DNA of 64,000 nucleotides from Seonamhaeicola algicola (GTDB lineage Bacteria; Bacteroidota; Bacteroidia; Flavobacteriales; Flavobacteriaceae): assembly GCF_007997385.1 (NCBI RefSeq), contig NZ_VOSC01000033.1, positions 310,775 through 374,774 of the forward strand, read 5' to 3'. Both the position numbers and the translations under genes were made by a program. Below, piece after piece: positions 1 to 64,000 of this stretch. The notes below the pieces were generated by a model, which had not been told where the DNA came from, ran no database searches, and saw only the letters and a list, made by a program, of their open reading frames with translations. The stretch's first letter is position 1. Each line of letters starts with the position of its first letter.

Positions 1-1
1 T

Positions 2-673
2 GATAACAGCAATAACACTTGGGGGCCAATAGCTAATACTGATGCGCCTCATGCCCAAGGTTTAGCTACAATTACGGGCTATTACTTACGTAAATTTATG
101 GATCCGGATGTAGCTGTTGGAGATTTTGGTATGTCATCTCAAAGCTGGATTGTGCTGCGCTTAGGTGAAGTATACCTAAACTACGCCGAAGCACAAAATG
201 AAGCTGCTGGCCCAGACCAATCTGTATATGATGCAGTAAATGTTGTTAGAAACCGTTCAAACATGCCAGATTTAGAAGTAAATTATCCAGGATTGGACAA
301 AACAGGAATGTTTGAAAGAATTAAACACGAACGTAAAGTTGAATTAGCTTTTGAAGGACATCGCTTTTGGGATATTCGCCGTTGGAGAATTGGAGATCAA
401 ATTTGTAATGGTAGTGTACCTATTAATCCTTTAAACCCACAAGAAGGGGGCTACGTTTCTTGTTGTTATCCGCTAAAACAAGCCGATGGCTCTATTATGT
501 ATTTAACACCAAGCACCAAAGATGATGTGTTAGCTCCTGGTGATGAAATTTTTAGAGAACCATACACAAACTTTAGAAGAGCCTACATATGGAATGACAG
601 AAATTATTTAATGCCTATTCCTCAAGCTGCAATGGACAGAAACCCTGAGTTAGACCAAAATCCTGGATATTAA
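2..673 (+). CDS. SusD/RagB-family outer-membrane glycan-binding lipoprotein, C-terminal part (5' end outside window)
   Basis: The reading frame is open from the first bases of the window, so this is the 3' end of a longer gene; the first internal ATG is not the start. The visible 223 residues carry the typical SusD C-terminal half: the TPR-like helix RLGEVYLNYAEAQNEA and the highly conserved ELAFEGHRFWDIRRW segment, ending in PELDQNPGY. SusD proteins sit on the cell surface, cap a SusC TonB-dependent transporter and bind oligosaccharides for import. The SusC partner should lie just upstream, outside the window. A hairpin terminator follows the stop codon, and the hybrid sensor gene comes next, the usual regulator neighbour of a susCD pair. 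The family call is firm; the bound glycan is inferred from the downstream enzymes. Confidence 0.95.
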   Translation, partial: DNSNNTWGPIANTDAPHAQGLATITGYYLRKFMDPDVAVGDFGMSSQSWIVLRLGEVYLNYAEAQNEAAGPDQSVYDAVNVVRNRSNMPDLEVNYPGLDKTGMFERIKHERKVELAFEGHRFWDIRRWRIGDQICNGSVPINPLNPQEGGYVSCCYPLKQADGSIMYLTPSTKDDVLAPGDEIFREPYTNFRRAYIWNDRNYLMPIPQAAMDRNPELDQNPGY

Positions 674-734
674 TACACTTAAAAACATGAAAACACTTTT
701 TTTTAAGCAATTGTAAGTTAGTTTTAGTTAATGT

Positions 735-771
735 AATAAACCCTATTCTAAATTATAGTATAGGGTTTATT
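735..771 (+). terminator. Rho-independent-like terminator after susD
   Basis: A perfect 12-bp inverted repeat, AATAAACCCTAT and ATAGGGTTTATT, is separated by a 13-base loop and followed by a T-rich stretch. It lies about 60 bases after the susD stop codon and before the HTCS gene, so it should end the susCD transcript. Confidence 0.7.
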
Positions 772-812
772 CTTGTTAAATTTTTATATTTATAAACCTT
801 CAAAAAATATAA

Positions 813-3800
813 ATGACGTATATATTAAAAATAAAAAACAGTTCAACACCAAAACACAAGATTAAATTTATGTGGCTGTTTTTATTATTATTTTGTGTTT
901 TTTGGGGTTTCAGCCAAAGTGATACTGCATTTAAAAATCAGCTAATTTTTAAAAATATTACCACAAATGATGGCTTATCGCAAAGGTCTGTAGTTAAAAT
1001 TCTTCAAGACAAAAAAGGCTTTTTATGGTTTGGCACAAGATATGGCCTTAATAAATTTAATGGCACCGAATTTAAGGTTTACAACTTTAGCACTAATGAT
1101 AGTACTAGTTTAAGCCATAACCGCATTACTTCTTTATCATTAGATAAAACGGGCAATTTATGGGTAGGCACAGAAACTGGAGCTAATATTTATAATAATG
1201 AAGAAGACAATTTTATTCGTGTAAAAAAATCTAAAAGTTTAAATACATACTACACTAGCAGTATTAGAGATATAGTTGGTTGTGATAGTGTGTTTGTTTG
1301 GATAGCTTCAAACAACGGCTTAGATAAATACAACACAAAAACTAATGAGGCCTACAGCGTTGCTAATTTTACAAAAAATGGTCTTGCTTCAAATAACATA
1401 ACCTCTATCCTTTCAGAAAAAAAAGATATTTTATGGATTTGTAATGCTGAAAAAATTCAATTATTAAACGAAAAAAATAAATTACTAAAAACATATAACT
1501 ATCCCAATAACGCTAACCCCAATACAACAAAAAATTATACTACTGCATTATTTAAAGACAACGAAAATAATATTTGGTTAGGTTACAATGGTGGTCTTGC
1601 TTTTTTTAATAACGTTACCAAAACGTTTGAAGATTATACTATAAACAAAAATAAAGTTTTTAGCACACCAGTAAGAACTATTAACCAAGACAAACATGGG
1701 TATTTATGGGTAGGTAGTTATGATGGCCTGTATCAGTTAAATTTAGAAACCAAGAACATTAACAAATACCAGAATGAGGTTAACAACCCTAAAAGCTTAA
1801 GTCAAAATTCTGTTTATAGTATTATTGAAGATACCCGAGGCGATTTATGGGTGGGCACTTGGGCAGGTGGCGTGAATTATATTGACCGAAGTTCAAACAA
1901 TTTTACAACATATACTGTTGGCAACACCAACAAACACCTAAATTACAAAGTAGTTAGTGCTATTGTTGAAGACGCAAATGAAAACTTATGGATTGCTACC
2001 GAAGGTGGTGGTATAAATTTTTTTAATACAAAAAAACAACAGTTTAAATTTTACACACACCACCCCAATAACCCTAAAAGTTTAAACTCAAATAATATTA
2101 AAGCGCTGGTTTTAGGTCAGAATAAAAATTTTTGGATAGGCACACATGGTGAAGGTTTCAGCAAATTTAATCCTAAAACCGAAACATTTACACATTTTCA
2201 AAACCTAAACAACCATGTAAATACTATTGAAGATAATAAAATAACCTGTTTAGTAGAAGACCACAACAATAACATTTGGATTGGCACCAACAAAGGCGGC
2301 TTACATGTATTTAATACTAAATTAAATGCATTCACAAAAATAAACGACCCTAAACAAATTATAGGCAACTCTATTTATACTATTAAAAAATCATTGGTTA
2401 ATAACATTATTTATGTTGGTAGCCAAAATGGGCTTTTAGCTATAAATACCAACACTCAAAATATTGAAAAAGTACCCTATAAAAACACCAATAAAAATCA
2501 ACCTTTTGTTTTAAACCAAGTTATAAGTATTTACCAACCTACAATAAACTCCTTATGGATTGGTACAGAAGGTGATGGCCTTTATAATTTTAATATTAAA
2601 ACGCAAAAAAGCACACATTATGGTATTGCTGAAGGCTTGCCCAACAAGGTTATTTACGGTATATTACAAGATAATTCACAAAACATTTGGGTAAGCACCA
2701 ATAAAGGTATTAGCCGTATAAACACTAATACAAATGAAATTAAAAATTTTGATGAAACCGATGGCCTACAAGGCAATGAATTTAACTATGGTGCTTGTTT
2801 AAAAACTAAAAACGGGCAACTCATTTTTGGTGGTACTTCTGGTTTTACATTATTTAACCCTAATGACATTAAGGAAAATGACACGTACATTCCACCTGTA
2901 GAAATTATAGACTTTAAAGTTAGAAACAAACCGTACTTAAAACAAGTAAACACCCTTAAAAATATTGAGCTTGCCCACAACCAAAACGATTTTAGTTTTG
3001 ATTTTGTAGCACTAGGTTTTGCACATCCTAAAAAACATCAATTTGCCTATAAACTTGATGGGTTTGATAATGATTGGAAATATATTGGCAACAAACGTAC
3101 AGCAACATACACCAACTTAAACCCGGGTACCTATGTTTTTAATTTAAAAGCATCAAACGGTTATGGCGCATGGACACAAATACCAAAAAAAATAACCATC
3201 AATATAAAAACACCATTTTGGAAAACTTGGTGGGCTTACCTAGGCTATTTTTTAATTGCAACCGCATTAACTCTAACCATTAGAAAATATACTCTTTTAA
3301 GAATAAATGATAAAAACCAATTAAAAAAAGAACGAGAAGACCGAGAAAAAGTAGAAGAAGTTAATCAATTAAAATTACAACTTTTCACAAATATTTCTCA
3401 TGATTTCCGTACACCATTAACCTTAATAATTGGTCCATTAAAACGCCTAATAGACACCAACCAAGGCAACGGCACACTACAAAAACAATTAGCTGGCATG
3501 TACCGTAATGCCAATACTTTACTTCAGCTTATAAACCAACTACTAGATTTTAGAAAAAGTGAAGCAGGTAAACTTAAATTATCGGTTAGTAGTAGAAATA
3601 TTGTGCCCTTTCTTGAAAATATAAAGCTATCATTTGATGAGTTAGCAGAACAACGTAACATTCAATATCAATTTCAAACAAAAAACACTAATTACACTAT
3701 GTGGTTTGATGAAATTGAAATGAAAAAAGTAATACTCAACATACTATCTAATGCTTTTAAATTTACACCCGAAGGCGGCTCAATAAAACTAAAAGTTTCA

Positions 3801-4967
3801 GAAACTAACAATAGGTTAAAAATTGTAATCTCTGATACTGGCAAAGGCATTAGAAAAGAAGATATTCCGCATGTTTTTGATAGGTACTTTCAGCTTGGTC
3901 AACACCACGAATTAAGATCGGGAACCGGCGTTGGTTTAGCTTTAGCAAAAGATATTGTTTTACTACACCATGGCGAAGTTTTAGCAGAAAGCACTCTTGG
4001 TAAAGGCACTAAATTTACAATACTACTACCAACAGGAAATGCACATTTTAATGAAGAACAACTGAATGTTGTTGACACAGATTATAGTAATGGCACAGAT
4101 ATTTCGTTACCATACAACCCATCTATAATTAATATTGGCTGGGTAAGCGAAAAAGACGAAATACAAGACATTACAATTGACGAGGCACTACCAACACTTT
4201 TACATGTTGAAGATAATAAAGAAGTTAGGCAATTTATTAAAGATATTTTTAAAGACCTTTACAATGTTATAGAAGCCGAAAACGGCACTACAGGCATAGC
4301 CATAGCCCAAACCAAACCAATAGATTTAATTATAAGCGATGTAATGATGCCAAAAATGGATGGCTTAGCATTTTGCAATACTATTAAAACAAACCTAACC
4401 ACTAGCCATATTCCTATAATTTTATTAACGGCACGTTCATCATCAAAAGCTCAAAAAAGTGGTTTTAACGAAGGGGCTGATGTTTACATAACCAAACCTT
4501 TTGAGGCCGATTTGCTTAAAATGCAAGTACAAAACCTGCTAAAATCTAGACAGCATTTAATAGAAAAATTCAGAAAAAATATTCTCCTAGAGCCCAAAGA
4601 ATTAGAGCTAGAATCTGCTGATGAAATTTTCTTAAAAAAGGTTATGACAATTGTTGAAGACAACCTATCAGAATCATCATTCATGGCTTCAACACTAATA
4701 GAAAAAGTACACATGAGTCAATCTGTACTTTACAGAAAACTTAAAGTTTTAACAGGTCAATCTATTTCAGAATTTATAAGAACTATTAGGCTAAAACGCG
4801 CAAGTCAATTACTTATAAATTCAGATTTAGGTATTGCCGAAATTGCTTATGAAGTTGGCTTTAACGATCTTAAATACTTTAGAAGATGTTTTAAAAAAGC
4901 TTTTGAAGTAACACCATCTGTTTACCGAAAAAATAACATAACCCAAAATGCCTTAACAAATAATTAA
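813..4967 (+). CDS. Hybrid two-component system sensor histidine kinase/response regulator (HTCS), AraC output
   Basis: This one-polypeptide two-component system normally senses a glycan fragment in the periplasm and activates its PUL. The order is: N-terminal hydrophobic signal/anchor (about residues 20-35); about 14 Reg_prop blades with LW(V/I)GT-type motifs, enough for two seven-bladed propellers; a Y_Y_Y domain (about 700-775); a membrane segment (about 790-815); HisKA with phospho-acceptor His863 in NISHDFRTPLTL; HATPase with N box NILSNAFKF and G boxes; a receiver with phospho-acceptor Asp1176 in IISDVMMPKMDG; and a C-terminal AraC-type HTH. The length (1384 aa) is normal. Met20 is an alternative start that gives a cleaner signal peptide. 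It lies between susD and the GH88 operon, so it is the likely activator of the locus. Confidence 0.95.
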   Translation: MTYILKIKNSSTPKHKIKFMWLFLLLFCVFWGFSQSDTAFKNQLIFKNITTNDGLSQRSVVKILQDKKGFLWFGTRYGLNKFNGTEFKVYNFSTNDSTSLSHNRITSLSLDKTGNLWVGTETGANIYNNEEDNFIRVKKSKSLNTYYTSSIRDIVGCDSVFVWIASNNGLDKYNTKTNEAYSVANFTKNGLASNNITSILSEKKDILWICNAEKIQLLNEKNKLLKTYNYPNNANPNTTKNYTTALFKDNENNIWLGYNGGLAFFNNVTKTFEDYTINKNKVFSTPVRTINQDKHGYLWVGSYDGLYQLNLETKNINKYQNEVNNPKSLSQNSVYSIIEDTRGDLWVGTWAGGVNYIDRSSNNFTTYTVGNTNKHLNYKVVSAIVEDANENLWIATEGGGINFFNTKKQQFKFYTHHPNNPKSLNSNNIKALVLGQNKNFWIGTHGEGFSKFNPKTETFTHFQNLNNHVNTIEDNKITCLVEDHNNNIWIGTNKGGLHVFNTKLNAFTKINDPKQIIGNSIYTIKKSLVNNIIYVGSQNGLLAINTNTQNIEKVPYKNTNKNQPFVLNQVISIYQPTINSLWIGTEGDGLYNFNIKTQKSTHYGIAEGLPNKVIYGILQDNSQNIWVSTNKGISRINTNTNEIKNFDETDGLQGNEFNYGACLKTKNGQLIFGGTSGFTLFNPNDIKENDTYIPPVEIIDFKVRNKPYLKQVNTLKNIELAHNQNDFSFDFVALGFAHPKKHQFAYKLDGFDNDWKYIGNKRTATYTNLNPGTYVFNLKASNGYGAWTQIPKKITINIKTPFWKTWWAYLGYFLIATALTLTIRKYTLLRINDKNQLKKEREDREKVEEVNQLKLQLFTNISHDFRTPLTLIIGPLKRLIDTNQGNGTLQKQLAGMYRNANTLLQLINQLLDFRKSEAGKLKLSVSSRNIVPFLENIKLSFDELAEQRNIQYQFQTKNTNYTMWFDEIEMKKVILNILSNAFKFTPEGGSIKLKVSETNNRLKIVISDTGKGIRKEDIPHVFDRYFQLGQHHELRSGTGVGLALAKDIVLLHHGEVLAESTLGKGTKFTILLPTGNAHFNEEQLNVVDTDYSNGTDISLPYNPSIINIGWVSEKDEIQDITIDEALPTLLHVEDNKEVRQFIKDIFKDLYNVIEAENGTTGIAIAQTKPIDLIISDVMMPKMDGLAFCNTIKTNLTTSHIPIILLTARSSSKAQKSGFNEGADVYITKPFEADLLKMQVQNLLKSRQHLIEKFRKNILLEPKELELESADEIFLKKVMTIVEDNLSESSFMASTLIEKVHMSQSVLYRKLKVLTGQSISEFIRTIRLKRASQLLINSDLGIAEIAYEVGFNDLKYFRRCFKKAFEVTPSVYRKNNITQNALTNN

Positions 4968-5059
4968 AATTCGCAACATAACAAAACCCCAATAAAATAG
5001 GGCATTAAAGCGCATTACCCCCTAAATTCAAATTAAAAACCACCCTTTAAAACTACAAT

Positions 5060-5067
5060 TAAGTTTG
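5060..5067 (+). promoter_or_regulatory. Bacteroidetes -7 element for the GH88 operon
   Basis: TAAGTTTG matches the Bacteroidetes -7 consensus TAnnTTTG exactly and lies 31 bases before the GH88 start codon. No good -33 TTG is visible, which fits an activator-dependent promoter. An ACTACA hexamer lies just upstream at 5052-5057. Confidence 0.5.
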
Positions 5068-5098
5068 ATATTTGAATTTGCTAACTAAATAAAAAAAC

Positions 5099-6295
5099 AT
5101 GAAAATAGCTAAACTAACATTCTTGGTACTAGCATGTATTAATCTAGCTTGTGTAAACCCATCTGTAAATTCAAAAAACATAAACTTTAATACTAGCTTT
5201 ATAAATGCCGAAAAACAAATGTCATTACTATTAAAGGATGCTGAACAAGCCAACCGAATACCACGCACACTAAACGAACATGGACATATGCACTGGACCA
5301 ATACTGATTTTGATTGGACAGAAGGATTCTTTCCTGGGAGCTGTTGGTTTCTTTATGAGCAAACAAAAAACAGAAAATGGAAAAATGCCGCTGAAAAATT
5401 TCAGTTAAAATTTGAAAGCCATAAAACATTAACCACAAATCATGATTTAGGTTTTGTATTTAATTGTTCGTATGGCAAAGGATACGAATTAACTAAAAAC
5501 GAACATTTTAAAGAAATACTCATAACTGCAGCAAACTCTTTGCTAACACGTTTTAACCCTACAGTAGGATGTATTAAAAGTTGGGATGTTAACACCGGTT
5601 GGCAAGCTGAACGCGGCTGGAAATATCCTGTTATTATAGATAACATGATGAATTTAGAATTGTTATTTAAAGTAAGTGAGTTTACCGGCAACAACAAATA
5701 CAAACAAGCCGCCATAACGCATGCTAACACTACACTAAATAATCATTTTAGAAACGACAACAGCTCTGTTCATGTGGTAGATTATGACCCTGTTACAGGA
5801 GAAGTTAGAGGTAAATACACAGCTCAAGGGTTTGCAAACGAAAGTTCTTGGGCACGCGGACAAGCTTGGGGGCTTTATGGTTATACAGTATGTTACAGGT
5901 TTACAAAAGACACAACATATTTACATCAAGCCGAAAAAATTGCACAATACATATTAAACTTTAATGGCACACCTGATGATGGTATACCGTATTGGGATTA
6001 CCATGCACCTAAAATTCCTAACGAACCTCGTGATGTTTCTGCTGCAAGCATAACAGCATCTGCGTTATTAGAACTAAACAAATATTCAAAAAACAATTAT
6101 TTGCCAGCAATAAATAAAATTATGGCATCATTAGGCACTAAAGAGTACACTGCCTCAATTGGTAAAAACAAGCACTTTATTTTAAAACATAGTGTTGGAA
6201 GCATTCCGCATGGAAATGAAATTGATGTGCCATTAAACTATGCTGATTATTATTACTTAGAAGCCCTAAGTCGTTATAAATCTATAGAACAATAA
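5099..6295 (+). CDS. GH88 unsaturated glucuronyl/uronyl hydrolase, lipoprotein
   Basis: GH88 enzymes hydrate and release the 4,5-unsaturated uronic acid that a polysaccharide lyase leaves at the non-reducing end of an oligosaccharide. The 398-aa length and alpha/alpha-barrel motifs fit the family: TEGFFPGSCW, NHDLGF, DNMMNLELL, SSWARGQAWGLYGY and RDVSAASITASALLEL. Asp116 and Asp181 align in spacing with the two catalytic aspartates of Bacillus UGL. The N-terminus is a lipoprotein signal (INLAC, Cys18), so the enzyme is probably periplasmic or membrane-attached. It is first in a tight operon with a lyase-like beta-helix protein (5-base gap) and a sulfatase (3-base gap), consistent with stepwise breakdown of a sulfated, uronate-containing glycan. 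Confidence 0.92.
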   Translation: MKIAKLTFLVLACINLACVNPSVNSKNINFNTSFINAEKQMSLLLKDAEQANRIPRTLNEHGHMHWTNTDFDWTEGFFPGSCWFLYEQTKNRKWKNAAEKFQLKFESHKTLTTNHDLGFVFNCSYGKGYELTKNEHFKEILITAANSLLTRFNPTVGCIKSWDVNTGWQAERGWKYPVIIDNMMNLELLFKVSEFTGNNKYKQAAITHANTTLNNHFRNDNSSVHVVDYDPVTGEVRGKYTAQGFANESSWARGQAWGLYGYTVCYRFTKDTTYLHQAEKIAQYILNFNGTPDDGIPYWDYHAPKIPNEPRDVSAASITASALLELNKYSKNNYLPAINKIMASLGTKEYTASIGKNKHFILKHSVGSIPHGNEIDVPLNYADYYYLEALSRYKSIEQ

Positions 6296-6300
6296 TAATT

Positions 6301-7860
6301 ATGAAACCATTATATATACTAAGTTTTTTCTCTGTTCTATTGATAAATTGTCAAGAAAAAACAAACCTAAAACAGCAAACAACTGTTTGGGAAAATTTTG
6401 TAGAATCTAAAAAAAAAGGTAAGACACCTATTTTACCAGATTTTTCGTTTGCAGGATATAAATACAGTGAAGTTCCATTGCCAACAGTTAACTATAAAAC
6501 CTTTAACGTTACAAACTTTGGAGCAAACCCTAACGATACTATTTCAGATAAAGAAGCTATAAAAAAAGCTATTGCTGCTGCCCAAAAACATGGTGAAGGT
6601 ATCATTTATTTCCCGAAAGGTAAATATTATATTAATACTGGAAATGATGATAACAGCATAATCACAATCTCATCATCTAAAATTGTTTTTAGAGGCGAAA
6701 ATGAAGCTAATACAACCTTATTTTTTGATAGAGACTTACCACCAGCTCATCCTGAAAAATTATGGACATGCCCTTCGGCAATTAAAGTAACCTCTAATAA
6801 AAAAGATGATTTTTTAACCAAAATAATTTCAAACTCAAAACGCGAAACCTTTACAATTCATGTAAAAGACGCTTCAAAAATAAAACAAGGCGATTGGTTA
6901 ATTATACAAGTAAAAAACAATAGCAAAGATTTAATAAATTATGATATAGCACCATTGGTTCCAGATAAAGAATGGACAGCTATTTTAGCCCAAGGTGTAC
7001 AAGTAAATGAACGCCACCAAGTAGCTTCTGTAAAAGGCAATAAGATTACCTTGGTTTCTCCTATTCATTATGATATTGCGGCAAAACACAACTGGCAAGT
7101 ATATAGTTTTGCTCATGTAAACCATGTAGGCTTTGAGCATTTAACTTTTGAAGGGAACTGGACAAAAGAATTTGTGCATCATCGCTCTGCACAAGATGAT
7201 GGTGGTTGGAGCATACTATCAATAACTAAAAGTGTTAATTCTTGGGTTAAAAATTGCACCTTTAAGAATGTGAATAGAGTGTTAACATTCTCTTCGTCTG
7301 CAGCCTGTACAGCATTAAATATAACTATTAATGGTGCCATTGGGCATTCTGCAGTAAACACATCGGGGTCTACCCATGTTTTACTAGCTAAAATAAATGA
7401 CGTAGCTGGCATGCACCATACTACAGGTGTTGGTGGTGGTAGTAATACAGGAACCGTTATTTGGCGTTCTAAACATCCATCCCACACTAGTTTTGAGGCT
7501 CATGCATCGCAACCACGTGCTACTCTTTTTGATAATGTTGAAGGTGGTTTTTTTCAAGGAAGAGCCGGTGGTGCCCGTTTTAATTTGCCAAACCACGGAA
7601 GGCATTTAGTACTTTGGAATTATAAAGAAACTGATAGTGCCGAAACAGATTTTAGGTTTGTGGCTACTGACACTTGGTATTGGCGAATAGTACCACCTAT
7701 TATAGTAGGATTTCATGGTACGGGAACTACATTTAAAAAAGACGAAGTTCAAATACTTGAAAGCCTAGGAACTCCTGTCAAACCCGAGTCTTTATTTGAA
7801 GAACAATTAAAATTACGTTTAGGCAAACTCCCTAAATGGCTAGACGAAATAAACAACTAA
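6301..7860 (+). CDS. Pectate-lyase-superfamily right-handed beta-helix lipoprotein, candidate polysaccharide lyase
   Basis: A 519-aa secreted lipoprotein (lipobox LLINC, Cys17). After a linker, residues about 70-100 contain the pectate_lyase_3-type start NVTNFGANPNDTISDKEAI followed by GIIYFPKGKYYI. The rest reads as beta-helix rungs and a conserved histidine/glycine-rich C-terminal part (about residues 350-430, with HHTTGVGGGSNTG and GGARFNLPNHG). No CAZy family can be assigned by eye; a DUF4955-type Bacteroidetes protein is one possibility. It sits between GH88, which needs unsaturated uronates, and a sulfatase, so a uronate-specific lyase activity is a reasonable inference but is not shown by any catalytic motif I recognise. 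Confidence 0.7.
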   Translation: MKPLYILSFFSVLLINCQEKTNLKQQTTVWENFVESKKKGKTPILPDFSFAGYKYSEVPLPTVNYKTFNVTNFGANPNDTISDKEAIKKAIAAAQKHGEGIIYFPKGKYYINTGNDDNSIITISSSKIVFRGENEANTTLFFDRDLPPAHPEKLWTCPSAIKVTSNKKDDFLTKIISNSKRETFTIHVKDASKIKQGDWLIIQVKNNSKDLINYDIAPLVPDKEWTAILAQGVQVNERHQVASVKGNKITLVSPIHYDIAAKHNWQVYSFAHVNHVGFEHLTFEGNWTKEFVHHRSAQDDGGWSILSITKSVNSWVKNCTFKNVNRVLTFSSSAACTALNITINGAIGHSAVNTSGSTHVLLAKINDVAGMHHTTGVGGGSNTGTVIWRSKHPSHTSFEAHASQPRATLFDNVEGGFFQGRAGGARFNLPNHGRHLVLWNYKETDSAETDFRFVATDTWYWRIVPPIIVGFHGTGTTFKKDEVQILESLGTPVKPESLFEEQLKLRLGKLPKWLDEINN

Positions 7861-7863
7861 GCT

Positions 7864-9426
7864 ATGAAAAACACATTATACTTATTACTAATAACTATAG
7901 CGGCATTTAGCTGTCAAAACAAAAAAAATGAAGTAAAACAAGCATCAAAAAAACCCAACGTTTTAATTATTTTTCCTGACCAATTAAGACGTTACAGTGC
8001 GGGTTTTTGGCATGAATCTCCATACAAAGAATTAGCCCAAGGAAAAGCAGATCCTGTAGTAACACCTACTATTGATAAATTAGCAAAAAACGGTGTTGTT
8101 TTTACCAATGCCATTAGTAACTACCCATTGTGTAGTCCTTACAGGGGCATGATGCTTTCTGGCAGGTACCCCGAGCAAAATGGTATTTGGAACAACTGTA
8201 AAAAAGGAAGAAATGAAAGTTTAAGAGATGACATAAGTACCATACCAGATTTGTTTTTTAAAGCAGGCTATAACACCTCGCTATTTGGGAAATGCCATTG
8301 GTTAAGAAATGACCCCTTATTTGACGAAAATGGCAATTATGTTGGTAGTGAAGAAGCTCCAGGAGGACATCGTATTAATGCTTATGACACTTACATTCCA
8401 CCAGGAAAATCTAGACATAATATTGAATATTTTTACCAAGCTTTAAAGGATGAACACTTTAATCCTAGGGTATATTCTAACGATCCAAATGCCATAGAAG
8501 GGAAAAAGGATGGCGAATTACATCTTCCTAAAATGTTTTCAGCTAAAAATGAAGCTGAAAAGATTATTGATTATCTAAAAAATGAACACGGACAAAGAGA
8601 TGCATCTAAACCTTTTTGCATGATATGGGCAATGAACCCGCCGCATAACCCTTGGGATGATGAAAATACAGATATGGAAACATTACATAAATATTATGAT
8701 AAAGATAAATTCCCTGAAATTGATGAAAAGCTTGTAGTAAGGGAAAATGTAGATTTAGAAACTGCTAACTACGCAAGGCATTATTTTGCAAATATAACCA
8801 GTGTAGATATGTACATGGGCAAAGTTATTGATGAGCTAGAAAAAATGGGAGCATTAGATAACACTATTATACTTTTTAGCTCAGACCATGGTGAAATGAT
8901 GGGTAGTCATGCAAAAACAGGCAAAAATACGTTTGAAACAGAATCATTGGCCATTCCGTTCATTGCACATTGGCCAAAAAAACTATCAACAAGTACAGAA
9001 GATGTTATTTTTAGCGTTCCTGATGTTTTACCAACTGTTATGGGGCTTGCGGGACTTGGTGACGCCATTCCATCAGACATTGAAGGGACCGATTTTTCAA
9101 GCTTACTTCTTACATCAGAAACAAAGGTAAAAAAACCTGAAGCTGCTTTAATAATGCTAGGTAATTCACGCGGTGTTCACACAACAAAATACACCCTTTG
9201 TTTAAAAGAAGACAAAAAACCTTGGGATGAGCATAAGGTAAAAACTATTGATGAAGCCTATTTTTATGATAATATTAACGACCCTTATCAAAAAAATAAA
9301 ATTAGCTTAAATGATAATCCTGAAATTTCAAACGTGCTTTTAAAACATTTAGCCGGTTTACTAAAAAAAACTAATGACCCATGGTATCAGCAAAAAAAAC
9401 ATAGTAATTTAATTCCTTATGAATAA
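7864..9426 (+). CDS. Type I (formylglycine) sulfatase, lipoprotein
   Basis: An S1-family sulfatase of 520 aa that should remove ester sulfate from the glycan. The formylglycine motif is CSPYR (Cys90), a C-x-P-x-R variant with Tyr in the usual Ser position, followed by GMMLSGRYP. The N-terminal metal site reads FPDQ rather than the common DD pair. A later metal motif, SSDHGEMMGSH, is present. The lipobox FSC (Cys17) marks a lipoprotein. It is the last gene of the GH88 operon and is followed by a strong hairpin terminator. The maturation enzyme that makes formylglycine is not encoded in this window. The positional specificity of the sulfatase cannot be read from sequence. Confidence 0.93.
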   Translation: MKNTLYLLLITIAAFSCQNKKNEVKQASKKPNVLIIFPDQLRRYSAGFWHESPYKELAQGKADPVVTPTIDKLAKNGVVFTNAISNYPLCSPYRGMMLSGRYPEQNGIWNNCKKGRNESLRDDISTIPDLFFKAGYNTSLFGKCHWLRNDPLFDENGNYVGSEEAPGGHRINAYDTYIPPGKSRHNIEYFYQALKDEHFNPRVYSNDPNAIEGKKDGELHLPKMFSAKNEAEKIIDYLKNEHGQRDASKPFCMIWAMNPPHNPWDDENTDMETLHKYYDKDKFPEIDEKLVVRENVDLETANYARHYFANITSVDMYMGKVIDELEKMGALDNTIILFSSDHGEMMGSHAKTGKNTFETESLAIPFIAHWPKKLSTSTEDVIFSVPDVLPTVMGLAGLGDAIPSDIEGTDFSSLLLTSETKVKKPEAALIMLGNSRGVHTTKYTLCLKEDKKPWDEHKVKTIDEAYFYDNINDPYQKNKISLNDNPEISNVLLKHLAGLLKKTNDPWYQQKKHSNLIPYE

Positions 9427-9456
9427 AAAAAGACGTCTTTAGCAGACGTCTTTTTT
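9426..9456. terminator. Bidirectional rho-independent terminator between convergent operons
   Basis: Arms AAAAAAGACGTCT and AGACGTCTTTTTT are perfectly complementary around a 5-base loop, with A and T tracts on both sides. It ends the GH88-sulfatase operon on the plus strand and the T9SS beta-helix gene on the minus strand. Confidence 0.9.
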
Positions 9457-9472
9457 CGTTATAAAATAAAAC

Positions 9473-12061
9473 TTATTCTTTAACTATTTTTATTATTCTA
9501 GGTTCTTTAGTTACCAGTTTTGCAAAATATACTCCTGGTTGTTTACCTTGTAAACTTAGGGTTACCACTCCTGCATTAATACTATAAATTTTAGAAGACA
9601 CTACTTGCGATTGCATGTTATAAATTTCAACTAAAATATTACCATTAGTTACAGGTAATGTAAATTGAAAATCTCCAGCTGTTGGGTTTGGGTATGCCGT
9701 AATATTTTTATAGTAATCTATTGATTCTATTAACGCTCCTTCACAATCTTTACTAGATTTTACTGTAACCTCATCTCCTTGTTTTACGTTTACTTCAAAA
9801 TCATAATTATACGTTTGTAATACTAACTCATTATTAATTGACACATTAAACGGCGGTGTACCTTGGGCTATATTTACGGCATATGCTTCTTGCTTTAAAC
9901 TTGTTTTTCCTGTAATTTCTTGTGCTTCTTTAACTTCAACAGTATAACATTGGCTTTCATTTGGTGTACTTTTTAAAGCAATACACAAACTGTAGGTATT
10001 TGGTGCCAAATCAGTAATTGTTATATCTTTTGTAAATTCAGAATCTGTTCCGTTAAAAGTAACCACATAGTTTTCTTCAATATCAGCAACAACAGTTACT
10101 TTACCTGAGTTTGAATTAGGACAATTTTCAGCATTAATTTTAATTGAAAATTGGGTGTCATTAATTGTCCAAGCTTCTCCTTCACCTGTATCTTCAATAG
10201 CATTAACACCTGCTGTCCAGCGGGTGCCACCACGTTCATAAGCACCTATATCAGGCCCACCACCTTTAAAAGGCTTGGTAAAGCCAGTAATTTCTTGGGC
10301 TGCATCAACTAAGCTACTACCTGCTTTAGGCATGAAATTTTGGGCATTAGCATCTTCAAAAGGCGATTCTGAAAAAATTGGACTATTTTGAATATCGAAA
10401 TCAGTAGCCGTTTTAGTAAACCAATCTCCTGTATTTGCAAAGTTATTATAAATCTTGTTATTCTCTTGTGGACCATTGATGTCCCAAGAATCCATAGCAC
10501 GTTCTGCATTCCAAATGGTATTATGATAAAAATCTAAATGCGTATTATTCCAATTTACCTGATATCCGCTCCAAGATACATTCCATACTACATTATGGTG
10601 TACTGTGTAACCTTTACTATCATTATCTAGGTAAATTCCTGCAGCTTTTGCTGGATCACTTGGATTATGAGAGTATGCTGGTGCAGTAGCGTCATGAAAC
10701 CAATTATGGTGAATTTCGTTATTTTTTAAATTTGCATTACCAACGGTATAAAACACCCCAGAATCACTGTTTATTTTTTGAGAGGCAGACACATCATTAT
10801 AAGCAATTTCACAATTTTGACCAGCAACATACATACCATCTCTACCAGTATTGAATATGGTATTTTTAATGATTTTCATATTGTCTCCACTCGTTCTAAT
10901 TGGTGATGCATGTATACCTACATAATCTGTATTACTAATTGTATTTCCTTCTAATATACAATCATCTGCAGCCCAACCTGATACTAATATTCCACTTACA
11001 GAACTATGGTTTACAGTGCATCCCTTCACCAAAGTATTATCTCCTAAAACTTCTATTGAAGCTTCGCCTACTTGAGCTGATGTATTTGTTAAAGAATCAT
11101 GCCCTTCACTACCATGAATTACTTTGCAGTTTAAAATTTGATTGTTATCGGCATTATTATGAATTTTCACACTGCCACCAAAAAAGTTTAAACCTTCAAT
11201 TTTTATATAGTCGCCTTTAATTTCTAAAGCATATTTTCTGGCAGCATATTCTACAGTATCATTTGCAGGAATTACACCATCAGCCGGTTGGAAATAAAGT
11301 ATTTTAGCAACCTCATCATAATACCACTCGCGTGCATAATCTAAAGCTTCTAATTTATTGAATAAGAACAATTGCCCTCTGTTATTACTTGGGTAATTTC
11401 TCCATGTTTGAGGGTTGTGTGTACTAAAAGGCCATTTTGATGTATCTACAGTTGTAAAATCTATTCTGGTTGAAGAGCTTGCCGTTATTTTTCTAGTCCA
11501 GCTTGCACCAGAATGTGCTCCTAAATAATAAACTAAACCACCTGTCCAGTCTATATTTTGAATGCCACTTACAATAAAATGACTTCCATCTCCATTTTCT
11601 ACAGGATGACAATCTACAGTCCATCGGTTATTATCAGTATTATTTGGCCACCTAGCTAAATCCATATAGGCGTTATTGTGATATACAGCTCTAAAACGAC
11701 TTTCTATGCTCATATCAACATTTGCCTTAAATATATTATCGTTGTGTGTTTGCCAACCACTTACATACTTAGTGGCTCTTATTTGAACATTTTCACCATC
11801 GGCTGCCTTAAAAGTTAAATAATTACTTGCTGTACCATTTTTTGTAATTACAAATTCTTCATCATACACACCTTCTTTTATAATACATGTGTCACCCGCT
11901 GACATTTCAGTTATAGCTTTGTTGAATGTTTTAAAAGGACTATCAACAGCACCAGTACTTGCATCATTGCCATTAGTTGCTATGTAATATGTGTTTTGAC
12001 CGAATACAGAGATGTTTAAAAAAAAACTTAACAAAAATAATAAGTGTATTTTGCTTGGCAT
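9473..12061 (-). CDS. Secreted right-handed beta-helix protein with T9SS type A sorting domain
   Basis: An 862-aa protein with a classical signal peptide ending near SVFGQ. Residues about 25-70 form a DUF1565-like start of a beta-helix (YYIATNGNDASTGAVDSPF), an inserted domain follows, and about residues 290-560 are parallel beta-helix rungs rich in N-x-I turns. Residues about 790-862 are a type A C-terminal sorting domain (YPNPTAGDF, NMQSQVV, GVYFAKLV) for the type IX secretion system, so it is surface-attached or released. The fold is shared by PL6 lyases, GH110 and GH141 enzymes; I cannot choose among them. It is the only T9SS-sorted protein among the PUL enzymes here, which suggests a role in first attack on the polymer outside the cell. 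Confidence 0.85.
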   Translation of the reverse strand: MPSKIHLLFLLSFFLNISVFGQNTYYIATNGNDASTGAVDSPFKTFNKAITEMSAGDTCIIKEGVYDEEFVITKNGTASNYLTFKAADGENVQIRATKYVSGWQTHNDNIFKANVDMSIESRFRAVYHNNAYMDLARWPNNTDNNRWTVDCHPVENGDGSHFIVSGIQNIDWTGGLVYYLGAHSGASWTRKITASSSTRIDFTTVDTSKWPFSTHNPQTWRNYPSNNRGQLFLFNKLEALDYAREWYYDEVAKILYFQPADGVIPANDTVEYAARKYALEIKGDYIKIEGLNFFGGSVKIHNNADNNQILNCKVIHGSEGHDSLTNTSAQVGEASIEVLGDNTLVKGCTVNHSSVSGILVSGWAADDCILEGNTISNTDYVGIHASPIRTSGDNMKIIKNTIFNTGRDGMYVAGQNCEIAYNDVSASQKINSDSGVFYTVGNANLKNNEIHHNWFHDATAPAYSHNPSDPAKAAGIYLDNDSKGYTVHHNVVWNVSWSGYQVNWNNTHLDFYHNTIWNAERAMDSWDINGPQENNKIYNNFANTGDWFTKTATDFDIQNSPIFSESPFEDANAQNFMPKAGSSLVDAAQEITGFTKPFKGGGPDIGAYERGGTRWTAGVNAIEDTGEGEAWTINDTQFSIKINAENCPNSNSGKVTVVADIEENYVVTFNGTDSEFTKDITITDLAPNTYSLCIALKSTPNESQCYTVEVKEAQEITGKTSLKQEAYAVNIAQGTPPFNVSINNELVLQTYNYDFEVNVKQGDEVTVKSSKDCEGALIESIDYYKNITAYPNPTAGDFQFTLPVTNGNILVEIYNMQSQVVSSKIYSINAGVVTLSLQGKQPGVYFAKLVTKEPRIIKIVKE

Positions 12062-12307
12062 GGTATATTAATTTTTTGAATTTAAAATTAAGCACAAACG
12101 GATATAACAAATAGAAGGTATATGTATATTTTGGCAACAAATGATTACTACAAAAAATATATTAACAATAAATTTATGTTATAATAGGCATAGATAAAAA
12201 ACACAAAATCATATTAACACATTAGGCTTGTATAGTTTTTGTATAGAAACAACACTAAAATGACAGCTTTTTTTAAAACAAAAAAACAGCTAAACAGAAG
12301 ATTAATT

Positions 12308-13339
12308 TTACTTAATATTAATTTTTAAAACAGCTCCATTATTATTTTCTAGATCTTTTTTAATTGCATTGAATAAATACTCAGGCTTTCCGTTTTTCCA
12401 TAAAATTTGAACTCGCTCATAACGACATTCATCGCATACTGGAAAATATTTACTGCCTTTGTGATGTCCTCTAAAATATTCACCCCAACTTAAGCCATCT
12501 TCAGATTCTAAATACAAACCACTTAACCAATCATAATTACCCATATCTCGTATCAAACAATGAAATTTTTCATCATAAAAGAAAAAATAAGGATCTTCAG
12601 TTTGCCCTCCTCTTTCCGGAAAATCAATAATGGGATTACCGCTATATTTTTCATAAGGGCCTTCTAAAGTTTTGGAGATTGCAACACCTGTTTTTCGCCT
12701 TTCATCATTACGTCTATCCCATGCCCTGTAGTAAATCCAATATTCACCATTTGGATGTTTCATAAATGAAGGGTTCACAACACAATACCCATCCCATGCC
12801 AATGAATCTTTAGATACGTCAATTATAGGTTCATCAAATCGTTTCCATGGGCCATAAGGCGAATTTGAAATAGCCATACCAATACGTTGTGTATTTGCTG
12901 CCTTGGCTTTTAATTGCCAATTTTCTTGTTTTAAAGTGTCCGTTCCTATGTAAAGAAGCACATATTTATCATCAACCTTTGTTATGTTTGGGTTATGTAT
13001 TGTATTAGCATCCCATTTACCTTTTCTACCCTCTAAAATAATTCCCATTTTTTTATAAGGTCCTTCAGGGTGGTTAGCCTCTGCATGTCCTATTTTACTG
13101 TGTGTTAACCAATGTTCATTTTTTGCCCATGTTGAATAATAAACATGCACTTTTCCGTATTCATCATAAATTGGCGCACAACCCCAAACAATACTATCAT
13201 TACTTTCTAGAATGAATTTTCCCTTGCTGCTTGCAATACTTTTTGTAATCCAAGAATCTTTTGGCATATCCTTTTTTTGGGAAAAACCTATTGAGAGAAC
13301 ACCAAAAAACATAATAATCAATAACGCTTTTTTCTTCAT
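12308..13339 (-). CDS. GH43/GH117-like five-bladed beta-propeller glycosidase, secreted
   Basis: A 343-aa protein with an N-terminal signal peptide ending at SIGFSQ. Blades repeat the pattern acid/proline followed by K/E-YW-I/L-YY: KVHVYYSTWA, NPNITKVDDKYVLLYIG, NPSFMKHPNGEYWIYYRAW and EDPYFFFYDEKF. This is the clan F/J-like five-bladed propeller used by GH43, GH32 and GH117. Acidic candidates are the Asp in TEDPYFF and residues at the blade starts, but no family can be fixed by eye. It is the last gene of a tight operon (sulfatase, GH28, GH28, this gene; gaps of 4-9 bases), so it probably acts as an exo-glycosidase on products of the GH28 enzymes. Confidence 0.75.
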   Translation of the reverse strand: MKKKALLIIMFFGVLSIGFSQKKDMPKDSWITKSIASSKGKFILESNDSIVWGCAPIYDEYGKVHVYYSTWAKNEHWLTHSKIGHAEANHPEGPYKKMGIILEGRKGKWDANTIHNPNITKVDDKYVLLYIGTDTLKQENWQLKAKAANTQRIGMAISNSPYGPWKRFDEPIIDVSKDSLAWDGYCVVNPSFMKHPNGEYWIYYRAWDRRNDERRKTGVAISKTLEGPYEKYSGNPIIDFPERGGQTEDPYFFFYDEKFHCLIRDMGNYDWLSGLYLESEDGLSWGEYFRGHHKGSKYFPVCDECRYERVQILWKNGKPEYLFNAIKKDLENNNGAVLKINIK

Positions 13340-13348
13340 AAAATCATA

Positions 13349-14770
13349 TTAATTTACATCAATAAAAACAGTTTCTTCTCGTTTATCTTCTGTTTTTAAA
13401 TTGAAGGTTATATTGTTTGTTTCTAATTTTTCAATATGTCGGGCATAAATACCATAAGCAGGAACTGCACCTAACATTGTAAATTCAGGATATTGTGTTT
13501 CATTCTCTGGCACCACAATTTTAGCATCTTCTGCTGTTCCGCCACCAGGCAGTGTAACATTAATATTTTCAAACTTTATGTGTCCTATTTTATGATTTGG
13601 TGTTCCAGTAAAAAAGAACCCAGCTGTTGGTTTTAACCTACAATCTTTTAGATCTCTAACAGTAGCTTTAATATTGCTTATGCTTACATTATTTATAGAA
13701 CCAACAGGCTTTTTAGGAGCGCCTCTATAGGTAAGACCACGCTCTCCTAAACGCACAAAAATGGGCATTTCTACATTTTCCATTTCAATATTATCAATCA
13801 CTATATTATTTATGTTTGCGCCATCAACACTTAGCACTTTAATGCCGCCTCCTTTGGTATCATGAATAAAGCAATCTTTAATAGTGATATCTTTAAAATC
13901 TCCCATAGATTCTGTACCAAATTTAATGGCTCCCCAATGACTTTTTAGCTTACAGTTTTCTACTAAAACATTAGCCGAAGGTTCAGGACTTGTAGCTTTA
14001 AAACAAATAGCATCGTCACCAGAATCTATTGTACAATTTTTAATAACACCGTTAATACTAGAATCTATATCAATGGCGTCATTGTTTTTATTAGCGTGAC
14101 TATGAATATCAATGCCATCTACCTCAAACCCTTTGCATTGATAAAAATGAAGTGTCCAAGCGGCTGGCTGACGTAAATGAATGTCTTTTAACTTTACATT
14201 TTTAGCACGAACCATTCTAATTAAAAATGGACGGTTTGAATACCTTATGTTGTTGTTTACATATTTATTCCCTTCTGAAATTATTTTTTTGAAATCAGGA
14301 ATTTTAATTTCAATTCCGAGTTCCTTAATGGTTTTTTTGACATTCTTAGGTGTAAACATTTCACCTTGCCCATTAATGGTTCCCTTACCTGTTATGGCCA
14401 CGTTTTCAACATCAACAGCTCCAATAAAACACTGCCCTCTAAATTGCCCAGTTGCATCTATAAATGGATCTACCACCGGATAATCATTTGGGTTAACACT
14501 TCCTAGAAGCACTGTATTTTCGGTGACTTTTAAAGTCACATTATCTTTTAGTAACAATGTTCCTGAAATAAAAGTTTGCCCATCAACAACTACCGTACCT
14601 CCCCCAGCTTTGTTACATGCATCAATAGCCTTTTGAATAGCTTCTGTATTTACGGTTTTATTATCGTCAATTGCCCCGAAATCTTTAATATTCCACTCTG
14701 TTTGTTTTTTACAAGACATGGTAATAAATAAAATTATTAAAGTGCATACTTTTATTATACTATTTCTCAT
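13349..14770 (-). CDS. GH28-family beta-helix glycoside hydrolase, lipoprotein (first of a pair)
   Basis: A 473-aa lipoprotein (lipobox TMSC, Cys20). The N-terminus has the GH28 signature WNIKDFGAIDDN and AIQKAIDACNKAGGGTV; the catalytic region has NKNNDAIDID (Asp231) and DSGDDAICFK (Asp252, Asp253). The polygalacturonase GHG and RIK motifs are replaced by SHWGAIKFG (His278) and GGGIKV (Lys311), so the acidic catalytic residues are kept but the galacturonate-binding Arg is missing. The substrate is therefore probably not homogalacturonan. It is 4 bases from a second GH28 gene and shares about the same length and rung pattern, consistent with an ancient tandem duplication and divergence. Confidence 0.88.
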   Translation of the reverse strand: MRNSIIKVCTLIILFITMSCKKQTEWNIKDFGAIDDNKTVNTEAIQKAIDACNKAGGGTVVVDGQTFISGTLLLKDNVTLKVTENTVLLGSVNPNDYPVVDPFIDATGQFRGQCFIGAVDVENVAITGKGTINGQGEMFTPKNVKKTIKELGIEIKIPDFKKIISEGNKYVNNNIRYSNRPFLIRMVRAKNVKLKDIHLRQPAAWTLHFYQCKGFEVDGIDIHSHANKNNDAIDIDSSINGVIKNCTIDSGDDAICFKATSPEPSANVLVENCKLKSHWGAIKFGTESMGDFKDITIKDCFIHDTKGGGIKVLSVDGANINNIVIDNIEMENVEMPIFVRLGERGLTYRGAPKKPVGSINNVSISNIKATVRDLKDCRLKPTAGFFFTGTPNHKIGHIKFENINVTLPGGGTAEDAKIVVPENETQYPEFTMLGAVPAYGIYARHIEKLETNNITFNLKTEDKREETVFIDVN

Positions 14771-14774
14771 AATT

Positions 14775-16226
14775 TTACTTTATTTTTTTAAGTTTATTAT
14801 TGACTTTAATATTATTGAATTTAACTTTTGTTGCATTTTTAGTGGTTATTACAGAACTAGATTTTGCTTTTAAATCTAAATTCATTTCATTAAAACTACT
14901 ATTATGAACATCGTCAAGAACAATAGCTGGCCTATCGTCTTCTCCTCTTAGTTTAAAAGTTACATTTTTCATTTTTAGACCTTTTACATGACGAGCATAC
15001 ATGCCGTAACTTGGCAATACTCCAAAAAACAATTGTTCTGGATACCTTGCTTCATCTTCGGCAATTACATTATTCTTAGCCCCTGTATTGCCAAAACCAG
15101 TGTACGAAAAATGAACATTCTCCATGGTTACGTTTTCAATATAGTGCCCAGGCAAACCTGTAAACATTATACCTTCGGTAGGCGGATCTATTCTTCCTGT
15201 TAGTCTAGCTTCTATATTTCTAAAAGTAATATTTCTCATTTTCCCTACAGGACGTCCTTCTGGTTTTACATCAGTTTCGTAAACTTGTTCAATAGATTTA
15301 GAGTAATCTCTACCACGATTACCCAGCCTTAAAAATATTGGCCCTCCACAGTTGAACATTTTAATGTTTTCAAAAAGAACATCTTCAAGTATAGCACCAT
15401 CTACCGCTAATAGTTTTATGGTACCGTGACGACTATCGAAAAACTGAGAATTGGTAACCTTTACATTTCTAAATCCAGATTTTGATGCAGTTCCAAATTT
15501 TACAGATGCCCAATAACTGCTCACGGTACAGTTATCTACAAAAATATTTTCGGTGATTTTATCTACACTACTTTTTAAACAAATGGCATCATCTTCAACT
15601 TGTAAATTGGTATCTGTTATCCATACATTAGAGCAACCATCATAATTCATGCCATCATTATTACGGTTCTCCTTGTTGTAAACGTGGCACTTATTAATAT
15701 AAATAGAATCGCACTCTCTAAAATACATACACCAAGACCCTGAATTTTTAATAATTGCTTGCTCAAAGCGTACATTTTTACATTCTTCAATTCTAAATAA
15801 TTTAGGACGTTCATGACTATGTTTAAACATATAACCTTTGCCATTTATCTCTGAACGTGGATGACCAATAATTGTAATATTTTCCTGCCCTTTTGCGTAA
15901 AACAGACATTTTGAAAAATGTGGTTCTTCTGTAGCTACGGGCACTTCTGCGTAATCATTTAAACTGGAACTCCCAAAAAGTTCAACGCCTGCTTCTAATT
16001 TTAAAGTAATGTTACTTTTTAAAAACAAAGTTCCTGTAACGTAAGTTCCTTTTGGAATTATTACGATTCCTCCTACTTTATGAGCTTCGTCTATAGCTTT
16101 TTGAATTGCTTTTGTGCTTAATTCTTTGTGAGACTTTTTAGTCCCATAATCTAGAATATTAAATTCCTGGGCGTTCAAACTTAAACTAAGAAGAAACGCC
16201 AAACACAAGGTTATTTTTAGTTTCAT
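14775..16226 (-). CDS. GH28-family beta-helix glycoside hydrolase (second of a pair)
   Basis: A 483-aa protein with a classical signal peptide (SLSLNAQ), so soluble periplasmic or secreted rather than a lipoprotein. The start NILDYGTKKSHKELSTKAIQ and the pair NRNNDGMNYDG and VEDDAICLKS match GH28 catalytic loops. The third motif reads SSYWASVKFGTAS, with no histidine where polygalacturonases have GHG, and the fourth reads RHGTIKL. It lies 5 bases after a sulfatase and 4 bases before its paralogue. The coupling to a sulfatase suggests that sulfate removal precedes or follows the glycosidic cut. Whether this one is still a hydrolase should be tested, because a loop histidine is missing. Confidence 0.87.
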   Translation of the reverse strand: MKLKITLCLAFLLSLSLNAQEFNILDYGTKKSHKELSTKAIQKAIDEAHKVGGIVIIPKGTYVTGTLFLKSNITLKLEAGVELFGSSSLNDYAEVPVATEEPHFSKCLFYAKGQENITIIGHPRSEINGKGYMFKHSHERPKLFRIEECKNVRFEQAIIKNSGSWCMYFRECDSIYINKCHVYNKENRNNDGMNYDGCSNVWITDTNLQVEDDAICLKSSVDKITENIFVDNCTVSSYWASVKFGTASKSGFRNVKVTNSQFFDSRHGTIKLLAVDGAILEDVLFENIKMFNCGGPIFLRLGNRGRDYSKSIEQVYETDVKPEGRPVGKMRNITFRNIEARLTGRIDPPTEGIMFTGLPGHYIENVTMENVHFSYTGFGNTGAKNNVIAEDEARYPEQLFFGVLPSYGMYARHVKGLKMKNVTFKLRGEDDRPAIVLDDVHNSSFNEMNLDLKAKSSSVITTKNATKVKFNNIKVNNKLKKIK

Positions 16227-16231
16227 GATGT

Positions 16232-17782
16232 TTAGTTTGAAGTGTTATAATATTTCCAAAAATCAACATTAACCAACTCATCATGAGATTTGTCTTTTAA
16301 TTCAATGGCCTTTTGCTTCATTTCTTTTCTCATTTCGGCAACTTTTTCTGCATATTCCGGAAAATCGGCTAAATTGAAGGTTTCCCAAGGATCCTTTGTA
16401 ATATTGAAAAGTTGTGTTACTCTTGATCCTGAAATAAACGCACCTCGTTTTCTATCTTTATCTGGAGCTCTTACATATTCTATAAGTTTATAATCCCCTT
16501 TACGATAAGCTCTTTGATGTTGACGATAAGCGTGATAGGTATAATCTCTTACGCCTTCTTTTTCGTAATTTATAATTGGCAATAAGCTTTTACCCGATGA
16601 GGACTCTGGAGTTTTGATTCCAATCATATCGCAAAGTGTTGGTAAAATATCGTAGTTATAGCAAAAGGCATCCTCTCTTCTTCCTTTGTTTTCTTCATCT
16701 ACTAAACCTCCTGAAAGAATAAAGGGTATATGGATACCGTCTTCGTCATAGATATTTTGCTTACCCATTAAACCATGGTTTCCAACAGCCAAACCGCTAT
16801 CTCCTGCCATAACAATTATGGTATTTTCATATTGTCCGCTATCCTTTAAAGCTTTAATTACACGCCCTATTTGCGCATCTAAATGACTAATAATCGCATA
16901 ATAATCTGATAAATGTTGTTTTGCTATTTCATTAGTTCTTGGCCATTCTGCGAGTAACTCATCACGCAATACAATATGTCCGTTGTCAAAAGGGTGTTGC
17001 GGCATATACGAAGGTGGTAAAGCAATATCGGCTTCGGGATACATATCTTTGTATTCTTTAGGAGCCTGACGTGGATCATGCGGTGTTGGGAATGCCAAAT
17101 AATGGAAGAAAGGTTTCTTCTGCTTATATTCTGAAATAAACTTAACGCTAGCGTCTGCTAATACTTCAGATACATGTGGCCCAGTTTTTTCCGTTCCTGT
17201 GGGGCCTCGTTTATCATCTTTTGTTAATGGACGACTTACAACTTCGCCTTTGTCATTATATTCCAATAGGTAACAGTTTTCGCGTTTATAATCACCTTTT
17301 GGTTCCCAATCGTGATAAGGCATTCTAAACTGATCTGTTAAATATGCTGGTTTTCCAGAAACTTTTGCACCATCATTAAATGAACGTGCTAAAGATTTCA
17401 TGTCTTGATGCCATTTACCAACATGATAAGCATAGTAACCTTCTTTCATAAACATCTCGCCCATAGTTGTATGCGTATCTGGAATATCAAAACCTCTTCC
17501 TTTTAATTGAAATAAATTTCGTCCTGTAAGTAGCATGGCTCTACTAGGCACGCAGGTTGCACCAGAAAAAGCACCCATTAAATAGGCTTTAGTGAATGTG
17601 ATACCATTATGCGCCAAATCATCTAGATTTGGCGTTAATACGGCTTGACCTCCAAGGGCATGAACACCTGTATACCTATGGTCATCTGTATAAATTACTA
17701 AAACATTTGGTTTCTTTTTTCTTTGAGCTTGTAGTTGAAACGTCATTAATCCTAACAAGCAAAAAGCTATTAAATTTTTCAT
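16232..17782 (-). CDS. Type I sulfatase, secreted
   Basis: A 516-aa S1 sulfatase with signal peptide (FQLQAQ). The metal-binding DD pair is in YTDDHRY (Asp33, Asp34), the formylglycine motif is CVPSRAMLLTGR (Cys77), and a second metal motif reads MAGDSGLAVGNHG, followed by GKQNIYDEDGIHIP. The DDHRY type is common among marine Bacteroidetes exo-sulfatases. It is the first gene of the sulfatase-GH28-GH28-propeller operon. Its upstream region holds three phased ACTACA repeats. Specificity is unknown. Confidence 0.94.
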   Translation of the reverse strand: MKNLIAFCLLGLMTFQLQAQRKKKPNVLVIYTDDHRYTGVHALGGQAVLTPNLDDLAHNGITFTKAYLMGAFSGATCVPSRAMLLTGRNLFQLKGRGFDIPDTHTTMGEMFMKEGYYAYHVGKWHQDMKSLARSFNDGAKVSGKPAYLTDQFRMPYHDWEPKGDYKRENCYLLEYNDKGEVVSRPLTKDDKRGPTGTEKTGPHVSEVLADASVKFISEYKQKKPFFHYLAFPTPHDPRQAPKEYKDMYPEADIALPPSYMPQHPFDNGHIVLRDELLAEWPRTNEIAKQHLSDYYAIISHLDAQIGRVIKALKDSGQYENTIIVMAGDSGLAVGNHGLMGKQNIYDEDGIHIPFILSGGLVDEENKGRREDAFCYNYDILPTLCDMIGIKTPESSSGKSLLPIINYEKEGVRDYTYHAYRQHQRAYRKGDYKLIEYVRAPDKDRKRGAFISGSRVTQLFNITKDPWETFNLADFPEYAEKVAEMRKEMKQKAIELKDKSHDELVNVDFWKYYNTSN

Positions 17783-17859
17783 CTTATTTAGTTAATATTA
17801 AATGTGTTTTTAAAATTATGATTCAACGATAAAAACAACTAAAAAACGGATACATTATA

Positions 17860-17899
17860 ACTACATTAGCCATACACAGCACTACATTTTAACTACACA
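17860..17899 (-). promoter_or_regulatory. Phased ACTACA direct repeats upstream of the sulfatase-GH28 operon
   Basis: ACTACATT occurs twice exactly 21 bases apart (17860 and 17881), and a third copy, ACTACACA, follows 11 bases later (17892). Read in the direction of the operon these are ATGTAGT boxes about 78-117 bases upstream of the start codon. Spacing by one and two helical turns fits a protein that binds one DNA face, such as an AraC-type dimer. The same 21-base pair is found upstream of the second GH16 gene. Confidence 0.45.
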
Positions 17900-18036
17900 C
17901 CACTAATACACAATAACCCAAACCCTTTTAAAATCAAATGTTTAGATAAAAAATACAGTGCTGTAAAACTAAACCCTACTCTCTTACAACAGAATAACCT
18001 TGGTTTTACTTCTGATAATAAACCTATACTACTTTT

Positions 18037-19455
18037 TCATTTGTTGTTATAAGTTTTTGCTTTTGGCGGTATGGCTTGTTCATAAAACGCATCTCTCTTT
18101 TTATGATAGTCTTTGTAACCTAATAAGACACATGGTATGTTATTTTCGTTCCATTCAACCCATTTTGAGTACATCTTTTTAGCTAGTTCGGACTTTTTAT
18201 TTAATATGTTGTTAGCCTCAGAAACATCATCTGGCAAATAATACATTTCTGGGTTTTTAGTTTCTTTAACGTGCTTAGTTCCGTCTGATGCTAAAACAGA
18301 CCATTTACTACCTCCGCGCCAGTACATGTAGTCATGTGGCGCTTCTTTGTTTTCACCAGTAACAAAAGGAATTAGATTAACACCTTCCATTTTTGTTGTT
18401 TTGTAGGCATCTGCTCCTGCTACCTCAACAGCTGTTCTAGAAATATCTAATGAATTTACAGGATAATCATAAACAGTTCCTGCCTTTATTTTATTAGGCC
18501 AACAGGCAATAAACGGCACATGAACACCACCATCATACATATTACCTTTACCGCCTCTAAAAGGTTTATTACTTGAGGCATTACCACCTTTTGGATTCTG
18601 AGTTGATGGTTGCGGACCTCCGTTATCACTAAGAAAGAATATTAAAGTGTTCTCGTAAATCCCATTGTCTTTTAAAGATTGTACCACTTCGCCTATTCCT
18701 CTATCCATTACATCTACCATGGCAGCATAAACACGTCTTTTCTTATCTTTTATATGGCTGTACCTTTCTATATCTTCCTTTGGTGCTTGTAGTGGTTGAT
18801 GCGGGGCATTATAAGCTACATATAAAAAGAAAGGTTCATCCTTATTATCAGCTACAAATTTTGCAGCATCTTTACTTAAGGCCGTAGTTAAGTATCCGTC
18901 AAAACTTGCAGGTTTCTTATTTCTTACCAATCCTTGTAAATAGGCTTCCCAAACTTTCTTTGTTAAGTCTATTTTAAAATAATCATGCCCTCCTCCAAGA
19001 AATCCATAGAAATAGTCAAAACCTCTATTATTTGGATGAAATTCTTGTGCCGCACCTAAATGCCATTTGCCTACTGCTCCAGTTGTATACCCAACTTCCT
19101 GCATGCGTTCTGGGAAGAGTTTTTCGTTTGTATCAATTCCCATATGAGGGTTAGCTGGGTCATAAGCAGGATTGGTTTCAAAACCAAATCTGTAAGGATA
19201 TCTACCCGACATTAAAGCTGCCCTACTAGGTCCGCAAAACGCATGATTTACATAACCTTGCTTAAAAATTACACCATTAGCTGCTAGAGCATCTAAATTT
19301 GGCGTTAAAATGTCTTTTGCTCCCGTAAAGCCCGTATCGGCATACCCCATATCATCTGCCATAAACACAATTACATTTGGTTTTTTGCTGGTGTTTTGTG
19401 CGTTTAAATCATCTGCTATCATTAAAGCTAGAAGTAAAACTAGTAATTTTCTCAT
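18037..19455 (-). CDS. Type I sulfatase, secreted (N-acetylgalactosamine-6-sulfatase-like)
   Basis: A 472-aa S1 sulfatase with signal peptide ending near DDLNAQ. The metal site is [13 protein letters not shown], the formylglycine motif is [14 protein letters not shown] (Cys74), and later motifs include [14 protein letters not shown] and [17 protein letters not shown], all typical of the large arylsulfatase A/GALNS-like group. It follows a GH43/GH32-like propeller gene by 26 bases and is probably co-transcribed with it from the promoter upstream of that gene. The 254 bases downstream separate it from the next sulfatase operon. Confidence 0.94.
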
Positions 19456-19481
19456 TTGTATTTAATTATATAAAATTGTTT

Positions 19482-20489
19482 TTATTCCCAATTAAGTTTA
19501 TCTATACTCACGCCTCTGTATGGCCATTCTACACTAGAAATATACCATTGGTTATTTTCATCTTTAAATATTTCTGGTGCATGAGATTTTAGTGTGGTTA
19601 TTTCTTTTTCATGGTCTGTACCAAACCTTATTTTATCTTTAGAATGGTATACATATGTTGTATTTTGATAAGCGCCCTTTATGTCTTTACCATCCCAATT
19701 ACCATCCCAAGAGCACACAAATAGATAAAACGCATCGTTATGAAAAATTAATGATGGCGATTCTGGATCAAATTTATTAGTTACCAAAATAGTTTCGGCT
19801 TCACTCCAATTTTTTAAATCTGAAGATTTACGCATTTTTACGCATTTCTTAGAACAATAAACGATATAGTACGTACCATCATGAAACAATAAGCTAGGAT
19901 CTCTAGCGCCTTCTATTTCATGAAACAATTTTCCTTTTGTTTCCCATTTATACAAATCTGAAGATGTAGCTAACCGTATTGGACTTGGCCCATAAATCAT
20001 TTGGTAAAGTCCGTCTTTTTTAAAGATATAAGGCGCATGGTTTGAAAGCATTTCTCCTGGTCTTTCTTTTGGTGATAATACTTTAGGCAAATCTTGATAA
20101 TGATGTCTTTCTATGGTTTCGTTAAAGTTTGTTTTTGATGATACAGCATGAAATGAAGCATATTCTCCTTGATGCACATTTCCTATTAAACTTTCGGCTT
20201 CAACTAAAGGGTGCGTAATTCCAAAAATATGCCATTTACCAAAACTATCTTTTACAAATGTATGATCATTAGGCACCCAATTTGTGTACCATTTTCCCTC
20301 CTTTAATTGCTTGGTGTCTGGACCAAAAAAATAGTCGCCCTCTGGTTTATATATCCATTTATAGTTGTTGGTTTGTTTTGGGATAAGCGTTTTATTTTCT
20401 TCATTATTTTCACATTGAAAAAAAACAAAACAACACCCCATTAAGGCATAAATAGACAATGTTTCAATATGCGTTCTAAAATTTTGCAA
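19482..20489 (-). CDS. GH43/GH32-like five-bladed beta-propeller glycosidase, probable lipoprotein
   Basis: A 335-aa protein with a long N-terminal hydrophobic segment ending in FFQC (Cys26), probably a lipoprotein. Propeller blades are clear: NDHTFVKDSFGKWHIFGIT, HAPYIFKKDGLYQMIYGP, ARDPSLLFHDGTYYIVYCS, PESPSLIFHNDAFYLFVCS and HAPEIFKDENNQWYIS. The ARDPS and NDHT aspartates and the Glu in HAPEIF are in positions used for catalysis in GH43/GH32-type propellers. No exact family can be assigned. It is first in a two-gene operon with a sulfatase. A promoter and an upstream terminator separate it from the GH117 operon. Confidence 0.78.
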   Translation of the reverse strand: MQNFRTHIETLSIYALMGCCFVFFQCENNEENKTLIPKQTNNYKWIYKPEGDYFFGPDTKQLKEGKWYTNWVPNDHTFVKDSFGKWHIFGITHPLVEAESLIGNVHQGEYASFHAVSSKTNFNETIERHHYQDLPKVLSPKERPGEMLSNHAPYIFKKDGLYQMIYGPSPIRLATSSDLYKWETKGKLFHEIEGARDPSLLFHDGTYYIVYCSKKCVKMRKSSDLKNWSEAETILVTNKFDPESPSLIFHNDAFYLFVCSWDGNWDGKDIKGAYQNTTYVYHSKDKIRFGTDHEKEITTLKSHAPEIFKDENNQWYISSVEWPYRGVSIDKLNWE

Positions 20490-20543
20490 AGTTCTATATT
20501 AATTGGTTTTGGTTGTTTAGACTTGTTAGGTTACCTAGCTTCT

Positions 20544-20570
20544 CAAAATTAAGTGATTAGAATCTGCAAA
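20544..20570 (-). promoter_or_regulatory. Promoter of the propeller-sulfatase operon
   Basis: On the minus strand TAATTTTG (20551-20544) matches the Bacteroidetes -7 consensus TAnnTTTG, with a TTTG (20570-20567) upstream at a slightly short spacing of 15 bases. It lies about 55 bases before the propeller gene and just after the terminator of the preceding operon. Confidence 0.5.
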
Positions 20571-20607
20571 AAGGACAGAAATACATTGAAAAACACAATA
20601 AATGGTT

Positions 20608-20642
20608 AAAAAAACACCCCTAAACATTATTTGTATAGGGGT
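20608..20642 (-). terminator. Rho-independent terminator of the GH16-GH117 operon
   Basis: On the minus strand ACCCCTA and TAGGGGT form a stem around a 13-base loop, followed by GTTTTTTT. It lies about 30 bases after the GH117 stop codon, so it should end that operon. Confidence 0.8.
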
Positions 20643-20674
20643 AGTATATATTACATATATATTTTGTTTCAATC

Positions 20675-21994
20675 TTATTTTGAATGCTCTAAAAGCGTTT
20701 TGTTTGCCTTGTCTATTCTTTGGCGCTGTTCTTTACTTAAACCATGCCTGTATAAAGTTTGAATCTTTGGCTTATTATGATGTCTTTTCATTTTTGGATC
20801 ATGTACATCTAAACTTAAATCGCAATCAAATCTAAGTAATACAGCATGATTCTTTTTCCAATTACCATGTGGTACAGTAAAATGCGATATACCCCAAGTT
20901 ATTCCTCTACCGTCTTTTGTATTTGTAAACACATCTGGAATATAGGGTCCTGCAGCATCTGGCATCATTTCTACATTAGCAGCTACATCAAAATTCACCC
21001 AATCTTTTGCATACTGTATGGTATTCATTTCATTTCCATCTCTTATTGCAAACGCGGCTACACCTTCTTTAAAAGGAAATAATGTAGTTTCATGACCAGA
21101 GTTCATTATTGGATTTAATGGATGCTTTTCAAATGGTCCTAACGGATTATCGGCTATAGCCAGTCCGTGCATACGAACAGTATTAATTCCCTTACTACCT
21201 TTAAAATCTGATTTGTAATACAAGTATATCTTACCATTATGAACAATTGGATATGGATCATGAATAGAAAATTGATCCCACTCACCCGGTGCTCCATTGG
21301 GTATTACCTCTTTATTATAGGGTTTCCATGGCCCATCAGGAGAATCTGCATATGATACTGCCACTGGGCAATTATCACCTCCGTTTTTACCTGGAGCTAC
21401 TGAAAACGCTTGATAGTACAAGTAGTATTTACCTTCCCAAACCAAAATATCTGTAGTAGTAACAGAACGGTGCCCCAAGTTAGGTTTTTCGGCTCTTGGA
21501 ACTGCAACACCCTGTTCCTCCCATGTAAAACCATCTTTTGAAGTAGCATAGAAAATATCGGCTAAATCCCAATCTGCCGATGGAATAGAATCATTGCTTA
21601 AATGCGCATTAGACACCCCAACTGGTGCTGCTGCGGTTTCACGGTGTGTATACCACATGTAATATTTACCATTTGCAAAAATAATTTTTGAAGGGTCTCT
21701 GCGGGAAATTGTACCATCGCCATCATTATAATCGAATCCTTTTAACTTGGTATATTTAAATTGAGTAAAAAGCTCATTGGTTTCTTGACGCGGCCCCATA
21801 TAAGCATCATAATTTCTTTCAAGGGCAGCACTTAAGGGCCTATTTGGTTTTGTTTCTGGTAATTTATAAGGAAAACCTCCTTGAGAATTCTGTATTTCTG
21901 TTTTTGTTTCTTTTTTAGCTTGTGAACATGCTACTAACGAAATAAAAACTGTAAATAAGCAAATTATTGTGTTTAGTTTGAAATAAAATTTCAT
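20675..21994 (-). CDS. GH117 alpha-1,3-(3,6-anhydro)-L-galactosidase, lipoprotein
   Basis: GH117 enzymes release 3,6-anhydro-L-galactose from the non-reducing end of neoagaro-oligosaccharides. The 439-aa sequence has the family's N-terminal helical extension, ERNYDAYMGPRQETN, and catalytic blades: SRRDPSKIIF (Asp100), SIHDPYPIV (Asp246) and NSGHETTLFPF (His301). These match in spacing the base, second Asp and acid His known from Zobellia AhgA. RFDCDLSLDVHDP near the C-terminus is also typical. The lipobox is LVAC (Cys23). It lies 15 bases after a GH16 gene in a two-gene operon, matching endo-agarase/porphyranase plus exo-anhydrogalactosidase. This is the strongest single clue to an agar-type substrate. 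Confidence 0.9.
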   Translation of the reverse strand: MKFYFKLNTIICLFTVFISLVACSQAKKETKTEIQNSQGGFPYKLPETKPNRPLSAALERNYDAYMGPRQETNELFTQFKYTKLKGFDYNDGDGTISRRDPSKIIFANGKYYMWYTHRETAAAPVGVSNAHLSNDSIPSADWDLADIFYATSKDGFTWEEQGVAVPRAEKPNLGHRSVTTTDILVWEGKYYLYYQAFSVAPGKNGGDNCPVAVSYADSPDGPWKPYNKEVIPNGAPGEWDQFSIHDPYPIVHNGKIYLYYKSDFKGSKGINTVRMHGLAIADNPLGPFEKHPLNPIMNSGHETTLFPFKEGVAAFAIRDGNEMNTIQYAKDWVNFDVAANVEMMPDAAGPYIPDVFTNTKDGRGITWGISHFTVPHGNWKKNHAVLLRFDCDLSLDVHDPKMKRHHNKPKIQTLYRHGLSKEQRQRIDKANKTLLEHSK

Positions 21995-22009
21995 GATTTT
22001 GTAAAGTGA

Positions 22010-23257
22010 TTATTGAGTTATATTAATAATTAATGTATTATTATCTAATACAGATTTTGTATCATTTTCTGCTAACAACTTTGAAACCAGTTTATATTTA
22101 CCTACTTCAGGTATATTTTTAAAAACTAATGTTTGCTTTAAGTTAGCATAACCTGCTAATGCATTTATAGTTACTTCTGCAACTTTTTTATCATCAGCAT
22201 TAATCAATTGTAATACAATTTTTTTGTTTGCGTTTGTTTTGTAACTTAAAGGAAACTCAATAGTTTTTGATGCTTTTACAAATATTTCGGCTGTTTCAAA
22301 AAAAACAGCTTCATTATATAATTGTATTTCAGCTTCTAAATTTGAGTTATTCTCTTTGTTTGCATCAACCAACTGATATCCACGAACCCAATCATAATAA
22401 ACTGTGTTCTTAGTATCATCAGCTAATTCTTCATCTGTTGGCAAAGAAATCCAAGGAAATGGGTATGTTTCGTGTACCAAGCGCATATACATGGGTTTAT
22501 CCATGGGTTTATTGGTAATCTTGTCGTAAAATTTTTGGTGTTTAGGCTCTTGGTTGTCGTAGTAGTAACTAGCTTGTGTTTCATCTTTCCACCAACCGCC
22601 ATAAACATGAAAATCATTTGAAGCTACTTCATCATCTTCATATCTTACTTGAGCAGCTCTATAATCATGTCTTTCTCCTTCACAATCACTATACCAATAA
22701 TGCGCATTAGAGTGCATACCTTTTGCAAAGTATTGGCCTTTAAAATCTCCTGTACGCCCAATACATTCTTGAATGTCCCATTCTTGGTGATAGCTATCAC
22801 ACCCGTTAGGGCCTTTACCACCACCTCCAGAAAACCAAAATGTGGTTGACATGGTTGTTGCTGCTGCCTTTACTCTGCATTCATAAAAACCAAAAAGCGC
22901 TGTTTTTTTTGATACTACAGCGGCACCTTTAATATTAAACATTACTTCTTTTGAACCTGTTTTAACCAAAGTATCTTTTTCCATTTTTTCGCCTTTAAGT
23001 TGCAGATAGCCATCTGCCACTTTTACCTGAGAAGCCATAAAAAGCCCCGGGGCTCTACCTTTCCATGTTGGATGATGGTCTAACCATTTGGTTGCATCTA
23101 GTTTATTACCATTAAACTCATCTGAAAAATCTGGATTTAATACCCAACGTTTGCCAACTGGAGGCTTTGGAGGTCCTGACTGCGCTTGTAAGGAACCTCC
23201 AAAACTCACCAATAACACTAAAATAAAAAGCTTTATAATTGTATGGTACTGTTTCAT
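22010..23257 (-). CDS. GH16 endo-galactanase (agarase/porphyranase-like) with C-terminal accessory domain
   Basis: A 415-aa secreted protein (signal ending near SLQAQ). The GH16 core spans about residues 35-300, with DFSDEFNGNKLDATKW at the start and catalytic motif EWDIQE (nucleophile Glu159, Asp161, acid/base Glu164), the beta-bulge form seen in agarases, porphyranases and carrageenases. The conserved end YYDWVRGYQLV closes the core. About 100 further residues form a beta-rich domain of unknown family, possibly carbohydrate-binding. It should cut internal beta-1,4 bonds of a galactan and feed oligosaccharides to the co-transcribed GH117. Agarase versus porphyranase cannot be decided by eye. 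Confidence 0.9.
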   Translation of the reverse strand: MKQYHTIIKLFILVLLVSFGGSLQAQSGPPKPPVGKRWVLNPDFSDEFNGNKLDATKWLDHHPTWKGRAPGLFMASQVKVADGYLQLKGEKMEKDTLVKTGSKEVMFNIKGAAVVSKKTALFGFYECRVKAAATTMSTTFWFSGGGGKGPNGCDSYHQEWDIQECIGRTGDFKGQYFAKGMHSNAHYWYSDCEGERHDYRAAQVRYEDDEVASNDFHVYGGWWKDETQASYYYDNQEPKHQKFYDKITNKPMDKPMYMRLVHETYPFPWISLPTDEELADDTKNTVYYDWVRGYQLVDANKENNSNLEAEIQLYNEAVFFETAEIFVKASKTIEFPLSYKTNANKKIVLQLINADDKKVAEVTINALAGYANLKQTLVFKNIPEVGKYKLVSKLLAENDTKSVLDNNTLIINITQ

Positions 23258-23394
23258 AGATTGTTATATTTCATTATAAAAATCTATTTTTTACAGGTAT
23301 TCTGCTAAAGCAAATGTCTAAATATATAGCAGGTATGTTCTATATAGTCTATTTATATAGTATTTGTAAAGTTGTTTTTTTTAAGTATATAATT

Positions 23395-23499
23395 TTAATC
23401 CCTAAAAACAGCACCCCAATCTTCTATTGGAGATGCACAATTTTCTAGGCCACACACAAAGCCAAAGCATATGAAAGTTATAATTTTAAGTGTTTTCAT
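23395..23499 (-). CDS. Short open reading frame with signal-peptide-like start (34 aa), possible gene remnant
   Basis: ATG-to-stop frame of 34 residues starting MKTLKIITFICFGFVCG and ending PIEDWGAVFRD. The N-terminus has a Lys-rich then hydrophobic pattern and a Cys in ENCAS, like an exported lipoprotein start, but nothing follows. It begins 56 bases after the SASA gene on the same strand, so it would be transcribed with it. It may be a tiny lipoprotein, the stub of a truncated gene or chance. The rest of the 298-base gap is AT-rich, with three TATATAG(C/T) octamers and two CAGGTAT copies but no other frame. Confidence 0.3.
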   Translation of the reverse strand: MKTLKIITFICFGFVCGLENCASPIEDWGAVFRD

Positions 23500-23555
23500 A
23501 TCTAATTCTTGCTTATTTAAAGGAGATAAAAAAACACTCAAACTTGGGTAAAATA

Positions 23556-25100
23556 TTAGTAGCTCTTAGGCGGCACTACTTTTCCTTCAGTGACACCTTG
23601 CCAACTATCAGTTCTAAAATTCGTTACTGGAAGTCCGTTTCTATCGTATAAATTAACTCTAGGATTGTTTTCAAAACCGTAACGAACAGCAACGGGATTT
23701 TCTACGTTATCTGAATAGACCTCAACCTTGTTTTTACCTATAATTTTGGCTTTGGCCCAAACAAATTTTTTATCAGATCCGGAAATAGCAAATCCTTTAA
23801 TTTCGTCAAAATCAAAAGTACACAACCCTTTATCTATATGGCTAAATGAGATGATAGCTTTGTTTCCTTTAATTTCCATTGAAGAAAATCGTGGACTATC
23901 TGATGCCATTGCATAACCATAGTCATTGGCTAAAGCATGACGCACTAACCTGTTAGCCGGAGTTTGTTTATCTCTGGGATGTATATCTTTAGCTTCTCCA
24001 ACATCTGTAACTATAGCCTCTCCTGTATTGGGTAAAGACAGGGTCATGGTTTGTGCTTCTCTTAATTCTGCCCAAGAACCCCCGGTTGGGACTTTTGATT
24101 CCTCAAGAAAATCTGCCATTTGCACCCAATAAAACGGGAAATCTCCCTGTCCCCATAAATTTCGGTAAGTCTTAATTAGCAACGGGAATAGTTCTCTATA
24201 TTGATAAGCTCTACCTGCGTTGGTTTCGCCTTGACACCATATAATACCTTTTATGCCGTAACCAACACTGGCATTTACCATACCCTTATAAATACTACCA
24301 GGGCGCTTTCTTCCAATTCGAATATCTTCTGGCGGCCACTTCTTTTTTCCTGGCTTACCATTTGCTAACCAGTATTTATACGCTTCTTTCTTTTTCTCAA
24401 AAACGGCATCGGAATAACCTGCAATTTGATCATCCCAAGATTTTACAAGTTCATCATGCCCTTCTTCTTCTAAAACTTGTCTTGGAATCCACGCTTCTAT
24501 TGCCGAACCTCCCCAAGCATTATTTATCAATCCTATGGGTACACCTAGTGTATTGTGTAAACGTTTTCCAAACAAATAACCTATAGCTGAGAAATTCTTA
24601 ACAGTTTCTGGTGTACAAAGATTCCAGCTTACATCTAAATTATCTGTGGGTTTCTCACTCCCTACTTTTGGAACATTCATCAATCTTATATTGGGGTAAT
24701 TTGCTGATGCAACCTCTACATCGGCATGATTAGAACTTCCTAAGGAGAATTGCATATTGGACTGACCAGAGCACATCCAAACCTCGCCTACTAAAACATC
24801 TTGAATTTCGATTTTGTTACTCCCTTGTACGGTTAAAACAAATGGGCCTCCTGCATCAATAGGACTTAACTTTACCATCCAACGGCCATTTTTATCTGCA
24901 ATAGTTTGATGTGTTTGATTTGCAATTGAAACCGATATCTTTTCACCATTGGATGCTTTTCCCCAAACAGGGTTTATTTGTTTCTGCTGTAGTACCATAT
25001 GGTCCGAAAACATATTTGACAATGTTACTTGGGCATTCAATTGAAACACCCAAAAAATCATTAACCAACAAACAAACCCTTTTAATGAGACCGATTTCAT
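23556..25100 (-). CDS. SGNH-type carbohydrate esterase of the sialate O-acetylesterase (SASA) family
   Basis: A 514-aa secreted protein (signal ending near QLNAQ). Motifs of the SASA/SGNH fold are clear: WMCSGQSNMQF with nucleophile Ser114, INNAWGGSAIEAW, IIWCQGETNAG, and the catalytic Asp-x-His in KDIHPRDK. Family members remove acetyl or other acyl groups from sugars; the automatic name sialate esterase should not be taken as substrate. A beta-sandwich precedes the catalytic domain (about residues 24-105). It is near the end of a long operon with two BNR propellers, GH2 and two sulfatases, so it probably removes O-acyl decorations from the algal polysaccharide. Confidence 0.87.
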   Translation of the reverse strand: MKSVSLKGFVCWLMIFWVFQLNAQVTLSNMFSDHMVLQQKQINPVWGKASNGEKISVSIANQTHQTIADKNGRWMVKLSPIDAGGPFVLTVQGSNKIEIQDVLVGEVWMCSGQSNMQFSLGSSNHADVEVASANYPNIRLMNVPKVGSEKPTDNLDVSWNLCTPETVKNFSAIGYLFGKRLHNTLGVPIGLINNAWGGSAIEAWIPRQVLEEEGHDELVKSWDDQIAGYSDAVFEKKKEAYKYWLANGKPGKKKWPPEDIRIGRKRPGSIYKGMVNASVGYGIKGIIWCQGETNAGRAYQYRELFPLLIKTYRNLWGQGDFPFYWVQMADFLEESKVPTGGSWAELREAQTMTLSLPNTGEAIVTDVGEAKDIHPRDKQTPANRLVRHALANDYGYAMASDSPRFSSMEIKGNKAIISFSHIDKGLCTFDFDEIKGFAISGSDKKFVWAKAKIIGKNKVEVYSDNVENPVAVRYGFENNPRVNLYDRNGLPVTNFRTDSWQGVTEGKVVPPKSY

Positions 25101-25113
25101 ATTACTTTTTATT

Positions 25114-27675
25114 TTATTGTTTATACCATCCTTTTGTTGTGCCTTTTAAATAACCAATGGCCCATCCACTTCCTTTTTGAGAAGCCCAAAACACATCTTG
25201 CCTGTAAGGGTCTGGTTTTACATCAACCACTCTATCATGTTGCCCTAAACCAATATTAACTTTGTTCCAAGTATTTCCTCCATTCATAGAAATATAAACT
25301 CCTGGATTTAATTTTGCTTTGGCATTTTTTGCTCTGTGCGGTAAAGGAGCACTTACTATTAAAATATCAGGGTTTAAGGGTGAGGTTTCGCACTGCCAAA
25401 CATAAGGCAACTTAAAAATCCTTTCCCAAGACTTTCCTTTATTTTTACTCAACCATACACCACTACCTGTGTCTGTGGCATTTTCATTTCCGGCAGACAG
25501 ATACATGTATTTATTATTTCTATCTATAAAGATATTGGTTACATTTTTAATTTCAGAAGGAATTTTAACTTCTTTCCAATCGCCACCCTTATTTGTTGAT
25601 TTGAATAATCCGCCATTGTCGTCATTAACTGCGGCATATAAAATTTCAGGATTATCAGGATCTAAAACCACCCGTCTTACACTTGCGCCTTCATGAAAAC
25701 CTTTATTACTAAGTTGCCATGTATGGCCTTCATCAAAAGAACGACAAAAACCAAACTCGCCTTTTGTTAAGGTTTTAGCATATGGCCCTGCTACTTGAGA
25801 AATAGGTGTTTTGGTAGCACAGAAATACATGTTTTTAGTATTTACAGGATCAAAAATTAAGGAATTCATAAACACCAATCTTTCGTGCATTGGGGTGTCT
25901 GCAGCAAAAATGGTTGCTATACTTTCCCAAGTTTTACCGCCATCTAAGGAACGCCTTAATTTACCTCTATGATTTTGACGGTACGGTAAAAAGTAAATTT
26001 TACTGGGGTCTTTTGGATGTACCGCAATTGGCCCTGTAGAATGTGCTCCTCCATGATGTATCTGTCCTTCAATTTGCTCTACCGCAACCGCCATTTTATC
26101 TGGATAATTACCTAAAGGAGCTGTTTGCCATAAGCCATGTTCTCCGCTTCCCAATAAATATCTGTTCTTTATCCCTGTTTCTAATAGCATATAGCGTCCT
26201 GGTAAATTACTATCGCCTTTACCAATCCAATGTTTAGAGTTTAATGCTGTTTCATTATCATCTATTTGTTGCCAAGTTTCTCCTCCATTTTTAGATTGTA
26301 GCACTTGCTGGTCTAAACAAATATAAACAGTTCCATTTGTATTTATCTCTAGAAAACGGTTACCCCAAACATCTTCTCTTCTGTCCATTTCTGGCTGTAA
26401 ATGCGAAAAAAACGTATTGGTATTAGTTGGGTTATTTCTTGATTCCCAATAAGCTTTATCGGTATTATCTATCCAATACTTTCCTGTTCTAGCTACCGCT
26501 ATCCAAGTTTTTCCGCCGTCACTAGTTTTCCAAGCATCACCTGTTAAAAATGACTTATCATGTTTTGTATTATGAGACAAGTAAATGTCATTTTTATTTT
26601 TAGGGTTTACTTGAATTCGGTGCCATACATCTAAAACTTGGGTTGGATACTTAGGATATTTGGCCTTAACTTCTGCTACACTTTTTTGAAACCAAAACGC
26701 AACCGCTTTCCAATATCTATTTTGTAATGCTTTACTTGTAATTTTGCTTAAATCTACAGGCAGATTTCCTGTAATGTTTTGCCAGGTTTTTCCGCTATCT
26801 GAACTTTTGTAAACGCCACCTTTGGTGGTTAGGGTTTTTCCGTTTGGAATGAATGCCGTTTGATCTACAAGATATAATATAAATTCCTTGGTTTTTTTAT
26901 TATAATAAAAGTCTAAATCTCTGGGACGATTTACCTCCAAGCCATCACCACTAGGTTTCCAAGTTCTTCCTTTATCCTCGCTTCTAAAAACCCCTTGGTT
27001 AGTAATAGCAATAACTATTTTTGAATTGTTTGGGTTTACAACTATTCTTCCAACATCTAAATTCTTAAATTCTCCTATTTTGAATAGTTCCCAAGTTTTT
27101 CCAGAATCTACACTTCTGTAAACACCTTCATTTTTGAACTTGCGTGATTGCCCGTCTTTATGACGATGGTTGGCTTTAACATTCCAGAAATCGCCTTGTC
27201 CTACATACCAAACCTTATCATTTGAAGGATCTACCATTATTTCAGCTGACCTTCCTTTAAATTTTCTAACAAATGTCCAAGTTTTGCCAGTATCTTGAGT
27301 CTTAAACAACTGCCCACCACCAGTAATTGCAAAACCAAAATTTGGTTTTTGGTAGGAAAACATAAACTTACGTACTCTTGCTAAATCTTTACCATCGCCA
27401 TCAGGATTTTTAACGGTATGCCAGGTTTTTCCAGCATCCCAACTTCCGTAGGTATTAAACATATCGGGAGACATGAACATAACATTTTCATTGGTTGGGT
27501 GACACCAAAATTCTTCGCAATAACCAGACATACCCGGACCAACTTGACGCCAAGTCACTAAATCTGTTGATAATACGGTTTCAGAATTTAACTTTTTAAA
27601 ATAATCATTATTTATTTGAGCTTGAATATTAAACCCTAACAAAACAACACTGATTAACAGATAATATCTTCTCAT
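25114..27675 (-). CDS. Large secreted BNR/Asp-box double beta-propeller protein (paralogue 1)
   Basis: An 853-aa protein with signal peptide (GFNIQAQ). It contains about 12 Asp-box or BNR motifs of the form S-x-D-x-G-x-T-W (for example SVDSGKTWELF, SSDSGKTWQNI, SLDGGKTWESI), enough for two seven-bladed propellers as in sortilin/VPS10 and GH74. The most conserved parts relative to its paralogue at 33.6-36.2 kb are GPGMSGY-EEFWCHPT near the N-terminus and SGEHGLWQTAPLGNYPDK in the middle; these probably line a functional cleft. Automatic names such as sialidase or xyloglucanase are not supported. It follows GH2 by 4 bases and precedes the esterase by 13 bases. Function unknown; a glycan hydrolase, lyase or binding protein is likely from context. 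Confidence 0.8.
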   Translation of the reverse strand: MRRYYLLISVVLLGFNIQAQINNDYFKKLNSETVLSTDLVTWRQVGPGMSGYCEEFWCHPTNENVMFMSPDMFNTYGSWDAGKTWHTVKNPDGDGKDLARVRKFMFSYQKPNFGFAITGGGQLFKTQDTGKTWTFVRKFKGRSAEIMVDPSNDKVWYVGQGDFWNVKANHRHKDGQSRKFKNEGVYRSVDSGKTWELFKIGEFKNLDVGRIVVNPNNSKIVIAITNQGVFRSEDKGRTWKPSGDGLEVNRPRDLDFYYNKKTKEFILYLVDQTAFIPNGKTLTTKGGVYKSSDSGKTWQNITGNLPVDLSKITSKALQNRYWKAVAFWFQKSVAEVKAKYPKYPTQVLDVWHRIQVNPKNKNDIYLSHNTKHDKSFLTGDAWKTSDGGKTWIAVARTGKYWIDNTDKAYWESRNNPTNTNTFFSHLQPEMDRREDVWGNRFLEINTNGTVYICLDQQVLQSKNGGETWQQIDDNETALNSKHWIGKGDSNLPGRYMLLETGIKNRYLLGSGEHGLWQTAPLGNYPDKMAVAVEQIEGQIHHGGAHSTGPIAVHPKDPSKIYFLPYRQNHRGKLRRSLDGGKTWESIATIFAADTPMHERLVFMNSLIFDPVNTKNMYFCATKTPISQVAGPYAKTLTKGEFGFCRSFDEGHTWQLSNKGFHEGASVRRVVLDPDNPEILYAAVNDDNGGLFKSTNKGGDWKEVKIPSEIKNVTNIFIDRNNKYMYLSAGNENATDTGSGVWLSKNKGKSWERIFKLPYVWQCETSPLNPDILIVSAPLPHRAKNAKAKLNPGVYISMNGGNTWNKVNIGLGQHDRVVDVKPDPYRQDVFWASQKGSGWAIGYLKGTTKGWYKQ

Positions 27676-27679
27676 TTTT

Positions 27680-30130
27680 TTATTTTGAAATTAATGCTAC
27701 ACTAACCGTTTCTAATCCTTCTGAGGTAATTGTACATGTAATATTTCCTGCCTCTTGAGTAGATTGTAAAATTGCTAAGCATTTACCGTGAAAAGCAGAG
27801 CGTTTATTTGCTTTAAAGGGCTCTAAACCCATACTGTTGCCATTACCAACACCTGCAATAATTGCTGGTCCTTCAACATTAAATTTTAATGTATTATTAG
27901 CCGTGGGCACTTCGTTTCCGTCCTTATCTAGAATTGTACATTCCACATAAATTACATCTTGCCCGTTGGCCTTCATTTCAGTTCTTCTGGTTTCAACTTT
28001 AATTTTTGCTGGAGCTCCTGCGGTTTTAACCACTTTTTCGGCTATTATACTTCCGTTTTTAAAAGACACTGCTTTTAGCTCTCCTGGTTGGTAAACAACA
28101 TCCCAACTTTGGTATTCAACAGCATTTAAATTATTTTTTTTCTTACCTAAAGATTTCCCATCTTGAAACAGCTCTACTTCATCACCGTTTGTATAACTAT
28201 GCACCGTTACCTTTTTACCTTCCATTCCTTTTAAATTCCAATGCGGAAATATGTGAACCATAGGCTTATTTGACCATTGACTTTGGTAAAAATAGTAACC
28301 ATCTTTTGGAAAACCAGCCAAATCAATAGGTGCAAAACATGATGAACGCGCAGGCCAACCAAAGGGTATTACTTCGCCTAAATAATCCCAACCTGTCCAG
28401 ATAAACATTCCCATGATGTTTGGATATTTTTTTGTCATACGCCATGCTTCCATACCAGGTTCACCAAGTATACCTCTACTTTCAACCCACTCATAAGCAT
28501 CGTTATGCTCGTAGTTCAGTTTATCCCACCATGCTTTTTTTTCTTCATTATATAAATATGTAGAACGTGGGTAAAATGATTGCGCAGATTGATGTTCTGT
28601 TATTACGCTTTTAATATCTTTTAAAAGATCTATTTCGTTTAAATAGCGTTCTTCAGTAATATAATTAAACCCATAAATATCACTTGTTGCAGCGGCTTCT
28701 TGGTTTGGCCTATTTGGGCTCCAATACCCATGCACACCATTTGTTACTGGCCTGTAATCTAAATTATGCACAATATTGGCCAATCTTTTACCTATAGCAA
28801 CCCCTTCATCTTTACTCATTTGATGAATTTCATTACCAATACTCCACATAATAACAGATGGGTGATTTCTATCTCTTAATAGCATATCTTGTAAATCTAT
28901 ATCTGCCCATTCTTTAAATTTATTGGCATAGAAATCTACAGGAATTCTTATTTTTTTACCGTTTTGAGTTGTCATTGGTTCTTTAATAAGTTCCCATTCA
29001 TCAAACGCCTCATTCATTACCAAAAAGCCCATACTATCGCACACTTTTAAAAACTCTTCAGAAAATGGGTTATGAGCGGTACGAACGGCGTTACTTCCCA
29101 TTTCACGAAGTTTTTCCAACTGGCGTTCTACTGTTCGTCTATAAATTGCAGCCCCTAGAGGTCCGCCCGCATGATGTAAACAAACACCTTTTAATTTTGT
29201 TACCTTTCCGTTTAGTTTAAAACCTTCGTTCTTGCTAAATTCTAATGTTCTAATACCTGTTTTGTTTTCTTCGGAATACACCACAACATCAGCTTCTAAA
29301 ATTTCTGTTTTAATAGTATACAGGTTAGGTGTTTCTTGACTCCAAACTTGCGGATTAGGCACTTCTAAAACACTATGCGCTGTTTCTTTTCTTGTTGAAG
29401 CAATAATGACACCATTTGAAATAGTAGCAACCGCTTCACCATTTGGAGCATAAGCGGTATGACGAATAATTACTGATTTCTCTTCAGAAAAATCATTTTG
29501 TACAGAAGTTTCAATTTTTATTTCGGCCTTTTTAGAAGTATAGTTATCTGCCACAATATAATTGCCCCAAATTGGTACATACAGCTTGTTTGTTTTTATT
29601 AAATGCACATGACGATAAATACCGGTACCAGTATACCACCTTGACCCTGGTTGACTTGAGTTATCTAGCTTAACTGTAATAACATTATTTCCTCCAAATT
29701 TGATATGATTGGTCATATCATAATGAAATGCAATATATCCTAGTGGTCTTTTACCAAGAGAGTGCCCATTTATAAATACCTCCGAATTTCTGTAAGCGCC
29801 ATCAAAATAAATAACAAAGCGCTTGTTTTTATCTTCTTTGGCTACTTGAAATGTTTTTCTGTAAGTTACTTTTCCTGTTTGCAACCAACCGCCGCGAGAG
29901 AATGATGGGTTGTTTTTACTAAAGTTGCCTTCAATACTCCAATCATGTGGTAAATTTACATTACGCCACAAAGTGTCATTAAAATTTACATCTTCAGAAT
30001 TTGAAATATCATTAGCGTAAAATTTCCAATTAAAATCAAAATTCTCTTTTGTATTAAGAGTTTGTGGGCTATTACAAGCCAAAACACACAACAATAATGC
30101 AAGCAACCCAAACTTAAATTTTACACGCAT
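27680..30130 (-). CDS. GH2 beta-galactosidase-like glycoside hydrolase, lipoprotein
   Basis: An 816-aa GH2 enzyme with lipobox VLAC (Cys19). Sugar-binding jelly roll with NFDFNWKFY, VNLPHDWSIEG and GAYRNSEVFINGHSLG; immunoglobulin-like domain; TIM barrel with VCLHHAGGPLG, RTAHNPFSEEFL, acid/base Glu434 in SIGNEIHQ and probable nucleophile Glu in VITEHQSAQ; then WTGWDYLGE and Bacteroidetes-type C-terminal beta domains (with DUF4982-like features). GH2 enzymes of agar and porphyran loci act as exo-beta-galactosidases. It lies between a sulfatase (2-base gap) and a BNR protein (4-base gap) in the middle of the long operon. Confidence 0.93.
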   Translation of the reverse strand: MRVKFKFGLLALLLCVLACNSPQTLNTKENFDFNWKFYANDISNSEDVNFNDTLWRNVNLPHDWSIEGNFSKNNPSFSRGGWLQTGKVTYRKTFQVAKEDKNKRFVIYFDGAYRNSEVFINGHSLGKRPLGYIAFHYDMTNHIKFGGNNVITVKLDNSSQPGSRWYTGTGIYRHVHLIKTNKLYVPIWGNYIVADNYTSKKAEIKIETSVQNDFSEEKSVIIRHTAYAPNGEAVATISNGVIIASTRKETAHSVLEVPNPQVWSQETPNLYTIKTEILEADVVVYSEENKTGIRTLEFSKNEGFKLNGKVTKLKGVCLHHAGGPLGAAIYRRTVERQLEKLREMGSNAVRTAHNPFSEEFLKVCDSMGFLVMNEAFDEWELIKEPMTTQNGKKIRIPVDFYANKFKEWADIDLQDMLLRDRNHPSVIMWSIGNEIHQMSKDEGVAIGKRLANIVHNLDYRPVTNGVHGYWSPNRPNQEAAATSDIYGFNYITEERYLNEIDLLKDIKSVITEHQSAQSFYPRSTYLYNEEKKAWWDKLNYEHNDAYEWVESRGILGEPGMEAWRMTKKYPNIMGMFIWTGWDYLGEVIPFGWPARSSCFAPIDLAGFPKDGYYFYQSQWSNKPMVHIFPHWNLKGMEGKKVTVHSYTNGDEVELFQDGKSLGKKKNNLNAVEYQSWDVVYQPGELKAVSFKNGSIIAEKVVKTAGAPAKIKVETRRTEMKANGQDVIYVECTILDKDGNEVPTANNTLKFNVEGPAIIAGVGNGNSMGLEPFKANKRSAFHGKCLAILQSTQEAGNITCTITSEGLETVSVALISK

Positions 30131-30132
30131 AG

Positions 30133-31968
30133 CTATAATTTTAACTTATAATCATGTGCACCTGGTGCAAAATTGCTTCTGTATATTTCTTTACCTGTAA
30201 CACGACTTCCTTTACCCCAACCAACTTCAACACGGTTATCACCCAATACAATATTGATGAGTTTTTCTTTCATTTTCTCAGCAATTTTTTCATACTTTTT
30301 GTTGAAGGCTAAATTATTAACTTCATGAGGATCATTTTTTGTATCGTATAAAGCTGGATCTAAATCTTCATAAGATGCATTAAGCGCCCATTCCATATTT
30401 TCACCTCTGGTTTTGTTTGGGCGGGTTTGTATAGAAAACATAAAATCTTTGGTACGAATAAATGCTCTTGGGCCAGTTACCGCATGGGCTTCTCCAATAA
30501 CATAATCTCTTTTTGGCGCCTTATTAGCAGCTACTTTAGCTAAATCCATACCATCTAAATATTTAAACGTTTCAGTTTTAATATTAGCACCAGCAGCAGA
30601 AAGGATTGTTGGCGCTATATCTACAAACTCAGTAAATTCTTCAACCACTTTTCCTGCTGGAAATTTATTCTCATCTGAAGAAATTACAACTATAGGATTG
30701 TGTGAATCAATATTCCATGGTGTAAATTTTGAAACTGCTCCGTGATCGTTTAATTTCCAACCATGATCTCCGTTTACATATACTATTAAATACGGTTTAT
30801 TTTTTTTCTTGTTGTAGGCTATAAAATCATCTACTGCCTTACCTATCAAATTGTCTCCATAAGCACAAAAGGCAAAGTAATCTTGAATCATTTTTTGTTT
30901 TTCTTCATCTGTAAAATGATTTGTATAACTACTTTTTACTTGCTTTAAAAATTGTTTGGGCATAGTTTTTAATTCCTTTTCGTTAAACTCAGGAATTTTG
31001 TATGTGTGTTTTTTAAAACGCTCTCTGTAGGATGCCGGAGGCAATACTGGTGTGTGTGGAAAATCGAAACCTATATAGAAAAACTGAGGTTTATTTTCAT
31101 TAATGCCATTTACAGTTTGAGATCCGAATGAAAAAGTTTCTTCTTCATTTTTTAAATATTCATCAAAAATTTTAACGTAATACCCATCTCTAGTTTCACC
31201 TGCTTTTCTGGAGCTTACACCAGCTAAAATACCTGGAGAAAATGGTGTTTGAGGCCCTTTCTTTTCATTATAATGTCTTAGCAAATCATATTTTTCATGC
31301 GCTTTTTGGGCAGTGCCTTTGTACTTAGGAAATTCATTTTCTAAACGTTCAGATATATACTCAAACTCTCCTTTAGGAGTCACAAAATACTCCATACTTT
31401 TAAATGGCTTGTCTAACTTTTTACCATCCATTTCATAGAACCAATCTTTTCCCCATCCTGTAAACCCATCTTTTCTTAATTGTTTAAAATCGAAGTTATT
31501 TTGGTAAATATTGTAATTCTTAGACTTCCCGTTTTCAACCGTTTTTAATCTAACCCCTAATTTTCCAATACGCAGTGTTTGATATCCTAAGCTAGCCAGT
31601 TGTTCTGGAAAAGTAGGCTTACTATGTTCTGCCTTATTATGGTGGTATTCAAATTCATATACTCCAGAACGAAATGGATACCTTCCTGAATGCATAGACG
31701 CTCTTGATGGCGCACAGCCTGAAGCCTGACAATAGGTATTAATAAACGTGGTACCCATTTCTGTTAAACGATCTATATTTGGAGACTCTACATACCCAAG
31801 CTCACTCATTTCATTTCCAGTTAACATTTTATTAAATGCTCGAACGGCATCATACCTATGATCATCAGTTACTATCCAAAGTACATTTGGTTTTTCTTGT
31901 GCAAACGCATTGGGTTTAGCTATAAAAAGCAAGCTAAAAAACAGCAAAAAAGTGGTTATTTTTTTCAT
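30133..31968 (-). CDS. Type I sulfatase, secreted (long form)
   Basis: A 611-aa S1 sulfatase with signal peptide (KPNAFAQ). Metal site [10 protein letters not shown] (Asp35, Asp36), formylglycine motif [14 protein letters not shown] (Cys85), and a second metal region [13 protein letters not shown]. It is longer than the other sulfatases here because of insertions around residues 140-250, with many Lys and Asn residues. It follows another sulfatase by 13 bases and precedes GH2 by 2 bases, so desulfation and galactoside removal are probably coupled. Exact sulfate position unknown. Confidence 0.94.
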
Positions 31969-31981
31969 TTTAGTTTAATGT

Positions 31982-33580
31982 TTATTTAGTTTTTAATGGG
32001 GCAACTTTACCATAGCCGCCTTTGGGCGCATCATGAGCGGTTGCGTGTTGATCAAATCTTGGGATGACTTTTTTAAGTTCATCGCGCTCTTTTCTGTGCG
32101 CTTCAGATACTTTACTCCAATCTTTAATTTTAGGAAAGCTTATTAAATCTTTTGGATATTTACTAACGTCATACCATACGTTATTACCATCTTTCATTAC
32201 TAAATTTCCTCTAATAATGGTAGTTTCTTTATGATAGCCATACACCCAATCTCTATGTTTTGGTTTATTTGTGGTTAAGAAAGGCATTAAACTTTCTCCA
32301 TTCATCTCATAAGAATCTGGAATTGTAACACCACCTAAATCGGCTATTGTTGGAATTAAATCTGATATATTTGCCAAAACATTTTGCGCTCCTTTTTTAG
32401 TTAAATTCATACCAGGGGCATAAATAATTAAAGGCACATGTGTTCCTTTTTGTGAAACTGGACTAGACTTACCATAACCACTGGTACCATTATCTGCACA
32501 AAAAATGAAAACAGTATTATTCTCTATACCTAATTCTTTAAACTTATTTAAATATTGCCACACTTGGTAGTCTAGATAATTAATATGCGTGTGAATACCA
32601 TTTTCAGTTATAGTTCCGTAATCATTATAAACACCATTATCACCTGTTACTTTTGGTTTTGTACGTGTGTATTTTTTTCCATCCCAGTTAATTTTAGGTG
32701 TCCCTGGCCATTTACCTTCGTTATTTGGATGAAGAAAATCCCAAGCATCATGCCCCAAATGGCTTGTATGATATACAAAAAATGGTTTTCCTTCTTTAGC
32801 TTTACGTTCTATAAAATCAAAAGTAAACTCTAATTCTACATCTGGACCAAAAGTGTTAAGTCCAAATTCCTTTTCTGATTTTTTATCATTTGGCCACCAA
32901 ACAAATTTTTCTTTGGTATCAGGGTGATTCATTAACTGCACATGAGGTTGCCAGTACCACCCAGATTGCACATAACTTTTTTTATGAATTGGCTTATTAG
33001 TATCGGCATTATAAATTACTTTTTTACCCGCTTTCTTTCTTGTTTCTAACCTAAAATCTGTGGTGTGAATAGCTGTATTATATGATCCTTCTCCTGGAGT
33101 AAAACAACCTTCATCAAAAGGAAACCCTTCAATACTCATTTGAGTTTTTCCTGCCCAAAATGTTGCGTAACCACCCGCTTTAGCTACATGAGCAATACTA
33201 TGTGGCGAACTATCATATAAATCCCATACGCCTTTTCCATTAGGCGCTTTTCCTTTGTCTTTATTATGCCACCATTTGTGTAAATGTGCATAACGCCCCG
33301 TCATCATCATAGCTCTACTTGGCCCACATACTGTAGCTGCCCAAGCCGTTTTCACATAACAGCCTTCTTCAGCTATTTTATCAAGCGTAGGCGTTTTTGC
33401 TTTATATTTCACATCTGATGTTGTTCCGCCTTTAGGCGGACTCCATACTGTTGACCCATAAATTGGTAATTCTCTAGCGCTAATATCATCTGCAAAAAGG
33501 AGTACAATATTTGGCTGTTTTTGCGCATTTCCTATTAAAAAAGAAAGCATACAAACGTTTAAAAACACTTTTAATTTCAT
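31982..33580 (-). CDS. Type I sulfatase, secreted
   Basis: A 532-aa S1 sulfatase with signal peptide (LIGNAQ). Metal site FADDISARELP, formylglycine motif CGPSRAMMMTGRYA (Cys85), and later motif FCADNGTSGYGKS. The insertion GGTTSDVKYKAKTPTLDKI before the core helix and a YGYHKETTIIRG segment resemble a sulfatase type common in marine Bacteroidetes and Planctomycetes loci. It is the second gene after the larger BNR protein (14-base gap) and is followed by another sulfatase. Confidence 0.93.
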   Translation of the reverse strand: MKLKVFLNVCMLSFLIGNAQKQPNIVLLFADDISARELPIYGSTVWSPPKGGTTSDVKYKAKTPTLDKIAEEGCYVKTAWAATVCGPSRAMMMTGRYAHLHKWWHNKDKGKAPNGKGVWDLYDSSPHSIAHVAKAGGYATFWAGKTQMSIEGFPFDEGCFTPGEGSYNTAIHTTDFRLETRKKAGKKVIYNADTNKPIHKKSYVQSGWYWQPHVQLMNHPDTKEKFVWWPNDKKSEKEFGLNTFGPDVELEFTFDFIERKAKEGKPFFVYHTSHLGHDAWDFLHPNNEGKWPGTPKINWDGKKYTRTKPKVTGDNGVYNDYGTITENGIHTHINYLDYQVWQYLNKFKELGIENNTVFIFCADNGTSGYGKSSPVSQKGTHVPLIIYAPGMNLTKKGAQNVLANISDLIPTIADLGGVTIPDSYEMNGESLMPFLTTNKPKHRDWVYGYHKETTIIRGNLVMKDGNNVWYDVSKYPKDLISFPKIKDWSKVSEAHRKERDELKKVIPRFDQHATAHDAPKGGYGKVAPLKTK

Positions 33581-33594
33581 GCTATTTAATTTTA

Positions 33595-36183
33595 TTAATT
33601 GTTGTTTATTAAAGCCTTAAACCAGCCGCTTCCCCATGCTGCGCACCAAAGCACATTTTCATTGTATGGGTCTGGTTTAAAGTCGGTCATTTTATCAGGC
33701 TGCCCTATACCTTTGTTAATCTTACTCCAGCTTTCGCCATTGTCTTTGGTTATGTATAACCCCGGATTTTTAAAGTTTTTATGGTAAGGCACATTTACTG
33801 TTATGATATTTGAATTAACTGGAGACACTTCTGTTTGCCATACATATGGTGCTTTGAAAAACTTTTTCCAATTCTTACCATTGTCTGTACTCTTCCATAC
33901 ACCACCGGCTTCATAGGGTCCGAAATTAGAGCCCGCTGATAGATACATTGCTTTAGTATTTCTATCTATAAACAGGTTGTTAACGGATTCTATTTGAGAT
34001 GGAATTTTCATCTTTTCCCAAGTTAAAGCACCATTTGTAGATTTGTACAATCCGCCAACGTGGTGTTTATTTCTTTGGTTTACTGAGGCATACATAATTT
34101 TTGGGTTTTTAGGATCCATTGTTAGCCTTCGCACGCTACCTAATTCTGGCAAACCTTTATTACTAAGCGTCCAATTATAACCACCGTCATTGGATTTGTA
34201 CACACCATATTTCCCTTTAGACATGACGTCTTCCTTTGGAGATACTCCAACCTCTTGTACTACATGCCTAATGGCTGTGAAATACATGCTATTTGGTGTT
34301 TCAGGGTCTATAATTAACGAACCTTGAAAAGCAATACCCCTATACTCAGGGTTTTTTCCTTCAAAAATTGTTGCTATATTTTCCCAAGTTTTTCCGCCAT
34401 TGGTTGTTCTTCTCAGTTTTCCTCGGTGCTCTTGCCTCCAACTTAAAATATAAATTGTATTAGGTTTTTTTGGATGCACAGCTACTGTTGATGTAGAATG
34501 AGAGGCATGATTACCGCTATGGTCATGCACTTGCCCTTCAATTTGTTTTACAGCTACTGCATTTTTGTCAGGATAATTGCCTAGTGGTGCTGTTTGCCAT
34601 AAACCATGCTCGCCACTACAAAGTAAGTATCTGTCTTTAATTCCTGTTTCTAACAGCATAAAACGCCCTGGTAAATTACTATTACCTCTACCAACCCATG
34701 TATTACTACCTGGTGCCGTTTCATAATCATCAATTTGTTGCCAAGTTTTACCACCATCATTTGAACGTTGTGTTTGTTGTTGTACGCCAATAAACACTTC
34801 GCCTTTAGCATTTATTGCTAAACTTCTACTGCCAAATCTTACTTCGTGTAATTCAGCATTTGCTTTAGCCACATGCGAAAAATCAACATTTGCCCCTATG
34901 TTAAACCCCTTACTTAGCCAATATGCCTTATCTTTTTCTTGATCCCAGTACGTTCCTGCCCGTGCACAAATTTTCCAAGTTTTGCCTCCATCTTCCGTTT
35001 TCCAAGCATCACCCGGACCAAAACTTTTATCATGACGCTGGTTAGCAACTAAATAAATCTCATTTTTATTTAAAGGGTTTACAGCCATTCTGTTGAAAAT
35101 GGAATAGGTGTTTTCTGGAAACTTTGGGTACACTTTTCTTGAGTCCGTATCAAACCAATAACTTAACACACGGTGGTAGTTATTTCTGTGATATTTATCA
35201 GTTATCATATTATAGTTTACACCCAAATTACCGGTAATATTCTCCCAAGTTTTTCCACCATTTGTACTTTTATACACACCGCCTTTTGTTGTAATAGTTT
35301 TTCCATTAGGTTCATACACCGTTTGTTCTAATAGATATAAAACAAACTCTTTAGTTTTTGAATTGTAATAAGATGAAAGGTCTCTAGGTAAATTATTTGG
35401 CAACCCTTTTGCACTAGGTTTCCAAGTTTCTCCGGTATCATTACTCACAAAAAAACCATAATTAGTAGCAATGTACATTTGATTTGGTGTTACAGGATTA
35501 ATAATGATACGGGCAACATCTAAATCTTTTGAAATAGTATTGGCTACCTTTTTCCATGTTTTACCATGATCTGTGGTTTTTAAAACATAGCCATAACTGG
35601 CTATTTTGTTTTTTTTACCACGGATTAATTTTTGTGAACGATGATTGTATTTTACATTCCAAAAATCTCCAGCCCCTACAAACCAAATAGCGTCATTTGC
35701 TGGATGAATAGCTAATTTTGTATGGGCATTATATGCCGATTTTTCGGCTCTCGGTATGGTATATACTAATTCCCAGTTTCTTCCGCGGTTTGTAGTTTTA
35801 AATATTTTTCCGCGTCTTTCTAAAGCTAAGCCAAAGTCTGGATTCTTCTTAGAAAAGGCAATGTCTAGAACGCGCTCTAAACATTTTCCATCACCGTCAT
35901 AATCTTTAATAGAATGCCATGATTTACCATTATCCCATGTGCCATAACTAACATGCATATCTGGCCCCATAAACATCACATTAGTATCTGTAGGATGGCA
36001 CCAAAACTCTTCGTTGTAACCAGACATTCCTGGCCCGAAGTTTTTCCACTCCACAGATTGATCTGATGTTACTCTTTCACTTTTTATTTTTTTGAAAAAA
36101 GACTCATTATTTTTTTGAGCATAAACACCGTTTAACACTACAAAAAGCCCCCATACGCATAACTTTTTAAAACACATATCCAT
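33595..36183 (-). CDS. Large secreted BNR/Asp-box double beta-propeller protein (paralogue 2)
   Basis: A paralogue of the 853-aa BNR protein further along the operon, of the same length and domain order, with about a dozen Asp-box motifs (TTDHGKTWKKV, STNGGKTWENI, TEDGGKTWKIC). Shared blocks include GPGMSGYNEEFWCHPT and SGEHGLWQTAPLGNYPDK. An in-frame ATG exists 7 codons upstream (36204), but a perfect -7 element TAGCTTTG overlaps it, so the start is placed at the downstream ATG, which gives a good signal peptide (CVWGLFVVLNGVYAQ); the next ATG (36177) is also possible. It is the first gene of the operon BNR2-sulfatase-sulfatase-GH2-BNR1-esterase. Molecular activity unknown. Confidence 0.78.
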   Translation of the reverse strand: MDMCFKKLCVWGLFVVLNGVYAQKNNESFFKKIKSERVTSDQSVEWKNFGPGMSGYNEEFWCHPTDTNVMFMGPDMHVSYGTWDNGKSWHSIKDYDGDGKCLERVLDIAFSKKNPDFGLALERRGKIFKTTNRGRNWELVYTIPRAEKSAYNAHTKLAIHPANDAIWFVGAGDFWNVKYNHRSQKLIRGKKNKIASYGYVLKTTDHGKTWKKVANTISKDLDVARIIINPVTPNQMYIATNYGFFVSNDTGETWKPSAKGLPNNLPRDLSSYYNSKTKEFVLYLLEQTVYEPNGKTITTKGGVYKSTNGGKTWENITGNLGVNYNMITDKYHRNNYHRVLSYWFDTDSRKVYPKFPENTYSIFNRMAVNPLNKNEIYLVANQRHDKSFGPGDAWKTEDGGKTWKICARAGTYWDQEKDKAYWLSKGFNIGANVDFSHVAKANAELHEVRFGSRSLAINAKGEVFIGVQQQTQRSNDGGKTWQQIDDYETAPGSNTWVGRGNSNLPGRFMLLETGIKDRYLLCSGEHGLWQTAPLGNYPDKNAVAVKQIEGQVHDHSGNHASHSTSTVAVHPKKPNTIYILSWRQEHRGKLRRTTNGGKTWENIATIFEGKNPEYRGIAFQGSLIIDPETPNSMYFTAIRHVVQEVGVSPKEDVMSKGKYGVYKSNDGGYNWTLSNKGLPELGSVRRLTMDPKNPKIMYASVNQRNKHHVGGLYKSTNGALTWEKMKIPSQIESVNNLFIDRNTKAMYLSAGSNFGPYEAGGVWKSTDNGKNWKKFFKAPYVWQTEVSPVNSNIITVNVPYHKNFKNPGLYITKDNGESWSKINKGIGQPDKMTDFKPDPYNENVLWCAAWGSGWFKALINNN

Positions 36184-36201
36184 ACATTTTTTGAATATTA
36201 A

Positions 36202-36209
36202 CAAAGCTA
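36202..36209 (-). promoter_or_regulatory. Bacteroidetes -7 element before the BNR2 operon
   Basis: TAGCTTTG on the minus strand is an exact TAnnTTTG match about 20 bases before the chosen BNR2 start codon. No clear -33 element is seen at the standard distance. It suggests that the BNR-GH2-sulfatase operon can be transcribed separately from the planctomycete-type operon upstream. Confidence 0.45.
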
Positions 36210-36304
36210 TGTCAACTATTGAAATAGGGGAATTACAAATGATTTAGATTTGTACTGAAATGGTTTTTATAAATGATTACACCTTAATTTTAGATATACA
36301 ATAA

Positions 36305-37369
36305 TTATACTCTGTGTAATTTATAAGGATAAACGTTTCCTGCGTTCCATTGGCATACATACAGGTTTTTATCATTGTCTACACACACATCATGACAGTG
36401 CTTAAAAATGGGGGCATCCTGATACATTATTTTCAGCTTTCCATTTTTATATTTTGGCTTTGTACCTCCGGGATTTGAAACTACTTTATGGTTTTTGTCT
36501 AGAATTGTTACAAAACCTCTATTCATTTTCATGTTATAATTGCCTTCTTCCATACCAAAGCAAACACCAGAATATAGGTTATCTCCATTAATAACAGGTC
36601 TACTTACATAAGCTCCTGGTAAATAATAGGTTTCTATGAATTTACCATTTAAAGTAAATCGTTTAAAGGCATTCTTAATACGTGCAGAACATAGTAGAGT
36701 TGGGTTATTGGGATCTCGCGTATCTAACGCAACGCCATGAGCCTGTTTAAACTTAGCTTCTTGCAGAAAACTATCGCCGCCAAATTTCCTAATAAAATTA
36801 CCCTTGGCATCATACTGTAAAATAAATTGAGAACCATAACCATCAGCAATGTACACATCGCCATTAGGCCCAATAGCTGTTTCTGTTGGACGGAAATGCA
36901 TGTTAGATTTGTAGGCGCCATTATCTTTTGGCGAATCGAAAGTTTTAACAATGGTTCCTGTTAAAGTTGTTTTTATAACCTTGCCTAAGTTAGGATCTGT
37001 TATATATAAATATTCGTCATCACCTTCATCATGTAAAGTCAATCCATGACCTCCTGGAAGTTTCAGCGTCCAATTATCTAAAAGCTTTCCAGATTTATCA
37101 TAAATAAGTATGTTATTTTTAACATGATCGGTAAGCATAAATAATCTGCCTTTTTTATCCATTACCATTTCATGACAATTCTTTACTGGATGGTTTTTTG
37201 GGTTTAGATTTCCCCATTCTAACTCTAAACGATACTTAAAATTACCGTGACCTAAAATTGTCTCGCTTAATTTTGGTTTAGATGCCATTATATAAAATGG
37301 CACTGACGAAACCAAAGTAGAAGCTGCTATAGCTTTTGTAGATGATTTGATAAATGTGCGTCTTTCCAT
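36305..37369 (-). CDS. Tat-exported NHL-repeat/six-bladed propeller protein of unknown function
   Basis: A 354-aa protein whose N-terminus MERRTFIKSSTKAIAAS is a twin-arginine-type signal. The rest is NHL-like blades (CHEMVMDKKGRLFMLTD, LTLHDEGDDEYLYITDP, ETAIGPNGDVYIADGYG, HGVALDTRDPNNPTLLC, HDVCVDNDKNLYVCQW) that would build a six-bladed propeller, as in peptidylglycine-lyase-like and SMP-30-like proteins. Paired HxxxxD motifs at blade starts (NCHEMV, KHCHDVC) could bind a metal. It is the last gene of a three-gene operon with a DUF1501 protein (5-base gap) and a cytochrome-type lipoprotein. Substrate unknown; Tat export suggests a folded, perhaps cofactor- or metal-loaded protein. Confidence 0.75.
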   Translation of the reverse strand: MERRTFIKSSTKAIAASTLVSSVPFYIMASKPKLSETILGHGNFKYRLELEWGNLNPKNHPVKNCHEMVMDKKGRLFMLTDHVKNNILIYDKSGKLLDNWTLKLPGGHGLTLHDEGDDEYLYITDPNLGKVIKTTLTGTIVKTFDSPKDNGAYKSNMHFRPTETAIGPNGDVYIADGYGSQFILQYDAKGNFIRKFGGDSFLQEAKFKQAHGVALDTRDPNNPTLLCSARIKNAFKRFTLNGKFIETYYLPGAYVSRPVINGDNLYSGVCFGMEEGNYNMKMNRGFVTILDKNHKVVSNPGGTKPKYKNGKLKIMYQDAPIFKHCHDVCVDNDKNLYVCQWNAGNVYPYKLHRV

Positions 37370-37374
37370 TATAC

Positions 37375-38823
37375 TTATGATAAAATATCTTTTACTACAT
37401 GACCATGTACATCGGTTAAACGGAATCGTCTTCCTTGATGTTTAAAGGTTAACCTTTCATGATCTATACCTAGTAAATGTAATAGTGTAGCTTGAAAATC
37501 GTGAATATGAACTGGGTTCTCTACAACGTTATAACTAAATTCATCTGTTTTGCCATACACCATTCCTGCTTTTACACCAGCGCCTGCCATCCACATACTA
37601 AAACACCCTGGATGGTGGTCTCTACCATAACTAGTTGCTGTTAACCTTCCTTGTGAAAAACTAGTTCTACCAAATTCTCCGCCCCAAACTACTAAGGTAT
37701 CATCTAATAAACCCCGTTGCTTTAAATCTTGAATCAACCCCGCTGTGGCTTGATCTGTATCTCTGGCCTGTCTTTTTATGCCTCCTGGTAAATTTCCGTG
37801 CTGATCCCAACCGGTATGATATAATTGAATAAACTTTACACCACGTTCTGCTAGCCTTCTTGCTTGTAAACAATTTGCGGCATATGTTCCTGGTTTGCGT
37901 GCATCTTCACCATATAATTTATAAGTATATTCTGGTTCTTCTTTTGTATTTACAGCTTCCGGAACTGAACTTTGCATTTTATAAGCCATTTCATATTGAT
38001 TGATTTTAGATTGAATTTCAGGGTCATTCCATAAACTATATTGTTGCTGGTTTAATGCTTTAATATAATCTAGAGCGCGCCTACGGTCATTATCTTGCAC
38101 ACCATGGGGATTGTTTAAATACAATACAGGATTTTTACCAGACCTAAATTGAACACCCTGATGATGTGAAGGTAAAAAGCCATTACCCCATGCCGCTGAG
38201 CTTAAGGGCTGGGAACCACCGCCTTTTGAAACTAGCACTACAAAGTTGGGCAAGTCTTTATTATCACTACCTAAACCATAGCTTAGCCATGACCCAATTG
38301 AAGGACGACCGCTTAATTGAGAACCTGTTTGTAAAAACATAACTGCAGGCTCATGATTTATGGCATCTGTATACATGGAATTAATAATACACAAATCGTC
38401 AACAACCTGCGCTGTATGCGGAAATAAATCACTTACCCAAGCACCTGATTGCCCGTACTGTTTAAAATTGAAAATTGACTGCACTAATGGAAATGTAGAT
38501 TGATCTGTAACCATACCCGAATTTCGTTGTGTACCTTTAACAGACGGTGGAATTTCTTTACCATGCCATTTGGCCAATGCTGGTTTATAGTCTAGCGTTT
38601 CTATTTGCGAGGGCGCACCACTTTGAAATAGATAAATAACCCGTTTTGCTTTGGGCATAAAATGCGGTGCTAATTTGTCATTATTTAATAGTGCATTATT
38701 GGCAAATGCCGAAGATGGTGCCAACATTGAGCTTAATGCTATAGAACCAAATCCTAAAGAAGCCTTTTTAAGAAATCCGCGTCTGGTTTCTGCAAATTGT
38801 AGTTGTTTTTTTATGTCGTCCAT
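37375..38823 (-). CDS. DUF1501 protein, Tat-exported, alkaline phosphatase/sulfatase superfamily-like
   Basis: A 482-aa protein with a twin-arginine signal (TRRGFLKKASLGFGS) and the DUF1501 core: AKRVIYLFQSGAPSQIETLDYKP, INHEPAVMFLQTGSQLSGRPS, LPNFVVLVSKGGG, GVKFIQLYHTGWDQHGN and TLVVWGGEFGRTS. DUF1501 is placed in the alkaline phosphatase/sulfatase superfamily; Asp and His residues in the GWDQH and GRDHHPG segments look like metal ligands, but there is no formylglycine motif. Such proteins are abundant in Planctomycetes, nearly always next to a DUF1549/DUF1553 gene, as here (10-base gap). No activity is established. An export-folded hydrolase working on a polysaccharide or its sulfate groups is an inference. 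Confidence 0.85.
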   Translation of the reverse strand: MDDIKKQLQFAETRRGFLKKASLGFGSIALSSMLAPSSAFANNALLNNDKLAPHFMPKAKRVIYLFQSGAPSQIETLDYKPALAKWHGKEIPPSVKGTQRNSGMVTDQSTFPLVQSIFNFKQYGQSGAWVSDLFPHTAQVVDDLCIINSMYTDAINHEPAVMFLQTGSQLSGRPSIGSWLSYGLGSDNKDLPNFVVLVSKGGGSQPLSSAAWGNGFLPSHHQGVQFRSGKNPVLYLNNPHGVQDNDRRRALDYIKALNQQQYSLWNDPEIQSKINQYEMAYKMQSSVPEAVNTKEEPEYTYKLYGEDARKPGTYAANCLQARRLAERGVKFIQLYHTGWDQHGNLPGGIKRQARDTDQATAGLIQDLKQRGLLDDTLVVWGGEFGRTSFSQGRLTATSYGRDHHPGCFSMWMAGAGVKAGMVYGKTDEFSYNVVENPVHIHDFQATLLHLLGIDHERLTFKHQGRRFRLTDVHGHVVKDILS

Positions 38824-38833
38824 GGTTTAGTTT

Positions 38834-41800
38834 TTATCTAAGTGTAAAAGCGTCGGTTGTATTTAAAATTCCATTTATAACTGTTGCCAAAGCTGCTGTT
38901 TCTGTATAATTATCGGTAGATTTTATTGGAGATGCTCCTATATTTAAATACGCTACAGCATTGGCTTTGTTGGCTTCAAATCGTTCGTATTCATTCTTAT
39001 AAAATTTAATTAGTACTTGTAATTCTCCATCTATGGGAGTTCTTCCTGTGCCCAGTTTAAATGCAGTATTGAGCTGTTTTGTTATGTTTTTTGGATATTG
39101 CTCAATTAAGTTTTCTGCCAATACGCGTCCAGCTTCAATATATTGCGGATCATTTAACAATACTAATGCTTGTAAGGGAGTACTTGTTTGTCTTCTCTTT
39201 ACTGCACAAACACCACGGTCTGCCACATCAAAAATACTCATTGTTGGTGGTGGCGAAGTGCGTTTCCAAATGGTATATAGACTTCTTCTGTATAACCCTT
39301 CTCCTGGTTTTTGCAAATACTTATAACGCCACTTTTTATTACTTAATTCGTCCCAGAGGCCTTCTGGTTGATATGGGTATACACTTGGCCCTCCTAGTTT
39401 ATCGGAAAGCAATCCACTAATTGAAAGCGCGTTGTCTCTTATCATTTCAGCTGGCAACCTAAAACTTGGACCTCGTGCCAACAATACATTATCAGAATCT
39501 ATTTCTAATAGCTTTTCGGTTGTTTTTGAGCTTTGCTTGTAGGTTTCAGACATTACAATTTGTTTATGCAATGCTTTTATATCCCATCCAGATTCCATAA
39601 AACTTACTGCTAAATAATCTAGCAATTTGGGGTGTGAAGGCAAACTACCTTGGCTACCAAAATCATCAGATGTTTCAACGATACCTTTACCAAAATGCAT
39701 TTGCCAAATTCGGTTAACAAACACTCTTGCGGTTAAAGGATTGTTTTTATCAAATAACCATTTAGATAAGCCTAGTCTGTTTTTAGGTAAGCTTTTATTA
39801 AATGGTAAAACGGCTGTGGGCACTCCAGGAAATACCTCATCAGTTGGAGCATCGTATTGCCCTCTATCTAAAACAAAAGTTGGTCTTGGTTCAGGTAAAT
39901 CGCCAAGTACCATAATTTCTGGAATACTGTCTACATGTTGTGTTAGCGCTTTTTTAAGGGTTTGTATTTTTAATTTTTCGGTATTACTTGGTTTGTGCAA
40001 GTTAGCAAAGTAAAACTCTGACAATAACGATGTGCTTTCTTCTGATGTTTTATTTGCTAATAGCGAATTAAATCTTTTTCTGTTTTCAATAAATGCAACT
40101 TCAATGGTTGATAATGCTTTATTGAAAATTTTTAAATTATCAACACCTCCACCAACAAAAGATTTCATCCCGTCACGTCTTCCAATTCTAAAACCATGAA
40201 AACCATAGGTATGGATATTGGGTTTAAAAAGTATGGATTTATACAAATTATCAATATCAACTTTTACAGATATTTCTTTACCATTTTTGAATAAGCGAAT
40301 GCCTTTTGCTTTACCAGAACCATCATAAGACACCGTTACATTAGCCCATTCCTTTTCGGTTATTGGTTCTTTTGAAGTTACCTGAATTGCATTAGATGGC
40401 CAAGAAAAGGCAATAATAAATTTTAAGTGATTCTCCTCTAAATGAAGAGAATACCCTTTATATCCATTTCGAATATCTTCACAATGGTTAAACACCATAG
40501 CATCATCATATACTTTATCTGGAAAGATGGAAAGACGCACTGAAAAAGGATCTGTATGATCAAACCACCCTATGTTTTTTGGTAGCTTAAATGCTGTAAA
40601 ATCATTTAAAAACAGTGCTTTTCCAGAAGCGCCTTCTTTTATAACAGGGTCATTAGCAGTTGCTATTCCACCATTATTTAAACCAGGTATATTATAACTG
40701 TTTTTTTCCTTTTTTAGGAATGTTTCAAAAGACCAATTTGCAACTACATGCGTTTTAATAGTTTTTGAAATGGTATTTTGAATCTTTACCTTATCAGTTT
40801 GTAGCCAGTTATTAAAGTCCGAATTTCCTTGATTAAGTATCGTCTTTAATTTGCGGGTTGATTCTCCAATTTGCTGCTCTAAAAATTTAATAACATCTTC
40901 CTGTTCTTTATTCGTTAAGAGTAAAGATGGTCCTGGTGTTTGATCTGGTCCGTATACAGCGGTGCCAATTTCATTGGTGCTATTAAAAAATGCCGCTAAT
41001 TTATAATGGTCTTTTTGACTAATAGGATCGTATTTATGGTCGTGACAACGGGCACATTCCACAGTAAGCCCCAAGAATGCTTTAGACATGGTTGCTGTTC
41101 TATCTGCCACGTATTCTGCCCTAAACTCTTCGTAAACAATACCTGCTTCAGAATTTTTCTTATGCAACCTATTAAAAGCGGTTGGTAATACGGTTTCTAC
41201 ATTGGCATTAGGTAATAAATCGCCTGCCAATTGCTTGGTTACAAACTCTTCATAAGACATGTTTTTATTGAACGCATTAATGACCCAATCTCTATACGGA
41301 CTAAAATCTCGATGTTTGTCATCAAGGTAACCATCGCTATCAGCATATCTAGCAACATCCATCCAATTTGCTGCCATTCGTTCTCCATAGGTAGAAGATG
41401 CTAACAGTTTATCAACTACATTTTCGTAGGCTTTATTTGTTGTATCATTAACAAAATATTCAATTTGTTTAATAGTTGGCGGCAAACCTGTTAAAGTAAA
41501 GTACAAACGCCTTATTAATGTTTCTTTTGTTGCTGTTTCAGATGGTTTTAAATCATGCTTTTCTAAGTTGGCTGCAACAAAATAATCAATGCTGTTTTTT
41601 GGCCAATAGTTATATGTTGTTTTAGGCAATTCATACTTTTTTGGAGCAATAAAAGACCAATGAGGTTTGTACTCTGCTCCTTGCTCAATCCATTTAATTA
41701 ACAAAACTTTTTCAGCATCTGTTAATGCTAAATTAGCTTCTGGTGGCGGCATAAGTTCAGATGCATTATCTGTTAAAATTCTATCAACAAGCGTACTTTT

Positions 41801-42073
41801 ACCAGGTTTTTGGGGCATTATTGCATGTAGTTCTGCATCACCTAAAGCTGCATAAGCATGCTCTGGAGTATCTAATCTTAACTCAGATTTTTGAGTTTTT
41901 GCGTCTGGACCATGACAAGCAAAACACTTATCAGATAATATAGGTTTTATGTGATAGTTAAAGTCTACCACATTTGGCGTGTGCTCATATGCTGGAATTA
42001 AATGCTCCGGAACTTTATACCCGCAGCTATAAGCCAACATTAAAATTAAAAAAATTAATGCATTGTTTCTCAT
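38834..42073 (-). CDS. Planctomycete-type cytochrome c (PSCyt1)-DUF1549-LamG-DUF1553 lipoprotein
   Basis: A 1079-aa lipoprotein (lipobox AYSC, Cys17). The order is: heme-binding PSCyt1 domain with CFACHG (Cys50, Cys53, His54); DUF1549/PSCyt2 (about residues 150-360, with ASSTYGERMAANWMDVARYADSDG cut into YGERMAANWMDVARYADS and CARCHDHKYDP, a second CxxCH); a coiled-coil spacer; a LamG/concanavalin-like domain (about 450-660); and DUF1553/PSD1 (about 740-1060, with NPLTARVFVNRIWQ, HFGKGIV, RSLYTIWKRT and TPLQALVLLNDP). This architecture is a hallmark of planctomycetes and is rare in Flavobacteriaceae. It is first in the operon with DUF1501 and NHL genes and divergent from a membrane-bound regulator. 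Two CxxCH motifs and LamG suggest a redox enzyme that binds a glycan. Function unknown. Confidence 0.88.
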   Translation of the reverse strand: MRNNALIFLILMLAYSCGYKVPEHLIPAYEHTPNVVDFNYHIKPILSDKCFACHGPDAKTQKSELRLDTPEHAYAALGDAELHAIMPQKPGKSTLVDRILTDNASELMPPPEANLALTDAEKVLLIKWIEQGAEYKPHWSFIAPKKYELPKTTYNYWPKNSIDYFVAANLEKHDLKPSETATKETLIRRLYFTLTGLPPTIKQIEYFVNDTTNKAYENVVDKLLASSTYGERMAANWMDVARYADSDGYLDDKHRDFSPYRDWVINAFNKNMSYEEFVTKQLAGDLLPNANVETVLPTAFNRLHKKNSEAGIVYEEFRAEYVADRTATMSKAFLGLTVECARCHDHKYDPISQKDHYKLAAFFNSTNEIGTAVYGPDQTPGPSLLLTNKEQEDVIKFLEQQIGESTRKLKTILNQGNSDFNNWLQTDKVKIQNTISKTIKTHVVANWSFETFLKKEKNSYNIPGLNNGGIATANDPVIKEGASGKALFLNDFTAFKLPKNIGWFDHTDPFSVRLSIFPDKVYDDAMVFNHCEDIRNGYKGYSLHLEENHLKFIIAFSWPSNAIQVTSKEPITEKEWANVTVSYDGSGKAKGIRLFKNGKEISVKVDIDNLYKSILFKPNIHTYGFHGFRIGRRDGMKSFVGGGVDNLKIFNKALSTIEVAFIENRKRFNSLLANKTSEESTSLLSEFYFANLHKPSNTEKLKIQTLKKALTQHVDSIPEIMVLGDLPEPRPTFVLDRGQYDAPTDEVFPGVPTAVLPFNKSLPKNRLGLSKWLFDKNNPLTARVFVNRIWQMHFGKGIVETSDDFGSQGSLPSHPKLLDYLAVSFMESGWDIKALHKQIVMSETYKQSSKTTEKLLEIDSDNVLLARGPSFRLPAEMIRDNALSISGLLSDKLGGPSVYPYQPEGLWDELSNKKWRYKYLQKPGEGLYRRSLYTIWKRTSPPPTMSIFDVADRGVCAVKRRQTSTPLQALVLLNDPQYIEAGRVLAENLIEQYPKNITKQLNTAFKLGTGRTPIDGELQVLIKFYKNEYERFEANKANAVAYLNIGASPIKSTDNYTETAALATVINGILNTTDAFTLR

Positions 42074-42095
42074 ACCTAATAAATACCTGTGTTAT

Positions 42096-42103
42096 CAAAT
42101 ATA
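42096..42103 (-). promoter_or_regulatory. Bacteroidetes -7 element for the cytochrome/DUF1501/NHL operon
   Basis: TATATTTG on the minus strand is an exact TAnnTTTG match 22 bases before the cytochrome gene. The place of the -33 element is occupied by the left arm of a 14-bp inverted repeat, so transcription should depend on what binds there. Confidence 0.55.
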
Positions 42104-42113
42104 GAAACCATTT

Positions 42114-42155
42114 TTAACAGTTAATAAGTGAATAAACTGTTTTATTAACTGTTAA
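42114..42155. promoter_or_regulatory. Perfect 14-bp inverted repeat, candidate operator between divergent promoters
   Basis: TTAACAGTTAATAA (42114-42127) and its exact reverse complement TTATTAACTGTTAA (42142-42155) are separated by 14 bases. Each arm contains the small palindrome TTAACnGTTAA, and their centres are 31 bases (three helical turns) apart. A further AACTGTT lies between them. The left arm is 11-24 bases upstream of the cytochrome -7 element; the right arm is 13-26 bases upstream of TACATTTA (42168-42175), a near-consensus -7 for the regulator gene. This symmetry fits an operator shared by both genes. Confidence 0.6.
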
Positions 42156-42192
42156 TAAATTATTTATTACATTTAAAACTTATAACAAATAC

Positions 42193-43386
42193 ATGGAGAA
42201 AATTCCTGATTATAAGAAAATAGTTAATAAAATAACTTCAAGTAAATCCTTTGGAAGATCAAGCACTTATGCTAACCTACTTAGCTACTTGGCAGATTGT
42301 ACTTTAAATAGAAATGTACCCAAAGAAACCACTATTGCTTCTGATATTTTTAGAAAAAGAGATTTTGACCCAACCCAAAGCACATTGGTTAGAGTGTATG
42401 TTTACAACCTAAGAAAAAAACTTGAAGCTTATTATAAAAACGAAGGTAAACACGACAAAAAAATTTTAAAAATACCTAAGGGAAGCTATGAGGTATTGTT
42501 GATTGACCGAAAATTTGAAACCCAAAAAAAAGAAAAAGTATTTCCATTTAAAACGGTTATAGCTTGCACTATTTTAGTGTTAATCGTTTCATTATTCTTC
42601 AATATAATAGCCTTTAATAACACTAAAAAAACATCAAAAAAAAGCTCTTCTAAATTGTGGAAAGATCTTTTACATAAAGATCAACCTTTAACGGTTGTAA
42701 TTGGAGATTTATTTCTTTACGAAGAATTAGATTCTTTGCACAAAGCCAATAGAACCACACGAAATTCTAGAGTAAATTCTTTGGAAGAATTTGAAGAATT
42801 CAAATCTTTAAATGAAACTTCTAAGGTGAGTTTTCAACCCGCTGATTACACTTTCTTAATTTACAATAGTGCGCTTTGGATAAAAGATTTGAGTCATATT
42901 TTCACAAAAAACAATAAGAATTTTGCCGTTAGAAATATGGCACGCTTTAACCCTAAGGCGCTTCAAGACGGCGATTTTATAGTTTTGGGTATGCTAAAAA
43001 CCTTTGGTTTGTTTAGGGAATATACTGAAACAACAGCGTTTCCGTACACCCCAAAACAAGATGCTATTATTTACACCGATAGTACTAATTCAAAACAGGT
43101 TTTAAAACCTTTTGGTAACCCTAATGAATACCATACAGACTATGGCATAATTATGAAAATTCCAGGACCAAACAGCAATAACATATATCTTTTTGGCGGT
43201 ATTTGGGATACTGGTGCTTCGCAAAGTTTAAAATACTTTACCGATGATACCTTACTTGAAAACTTAGAAACTAGAATGATTTCTAAATTTGGAAGTATAC
43301 CTGCGTATTACGAAGTGCTTTTTGAAGTTAAAGGTATAGACCGTATGGAGTTAACACCTACAATTCTTGAAATAAACAAAAAATAA
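42193..43386 (+). CDS. Membrane-anchored one-component transcription regulator with N-terminal DNA-binding domain
   Basis: A 397-aa protein. Residues 1-105 resemble the winged-helix-like N-terminal domain known from many Acidobacteria and Planctomycetes regulators: SSKSFGRSSTYANLLSYLAD, then KETTIASDIFRKRDFDPTQS, LVRVYVYNLRKKLEAYY and LKIPKGSYEV. A single transmembrane helix follows (about residues 119-141, VIACTILVLIVSLFFNIIAF). The C-terminal 250 residues would be extracytoplasmic and match no family I know; FILKIPGPNSNNIYLFGG-like strands suggest an alpha/beta sensor. The topology is that of CadC/ToxR. It is divergent from the cytochrome/DUF1501/NHL operon, and the shared intergenic region holds a strong inverted repeat, so it probably controls that operon and itself. 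Confidence 0.75.
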   Translation: MEKIPDYKKIVNKITSSKSFGRSSTYANLLSYLADCTLNRNVPKETTIASDIFRKRDFDPTQSTLVRVYVYNLRKKLEAYYKNEGKHDKKILKIPKGSYEVLLIDRKFETQKKEKVFPFKTVIACTILVLIVSLFFNIIAFNNTKKTSKKSSSKLWKDLLHKDQPLTVVIGDLFLYEELDSLHKANRTTRNSRVNSLEEFEEFKSLNETSKVSFQPADYTFLIYNSALWIKDLSHIFTKNNKNFAVRNMARFNPKALQDGDFIVLGMLKTFGLFREYTETTAFPYTPKQDAIIYTDSTNSKQVLKPFGNPNEYHTDYGIIMKIPGPNSNNIYLFGGIWDTGASQSLKYFTDDTLLENLETRMISKFGSIPAYYEVLFEVKGIDRMELTPTILEINKK

Positions 43387-43401
43387 CAGTTTTAATTTGT
43401 A

Positions 43402-44223
43402 CTAATTTGTTTTATTAACAAGCCTGTATGTATGAACCCAATCTACATACATAGTATTTTTGGTATCATTGATAACATTTTCCTTTTTAGCAAAACCATC
43501 CCATTTATTTGTCCATAACCCAAAATATATGTTTAGAGCTCTTGTAAATTGTCTTGGAGCTAATGATGCGCCTACATATTCACCATCTAGAAAGAAATGG
43601 CATTTTCTATCATCTTCCCAATATAAACCATAGGTATGATATGTTTCATCGGTTCTTCTCCCTTTGTTTACATTACTATTTGATAACAATTGTGTAGATG
43701 CAAAACTAGGCGCTGTTTTATTTTCACCATTTACAGCATGATGAATATTTGATTGCATAATATACGGTTTATAAGCAACACCGTGACCTACATTGGGGTT
43801 AGATGGGTTAGCATTATTTTCGCAAATATCTATTTCATTTCTATTTTCAGCATCTCCATTATTTAGCCAATAAGTATTATATGCTGAAATACTGGCTGTT
43901 TTCATGCTACACTCAGTATACATAGGATAACTAATTTGAGATTTACTCATTATACGTCCTGTTTTCATCCAACGTAATGAATCATTATTAATTTGGGCTT
44001 TAATATTTAGCTTACCATTTTTTACTGAAACTTGGCTTTTCTTCATAATATTTGGTGGTGAATAATTCCATAAAGAATATACCCATTTGTTGGTATCAAA
44101 AAATTCAAATTCATCACTTAAGGCTTCAACTTTTTCCCATTTAAATCCTTTAGGTGCATTAGGTTGCGCATTTACAAAAACTAGCATAAGCAAAAAAGCA
44201 GCTACTAATAGATTTCTTTTCAT
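43402..44223 (-). CDS. GH16 porphyranase/agarase-like endo-galactanase, secreted
   Basis: A 273-aa single-domain GH16 enzyme with signal peptide (LVFVNAQ). The catalytic motif is NEIDICEN (nucleophile Glu130, Asp132, acid/base Glu135). PPNIMKKSQVSVKNGKLNIKA, the ECSMKTASISAYNTYWL strand and the final YVDWVHTYRLV are typical of marine GH16 galactanases close to beta-porphyranases. It lacks the extra C-terminal domain of the other GH16 protein in the locus (21% or so longer core plus 100 residues there), so the two probably differ in substrate or location. It ends 15 bases from the end of the convergent regulator gene. Two phased ACTACAT boxes lie upstream. Confidence 0.88.
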   Translation of the reverse strand: MKRNLLVAAFLLMLVFVNAQPNAPKGFKWEKVEALSDEFEFFDTNKWVYSLWNYSPPNIMKKSQVSVKNGKLNIKAQINNDSLRWMKTGRIMSKSQISYPMYTECSMKTASISAYNTYWLNNGDAENRNEIDICENNANPSNPNVGHGVAYKPYIMQSNIHHAVNGENKTAPSFASTQLLSNSNVNKGRRTDETYHTYGLYWEDDRKCHFFLDGEYVGASLAPRQFTRALNIYFGLWTNKWDGFAKKENVINDTKNTMYVDWVHTYRLVNKTN

Positions 44224-44292
44224 TATTAATATTTATTATTTAAAATTATCAAGTTTGCTTTCACAAATTATACAAATATTTAAGTGTTTATT

Positions 44293-44320
44293 ACTACATA
44301 TGGTTTTTTAACTACTACAT
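44293..44320 (-). promoter_or_regulatory. ACTACAT direct repeat, 21-base spacing, upstream of the second GH16 gene
   Basis: ACTACAT occurs at 44293 and again at 44314, exactly 21 bases apart. In the direction of the GH16 gene they are ATGTAGT boxes about 70-97 bases before the start codon and just upstream of a near-consensus -7 (44280-44273). The same boxes with the same spacing occur upstream of the sulfatase-GH28 operon at 17860. Confidence 0.45.
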
Positions 44321-44374
44321 GTAAAATGCATTTAATATATTACGTTACAATTGAACAAAAGAATATATTACACA

Positions 44375-45985
44375 ATGATTATCAATACGTTAAAAACAAA
44401 AAAGCATAGTATAATATTTATTTTAACATCACTTTTTATTAACATTTTAAATGCACAAGTAATTGACAGTACTATATTTTCTTTTAAAAAATTCCCAGAA
44501 AAAGGTTTTACAATTTCTATGCAAGATCAAGGTAAAGCTAAAGCATACTTTAAAACGAAGGCGTCATACTATTTAACTCAAAAAGATACTGCTAATTATA
44601 TACATTGTATGGTTGGCTTAGCCTATATTGAGCAAGCTAGAGGCCGTTACAATAATGCTTTTGATATTATTTGGAACACCTTACCTAAAGGTAAACATAT
44701 TAATAATAAAGCACCTGTTTTAAAGTTATACAGACAATTAGGACTGCTATATGGCAACTACGGAAAAGACAGCATAGCTTTACATTATTTACAAGAAGGA
44801 TTAGACATTGCTAAAGCATACTACAGTCAACCTAAAACTAACAGCAACAAACTATCAAACAGCTATTTTAGTATTGCAAATCAGTACATAAAAATGAAAG
44901 ATTACAATATTGCATTACAATATTTAGACTCTTGTTATATTGTAAATTCTTCAAACAAAAAGCAATTTTACGTTAATGCATTATACGGATTAATACATAC
45001 TGAAAAAGGCGATTTCATAAAAGCAGAAAAGTATTTAAACGGCATAGTACCATATTTTGAAAATAATGCTTTAGGCTACCAAGCAAAAGTAAATATGTTT
45101 ATTGGTAATTTAAAACATGCTATTGGGCAACAAGACAGCGCCATGTTTTATTACCAAAAATCTCTCAAAGCTATAGATTCTTTAACAGTTCACCCAGAAA
45201 TTAAACCTGAAGTAATGGAAAAACTAGCGCTTTTATATTTTGCTAAAAACAATAAAACCGAAGCATTTAAATACATGCAAGGTGCTAAATTCATGTCAGA
45301 CAGCTTATTTAACACCCAAAGTAGGCAAAACAATGCATTATTTGAAATTAAAAATAAGTACCAAGAAGATATATATAAACAACAAGAACTTATTGCTGCA
45401 CAAAACAAACTATTAGAAACTAAAGATAAAGCTAGTTTTAGATTAAAATTACTTATTGCTGCGCTTTTAATTATAAGCTTTATTACCTTAATTACGTACA
45501 AATTAAAAACTCAAATGAAAAAATTGCAGTATGAACAATCTATTATAAACGAAAAGAATGATGCTATTTTAGAAATTAAGAATAAAGAGTTAACAGCTAA
45601 TGCATTGCAAATTATAGAAAAAGAACATTCAGTAAAAGAATTATTGGTAGCTATTAAGAATATAGACCCAAAAAAACACCAAGAACTTAGCAGTAAATAC
45701 AGAAAAAGTAATAAAAAATTGTGGGACGATTTTAACCTTCGGTTTAAGCAAATTAACAATAAATTTTATGAGAGTTTATTAAAGCTTCATCCACATTTAA
45801 CCCAAACCGATTTAAAACTTTGCGCCCTAATTAAACTGAATTTTGACAGTAAAGAAATAGCTGAAATTTTAGCCATATCTACTCATGGTGTTCATACAGC
45901 CCGCTCTAGAGTTAGAAAAAAACTAAACTTAAACAGAAAAGACAGTTTAACAAATTACATTGCCAATATTTTACCTGATAGTTAA
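44375..45985 (+). CDS. TPR-repeat membrane protein with C-terminal LuxR-type DNA-binding domain
   Basis: The chosen ATG gives 536 residues with a signal-like start (IIFILTSLFINILNAQ); a TTG eight codons upstream is also in frame but gives a worse start. TPR-like helices fill about residues 40-330 (for example SIALHYLQEGLDIAKAYY, AMFYYQKSLKAIDSL). A membrane helix follows (LLIAALLIISFITLITY), then a coiled coil, then a LuxR/GerE-like HTH at the C-terminus (TQTDLKLCALIKLNFDSKEI, ILAISTHGVHTARSRVRKKL). Thus the TPR part is outside the cytoplasm and the DNA-binding part inside. This architecture is common in Bacteroidetes; signals are unknown. It is divergent from GH16 at the PUL edge and could be part of its control. 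Confidence 0.82.
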   Translation: MIINTLKTKKHSIIFILTSLFINILNAQVIDSTIFSFKKFPEKGFTISMQDQGKAKAYFKTKASYYLTQKDTANYIHCMVGLAYIEQARGRYNNAFDIIWNTLPKGKHINNKAPVLKLYRQLGLLYGNYGKDSIALHYLQEGLDIAKAYYSQPKTNSNKLSNSYFSIANQYIKMKDYNIALQYLDSCYIVNSSNKKQFYVNALYGLIHTEKGDFIKAEKYLNGIVPYFENNALGYQAKVNMFIGNLKHAIGQQDSAMFYYQKSLKAIDSLTVHPEIKPEVMEKLALLYFAKNNKTEAFKYMQGAKFMSDSLFNTQSRQNNALFEIKNKYQEDIYKQQELIAAQNKLLETKDKASFRLKLLIAALLIISFITLITYKLKTQMKKLQYEQSIINEKNDAILEIKNKELTANALQIIEKEHSVKELLVAIKNIDPKKHQELSSKYRKSNKKLWDDFNLRFKQINNKFYESLLKLHPHLTQTDLKLCALIKLNFDSKEIAEILAISTHGVHTARSRVRKKLNLNRKDSLTNYIANILPDS

Positions 45986-46030
45986 CTATGTAATTCAAAA
46001 TATAAATAAACGTTAAAAATTATTTTGTTT

Positions 46031-46046
46031 CTAAATATATATTTAG
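46031..46046. promoter_or_regulatory. Palindromic operator upstream of the TetR gene (site 1)
   Basis: CTAAATATATATTTAG is a perfect 16-bp palindrome with pattern CTAAATA-NN-TATTTAG. Its right end overlaps the -7 element of the TetR gene. An identical pattern lies downstream of the TetR gene, before the reductase operon. Confidence 0.65.
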
Positions 46047-46051
46047 TTTTG
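46044..46051 (+). promoter_or_regulatory. -7 element of the TetR gene
   Basis: TAGTTTTG matches TAnnTTTG, with a TTG (46025-46027) 16 bases upstream as a possible -33. The palindromic operator fills the spacer, so a bound repressor would block RNA polymerase. Confidence 0.5.
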
Positions 46052-46069
46052 AGCAGAATTTAATGCTAA

Positions 46070-46633
46070 ATGCCAAGAAAAAAACAATACATAGAAGCTG
46101 AAGTAATTGATAAAGCTATGCATTTATTTTTACGTAATGGCTATTCAAACACATCAATACAAGCTTTAGAAAAAGCTATGGGTATTAACATGTTTTCAAT
46201 TTACGCAAGGTTTGGTAGTAAAAAAGGTGTTTTTTTAGCATGTATAAAAGCCTATAAAGAAAAATCTAAAAAACTACTTGAAGATTTAAAAAATGCTGAT
46301 AACGGTGTTGAAGATATTAAACAATTATTTTATAAGTTGGCAAATTCAAATTACACTACGGCAAACCAAAATGGCTGTTTAATTGTTAATACACATTACG
46401 AGTTTGCTAAAAAAGATGACCAATTAATAAACGCTGCTATAGAGCCTCATTTAAAAACATTCAAAACTATTTTTATTGAAAAATTAAGAAAAGACCCAAC
46501 AAAAAATGAGGCAACTATTCAAAGAGAAGCTAATTTTTTAATGCTTGCTAAAAACGCACTAGTTACATCATGCAGAGTAAGTTGTAAAAATGAGATTGAA
46601 GATTTTATAGAAACCACATTCAAAAAAATTTAA
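46070..46633 (+). CDS. TetR/AcrR-family transcriptional repressor
   Basis: A 187-aa TetR protein. The N-terminal HTH is clear (YIEAEVIDKAMHLFLRNGY, SIQALEKAMGINMFSIYARF, then GSKKGVF), and the C-terminal helical ligand-binding part is diverse, with four cysteines (GCLIV, SCRVSC). Members of this type often control reductases that detoxify electrophiles or quinones. The gene is preceded by one 16-bp palindrome and followed by a second copy before the old yellow enzyme gene, so it probably represses itself and the reductase/peroxiredoxin-like operon until a ligand or thiol modification releases it. Confidence 0.92.
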   Translation: MPRKKQYIEAEVIDKAMHLFLRNGYSNTSIQALEKAMGINMFSIYARFGSKKGVFLACIKAYKEKSKKLLEDLKNADNGVEDIKQLFYKLANSNYTTANQNGCLIVNTHYEFAKKDDQLINAAIEPHLKTFKTIFIEKLRKDPTKNEATIQREANFLMLAKNALVTSCRVSCKNEIEDFIETTFKKI

Positions 46634-46646
46634 AAAAATTTAACCC

Positions 46647-46670
46647 ATAACTAAATAAATATTTAGTTAT
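46647..46670. promoter_or_regulatory. Palindromic operator before the reductase operon (site 2)
   Basis: ATAACTAAATA and TATTTAGTTAT are perfect 11-bp arms around AA. The core CTAAATA-NN-TATTTAG is the same as in site 1 upstream of the TetR gene. It lies about 90 bases before the reductase start codon. Confidence 0.65.
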
Positions 46671-46757
46671 TAAGTATTAAACATAGTTTAACTGTAAAGT
46701 AACCTCAATAGAATTATAAAATTTTAGATTGATAGTCAATCTGTTAAATAAAACATC

Positions 46758-47831
46758 ATGAAACATTCAAAATTACTATCTCCTTTTAAATTAAATCATT
46801 TAAAACTAAACAACCATGTTGTAATGGCACCAATGACCCGCTCTAGAGCCATTAACAACTTACCAAATGATTTAATGGCTACATATTATAAACAACGCGC
46901 TTCAACGGGCTTAATTATAACCGAAGCTACCTCTCCATCAAAAAGTGGTTTAGGCTACCCTAACATACCCGGAATATACTCTAATGAGCAAACAATAGGT
47001 TGGCGAAAAACAACTGAAGCTGTTCATAAAAAAGATGGTAAAATATTTTTACAAATTATGCATACTGGCCGAATTGCACACCAATTAAATTTACCTGAAG
47101 GCGCTAATGTAATAGCACCTTCTGCCATTCAAGCTGTTGGCGAAATTTTCACCTCTGAAGGTTTGAAACCTCATAGCAAGCCACGTGAAATGACTATAAA
47201 TGACATTGAAACAATTCAAAACGATTATGTTACGGCGGCAAAAAATGCTATTGTAGCTGGTTTTGACGGTGTTGAAATTCATGCTGCAAACGGCTATTTA
47301 CCCAATCAATTTTTAAATAAAGGCTCTAATAACAGAACTGATAATTATGGCGGATCTATTGAAAACAGAACACGTTTTGTTCTAGAACTTGCAGAAAAAA
47401 TTTCAACCGTTATTGGGCCCGAAAAAACCGGCATTCGTATTTCACCTTTTGGCGTATTTAATGATATGGCTCTTTATAATGACATACCGGAAACTTACAA
47501 CTATTTAGTAAAACAACTAAACAACTTAAACTTAGCATACTTACATATGGCTGCGCTATCTGACAAAATTCCTGAAGGCTTTTTAGAAGCATTGGCCACA
47601 AAATTTAATGGCAATGTTATTTTTAACGGCGGTTATGGAAACAACTTAGAACAAGCCGAAAAAATAGTATCAGAAAACAATAACTATCTCATATCTATTG
47701 GTTTCCCTTTTATTGCTAACCCAGATTTAATTGAACGCATAAAACAAGATGCCCATTTTAATGAAGCAAACCAAGACACCTTATATACACCAGGTGAAGA
47801 GGGTTACACAACTTACCCTACACTTAATTAA
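46758..47831 (+). CDS. Old yellow enzyme family NADH:flavin oxidoreductase (NemA-like alkene/nitro reductase)
   Basis: A 357-aa FMN enzyme that reduces activated alkenes, N-ethylmaleimide-type electrophiles, quinones or nitro compounds with NAD(P)H. The TIM barrel begins with VVMAPMTRSRA; the flavin site includes QIMHTGRIAHQL; the active site has FDGVEIHAANGYLPNQFL with His175 and Asn178, the His/Asn pair of the NemA/OYE class rather than His/His of YqjM; and then NNRTDNYGGSIENRTRF. The end LISIGFPFIANPDLIERI is typical. It is the first gene of an operon with a thiol-disulfide protein and follows the TetR gene and operator. Confidence 0.93.
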   Translation: MKHSKLLSPFKLNHLKLNNHVVMAPMTRSRAINNLPNDLMATYYKQRASTGLIITEATSPSKSGLGYPNIPGIYSNEQTIGWRKTTEAVHKKDGKIFLQIMHTGRIAHQLNLPEGANVIAPSAIQAVGEIFTSEGLKPHSKPREMTINDIETIQNDYVTAAKNAIVAGFDGVEIHAANGYLPNQFLNKGSNNRTDNYGGSIENRTRFVLELAEKISTVIGPEKTGIRISPFGVFNDMALYNDIPETYNYLVKQLNNLNLAYLHMAALSDKIPEGFLEALATKFNGNVIFNGGYGNNLEQAEKIVSENNNYLISIGFPFIANPDLIERIKQDAHFNEANQDTLYTPGEEGYTTYPTLN

Positions 47832-47855
47832 AATATTAACTATAAATAATAAATT

Positions 47856-48494
47856 ATGTTACAAGAAGAATTAAATAAAATAAAGCAAAATTTTGAAGCA
47901 AATGCTGATGCATCAGTTATTGAGTTATATGATAATGGCGTTAACAATGTAGCCCAAAGTGGCATACTAGACCAGGCTAAAAATGTGGACGATAAAGCAC
48001 CTAATTTCAAGCTAAATAATGCGCTAGGAAATAATGTAGAGCTTAAAGACTACTTAGCAAAAGGCAATGTAGTGTTAACTTGGTATAGAGGCGGCTGGTG
48101 CCCATATTGTAATTTAACCTTACGTGCATTACAAGCAGAATTACCTAACTTTAAAGCTAACAACGCCACACTACTTGCCTTAACGCCTGAATTACCAGAT
48201 AAATCTTTGAGTACTTCAGAAAAGCATAATTTAGAGTTTGAAGTTTTAAGTGATGTTGGAAACAAAGTAGCTAAAGATTTTGGTATCATGTTTAAACTAC
48301 CTAATGATGTAGCCAGCAACTATAAAAATCATTTTAGTTTAGAAGAATTTAATGGCGATGATTCAAATGAATTGCCGCTAGCTGCCACTTATATAATTGA
48401 CACAAATGGTAAAATAACTTATGCCTTTTTAGATGCTGATTACAGAAATAGAGCAGAACCTACTGAAATTACCAAAGCTTTACAAACACTTTAA
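47856..48494 (+). CDS. AhpC/TSA-family peroxiredoxin-like protein with WCPYC active site
   Basis: A 212-aa thioredoxin-fold protein. VVLTWYRGGWCPYCNLTLRA places Cys82 and Cys85 at the start of the helix; APNFKLNNALGNNV before it and LAATYIIDTNGKITYAFLDADYRNRAEP after it fit the peroxiredoxin-like branch often found beside oxidoreductases. A CxxC instead of the single peroxidatic TxxC cysteine suggests thiol-disulfide exchange or peroxide reduction with a different cycle. It follows the OYE gene by 24 bases in the TetR-controlled operon and ends before a strong terminator. Confidence 0.88.
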   Translation: MLQEELNKIKQNFEANADASVIELYDNGVNNVAQSGILDQAKNVDDKAPNFKLNNALGNNVELKDYLAKGNVVLTWYRGGWCPYCNLTLRALQAELPNFKANNATLLALTPELPDKSLSTSEKHNLEFEVLSDVGNKVAKDFGIMFKLPNDVASNYKNHFSLEEFNGDDSNELPLAATYIIDTNGKITYAFLDADYRNRAEPTEITKALQTL

Positions 48495-48524
48495 TATTTA
48501 AAAAACACAAACAATTATAAAACA

Positions 48525-48554
48525 AAAAAGCCGAAACAAATGTTTCGGCTTTTT
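48525..48554. terminator. Bidirectional rho-independent terminator between peroxiredoxin-like gene and tRNA-Leu
   Basis: AAAAAGCCGAAACA and TGTTTCGGCTTTT(T) pair around a 2-base centre (about 4 unpaired bases in practice) with A and T tracts on both sides. It ends the plus-strand reductase operon and the minus-strand tRNA transcript. Confidence 0.85.
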
Positions 48555-48559
48555 CTCTG

Positions 48560-48643
48560 TACTGAAGGCGGGACTTGAACCCGCACGGACTAATGTCCAT
48601 TGGATTTTAAGTCCAACGTGTCTACCAATTCCACCACTTCAGC
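48560..48643 (-). tRNA. tRNA-Leu (anticodon UAA)
   Basis: On the minus strand an 84-base tRNA: acceptor GCTGAAG pairs with CTTCAGT (one G-U), the D arm has GGTGGAATTGGTAGACA, the anticodon loop is CTTAAAA with anticodon TAA, a long type II variable arm (TGGACATTAGTCC) is typical of leucine tRNA, and the T arm has GGTTCAAGTCC. CCA is not encoded. It is about 55 bases after tRNA-Gly on the same transcript. Confidence 0.95.
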
Positions 48644-48698
48644 TCACTTCGATTGCATAAAGCAAATCGACATTGGTATATTTTCAAGAATTTCTCAG

Positions 48699-48770
48699 AG
48701 CGAAAGACGGGATTTGAACCCGCGACCCTCACCTTGGCAAGGTGATGCTCTACCCCTGAGCTACTTTCGC
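48699..48770 (-). tRNA. tRNA-Gly (anticodon GCC)
   Basis: On the minus strand a 72-base tRNA: acceptor GCGAAAG pairs with CTTTCGC, the D arm is GCTCAGGGGTAGAGC, the anticodon loop is TTGCCAA with anticodon GCC, and the T arm has GGTTCAAATCC. CCA is not encoded. It is the first gene of a two-tRNA transcript with tRNA-Leu. Confidence 0.95.
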
Positions 48771-48827
48771 AATTTATTTATGAACTAACCTGTTTTTGTC
48801 AGGCGTGCAACCTCTCGATTGCGGATG

Positions 48828-48857
48828 CAAATTTAAAACTTTTATATAAACTACAAA
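48828..48857 (-). promoter_or_regulatory. Promoter of the tRNA-Gly/tRNA-Leu transcript
   Basis: On the minus strand TTTG (48857-48854), an 18-base spacer and TAAATTTG (48835-48828) are a full match to the Bacteroidetes -33/-7 pair. It lies about 58 bases before the 5' end of tRNA-Gly and just after the end of mutS. Confidence 0.7.
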
Positions 48858-48887
48858 GCCTTTTTGTAAAAATAAATAAAAAATATT

Positions 48888-51500
48888 TTAAGCTTGCTTT
48901 TTCTTTACCAACATACGCTTAATTTCATTAAGTTTCATAAGCGCCTCTACAGGTGTAAGTGTATCAATATCAGTGTGTAAAATTTCGTCTTTTATATTTT
49001 CTAGTAATGGATCATCTAAATTAAAAAAACTAAGTTGCATATCATTTTCAACAGCTGTTACTTTATCTGTTAACTCTTCACTAGAATGTGATTGCTCTAA
49101 TTTCTTTAAAATTTTATTGGCTTTGTGCAGTACTTGTTGTGGCATGCCTGCCATTTTAGCTACATGAATACCAAAACTATGCGCACTACCACCTTCTACT
49201 AACTTTCTTAAAAACAACACATTATCTTCCAACTCTTTTACTGATACATTGAAGTTTTTTATACGTTCAAAAGTATCTGTCATTTCATTAAGCTCATGGT
49301 AATGGGTTGCAAATAATGTTTTTGCTTTGGCAGGATGCTCATGTAAATATTCACTTATTGCCCAAGCTATTGATATACCATCATAGGTACTTGTACCTCG
49401 CCCAATTTCATCTAAAAGTACCAAACTTCTTTCAGACATGTTATTTAAAATAGAAGCGGTTTCATTCATTTCAACCATAAAGGTAGATTCTCCCATAGAA
49501 ATATTATCACTGGCACCAACTCGTGTAAATATTTTATCAATAACCCCTATTCTAGCTGTATCGGCAGGCACAAAACTTCCTATTTGTGCCAATAAAACAA
49601 TAAGCGCTGTTTGCCTTAAAATGGCCGATTTACCAGACATGTTTGGCCCTGTTATCATTATTATTTGCTGTACAGTTCTATCTAAAAACACATCGTTAGC
49701 TATGTACGCTTCGCCTAGAGGCAATTGTTTTTCAATAACAGGATGACGTCCGTTTTTAATTTCTAAATCAAATGATTCATCAATTGTTGGGTACACGTAA
49801 TTATTTTCATTTGCTAATTGTGCAAAACCACAAAGACAATCTAATTGGCCAATTAAATGGGCGTTTTGTTGCACTGCTTTTATGTATTGCCCCATCCAAA
49901 CCACTAAATCTGCAAATAATTGTTGTTCTATGGCTTGTATTTTATCTTCAGCGCCTAAAATTTTAGCCTCATACTCTTTTAGTTCTTCGGTAATATAGCG
50001 CTCTGCACTTACTAAGGTTTGTTTTCTAACCCAATCTGCTGGTACTTTATCTTTGTGTGTATTACGTACTTCAATATAATACCCAAAAACATTATTTGAT
50101 GCTATTTTTAGTGACGGAATACCTGTACGTTCACTTTCGCGTTGCAGCATATCATCTAAATAATTTTTTCCAGATTGTGATAAGCTTCTTAATTCATCTA
50201 GCTCTGATGAAAAACCCGCTGCAATAGTATTTCCCTTAAGTACATTTACTGGAGCATCTTCATTTAAGGTTTCTTTAATTTTATTTCTAAGAATATCACA
50301 ACTTTGAAGATTTTCGCCAATAATTTTTAGGGACTCGTTACTACTGTTTGAGGCTAAGGCTTTAATGGGCACAATGGCTTCTAACGAATTTTTTAGCTGA
50401 ATAACCTCGCGCGGATTTACCTTTGCGGTAGCAATTTTAGATATTAAGCGTTCTAAATCTCCAATGTGTTTTATATGATGCTGTATTTTTTCATGTACTT
50501 GTGTGTTTGAAGCTAAAAAACTAACAACCTCATGGCGCTGTTTTATTTTATCTAACTTTTTTAAAGGTAATGCCAACCAACGTTTTAACATACGGCCACC
50601 CATGGCAGAAATAGTTTTATCAATTACTTGAAGCAAGGTAACTGCATTGTTGTTAGTAGATTGATAAAGCTCTAAATTTCTGATGGTAAATTTATCCATC
50701 CACACGTAATCATCTTCAGCAATTCTAGATATTGATGTTATATGTTGCAACTTGTGGTGTTGGGTTTCGCCTAAATAATGTAAAACTGAACCCGATGCTA
50801 TAATACCTTCGTGCAAATCTTCAATACCGTAACCTTTAAGGGTTTTTGTATTAAAATGCTTGATTAAAGTTTCATAAGCATAATCGGTTTGATATACCCA
50901 ATCTTCTAAATAAAACGTATGAAAATCTGTTCCAAAAGTATCATTAAACAAACTGCGTTTTTGTTTAGACACTAACACTTCACTTGGATTAAAATTTTGT
51001 AACAACTTATCAATGTATTCTGCATTACCTTGCGAGGTTAAAAATTCACCCGTAGAAATGTCTAAAAAAGAAACACCAATATATTTTTTATCAAAATAAA
51101 CCGAGCATAAAAAGTTATTAGATTTTGATACTAAAACCTCATCATTTAAAGCTACACCAGGTGTTACCAGTTCAGTTACGCCGCGTTTAACAATGGTTTT
51201 TGTTTGTTTTGGGTCTTCTAACTGATCACAAATAGCAACACGCTCGCCCGCTTTAACCAATTTAGGCAAATACGTATTTAATGAATGGTGCGGAAAACCT
51301 GCCAACTCAGTTTCGCTATCACTACCTGCACCACGCTTGGTTAAAATAATACCTAAAATACCTGCAGTTTTCACAGCATCTTCACCAAAGGTTTCATAAA
51401 AATCGCCCACACGAAACAGCAACAAAGCATCAGGATACTTTGCTTTTATGGCATTGTACTGTTTCATTAACGGAGTTTCTTTCTTTGCTTTTTTTGCCAT
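48888..51500 (-). CDS. mutS: DNA mismatch repair protein MutS
   Basis: An 870-aa MutS of normal length. The N-terminal mismatch-binding motif is VGDFYETFG (Phe34, Glu36), followed by connector, lever and clamp domains; the ATPase has Walker [17 protein letters not shown], then [14 protein letters not shown], Walker [18 protein letters not shown] and ATHYHEL. The C-terminus has the helix-turn-helix dimerisation region with [13 protein letters not shown]. It recognises base mismatches and recruits MutL. It is divergent from an RNA methyltransferase gene across a 193-base region. Confidence 0.98.
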
Positions 51501-51559
51501 AACTATTCAATTGCCTTTTTAGGCATGCATCTACCAATGGTAAAGTAATTTTTTAATAT

Positions 51560-51567
51560 TATTTTTG
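51560..51567 (+). promoter_or_regulatory. -7 element upstream of the RNA methyltransferase gene
   Basis: TATTTTTG matches TAnnTTTG, 126 bases before the start codon. It would give a long leader of about 120 bases; the region also has a TACC-AAT-GGTA hairpin and two GCATGCA copies. No -33 TTG is clear. Confidence 0.35.
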
Positions 51568-51693
51568 TGAAAATTGTAGCATGCAATGTACCATTAATTT
51601 CAGGGTTATTTAAGTTGAAAAAACACAAGTTATTTACAATTACACACAGATTTTCAACAATGTTACAACATAGCTTTAAATGAAGATATATAA

Positions 51694-52236
51694 ATGCGAA
51701 AACTAAAAAATAGCGAATTAGATAGATTAAGTGTTGATGCTTTTAAAAATGCCGAAAAAACACCTATTATTATTGTTTTAGATAACATACGAAGTTTGAA
51801 CAATATTGGCTCGGTTTTTAGAACCAGTGATGCTTTTTTAATTGAGAAAATTTACCTGTGTGGTATTACTGCCACACCACCAAATAAAGACATACATAAA
51901 ACCGCCCTTGGAAGCACTGAAACTGTAACTTGGGAATATGCAAAAAACACACTTGATGTTATTGAAAAACTTAAAACCGAAAACATAAGTGTTTGCGCTA
52001 TTGAACAAGCAGAAAATGCTACAATGCTAAATAATTTTAAAGTTAAACCTAATACCAAATACGCGCTTGTTTTTGGTAACGAGGTTAAAGGCGTACAACA
52101 AAGCATAGTAAACCAAAGTGATGTTGTTATTGAAATACCGCAATATGGCACAAAACACTCTTTAAATATATCAGTGAGTTGTGGCGTTGTAGTTTGGGAT
52201 GTTTTTTCTAAATTACAACTACTGGCAAACGTTTAG
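51694..52236 (+). CDS. SpoU/TrmH-family RNA 2'-O-methyltransferase
   Basis: A 180-aa SPOUT enzyme that methylates ribose 2'-OH in tRNA or rRNA with S-adenosylmethionine. The three motifs are LDNIRSLNNIGSVFRTSDA, YALVFGNEVKGVQ and KHSLNISVSCGVVVWD, which form the trefoil-knot cofactor site. The short length without an N-terminal substrate-binding domain fits TrmH- or TrmL-like tRNA enzymes. The exact target nucleotide is not readable. Its stop codon overlaps the stop codon of the convergent beta-helix gene. Confidence 0.93.
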   Translation: MRKLKNSELDRLSVDAFKNAEKTPIIIVLDNIRSLNNIGSVFRTSDAFLIEKIYLCGITATPPNKDIHKTALGSTETVTWEYAKNTLDVIEKLKTENISVCAIEQAENATMLNNFKVKPNTKYALVFGNEVKGVQQSIVNQSDVVIEIPQYGTKHSLNISVSCGVVVWDVFSKLQLLANV

Positions 52237-53534
52237 TTTTTTCGCATAGCAATAATTTTTTCTATACGTAATCTGTAATCTGGTTTGTTCCCATCAACCT
52301 TAATAAATGTTTCTGAATGTATTCCTTTAGAATATAGATTTTGAAATATTGGATTGCCGTACCAATTTTCTAAATCTTCATTATTCTCACTATAGCCTTG
52401 ATATATATTACCTATACATTTATTAAAATATGAATTTACAAATTGTATTTTCTCTAGGTTTACTGTGTTTAATTTAATATTCTCATCTAAAATAGCAGCT
52501 TTACTGAAACCAGAAACTACACTATTTTCAATTTTAAAACGCGTATTTGCACCAACGTAAATGGCTTCTCTAATTAGGCCCGATTTTAAATCAAACTCTA
52601 AATCTTTAGTATCAGTTAATACAGTCATATTTTTAGCTACAACAGTTGTTTCAACATCACTTAAAATAGCTTCTTTGTTTTTATCAAAAGAAAGCACATT
52701 TATACACCTTGCCACACTAGAACCAGATATGTAAGGAGACCTTACCGCTAACGAATTACTAATATTTACTTGTGCGCCGGTATTAAAACTATAGTCGCTA
52801 CCTTTTGATTTATATGATACTATTTTCGCCATATTAAAACTACCCCCAACCACATTAATAGCATTAGCTCCAGAAAAACTTACTATTACGTTTTCAAAAT
52901 GTGTTTTATTGCCTACTGCCGCTAAAGTTAAGGCATTTGATGATTTAGCTTGTTTTGTTTTTTTACCCGCATATTCTATTCTAACATATTTAAAAACTCC
53001 TGAATTGGCATCAGCATCAGTTCCTCCAAATAATGTTTGGGCATAATCTGAACCACTTATGCTTGGGTAATACCCAACTGCCGAACCTTTACCTAACTTA
53101 TTAGTTGGCGCATTACCTAACACTATTATTCCACCCCAATCGCCCGCTTTTTTAAAAGAGCTACTAGATGTAAAAACTATAGGATCGGTTTCTGTACCTT
53201 GGGCCATAATTTTAGAACCGCTAGTAATTGTAAGTGTAGCTTTAGAATCTACATCACCTAAAATTATGGTTCCTGGCTCAATAGTTAATGTAGCATTATT
53301 GGTTACAAACACATTACCGCTTAACAAATACACGTTTCTTTTAGTTAAAGTCATGTTTTCTTCAATACTTCCGGTAAGTATATAATTGGGCTCACCATAT
53401 TTTACAGTTTTTGGATTGAATTCTGCCCAATAGTCTAGCCAATTATCATCGCCTGTAATACCGCGCTCTTGCTGAGCATACGTTATAGCGCAAAAAAGTA
53501 ACAATAAGTAGGTTAAAGTAGTTTTAATTTTCAT
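52233..53534 (-). CDS. Secreted Bacteroidetes beta-helix surface protein of unknown function
   Basis: A 433-aa protein with signal peptide (FCAITYAQ). Rung-like sequences such as ATLTIEPGTIILGD, TLTITSGSKIMAQGTETDPIV and GDWGGIIVLGNAPTN belong to a widespread family of Bacteroidetes exported beta-helix proteins. No T9SS sorting domain, transmembrane helix or catalytic motif is visible. It ends by overlapping four bases with the convergent methyltransferase gene. A hairpin ATGTAG...CTACAT lies upstream at 53564-53586. Function unknown; surface adhesion or binding is typical for the fold. Confidence 0.7.
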   Translation of the reverse strand: MKIKTTLTYLLLLFCAITYAQQERGITGDDNWLDYWAEFNPKTVKYGEPNYILTGSIEENMTLTKRNVYLLSGNVFVTNNATLTIEPGTIILGDVDSKATLTITSGSKIMAQGTETDPIVFTSSSSFKKAGDWGGIIVLGNAPTNKLGKGSAVGYYPSISGSDYAQTLFGGTDADANSGVFKYVRIEYAGKKTKQAKSSNALTLAAVGNKTHFENVIVSFSGANAINVVGGSFNMAKIVSYKSKGSDYSFNTGAQVNISNSLAVRSPYISGSSVARCINVLSFDKNKEAILSDVETTVVAKNMTVLTDTKDLEFDLKSGLIREAIYVGANTRFKIENSVVSGFSKAAILDENIKLNTVNLEKIQFVNSYFNKCIGNIYQGYSENNEDLENWYGNPIFQNLYSKGIHSETFIKVDGNKPDYRLRIEKIIAMRKN

Positions 53535-53698
53535 TTTATATTGTATTTTGATTTGGTATTTATATGTAGCTGATTAACAACTACATGAGTTTTAAATCAA
53601 TTTTTATGCCATTTTTCTTCCACTTCATAAAAACACAACTTAATAAACAGCCAAAACCCCTGTAAAATAGATACCTTTACTTTTTTTTACTGAAACAC

Positions 53699-53706
53699 TA
53701 TATTTG
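53699..53706 (+). promoter_or_regulatory. -7 element upstream of the methyltransferase gene
   Basis: TATATTTG matches TAnnTTTG exactly, 18 bases before the TTG start codon and 60 bases before the first ATG. Confidence 0.5.
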
Positions 53707-53723
53707 CACTATTACAATATATT

Positions 53724-54380
53724 TTGAAACGTAAAAACAAAAAACCATGGCCTACAAAAGCTGCTATGACGCAGATTTACAACCAACATCTTTGGGGTGG
53801 TAATAATTTTGATTTTTACTCTGGCGAAGGCTCACATTTACCCGAAATTATTAAGCCTTATTTAGATAGTGTACTAACCTTTTTAAAAAGTTTTGAAACA
53901 CCTTTAACAGTGTGCGATTTAGGCTGTGGCGATTTTAATATTGGCAAAAACTTAGTAAAACACACCAAAACATACACTGCCATTGATATTGTTGAACCAC
54001 TTATTACACGCAACAAACAAATTTTTAAGGCTGAAAATTTAGAGTTTTATTGTTTAGATATTTCTAAAGAAATTCTACCAAAAGCAGATTGTATTATTTT
54101 AAGGCAAGTTTTACAACACATAACAAACCAAGAAATTGCACATATTTGCAAACAACTTAAAAATTACAAATACCTTATAATTACTGAGCATTTACCAACG
54201 GGTAATTTTACCCCAAATATTAATATTATTTCTGGCCAAGGCATAAGAATTAAGCACAATAGTGGTGTAGATATTTTACAAGATCCCTTTAATTTTAAGG
54301 CAAAAAAACAAACCGTTTTAAACAACTATTTTTTAAAAGAAGGCAAAGGAAAAATAACAACAGTTCTTTTAGAAACCTAA
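53724..54380 (+). CDS. Class I SAM-dependent methyltransferase
   Basis: A 218-aa Rossmann-fold methyltransferase. Motif I is TVCDLGCGDFNIGKNL, motif II has TYTAIDIVEPLI, and motif IV-like LPKADCIILRQVLQHI follows, so SAM binding is clear. The start is a TTG that gives a Lys-rich N-terminus (KRKNKKPWPTK), which I believe is conserved in flavobacterial relatives; the first ATG (53766) is an alternative and would lose 14 residues. The methylated substrate is unknown. It ends 4 bases from the convergent folK-kinase gene. Confidence 0.85.
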   Translation: MKRKNKKPWPTKAAMTQIYNQHLWGGNNFDFYSGEGSHLPEIIKPYLDSVLTFLKSFETPLTVCDLGCGDFNIGKNLVKHTKTYTAIDIVEPLITRNKQIFKAENLEFYCLDISKEILPKADCIILRQVLQHITNQEIAHICKQLKNYKYLIITEHLPTGNFTPNINIISGQGIRIKHNSGVDILQDPFNFKAKKQTVLNNYFLKEGKGKITTVLLET

Positions 54381-54384
54381 ACAC

Positions 54385-55515
54385 TTAAACATCACAAATT
54401 TCCTTTAAAAGCCATAAATAATCGGCTCTGTTTTTTACAAAATCAATATTTGAAATATCAATAATTTTGGTATTAAAATCGGTTTGTGTTTTTAAAAATT
54501 CTAAATATCCTTCGTTTATTTTTTCTAAATAATTGTTTTCAATGCTTTGCTCATAACTTCTACCACGCTTTTTTATATTTTGCTGTAACCGCTCGGTATT
54601 TTGATATAAATACACATACAACTCTGGCTTTGCAATGTCTTTATACATTAAATAAAAAAGTTTTCGGTATAGTTTAAACTCATCATTTTGCAGTGTTATT
54701 TTTGAAAAAATCAATGATTTAAACACATCATAATCACTTACAATAAAATCTTTAAACAAATCTAACTGCGATAAATCGTCACTTATCTGCTGATATCTAT
54801 CAGCAAGAAAAGACATTTCTAACGGAAACGCATAACGCACCGCATCTTTATAAAACTTGGGTAAAAAAGGATTATCGGCAAACCGCTCTAAAATTAATTT
54901 AGCGTTAAAATCTTGCGCCATCATGGTAGCCAAACTTGTTTTACCTGCACCAATATTACCTTCAATAGCAATATAATTAAACTTTGAAAAATTATAGTCT
55001 TTCCTTGGGTTTTTTAGCCAAATTTGAATGGGTTCTAAAACCGATTCGTCTTCACAAACCTGTAGCAAATGGGCTATATCTTTATTAAAAATAGGATGTT
55101 TTACTTTTGATGCTATATCATGCAGTGGCTGCAATACAAATTTGCGTTTTTGCATTTCAGGATGCGGTACTTTTAGCGTTTTTGTATCAATAATTTGGTC
55201 TTCAGCTAAAATAACATCTAAATCTATCACACGGGCCTCATAACCTGAAGTTTTTGTACGTACGCGCCCCATAGTTGTTTCAATAGCTAATAATTTTTTC
55301 AGTACTTTACTTGGTGTAAAATAACTTTCAAGCACCAAACAGGCGTTAAAAAAATCATCACTTTCAAAACCAAATGCAGCCGATTTATATACTTTTGATA
55401 TAAGCTTAACATTACCAACCTGCGCATGTATTGTGTTTACTGCCGTTTGTAAATTTTCAAGTTTATTGCCTTTATTGCTTCCTAAAGCTATGTAAAATGT
55501 AGTGGGCTGCATCAT
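54385..55515 (-). CDS. folK: FolK-deoxynucleoside kinase fusion protein
   Basis: A 376-aa bifunctional protein. Residues 5-160 are 6-hydroxymethyl-dihydropterin pyrophosphokinase (FYIALGSNKGNKLENL, FFNACLVLES, ARVIDLDVIL with Mg-binding Asp98 and Asp100, VPHPEMQKRKFVLQPL), the step before dihydropteroate synthase in folate synthesis. Residues 178-376 are a deoxynucleoside kinase: Walker A GNIGAGKT (186-193), then LERFADNPFL, the ERLQQNIKKRGRSYE lid and a final ENNYLEKINEGYLEF, probably salvaging purine deoxynucleosides. The fusion is known in flavobacteria. The divergent neighbour is a queuosine-precursor transporter, and folate and queuosine precursors share GTP as source, although this link may be accidental. 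Confidence 0.93.
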   Translation of the reverse strand: MMQPTTFYIALGSNKGNKLENLQTAVNTIHAQVGNVKLISKVYKSAAFGFESDDFFNACLVLESYFTPSKVLKKLLAIETTMGRVRTKTSGYEARVIDLDVILAEDQIIDTKTLKVPHPEMQKRKFVLQPLHDIASKVKHPIFNKDIAHLLQVCEDESVLEPIQIWLKNPRKDYNFSKFNYIAIEGNIGAGKTSLATMMAQDFNAKLILERFADNPFLPKFYKDAVRYAFPLEMSFLADRYQQISDDLSQLDLFKDFIVSDYDVFKSLIFSKITLQNDEFKLYRKLFYLMYKDIAKPELYVYLYQNTERLQQNIKKRGRSYEQSIENNYLEKINEGYLEFLKTQTDFNTKIIDISNIDFVKNRADYLWLLKEICDV

Positions 55516-55552
55516 AGATTAGGCAAAATAAAAAAAAGTAAATGGTTTATTT

Positions 55553-55560
55553 TACATTTG
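55553..55560 (+). promoter_or_regulatory. -7 element of the queuosine-precursor transporter gene
   Basis: TACATTTG matches TAnnTTTG exactly, 20 bases before the start codon. The 64-base divergent region with folK has no visible preQ1 riboswitch. Confidence 0.5.
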
Positions 55561-55579
55561 CAAAAGGTATTTATTCACA

Positions 55580-56290
55580 ATGCACATGGAACTTAAAAAC
55601 AAACTAGCCGCCCAACGTATATATATGCTTTTGGGTGCGCTTTTTATCACTTCGTTAGTAGTATCAAATTTAATATTTCAAAAATTTTTTTATTGGTATC
55701 CAGTTGATGTTGAAATTTTTGGAAGCAAGCTTTTTGAAATTTCAGTAGGCATTTTACCATATCCAATAACCTTTTTAATAACTGATTTAATAAGCGAAAT
55801 TTATGGTAAAAAACGGGCCAACCAAGTGGTAGTTACAGGTATTTTTGCATCTTTTTTCTCGCTTTTAATAGTGTATGCTTCAAGTTTAGCACCTGCAACA
55901 CCGTGGTCTCCGGTAAGCAATGATATGTTTAACACCGTTTTTGGCAATACTATTTTAGCTGTATTTGCTAGTATGATGGCTTATTTATTTGCACAGTTTG
56001 TAGATATTCAAATTTATCATTTCTGGAAACAGCTCACCAAAGGAAAACACCTGTGGTTGCGCAATAACTTTTCTACATGGTTATCTCAATTTGTAGATAC
56101 ATTTACGGTTGTTGGTTTACTATGCATTTTTAATATTATTGCTTGGGATAAATTTTTAGGTCTTTTACTAAGCGGCTTTCTATTTAAGGTAATTGTTGCT
56201 GCTTTTGATACGCCTTTTATGTATTTAGGCGTGTATTTGTTTAGAAAACGTTTTAATTTGAAAGTAGACGAAGAGATTGATTTTATGTAG
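55580..56290 (+). CDS. yhhQ: Queuosine precursor transporter, YhhQ/VUT family
   Basis: A 236-aa inner-membrane protein with about six hydrophobic helices (YMLLGALFITSLVVSNLIF, IFASFFSLLIVYASSLA, TILAVFASMMAYLFAQFVD, TFTVVGLLCIFNIIAWDKF and others). Signature segments are FLITDLISEIYGKKRANQVV and WLRNNFSTWLSQFVDTF. The family imports queuine-pathway precursors such as preQ0/preQ1 for wobble-base modification of tRNA. A second ATG is two codons downstream. It has its own -7 element and is followed after 85 bases by an AsmA-like gene. Confidence 0.92.
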   Translation: MHMELKNKLAAQRIYMLLGALFITSLVVSNLIFQKFFYWYPVDVEIFGSKLFEISVGILPYPITFLITDLISEIYGKKRANQVVVTGIFASFFSLLIVYASSLAPATPWSPVSNDMFNTVFGNTILAVFASMMAYLFAQFVDIQIYHFWKQLTKGKHLWLRNNFSTWLSQFVDTFTVVGLLCIFNIIAWDKFLGLLLSGFLFKVIVAAFDTPFMYLGVYLFRKRFNLKVDEEIDFM

Positions 56291-56375
56291 AAAAAATTAA
56301 ATTTATATTAAACTTTCTTAAAAACTCAACCAAACTGAAACGTCTTCCGTATATTTAATAAAAAGATTTTTCTGT

Positions 56376-59018
56376 ATGAAAAAAGCCCTAAAAATTGCCG
56401 GCATAATTACACTTATAATCATAGCTTTACTAATTGCGTTGCCTTTTGCTTTTCAATCGCAAATTGCTGAAATAGTAAAACGCTACATTAACCAAAACCT
56501 AAATGCTAATGTAGAATTTAGCGATGTTAGCCTTAGCTTTATTAAAGATTTTCCGCAAGCACACGTATCTGTAAACGATTTGGTTATTACAAATTTTGAA
56601 CCTTTTAAAGACGAAACCCTAGCCACCGTTAAAAGTATTGCGTTTTCAATGCCTATTAATGAAGTGTTTAAAAAAGCAGCCGATGCACCAATTACTGTAA
56701 ATGCTTTTAATATTGACGAAGCGCTTTTAACACTAAAAACCGATAAGTTTGGTAATACCAATTATGATATTGTAAAAAAAACCGAAAATATTCCGGCGCA
56801 AGACGAAGAATCAGACAGTTTTTCATTCAGTATTGAAAACTATAGCATTAACAATAGTGCATTAACTTATATTGATGAAGCTTCAAATATGCACATGCAC
56901 TTATCTGAACTAAACCACAAAGGAAATGGTGTTTTTTCTGCTGAAACTTCTGAATTAAACACAACTAGCGAAGCTAACATTAGCTTTAAAATGGATAGCA
57001 CCAACTACTTAGAAAACAACACACTAAAACTTGATGCTATTATTGGCCTAGATTTAAAAAATAGTATTTACACCTTTAAAGACAACAAAGGGTTTATAAA
57101 TAAACTACCCTTAAAATTTAATGGCTCTGTACAACAAAAAGAAAACGGACAACTTATTAATATTACATTTGAAAACCCTGAATCTTCATTTAAAGATTTT
57201 TTAGGTGTAATGCCCAAAGCATACACGCAAAACCTAGACAATATTACAACCACTGGCGATTTTAAAATTAAAGGAAAAATACAAGGCTTAAGCTCAGAAG
57301 AAACCATACCCAATTTAGATATTAATATTACATCAAACAACGCCTCTTTTAAATACCCTAATTTACCCAAAAGCGTTGAGCAAATTGCCATTAACACAAG
57401 CATAAAAAACACAACAGGCAATATTGATGATACGTACATAAATATTGATAAATTAAACTTTAAAATTGATGAAGATGTTTTTAAAGCATCGGCAACCCTA
57501 AAAAACATTACTAAAAACATGTTTGTAAACGCCCATGTTGATGGTAAATTAAATTTAGGAAACATAACTAAGGTTTACCCTGTTGAGTTTAACAAAACAC
57601 TTAGCGGCATTTTAGAAGCTAAACTAAACACTGCTTTTGATATGAATGCCATTGAAACCAACGCTTATCAGCGCATTAAAAACAATGGCTCTGCAAGTAT
57701 AAAAGATTTTGTGTTTTCTTCTGAAGATATTGTAAATCCAATTCACATTTCAACAGCCAACATAACATTTAATCCTGGCACCGTTTTGTTAAATAATTTC
57801 AATGCTAAAACTGGCGAAAGCGATTTAAATGCAACAGGTAAAATTGAAAACTTATTAGGTTTTTTATTAAGCAACAACACGTTAAAAGGCAACTTCAATG
57901 TAAACGCCAACCTTTTTAAAGTAAGCGATTTTATGACTGAAGACACCACTGCTGAAACCAGTAATAAAACAACAAGTAATGAAGAATCATTAAAAATTCC
58001 TGCGTTTTTAGATTGTACCATAAATGCCAACGCTAAAACCGTAGTGTATGATAATTTAAATTTAAAAAATGTTACTGGCTCATTAGTTATTAAAGACCAA
58101 CAAGCCACTTTAAAAGATGTTACATCTAGCTTATTTGATGGTTCTATTGCGTTAATAGGCAATGTTTCAACAAAAGAAAAAACACCAACATTCGATTTAA
58201 ATTTAGGTATTGACGGGTTTGATATTGCGCAATCTTTCACCAACATGGAGCTACTTCAAAACCTAGCGCCTATTGCCAAATTATTACAAGGCAAATTAAA
58301 TTCTACCTTACATTTTAAAGGTAATTTAAACGAAGAATTTACACCAGATTTAGCCAGTATTTCAGGATCTGCCTTAGCCGAATTATTAAGTACAAAAGTA
58401 AATGCTAACAAAGGGCAATTATTTAATGCCTTAGAAAGCCATTTAAATTTTATTGATTTTGAAAAACTAAATTTAAAAGATATTAAAACAAAGTTAGAGT
58501 TTGCTAATGGTGGCGTAAGTGTAAAACCATTTAATTTAAAATATGAAGATATTTCTATAACCGTTTCTGGCGACCATAAATTTGACAAAACTTTAAACTA
58601 TAATGCCGTATTTAATATTCCTGCTAAATATTTAGGCAGTGAAGTAAACCAGTTAATAGGCAAAATAAACACTGATGATGTTAAAAACATAACCGTACCT
58701 GTTACAGCCAATATTGTTGGTAGCTACACGTCTCCAACGGTTAAAACCGATTTAAAATCGGCTGTTACCAACCTAACAAAACAATTAGTTGAAATTGAAA
58801 AGCAAAAATTATTAAACAAAGGAAAAGACAAAGTAACCGATTTAATAGGCGGACTTTTAGGCAACAAAACCAAAACAACTACCGATACCACTACTACTAC
58901 ACAAGCACAAAATAACAACACAAACGCCACAACTACACCTAAACCCACTATTGAAGAAAGCGTAAAAAATGTTTTAGGTGGTTTATTAAAAAAGAAGAAA
59001 AAAGATACCGTAAACTAA
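56376..59018 (+). CDS. AsmA-family envelope protein (large)
   Basis: An 880-aa protein anchored by one N-terminal helix (IITLIIIALLIALPFAFQS), followed by a long beta-rich periplasmic part typical of the AsmA/TamB-like group of bridge proteins that help lipid transport or outer-membrane assembly. Conserved landmarks are NANVEFSDVSLSFIKDFPQ, YSINNSALTYIDEAS and a C-terminal AsmA-like domain with ISGSALAELLSTKVN. The last 60 residues are Thr-, Gln- and Lys-rich and of low complexity. It is preceded by TATATTTA, a near-consensus -7 at 56350-56357. Confidence 0.86.
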   Translation: MKKALKIAGIITLIIIALLIALPFAFQSQIAEIVKRYINQNLNANVEFSDVSLSFIKDFPQAHVSVNDLVITNFEPFKDETLATVKSIAFSMPINEVFKKAADAPITVNAFNIDEALLTLKTDKFGNTNYDIVKKTENIPAQDEESDSFSFSIENYSINNSALTYIDEASNMHMHLSELNHKGNGVFSAETSELNTTSEANISFKMDSTNYLENNTLKLDAIIGLDLKNSIYTFKDNKGFINKLPLKFNGSVQQKENGQLINITFENPESSFKDFLGVMPKAYTQNLDNITTTGDFKIKGKIQGLSSEETIPNLDINITSNNASFKYPNLPKSVEQIAINTSIKNTTGNIDDTYINIDKLNFKIDEDVFKASATLKNITKNMFVNAHVDGKLNLGNITKVYPVEFNKTLSGILEAKLNTAFDMNAIETNAYQRIKNNGSASIKDFVFSSEDIVNPIHISTANITFNPGTVLLNNFNAKTGESDLNATGKIENLLGFLLSNNTLKGNFNVNANLFKVSDFMTEDTTAETSNKTTSNEESLKIPAFLDCTINANAKTVVYDNLNLKNVTGSLVIKDQQATLKDVTSSLFDGSIALIGNVSTKEKTPTFDLNLGIDGFDIAQSFTNMELLQNLAPIAKLLQGKLNSTLHFKGNLNEEFTPDLASISGSALAELLSTKVNANKGQLFNALESHLNFIDFEKLNLKDIKTKLEFANGGVSVKPFNLKYEDISITVSGDHKFDKTLNYNAVFNIPAKYLGSEVNQLIGKINTDDVKNITVPVTANIVGSYTSPTVKTDLKSAVTNLTKQLVEIEKQKLLNKGKDKVTDLIGGLLGNKTKTTTDTTTTTQAQNNNTNATTTPKPTIEESVKNVLGGLLKKKKKDTVN

Positions 59019-59119
59019 AAGTATATTAAATATTATTAGGTTATTACATTAAAAAGTTTACATTGTACCCTGCGCAAAAGGAAAAACCTATACTGCGGTA
59101 ACAACTCAAAAACATATTA

Positions 59120-59314
59120 ATGTTAAAAATTATTATTAAAGAAGGTGAAAACATAGAGCGTGCCTTAAAACGCTACAAAAGAAAACACCGTAATGTAAAA
59201 GTAATGCAGAATTTAAGAGACGGTCAATTTTACACAAAACCATCAGTAAAAAGACGTCGTGAAATACAAAAAGCCTCTTATATTCAAAACTTAAGAGACC
59301 AAGAAGAAGTTTAA
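59120..59314 (+). CDS. rpsU: Small ribosomal subunit protein bS21
   Basis: A 64-aa basic protein with the bS21 pattern: IIKEGENIERALKRYKRK near the N-terminus and KPSVKRRREIQKASYI in the second half. In Bacteroidota bS21 is tied to the near absence of Shine-Dalgarno use by sequestering the anti-SD of 16S rRNA. It is a single gene with a 101-base leader and a strong hairpin terminator 21 bases after its stop codon. Confidence 0.96.
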   Translation: MLKIIIKEGENIERALKRYKRKHRNVKVMQNLRDGQFYTKPSVKRRREIQKASYIQNLRDQEEV

Positions 59315-59334
59315 AATGCTTCGTGAAAACAATT

Positions 59335-59366
59335 AAAAGTTCGTGATTAAAACACGAACTTTTTTT
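59335..59366. terminator. Rho-independent terminator after rpsU
   Basis: AAAAGTTCGTG and CACGAACTTTT pair around a 7-base loop followed by a T tract on the plus strand; the A tract on the other side makes it useful for the convergent DUF2797 gene as well. Confidence 0.85.
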
Positions 59367-60156
59367 ATACGCTAATTTTAACCACTAAACCTTCATTGGC
59401 CCTAACATTAAAAACAGTTTCGTCTTCAAAAATTAAATACTGTCCTTTTATTCCAACAAGTTTACCTGTATAAGTTTGTGCCTTTATAATATTTAAACTT
59501 TTAGGCTTCTCCGGATATTTAAACACAGGAAACTCTAAGTTAGTTTCTGTATTAGATTGAATGAAATAGTCTTTAGCTTCATCAGGTATTAAATCTTTTA
59601 ACCTTTCACGCCATTCAACTAAATTTTCATCTTCAATATCATTTTTAAGCATTTTTCGCCAATTGGTCTTATCCGCAACATGCTCTTTTAACGCCACCTC
59701 GGTAATTCCTGCTAAATAGCGGTTTGGCACTTCAACAATTTCAATAGCTTCGTGTGCACCTTGATCAATCCAACGTGTTGGCACTTGATTTTTTCTGGTT
59801 ACACCTACTTTTACATTGCTTGAATTAGCTAAATATACAATGTGTGGTTGTAGCTGTGCCTTTTTTTCATAGGCTAAATCACGGTCTTCAATACCCAAAT
59901 GTGCTTTACTTAACTCTGGCCTCATAATCCAATCGGCTGCTTGTGGTACTTCAAAAAAGCATTGTTTATCAAAACCTTGGCGGTAAATAGGCTTATCTAA
60001 TCCGCAGTTTAAACATTGATACTTAACAAACTGCATTGTAATTGTTTTGTTAAGCAATTGGTTTATATTGATAAAATCGTTTTCAAAAACTAAATAGTAT
60101 TGAATTGGATTTGAAAACTCCGTTGCCATTTTTGTTAAAACACCTTGGTAGAACAT
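59365..60156 (-). CDS. DUF2797 zinc-ribbon-like protein of unknown function
   Basis: A 263-aa DUF2797 protein. A zinc-binding-like cluster, CLNCG with Cys48 and Cys51 and a third Cys66 in GFDKQCFFEVP, is in the N-terminal part. The middle matches the family hallmark with HIVYLANSSNVKVGVTRKNQVPTRWIDQGA, shortened here to VKVGVTRKNQVPTRW, resembling a GIY-YIG-like fold. Met10 is an alternative start. It is divergent from the GH3-type gene with only 42 AT-rich bases between them. Function unknown. Confidence 0.85.
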   Translation of the reverse strand: MFYQGVLTKMATEFSNPIQYYLVFENDFININQLLNKTITMQFVKYQCLNCGLDKPIYRQGFDKQCFFEVPQAADWIMRPELSKAHLGIEDRDLAYEKKAQLQPHIVYLANSSNVKVGVTRKNQVPTRWIDQGAHEAIEIVEVPNRYLAGITEVALKEHVADKTNWRKMLKNDIEDENLVEWRERLKDLIPDEAKDYFIQSNTETNLEFPVFKYPEKPKSLNIIKAQTYTGKLVGIKGQYLIFEDETVFNVRANEGLVVKISV

Positions 60157-60198
60157 GAAAAAAAATATTATTTTTAAAAAAATAAAGATAGAATAAAT

Positions 60199-61713
60199 AT
60201 GCCAATTCCTTTAGTTAATTCTATTGCTTCATGGTTTCTTAAGAAACGTTTTCATCAAATTGAATTGTTCTTAAAATACCCTAATGAAGTACAAAACGAG
60301 TTACTTTTAAACCTTTTAGATATTGCAAAAGACACCGAAATTGGCAAACAATATGATTTTGCTTCTATTAACAACTATCAAACTTTTGCAGAACGTATTC
60401 CTATAAAAAATTATGACGGATGGCAAGATGTTATTGAACGCTCTAGACGCGGCGAAAATAATTTATTTTGGCCAACACCTATAAAATGGTTTGCAAAATC
60501 TAGCGGTACCACCAGAGCTAAAAGTAAATTTATTCCTGTTAGTACAGAGTCTTTAGAAGATTGCCATTACGCTGCCAGTAAAGATTTGCTGTGTATGTAT
60601 TTAAACAATAATGAAAACTCTCAACTATTTACAGGCAAAAGCTTACGCCTTGGCGGCAGCAAAGAATTATACAAAGAAAACGGTACTGCTTTTGGTGATT
60701 TATCGGCTATTTTAATTGATAATATGCCTTTTTGGGCAGAATTTAGCAGCACACCAAGCAATAAAGTTTCATTAATGAGCAATTGGGAACACAAAATGCA
60801 AGCCATTGTTAATGAAACTATTAATGAAAATGTTACAAGTTTAGCGGGTGTACCATCATGGATGCTAGTATTACTTAACAATGTTTTAGAAACTACGGGT
60901 AAAAACAGCTTGTTTGACGTATGGCCAAATTTAGAAGTTTATTTTCATGGCGGCGTAAGCTTTACTCCATACAAAGACCAGTACAAAAAAATTCTGCCAA
61001 AAAAAGATTTTAGGTATTATGAAATATATAATGCTTCGGAAGGTTTTTTTGCTATACAAGACCAAAACAACTCTAGCGAATTACTACTTATGTTAGATTA
61101 TGGTATTTTTTATGAGTTTGTACCTATGGATATTTATGCTACTTCAGAAGAAAAAGCCATACCACTTAGCCAAGTAGAACTAAATAAAAACTACGCAGTA
61201 ATTATAACAACTAACGCTGGTTTATGGCGTTATAAAATTGGTGATACTGTAAGGTTTACATCATTAAACCCTTATCGAATAAAAATATCGGGGCGTACCA
61301 AACATCATATTAATGTTTTTGGCGAAGAACTTATTATTGAAAACGCTGAACAAGCTCTAAAAAAAGTTTGCAAACGCACAAAAGCTGAAATAGTTGATTT
61401 TACAGCTGCTCCTATTTTTATGGAAGGTAAAGAAAAAGGCGCCCATGAATGGCTTATTGAATTTAAAACACCACCTAACGACTTTGATTATTTTAGTGAA
61501 CTTTTTGATAATGCATTAAAAGCATTAAACTCTGATTACGAAGCTAAACGCTACAATAATATTACACTTAATAAACCCAAAATTAATATTGCACGACAGC
61601 AACTTTTTCATGATTGGCTTAAAGTGAATAATAAATTAGGCGGACAACATAAAATACCAAGGCTTTCAAATACCCGAGATTATTTAGATGAGCTTTTAAA
61701 ATTGAATGTTTAA
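60199..61713 (+). CDS. GH3-type acyl-adenylating enzyme (auxin-responsive GH3 superfamily)
   Basis: A 504-aa protein of the GH3 superfamily, relatives of acyl-CoA synthetases that adenylate a carboxylic acid and join it to an amino acid or other acceptor. Motifs: KSSGTTRAKSKFIPV for ATP, YNASEGFFAIQD around the substrate, and GLWRYKIGDTVRFTSL, then KISGRTKHHINVFGEELI. The name refers to plant auxin conjugating enzymes; bacterial substrates are unknown. The gene is single, divergent from DUF2797, and is followed by about 190 bases that contain an imperfect inverted repeat and then the shared terminator with clpX. Confidence 0.9.
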   Translation: MPIPLVNSIASWFLKKRFHQIELFLKYPNEVQNELLLNLLDIAKDTEIGKQYDFASINNYQTFAERIPIKNYDGWQDVIERSRRGENNLFWPTPIKWFAKSSGTTRAKSKFIPVSTESLEDCHYAASKDLLCMYLNNNENSQLFTGKSLRLGGSKELYKENGTAFGDLSAILIDNMPFWAEFSSTPSNKVSLMSNWEHKMQAIVNETINENVTSLAGVPSWMLVLLNNVLETTGKNSLFDVWPNLEVYFHGGVSFTPYKDQYKKILPKKDFRYYEIYNASEGFFAIQDQNNSSELLLMLDYGIFYEFVPMDIYATSEEKAIPLSQVELNKNYAVIITTNAGLWRYKIGDTVRFTSLNPYRIKISGRTKHHINVFGEELIIENAEQALKKVCKRTKAEIVDFTAAPIFMEGKEKGAHEWLIEFKTPPNDFDYFSELFDNALKALNSDYEAKRYNNITLNKPKINIARQQLFHDWLKVNNKLGGQHKIPRLSNTRDYLDELLKLNV

Positions 61714-61745
61714 AAATTTTAATCGTTAAAACACCAATTAAAATA

Positions 61746-61804
61746 CTACCTTTTAAGTTTTTAAACGAGTATTTGGTCTAATCATCTAAAACACTTAAAA
61801 GTAG
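61746..61804. repeat. Imperfect inverted repeat downstream of the GH3-type gene
   Basis: CTACCTTTTAAGTTT (from 61746) and the reverse complement of AACACTTAAAAGTAG (ending 61804) match in about 13-14 of 15 positions with one indel, around a loop of about 28 bases. It lies in a 191-base gene-free stretch before the terminator. It could form a hairpin in the 3' end of the transcript; no function is apparent. Confidence 0.35.
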
Positions 61805-61904
61805 CTTTGCTCACAAAGATTTTAAACATACATTTACAATAAATAAGCAAAAAACTAGGAACTAATTCCATAATGTTTATTATTAATTAAAACATCCATA
61901 TAAC

Positions 61905-61936
61905 AAAAAAACCACGCAAATTGCGTGGTTTTTTTT
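61905..61936. terminator. Bidirectional rho-independent terminator between GH3-type gene and clpX
   Basis: AAAAAAACCACGC and GCGTGGTTTTTTT form a stem around AAATT, with A and T tracts on both sides, ending both convergent transcripts. Confidence 0.9.
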
Positions 61937-61951
61937 CGTTTAAAACTACTT

Positions 61952-63184
61952 TTAAGAAACAGCCTTAAGCTTTTTTAATGTAGTTTTTGTTAGTTTATCT
62001 TCCGCATAAGCTTTTGTTACGTTTAGTTTCTTTTCATCAGAACTTGGTAACTCAAACATAGCATCGGTTAATATTTCTTCACAAAGTGAACGTAAACCTC
62101 TGGCTCCTAATTTATATTCTATAGCTTTATTTACAATAAATTCTAGAGCACCATCAGTAATAGAAAAATCTATTTCATCCATTTCAAACAGTTTTTTGTA
62201 CTGTTTTATAATGGCATTTTTAGGCTCTGTTAAAATAGCTCTAAGTGTTTTAGCATCTAAAGGATCCATGTGTGTAAGCACAGGTAAACGCCCAATTATT
62301 TCGGGTATTAAACCAAAGTCTTTTAAATCTTTTGGAATAATGTATTGTAACAGGTTATTATTATCAATAACATCATCAGATTTTGATGCGCTATAACCAA
62401 CGGCTTGCATGTTTAATCGTTTTGTAATAACACGCTCAATACCATCAAAAGCACCACCCGCAATAAATAAAATATTTTCAGTGTTAACTTCAATAAACTT
62501 TTGATCGGGGTGTTTACGTCCTCCTTTTGGTGGCACGTTAACTACTGTTCCTTCTAAAAGTTTCAATAAAGCTTGCTGAACACCTTCACCTGAAACATCG
62601 CGCGTAATAGATGGATTATCACTTTTACGAGCAATTTTGTCTATTTCATCAATAAACACAATACCTTTTTGTGCTTTTTCTAAGTTATAATCTGCTGCTT
62701 GTAATAAACGTGTTAATATACTTTCAACATCTTCACCTACATAACCAGCTTCTGTTAAAACAGTAGCATCAACAATAGCTAACGGCACATTTAACATTCT
62801 TGCAATGGTTTTAGCCATTAATGTTTTACCTGTACCGGTTTGCCCAACCATAATGATATTACTTTTTTGAATATCAATATCGTCTTGAGTTGGCGTTTGT
62901 AATAAACGTTTATAGTGATTGTAAACTGCAACAGCCATTACTTTTTTAGTAGTGTCTTGCCCAATTATGTACTCATCTAAAAACGATTTTATTTGTTGAG
63001 GCTTGCGTAGTTTTAATTCTGCTGATAAATCATTACTTTCATTTTGTTTAGATTCTTCTAACACAATACCATGTGCTTGCTCAATACATCTATCACAAAT
63101 GTGAGCATCTAAACCAGCTATTAATAAGTTGGTTTCTGATTTTTTTCTACCACAAAATGAACATTCTAACTCTTCTTTTGCCAT
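61952..63184 (-). CDS. clpX: ATP-dependent Clp protease ATP-binding subunit ClpX
   Basis: A 410-aa AAA+ unfoldase. The N-terminal zinc-binding domain has CSFC and CDRC (Cys8, Cys11, Cys30, Cys33). Walker A is VGQTGTGKT, the pore loop is GYVGED, Walker B is VFIDEIDKI, and the sensor regions ([17 protein letters not shown] and the C-terminal YKLGARGLR) are complete. The IGF-like loop that docks to ClpP is [12 protein letters not shown]-adjacent. It unfolds tagged proteins for ClpP. It lies 74 bases downstream of clpP on the same strand. Confidence 0.98.
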
Positions 63185-63258
63185 TAATCAATCTTGGTTT
63201 TGATAAAATTAATTGTAAACATTTAATTTACAATAAATTAAAGTTACAAATTTTTATT

Positions 63259-63933
63259 TTAATCTCTTGTTAAAATTTCGTCAATCATACCGTATTCTTT
63301 AGCTTTATCGGCTTTCATCCAGTAATCTCTATCACTATCTTGGTATATTTTGTCGTAATCTTGCCCTGAATGCTTACTAATAATTTTGTAAAGCTCTTCT
63401 TTTAATATTAAAATTTCTCTGGCTGTAATTTCAATATCGCTTGCTTGCCCTTGTGCGCCGCCAAGTGGTTGGTGAATCATAACTCTAGAGTGTGGTAGGC
63501 CACTACGCTTACCTTTTTCACCGGCACATAATAATACTGCCCCCATTGAAGCTGCCATACCTGTACAAATGGTAGCAACATCAGGCTTTATAAATTGCAT
63601 GGTATCATAAATACCTAAACCTGCATAAACACTACCTCCTGGAGAGTTTATGTATATTTGAATATCTTTATTAGGGTCTGTACTTTCTAAAAATAATAAT
63701 TGTGCTTGTATGATGTTTGCTACTTGATCATTAATGGCGGTACCCATAAAGATGATTCTGTCCATCATTAAACGCGAAAACACATCAAAAATAGCGATGT
63801 TCATTTGGCGTTCTTCAATTATATTAGGTGTTAAGTTTGTTGGGTACATGCTACTCATAATTTTATTGTAGTATGTACTGCTAATACCTTGGTCTTTTAT
63901 TGCGAATTTTTCAAATTCTTTTGCGTAATCCAT
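63259..63933 (-). CDS. clpP: ATP-dependent Clp protease proteolytic subunit ClpP
   Basis: A 224-aa serine protease of normal length. The catalytic triad is Ser129 (GMAASMG), His154 (RVMIHQP) and Asp203 (DSDRDYW), with the same spacing as in E. coli ClpP. The oxyanion and handle regions ([25 protein letters not shown]) are complete. The N-terminal 30 residues (up to [11 protein letters not shown]) contain the propeptide that is usually removed. It is the first gene of the clpP-clpX pair; a trigger factor gene would be expected upstream, outside the window. The upstream 60 bases are AT-rich with no exact TAnnTTTG. Confidence 0.98.
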
Positions 63934-64000
63934 AGTTGTTTTTATTTAAATACCTGATTTACATCTAGATATAATTAAATTATAATATAACAGGTATGTT

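Follow-up and report, generated by a model that had tools for sequence, protein, structure and literature searches.

The window, i.e., the whole 64-kb stretch of DNA analysed here, contains a cassette of three genes on the minus strand and a divergent regulator gene (REG). The cassette and its surroundings have the following layout:

23556-36204, minus strand: downstream genes, on the same strand as the cassette, encoding VPS10/BNR, two sulfatases, GH2, VPS10/BNR and a SASA esterase
36305-37369, minus strand: NHL propeller gene, an ORF of 354 aa with a Tat-type N-terminus
37375-38823, minus strand: DUF1501 gene, an ORF of 482 aa with a Tat-type N-terminus
38834-42073, minus strand: gene of the PSCyt1–DUF1549–LamG–DUF1553 lipoprotein (PSC), an ORF of 1079 aa
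42074-42192, no strand: divergent intergenic region of 119 bases, A+T-rich, with the presumed promoters
42193-43386, plus strand: REG gene, an ORF of 397 aa, divergent from the cassette

Between positions 2 and 44223 the Pfam matches reveal SusD, HTCS, GH88, GH28, GH43, GH16, GH2 and sulfatases, that is, the CAZymes, sulfatases, SusD and sensor-regulator of a polysaccharide utilization locus (PUL) in one region. The SusD gene is truncated by the left edge of the window, and no SusC was seen in the 64 kb. The cassette genes are separated by 10 bases (PSC/DUF1501) and 5 bases (DUF1501/NHL), in agreement with the gaps of 5-10 bases given in a first-pass annotation of this DNA, and the ORFs and Pfam matches also bear out the architecture that it described, i.e., a heme lipoprotein, a Tat-exported DUF1501 protein, a Tat-exported NHL protein and a divergent membrane regulator. 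A gap of 100 bases separates the NHL gene from the downstream genes; since no terminator-like site was found in it and the strand is the same, the cassette may head the sulfatase/GH2/esterase operon. This genome has three copies of the cassette, and TatC and cytochrome c assembly genes are present.

For the counts given below, PSC proteins under 700 aa were dropped, and the conservation and tree sets also dropped those of 250 bits or less or with open ends. DUF1501 proteins were dropped when under 380 aa, at 200 bits or less or open-ended, a filter that omits both the class of weak DUF1501 proteins and the DUF1501 partners of the 945-aa fusions; NHL proteins were kept only at 300-430 aa. In 133 of the 134 PSC rows examined, DUF1501 is found on the same strand no more than 1.5 kb away, 124 of them having a gap under 100 bases, and thus this near-universal pairing exceeds chance. 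Among 149 genomes, those with a strong DUF1501 match (>200 bits) are precisely the 33 that have DUF1553. The 22 clade-A loci showed no constant fourth cassette gene, the largest clusters of recurrent neighbours being a sulfatase (6 loci) and SusC (5 loci).

All the Pfam domains of PSC score above their cut-offs (PSCyt1 52.4, DUF1549 279.6, Laminin_G_3 46 and DUF1553 334.4 bits), with the LamG lectin domain at about residues 504-660, and its lipobox Cys17 is invariant in 20/20 aligned relatives. The protein contains two CxxCH motifs, C50-C53-H54 and C340-C343-H344, and two such motifs are found in 159/161 PSC rows. Heme 1, in PSCyt1, is assigned to C50/C53/H54 with axial Met108, and its His/Met ligands are kept in 159/161 rows. 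Heme 2, in DUF1549, is assigned to C340/C343/H344 plus the invariant H346; C343, H344 and H346 are kept in all 161 rows, among which no strictly conserved sixth ligand was found. Met721, present in 147/161 rows (150 if three alignment shifts are corrected), could be that ligand, and both hemes would then be plain electron carriers. A profile search of PSC gave FoxE/hydrazine synthase matches, and a single-sequence search of the PDB gave nothing useful. The nature and length of the 50 Foldseek matches listed of 195 fit a LamG-type jelly roll, and none of them covers the remainder of the lipoprotein. This lectin fold is widespread and also occurs where clostridial toxins bind their receptors and in a GH43 arabinanase; the Foldseek result implies no kinship of the lipoprotein to toxins.

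The hemes have a strict genomic partner. A DUF2231-PSCyt1 protein is encoded in 33/33 Flavobacteriaceae genomes with DUF1553 versus 1/116 without it (Fisher p 2.6e-32), where 3 of the 33 count the fused ORF itself, leaving 30/30 independent cases. In this membrane cytochrome His15, His20, His83, His132, His139, the CxxCH motif and Met237 are invariant in 75/75 sequences. Its gene accompanies the cassette in only 2/23 clade-A copies (L045 and L138) within the stretches examined, and in this genome it is supplied by the two other cassette copies. The two partners also appear fused: a DUF2231-PSCyt1-DUF1549-DUF1553 protein with an embedded Bac_rhamnosid_N domain is followed by DUF1501, NHL and alpha-L-rhamnosidase genes, and a parallel DUF2231-PSCyt1-DUF1592-type fusion adjoins DUF1552 and an MFS gene. 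On a Saccharobesus plasmid the partner is swapped, the DUF1549/1553 and DUF1501 genes being followed by those of a cytochrome c' and a cytochrome b561. The redox step that had been proposed for the cassette is strengthened by this co-occurrence, the fusions and the swap, and we regard a redox role as likely.

The same electron chain might also run in reverse, with quinol electrons going outward through the DUF2231 cytochrome and the hemes activating O2 or peroxide for an oxidative attack on the glycan, much as bacterial LPMOs are activated by a small c-type cytochrome (PMC8981238). The DUF2231 cytochrome and its fusions serve this scheme equally, and a heme 2 with no strictly conserved sixth ligand would suit it. 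However, no LPMO family appears in the Pfam matches of 30 window proteins, and the direction of the electrons is not readable from sequence; we consider this scheme rather unlikely.

The DUF1501 protein (PF07394, 541 bits, above cut-off) carries, like the NHL protein, an RR motif at its Tat-type N-terminus. It is a member of the alkaline phosphatase/sulfatase superfamily: Foldseek recovers that fold with E values from 6e-6 among the best 50 of 110 matches, with TM scores of 0.27-0.39 in those listed and a model of moderate confidence (pLDDT 75); a profile search of the PDB gave LtaS/sulfatase matches; and hhalign against 13 sulfatases gave an E of 1.2e-6. A single-sequence PDB search gave nothing useful. 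The active site appears altered at H157, E383, F384, D340, H342 and H403. His157, invariant in 153/153 DUF1501 rows, occupies the presumed place of the sulfatase catalytic Cys, the formylglycine Cys of the C-x-P-S-R motif; this placement comes from a weak local alignment (E 0.0067, probability 5.7%) and was not recovered when the two were compared globally (E 0.36). The sulfatase Ca2+ pair, Asp-Asn/His before Gly, is also replaced, E383-F384 being aligned to D277-N278.

These residues bear on another possible function for DUF1501, that of an ordinary sulfatase- or phosphatase-like hydrolase of sulfated oligosaccharides, with the cytochrome protein acting as an anchor or sensor and its hemes being structural. 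The superfamily membership and the two sulfatases downstream of the cassette fit such a hydrolase, but the invariant His at the presumed Cys place and the Glu-Phe in place of the Ca2+ Asp-Asn pair speak against it, as do the paired CxxCH motifs kept across the PSC rows and the strict tie to a membrane cytochrome. We therefore hold an ordinary hydrolytic step to be unlikely.

The NHL protein (32.1 bits, above cut-off) shows a set of residues, H108, H211, H326 and Y178, resembling the active site of peptidyl-alpha-hydroxyglycine alpha-amidating lyase (PAL), which we take to be H585/H690/H786/Y654 with metal-binding His residues and a catalytic Tyr. In the comparison with PAL (PDB 3fvz) H108, H211 and Y178 fall in the scored alignment and H326 only in a non-significant piece; the four residues are invariant in 42/42 NHL rows, and non-enzymatic TRIM/Thin NHL domains outscore PAL against this propeller. 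Both proteins are NHL propellers, with His and Tyr residues that line up at the intervals seen in the PAL active site, but the cassette protein is bacterial, has a Tat-type N-terminus, is 354 aa long and showed no other Pfam domain. NHL genes were found near 40/134 PSC genes and near none in planctomycete-like contigs, and thus a lyase step would not be universal.

An oxidation followed by cleavage would also be expected in a 3-keto-type pathway, in which the sugar is dehydrogenated at C3 and the glycosidic bond is then eliminated or hydrolysed. The NHL protein fits that logic, a ThuA gene adjoins the clade-A cassette in L087, and the portion consulted of PMC9007349 proposes that Caulobacter and Bacteroidetes have periplasmic 3-keto-lactose pathways; nevertheless, DUF1080 is missing from the Pfam matches of 30 window proteins, and we find this pathway quite unlikely. 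It overlaps the explanation that we prefer below, and thus the odds given to the different readings do not sum to one.

REG has one strongly hydrophobic stretch, with a hydropathy maximum of 2.8 at residue 122, so by hydropathy it has the transmembrane helix of CadC/ToxR-type regulators, but its Trans_reg_C winged helix scores 16.6 bits, below the cut-off of 26.2. The CadC-like assignment of the first-pass annotation is thus plausible rather than proven. The divergent regulator was found in 14/23 clade-A rows versus 0/111 other rows, which favours the proposed self-contained, self-regulated unit. REG paralogues lie at sugar loci in 7/8 cases versus 5/20 controls (p 0.004), and the clades of the three copies of this genome have three regulator types, all common in PULs.

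The sugar context of the cassette itself may depend on its size class. After dropping cassette loci under 17 kb (74/80 kept), sugar genes were found near 32/74 cassettes versus 5/20 controls (p 0.20). Among LamG-size cassettes the proportion was 16/27 versus 5/20 (p 0.037), and among the others 16/47 versus 5/20, with no significant excess; the difference between both classes reached only p 0.051. Around the Jejuia copy, 8 of the 9 neighbouring ORFs were scanned and none of them belonged to a sugar family. A GH16 gene lies about 6 kb from copy C of this genome, surrounded by genes for tRNA synthetases and further housekeeping functions, and a SusD-like gene lies at a distance of about 4 kb from a Cyclobacterium copy; copy C and the Cyclobacterium copies are accordingly not counted as cases outside PULs. 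The association with sugar genes therefore holds for LamG-size copies, whereas confinement to PULs is not supported, and a role only in PULs is weakened by the background control and the Jejuia copy. Concerning the possibility that the genes would be scattered without PUL genes in related flavobacteria, they are not scattered, but they are often located without PUL genes.

The absence of enrichment in copies without LamG, together with the likeness of the PSCyt1 part to the FoxE cytochrome (E 3.7e-8 in the profile search against the PDB), would suit an accessory of extracellular electron transfer or respiration that hands electrons to a metal or an external acceptor and has no tie to glycans. 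The LamG and rhamnosidase-N domains within the protein and the three PUL-common regulator types point away from this role, which we judge decidedly improbable.

Regarding the origin of the cassette, an import from Planctomycetes finds no support in the tree: 123/126 Bacteroidota PSC rows form one clade, apart from 27/28 planctomycete-like contig rows. The planctomycete side of this tree, rooted on one Singulisphaera row, comprises two Singulisphaera plasmid rows and 28 IMG/VR contig rows of unproven taxonomy; three rows from Flavobacteriaceae (L131-L133) are not part of the Bacteroidota clade. The cassette is nevertheless mobile, as the first-pass annotation had supposed. An AU test, for a group chosen after the quick tree was inspected, supported transfer between families (p 2e-5), vertical inheritance throughout the family was rejected for clade A, and the cassette occurs with its regulator on a gammaproteobacterial plasmid.

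Taken as a whole, we tentatively favour, with a probability of about 0.4, a redox module located in the cell envelope and induced by its substrate, in which a glycan or its substituent would be oxidised, the product split by a metallo-lyase and the electrons passed to the membrane. REG would sense a sugar and switch on the cassette, and the PSC lipoprotein would hold the glycan by its LamG domain. Heme 1 would be a His/Met electron-transfer heme, and heme 2, also of the c type but lacking a strictly conserved sixth ligand, may be catalytic. DUF1501, presumably exported folded by Tat, would retain the alkaline phosphatase-superfamily scaffold with its nucleophile and Ca2+ ligands replaced, and would probably bind a different metal and attack the substrate together with DUF1553. 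As a PAL-like metallo-lyase, the NHL propeller would split the oxidised intermediate, and electrons could flow from heme 1 to the DUF2231 b/c-type membrane cytochrome and the respiratory chain. A bolder and rather doubtful extension is a new route of polysaccharide breakdown in which a di-heme oxidase of the c type (DUF1549/DUF1553) and a repurposed sulfatase-fold metalloprotein (DUF1501) would oxidise the C-H/C-OH beside an ether or glycosidic bond that a PAL-like lyase then splits, a PHM/PAL-like logic applied to sugars, driven via the DUF2231 b/c membrane cytochrome and encoded in a regulated cassette moved between phyla.

In Planctomycetes and Verrucomicrobia, few proteins of unknown function are repeated as often as DUF1501, DUF1549 and DUF1553. 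To our knowledge, neither activity nor heme content nor substrate has been measured for any protein of the cassette families, and a literature search, mostly without full texts, found no functional study of these three domains. As far as the accessible part of PMC5615132 goes, such proteins reach high frequencies in some genomes, and a role in carbohydrate metabolism was already suggested for the PSCyt1/PSCyt2-PSD1 genes of Verrucomicrobia and Planctomycetes, which have the same domains and CBMs including Laminin_G_3 and Bac_rhamnosid_N, are often near sulfatases and usually adjoin one of two unknown gene families; unlike here, that part describes no partner membrane cytochrome, regulator, active-site reading or Bacteroidota cassette. 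In the DUF1800-DUF1501 pairs a twin-arginine DUF1501 likewise adjoins its partner in a conserved gene order, but that partner, located close to chitin synthase genes, is DUF1800, and the excerpt seen mentions no heme cytochrome (PMC5122149). The cytochrome-driven LPMO systems share a c-type cytochrome that feeds a polysaccharide oxidase, according to the section available (PMC8981238), whereas here no LPMO was found and the hemes lie within the putative substrate-binding protein. Finally, S1 sulfatases and the alkaline phosphatase superfamily share fold and C-terminal sequence with DUF1501, which differs from S1 sulfatases in lacking the catalytic Cys/Ser at the aligned position and in having a replaced Ca2+ ligand pair.

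What is new here is the tie to the DUF2231 cytochrome, the DUF1501 His at the presumed sulfatase Cys place, the PAL-like residues of the NHL protein and the REG paralogues at sugar loci. The Bacteroidota cassette brings the question down to a set of three or four genes and a named membrane partner, its dedicated regulator could lead to the inducer, and its active-site residues are testable. The cassettes look like a mobile kit for oxidative sugar breakdown; if they act on glycans, the degradation of sugars in marine and freshwater habitats would have an oxidative branch that has been overlooked.

ORF and Pfam analyses bore out the four genes that the first-pass annotation had read from the sequence, in both position and domain content:

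36305-37369, minus strand: NHL propeller protein with a twin-arginine N-terminus
37375-38823, minus strand: DUF1501 protein with a twin-arginine N-terminus
38834-42073, minus strand: PSC, a PSCyt1-DUF1549-LamG-DUF1553 lipoprotein with two CxxCH motifs
42193-43386, plus strand: REG, a membrane-type regulator with a weak winged-helix signal

The three cassette genes (PSC, DUF1501 and NHL) are separated by gaps of 10 and 5 bases, and REG starts 119 bases away on the opposite strand. The RR-type motif is found in 152 of 153 DUF1501 rows. On the cassette strand, 3' of it, lie genes for a VPS10/BNR protein, two sulfatases, a GH2 enzyme, a second VPS10/BNR protein and a SASA protein. Since these genes run on after 100 bases and no terminator-like site was seen in that gap after the NHL gene, the cassette may stand first in an operon of nine genes. 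Both VPS10/BNR propeller proteins (25114-27675 and 33595-36204) are large and lie within the polysaccharide utilisation locus (PUL).

The genome contains three cassettes, the window one being copy A. Copy B (contig C3) comprises PSC, DUF1501, NHL and a DUF2231-PSCyt1-LRR protein, surrounded by sulfatases, an alpha-L-fucosidase and a SusC/SusD pair. Copy C (contig C29) comprises NHL, a PSC without LamG, DUF1501 and a DUF2231-PSCyt1-Fn3 protein; it lies among mostly housekeeping genes, but an HTCS-like gene immediately precedes it and a GH16 gene is ~6 kb away. Among 149 sampled Flavobacteriaceae genomes, DUF1553 is present in 33, with up to 11 matches per genome, and DUF1501 matches above 200 bits occur in exactly the same 33 (86 when weaker DUF1501 matches are included). 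PSC and DUF1501 lie on the same strand within 1.5 kb in 133 of 134 PSC rows (gap below 100 bases in 124), the single exception being a tandem PSC in locus L079; near PSC, NHL is found in 40 of these rows and DUF2231 in 66. The composition, linkage and conservation of the cassette are direct observations. IMG/VR contigs (L196-L227) also bear PSC-DUF1501 pairs and are probably bacterial pieces misfiled as viral. Proteins of the DUF7133 type with cytochrome c domains, a further unexplained heme family, are encoded in cassette neighbourhoods (L008:11532-13727, also with HEAT repeats, L076:14955-17195 and L089:14149-16386; two of the three Pfam-checked).

In the membrane partner, a DUF2231 part with four predicted transmembrane helices is joined to PSCyt1, and the tail is of LRR or Fn3 type. 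Such a DUF2231-PSCyt1 protein was found in 33/33 DUF1553 genomes vs 1/116 others (E up to 1e-10; p 2.6e-32), and each of the 33 has at least one match beginning within the DUF2231 part. In three (G044, G045 and G070) the match is the same fused ORF as DUF1553, so the independent co-occurrence is 30/30. The fused form, 945 aa long (as at L230:5616-8453), joins DUF2231, PSCyt1, DUF1549 and DUF1553, with a rhamnosidase-N sugar-binding domain inside DUF1553. Genes for DUF1501, NHL and an alpha-L-rhamnosidase come next in the run, and the embedded domain may be a clue to the substrate. A second system with an equivalent architecture has the DUF2231-PSCyt1 part at the N-terminus of larger proteins (L228:7236-11213, L229:4338-8288, L231:2553-6188 and L232:1905-5861); the two that were scanned, of 1211 and 1325 aa, carry the PSD2-5/PSCyt3 set. 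DUF1552 is the next gene in three of the four loci (L228, L229 and L232, those scanned for it), and an MFS-type gene comes after it (Pfam in L228 only). In a Saccharobesus plasmid (L141:9857-15806), genes for cytochrome c' and cytochrome b561 come after DUF1549/1553-DUF1501 in place of DUF2231; this PSC copy lacks the heme-1 motif.

In the DUF2231 rows, His15, His20, His83, His132, His139, the CxxCH motif and Met237 are kept in 75/75. If both protein ends are periplasmic, these histidines would face the periplasm, which fits a b-heme or quinol site. In PSC, His54 and Met108 of heme 1 are kept in 159/161 rows and C343, H344 and H346 of heme 2 in 161/161. No strictly kept second axial ligand for heme 2 was found among the 161; the best candidate is Met721 (147/161, three of the 14 exceptions resembling alignment shifts). 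The AlphaFold model of PSC (pLDDT 85) gave 50 listed Foldseek matches that point to the LamG-type domain only, and a profile search matched FoxE and a hydrazine synthase subunit through PSCyt1.

The DUF1501 model (pLDDT 75) resembles sulfatases, a sulfamidase, LTA synthases and a phosphonate monoester hydrolase among the 50 of 110 Foldseek matches listed (E from 6e-6, TM 0.27-0.39). Residues 349-467 match 13 sulfatases (hhalign E 1.2e-6), and in this alignment E383-F384 fall at the Asp-Asn pair that binds Ca2+. In a comparison of the trimmed N-terminal part, which is weak by itself (E 0.0067) and was not reproduced by a global run, H157 falls at the formylglycine Cys, and the Pro two positions later matches too. 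H157, D340 and H342 are conserved in 153/153 rows, and E383 and H403 in 99%. Plain hydrolysis is a rival account of the cassette.

NHL matches peptidyl-alpha-hydroxyglycine alpha-amidating lyase (PAL; PDB 3fvz), at E 8e-5 with the single sequence and at 4e-13 with a profile; the TRIM and Thin NHL domains score better. H108, H211 and Y178 align to the PAL His and Tyr, H326 only in a non-significant piece. Positions 94, 199, 295 and 163 of the 3fvz chain, counted from the alignment, share the spacing of the PAL metal ligands H585, H690 and H786 and its catalytic Tyr, Y654. H66, H108, H211, H326 and D176-G177-Y178 are invariant in NHL (42/42).

The likeliest reading is that the cassette would oxidise its substrate, that a metallo-lyase would then cleave the oxidised product, and that electrons would exit via the DUF2231 cytochrome; we infer electron direction, metals, reaction and substrate alike. 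Reductive activation of O2 or peroxide, electron export and a 3-keto pathway are its other rivals.

The regulators, like the LamG or rhamnosidase-N domains, suggest a link to glycans. However, in cassette loci of at least 17 kb, a reference sugar gene was near 32/74 family loci vs 5/20 control regions from cassette-bearing genomes (p 0.20). LamG-size copies had one in 16/27 (p 0.037 vs controls) and other copies in 16/47 (not significant; p 0.051 between classes). All these counts are lower bounds because the reference set is small. Within clade A, the PSC clade of the window copy, L059 neighbours an L-arabinose isomerase, an SSF symporter and an FGGY sugar kinase, and L087 neighbours LacI and ThuA. 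Near the Jejuia cassette (L040), no sugar family was found in the 8/9 adjoining ORFs scanned (metG, beta-lactamase-type, peptidase S66, TerB/DnaJ, two AraC-type and two without match).

REG stands divergently, no more than 500 bases off, in 14/23 clade-A rows vs 0/111 others; at L039 it also precedes a second PSC encoded on its own strand. Only five matches in the 149 genomes exceed 380 bits, the window's and those beside the four other clade-A cassettes present in these genomes; the remaining 17 are paralogues (22-31% identity). Seven of eight paralogue loci examined contain reference sugar genes vs 5/20 control regions (p 0.004), and the eighth a GH3 gene. REG-family single-protein regulators (L233:8731-9879, L235-L241) stand beside GH2, GH43, GH88, GH3, UxaC and SusC genes; the family is possibly a little-described class of PUL regulator. 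In the copy B clade, a 287-293-aa AraC-like gene is divergent from PSC in 9/13 rows (two Pfam-checked), and in the copy C clade a large HTCS-like gene lies upstream in 5/5 (one checked). Thus, the three clades retain three different regulators, of kinds common at sugar loci.

PMC5615132 describes PSCyt genes that carry carbohydrate modules, lie close to sulfatases and as a rule adjoin one of two unknown families; it proposes action on mono- or oligomers and calls their functions unknown. PMC5122149 records DUF1800-DUF1501 pairs. On these sources, therefore, the pairing was already known. No functional study of DUF1501, DUF1549 or DUF1553 was found in the literature searched, largely non-subscription papers. 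Judged by that literature, what is new is the link to a membrane cytochrome, the regulator, the altered active site of the sulfatase fold and the propeller's likeness to PAL.

In the PSC tree (159 rows, rooted on one Singulisphaera row), one clade holds 123/126 Bacteroidota rows, three gammaproteobacterial plasmid rows and one IMG/VR row; the 27 other IMG/VR rows form a separate clade with a Singulisphaera row, and three Flavobacteriaceae rows (L131-L133) branch separately. Clade A (25 rows) groups the window PSC with Seonamhaeicola and Jejuia and also contains Saprospiraceae, Lewinella, Flammeovirgaceae, Cytophagaceae, Cyclobacterium and a Catenovulum plasmid, which carries REG, PSC, DUF1501, NHL and the membrane cytochrome together beside GH43, DUF1565, GH115 and GH98 genes. 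A mutS gene (48888-51500) lies within ~7 kb of the window cassette, and another (L041:3612-6212) within ~4 kb of the Cyclobacterium one; this may reflect a common site of insertion or be coincidence. A thorough tree search within clade A rejected the grouping of the 13 Flavobacteriaceae rows there as one clade (p-AU 2.1e-5, for a group chosen after the first tree). From this rejection and the placement in the PSC tree, it follows that the cassette is common across Bacteroidota and has been transferred between families.
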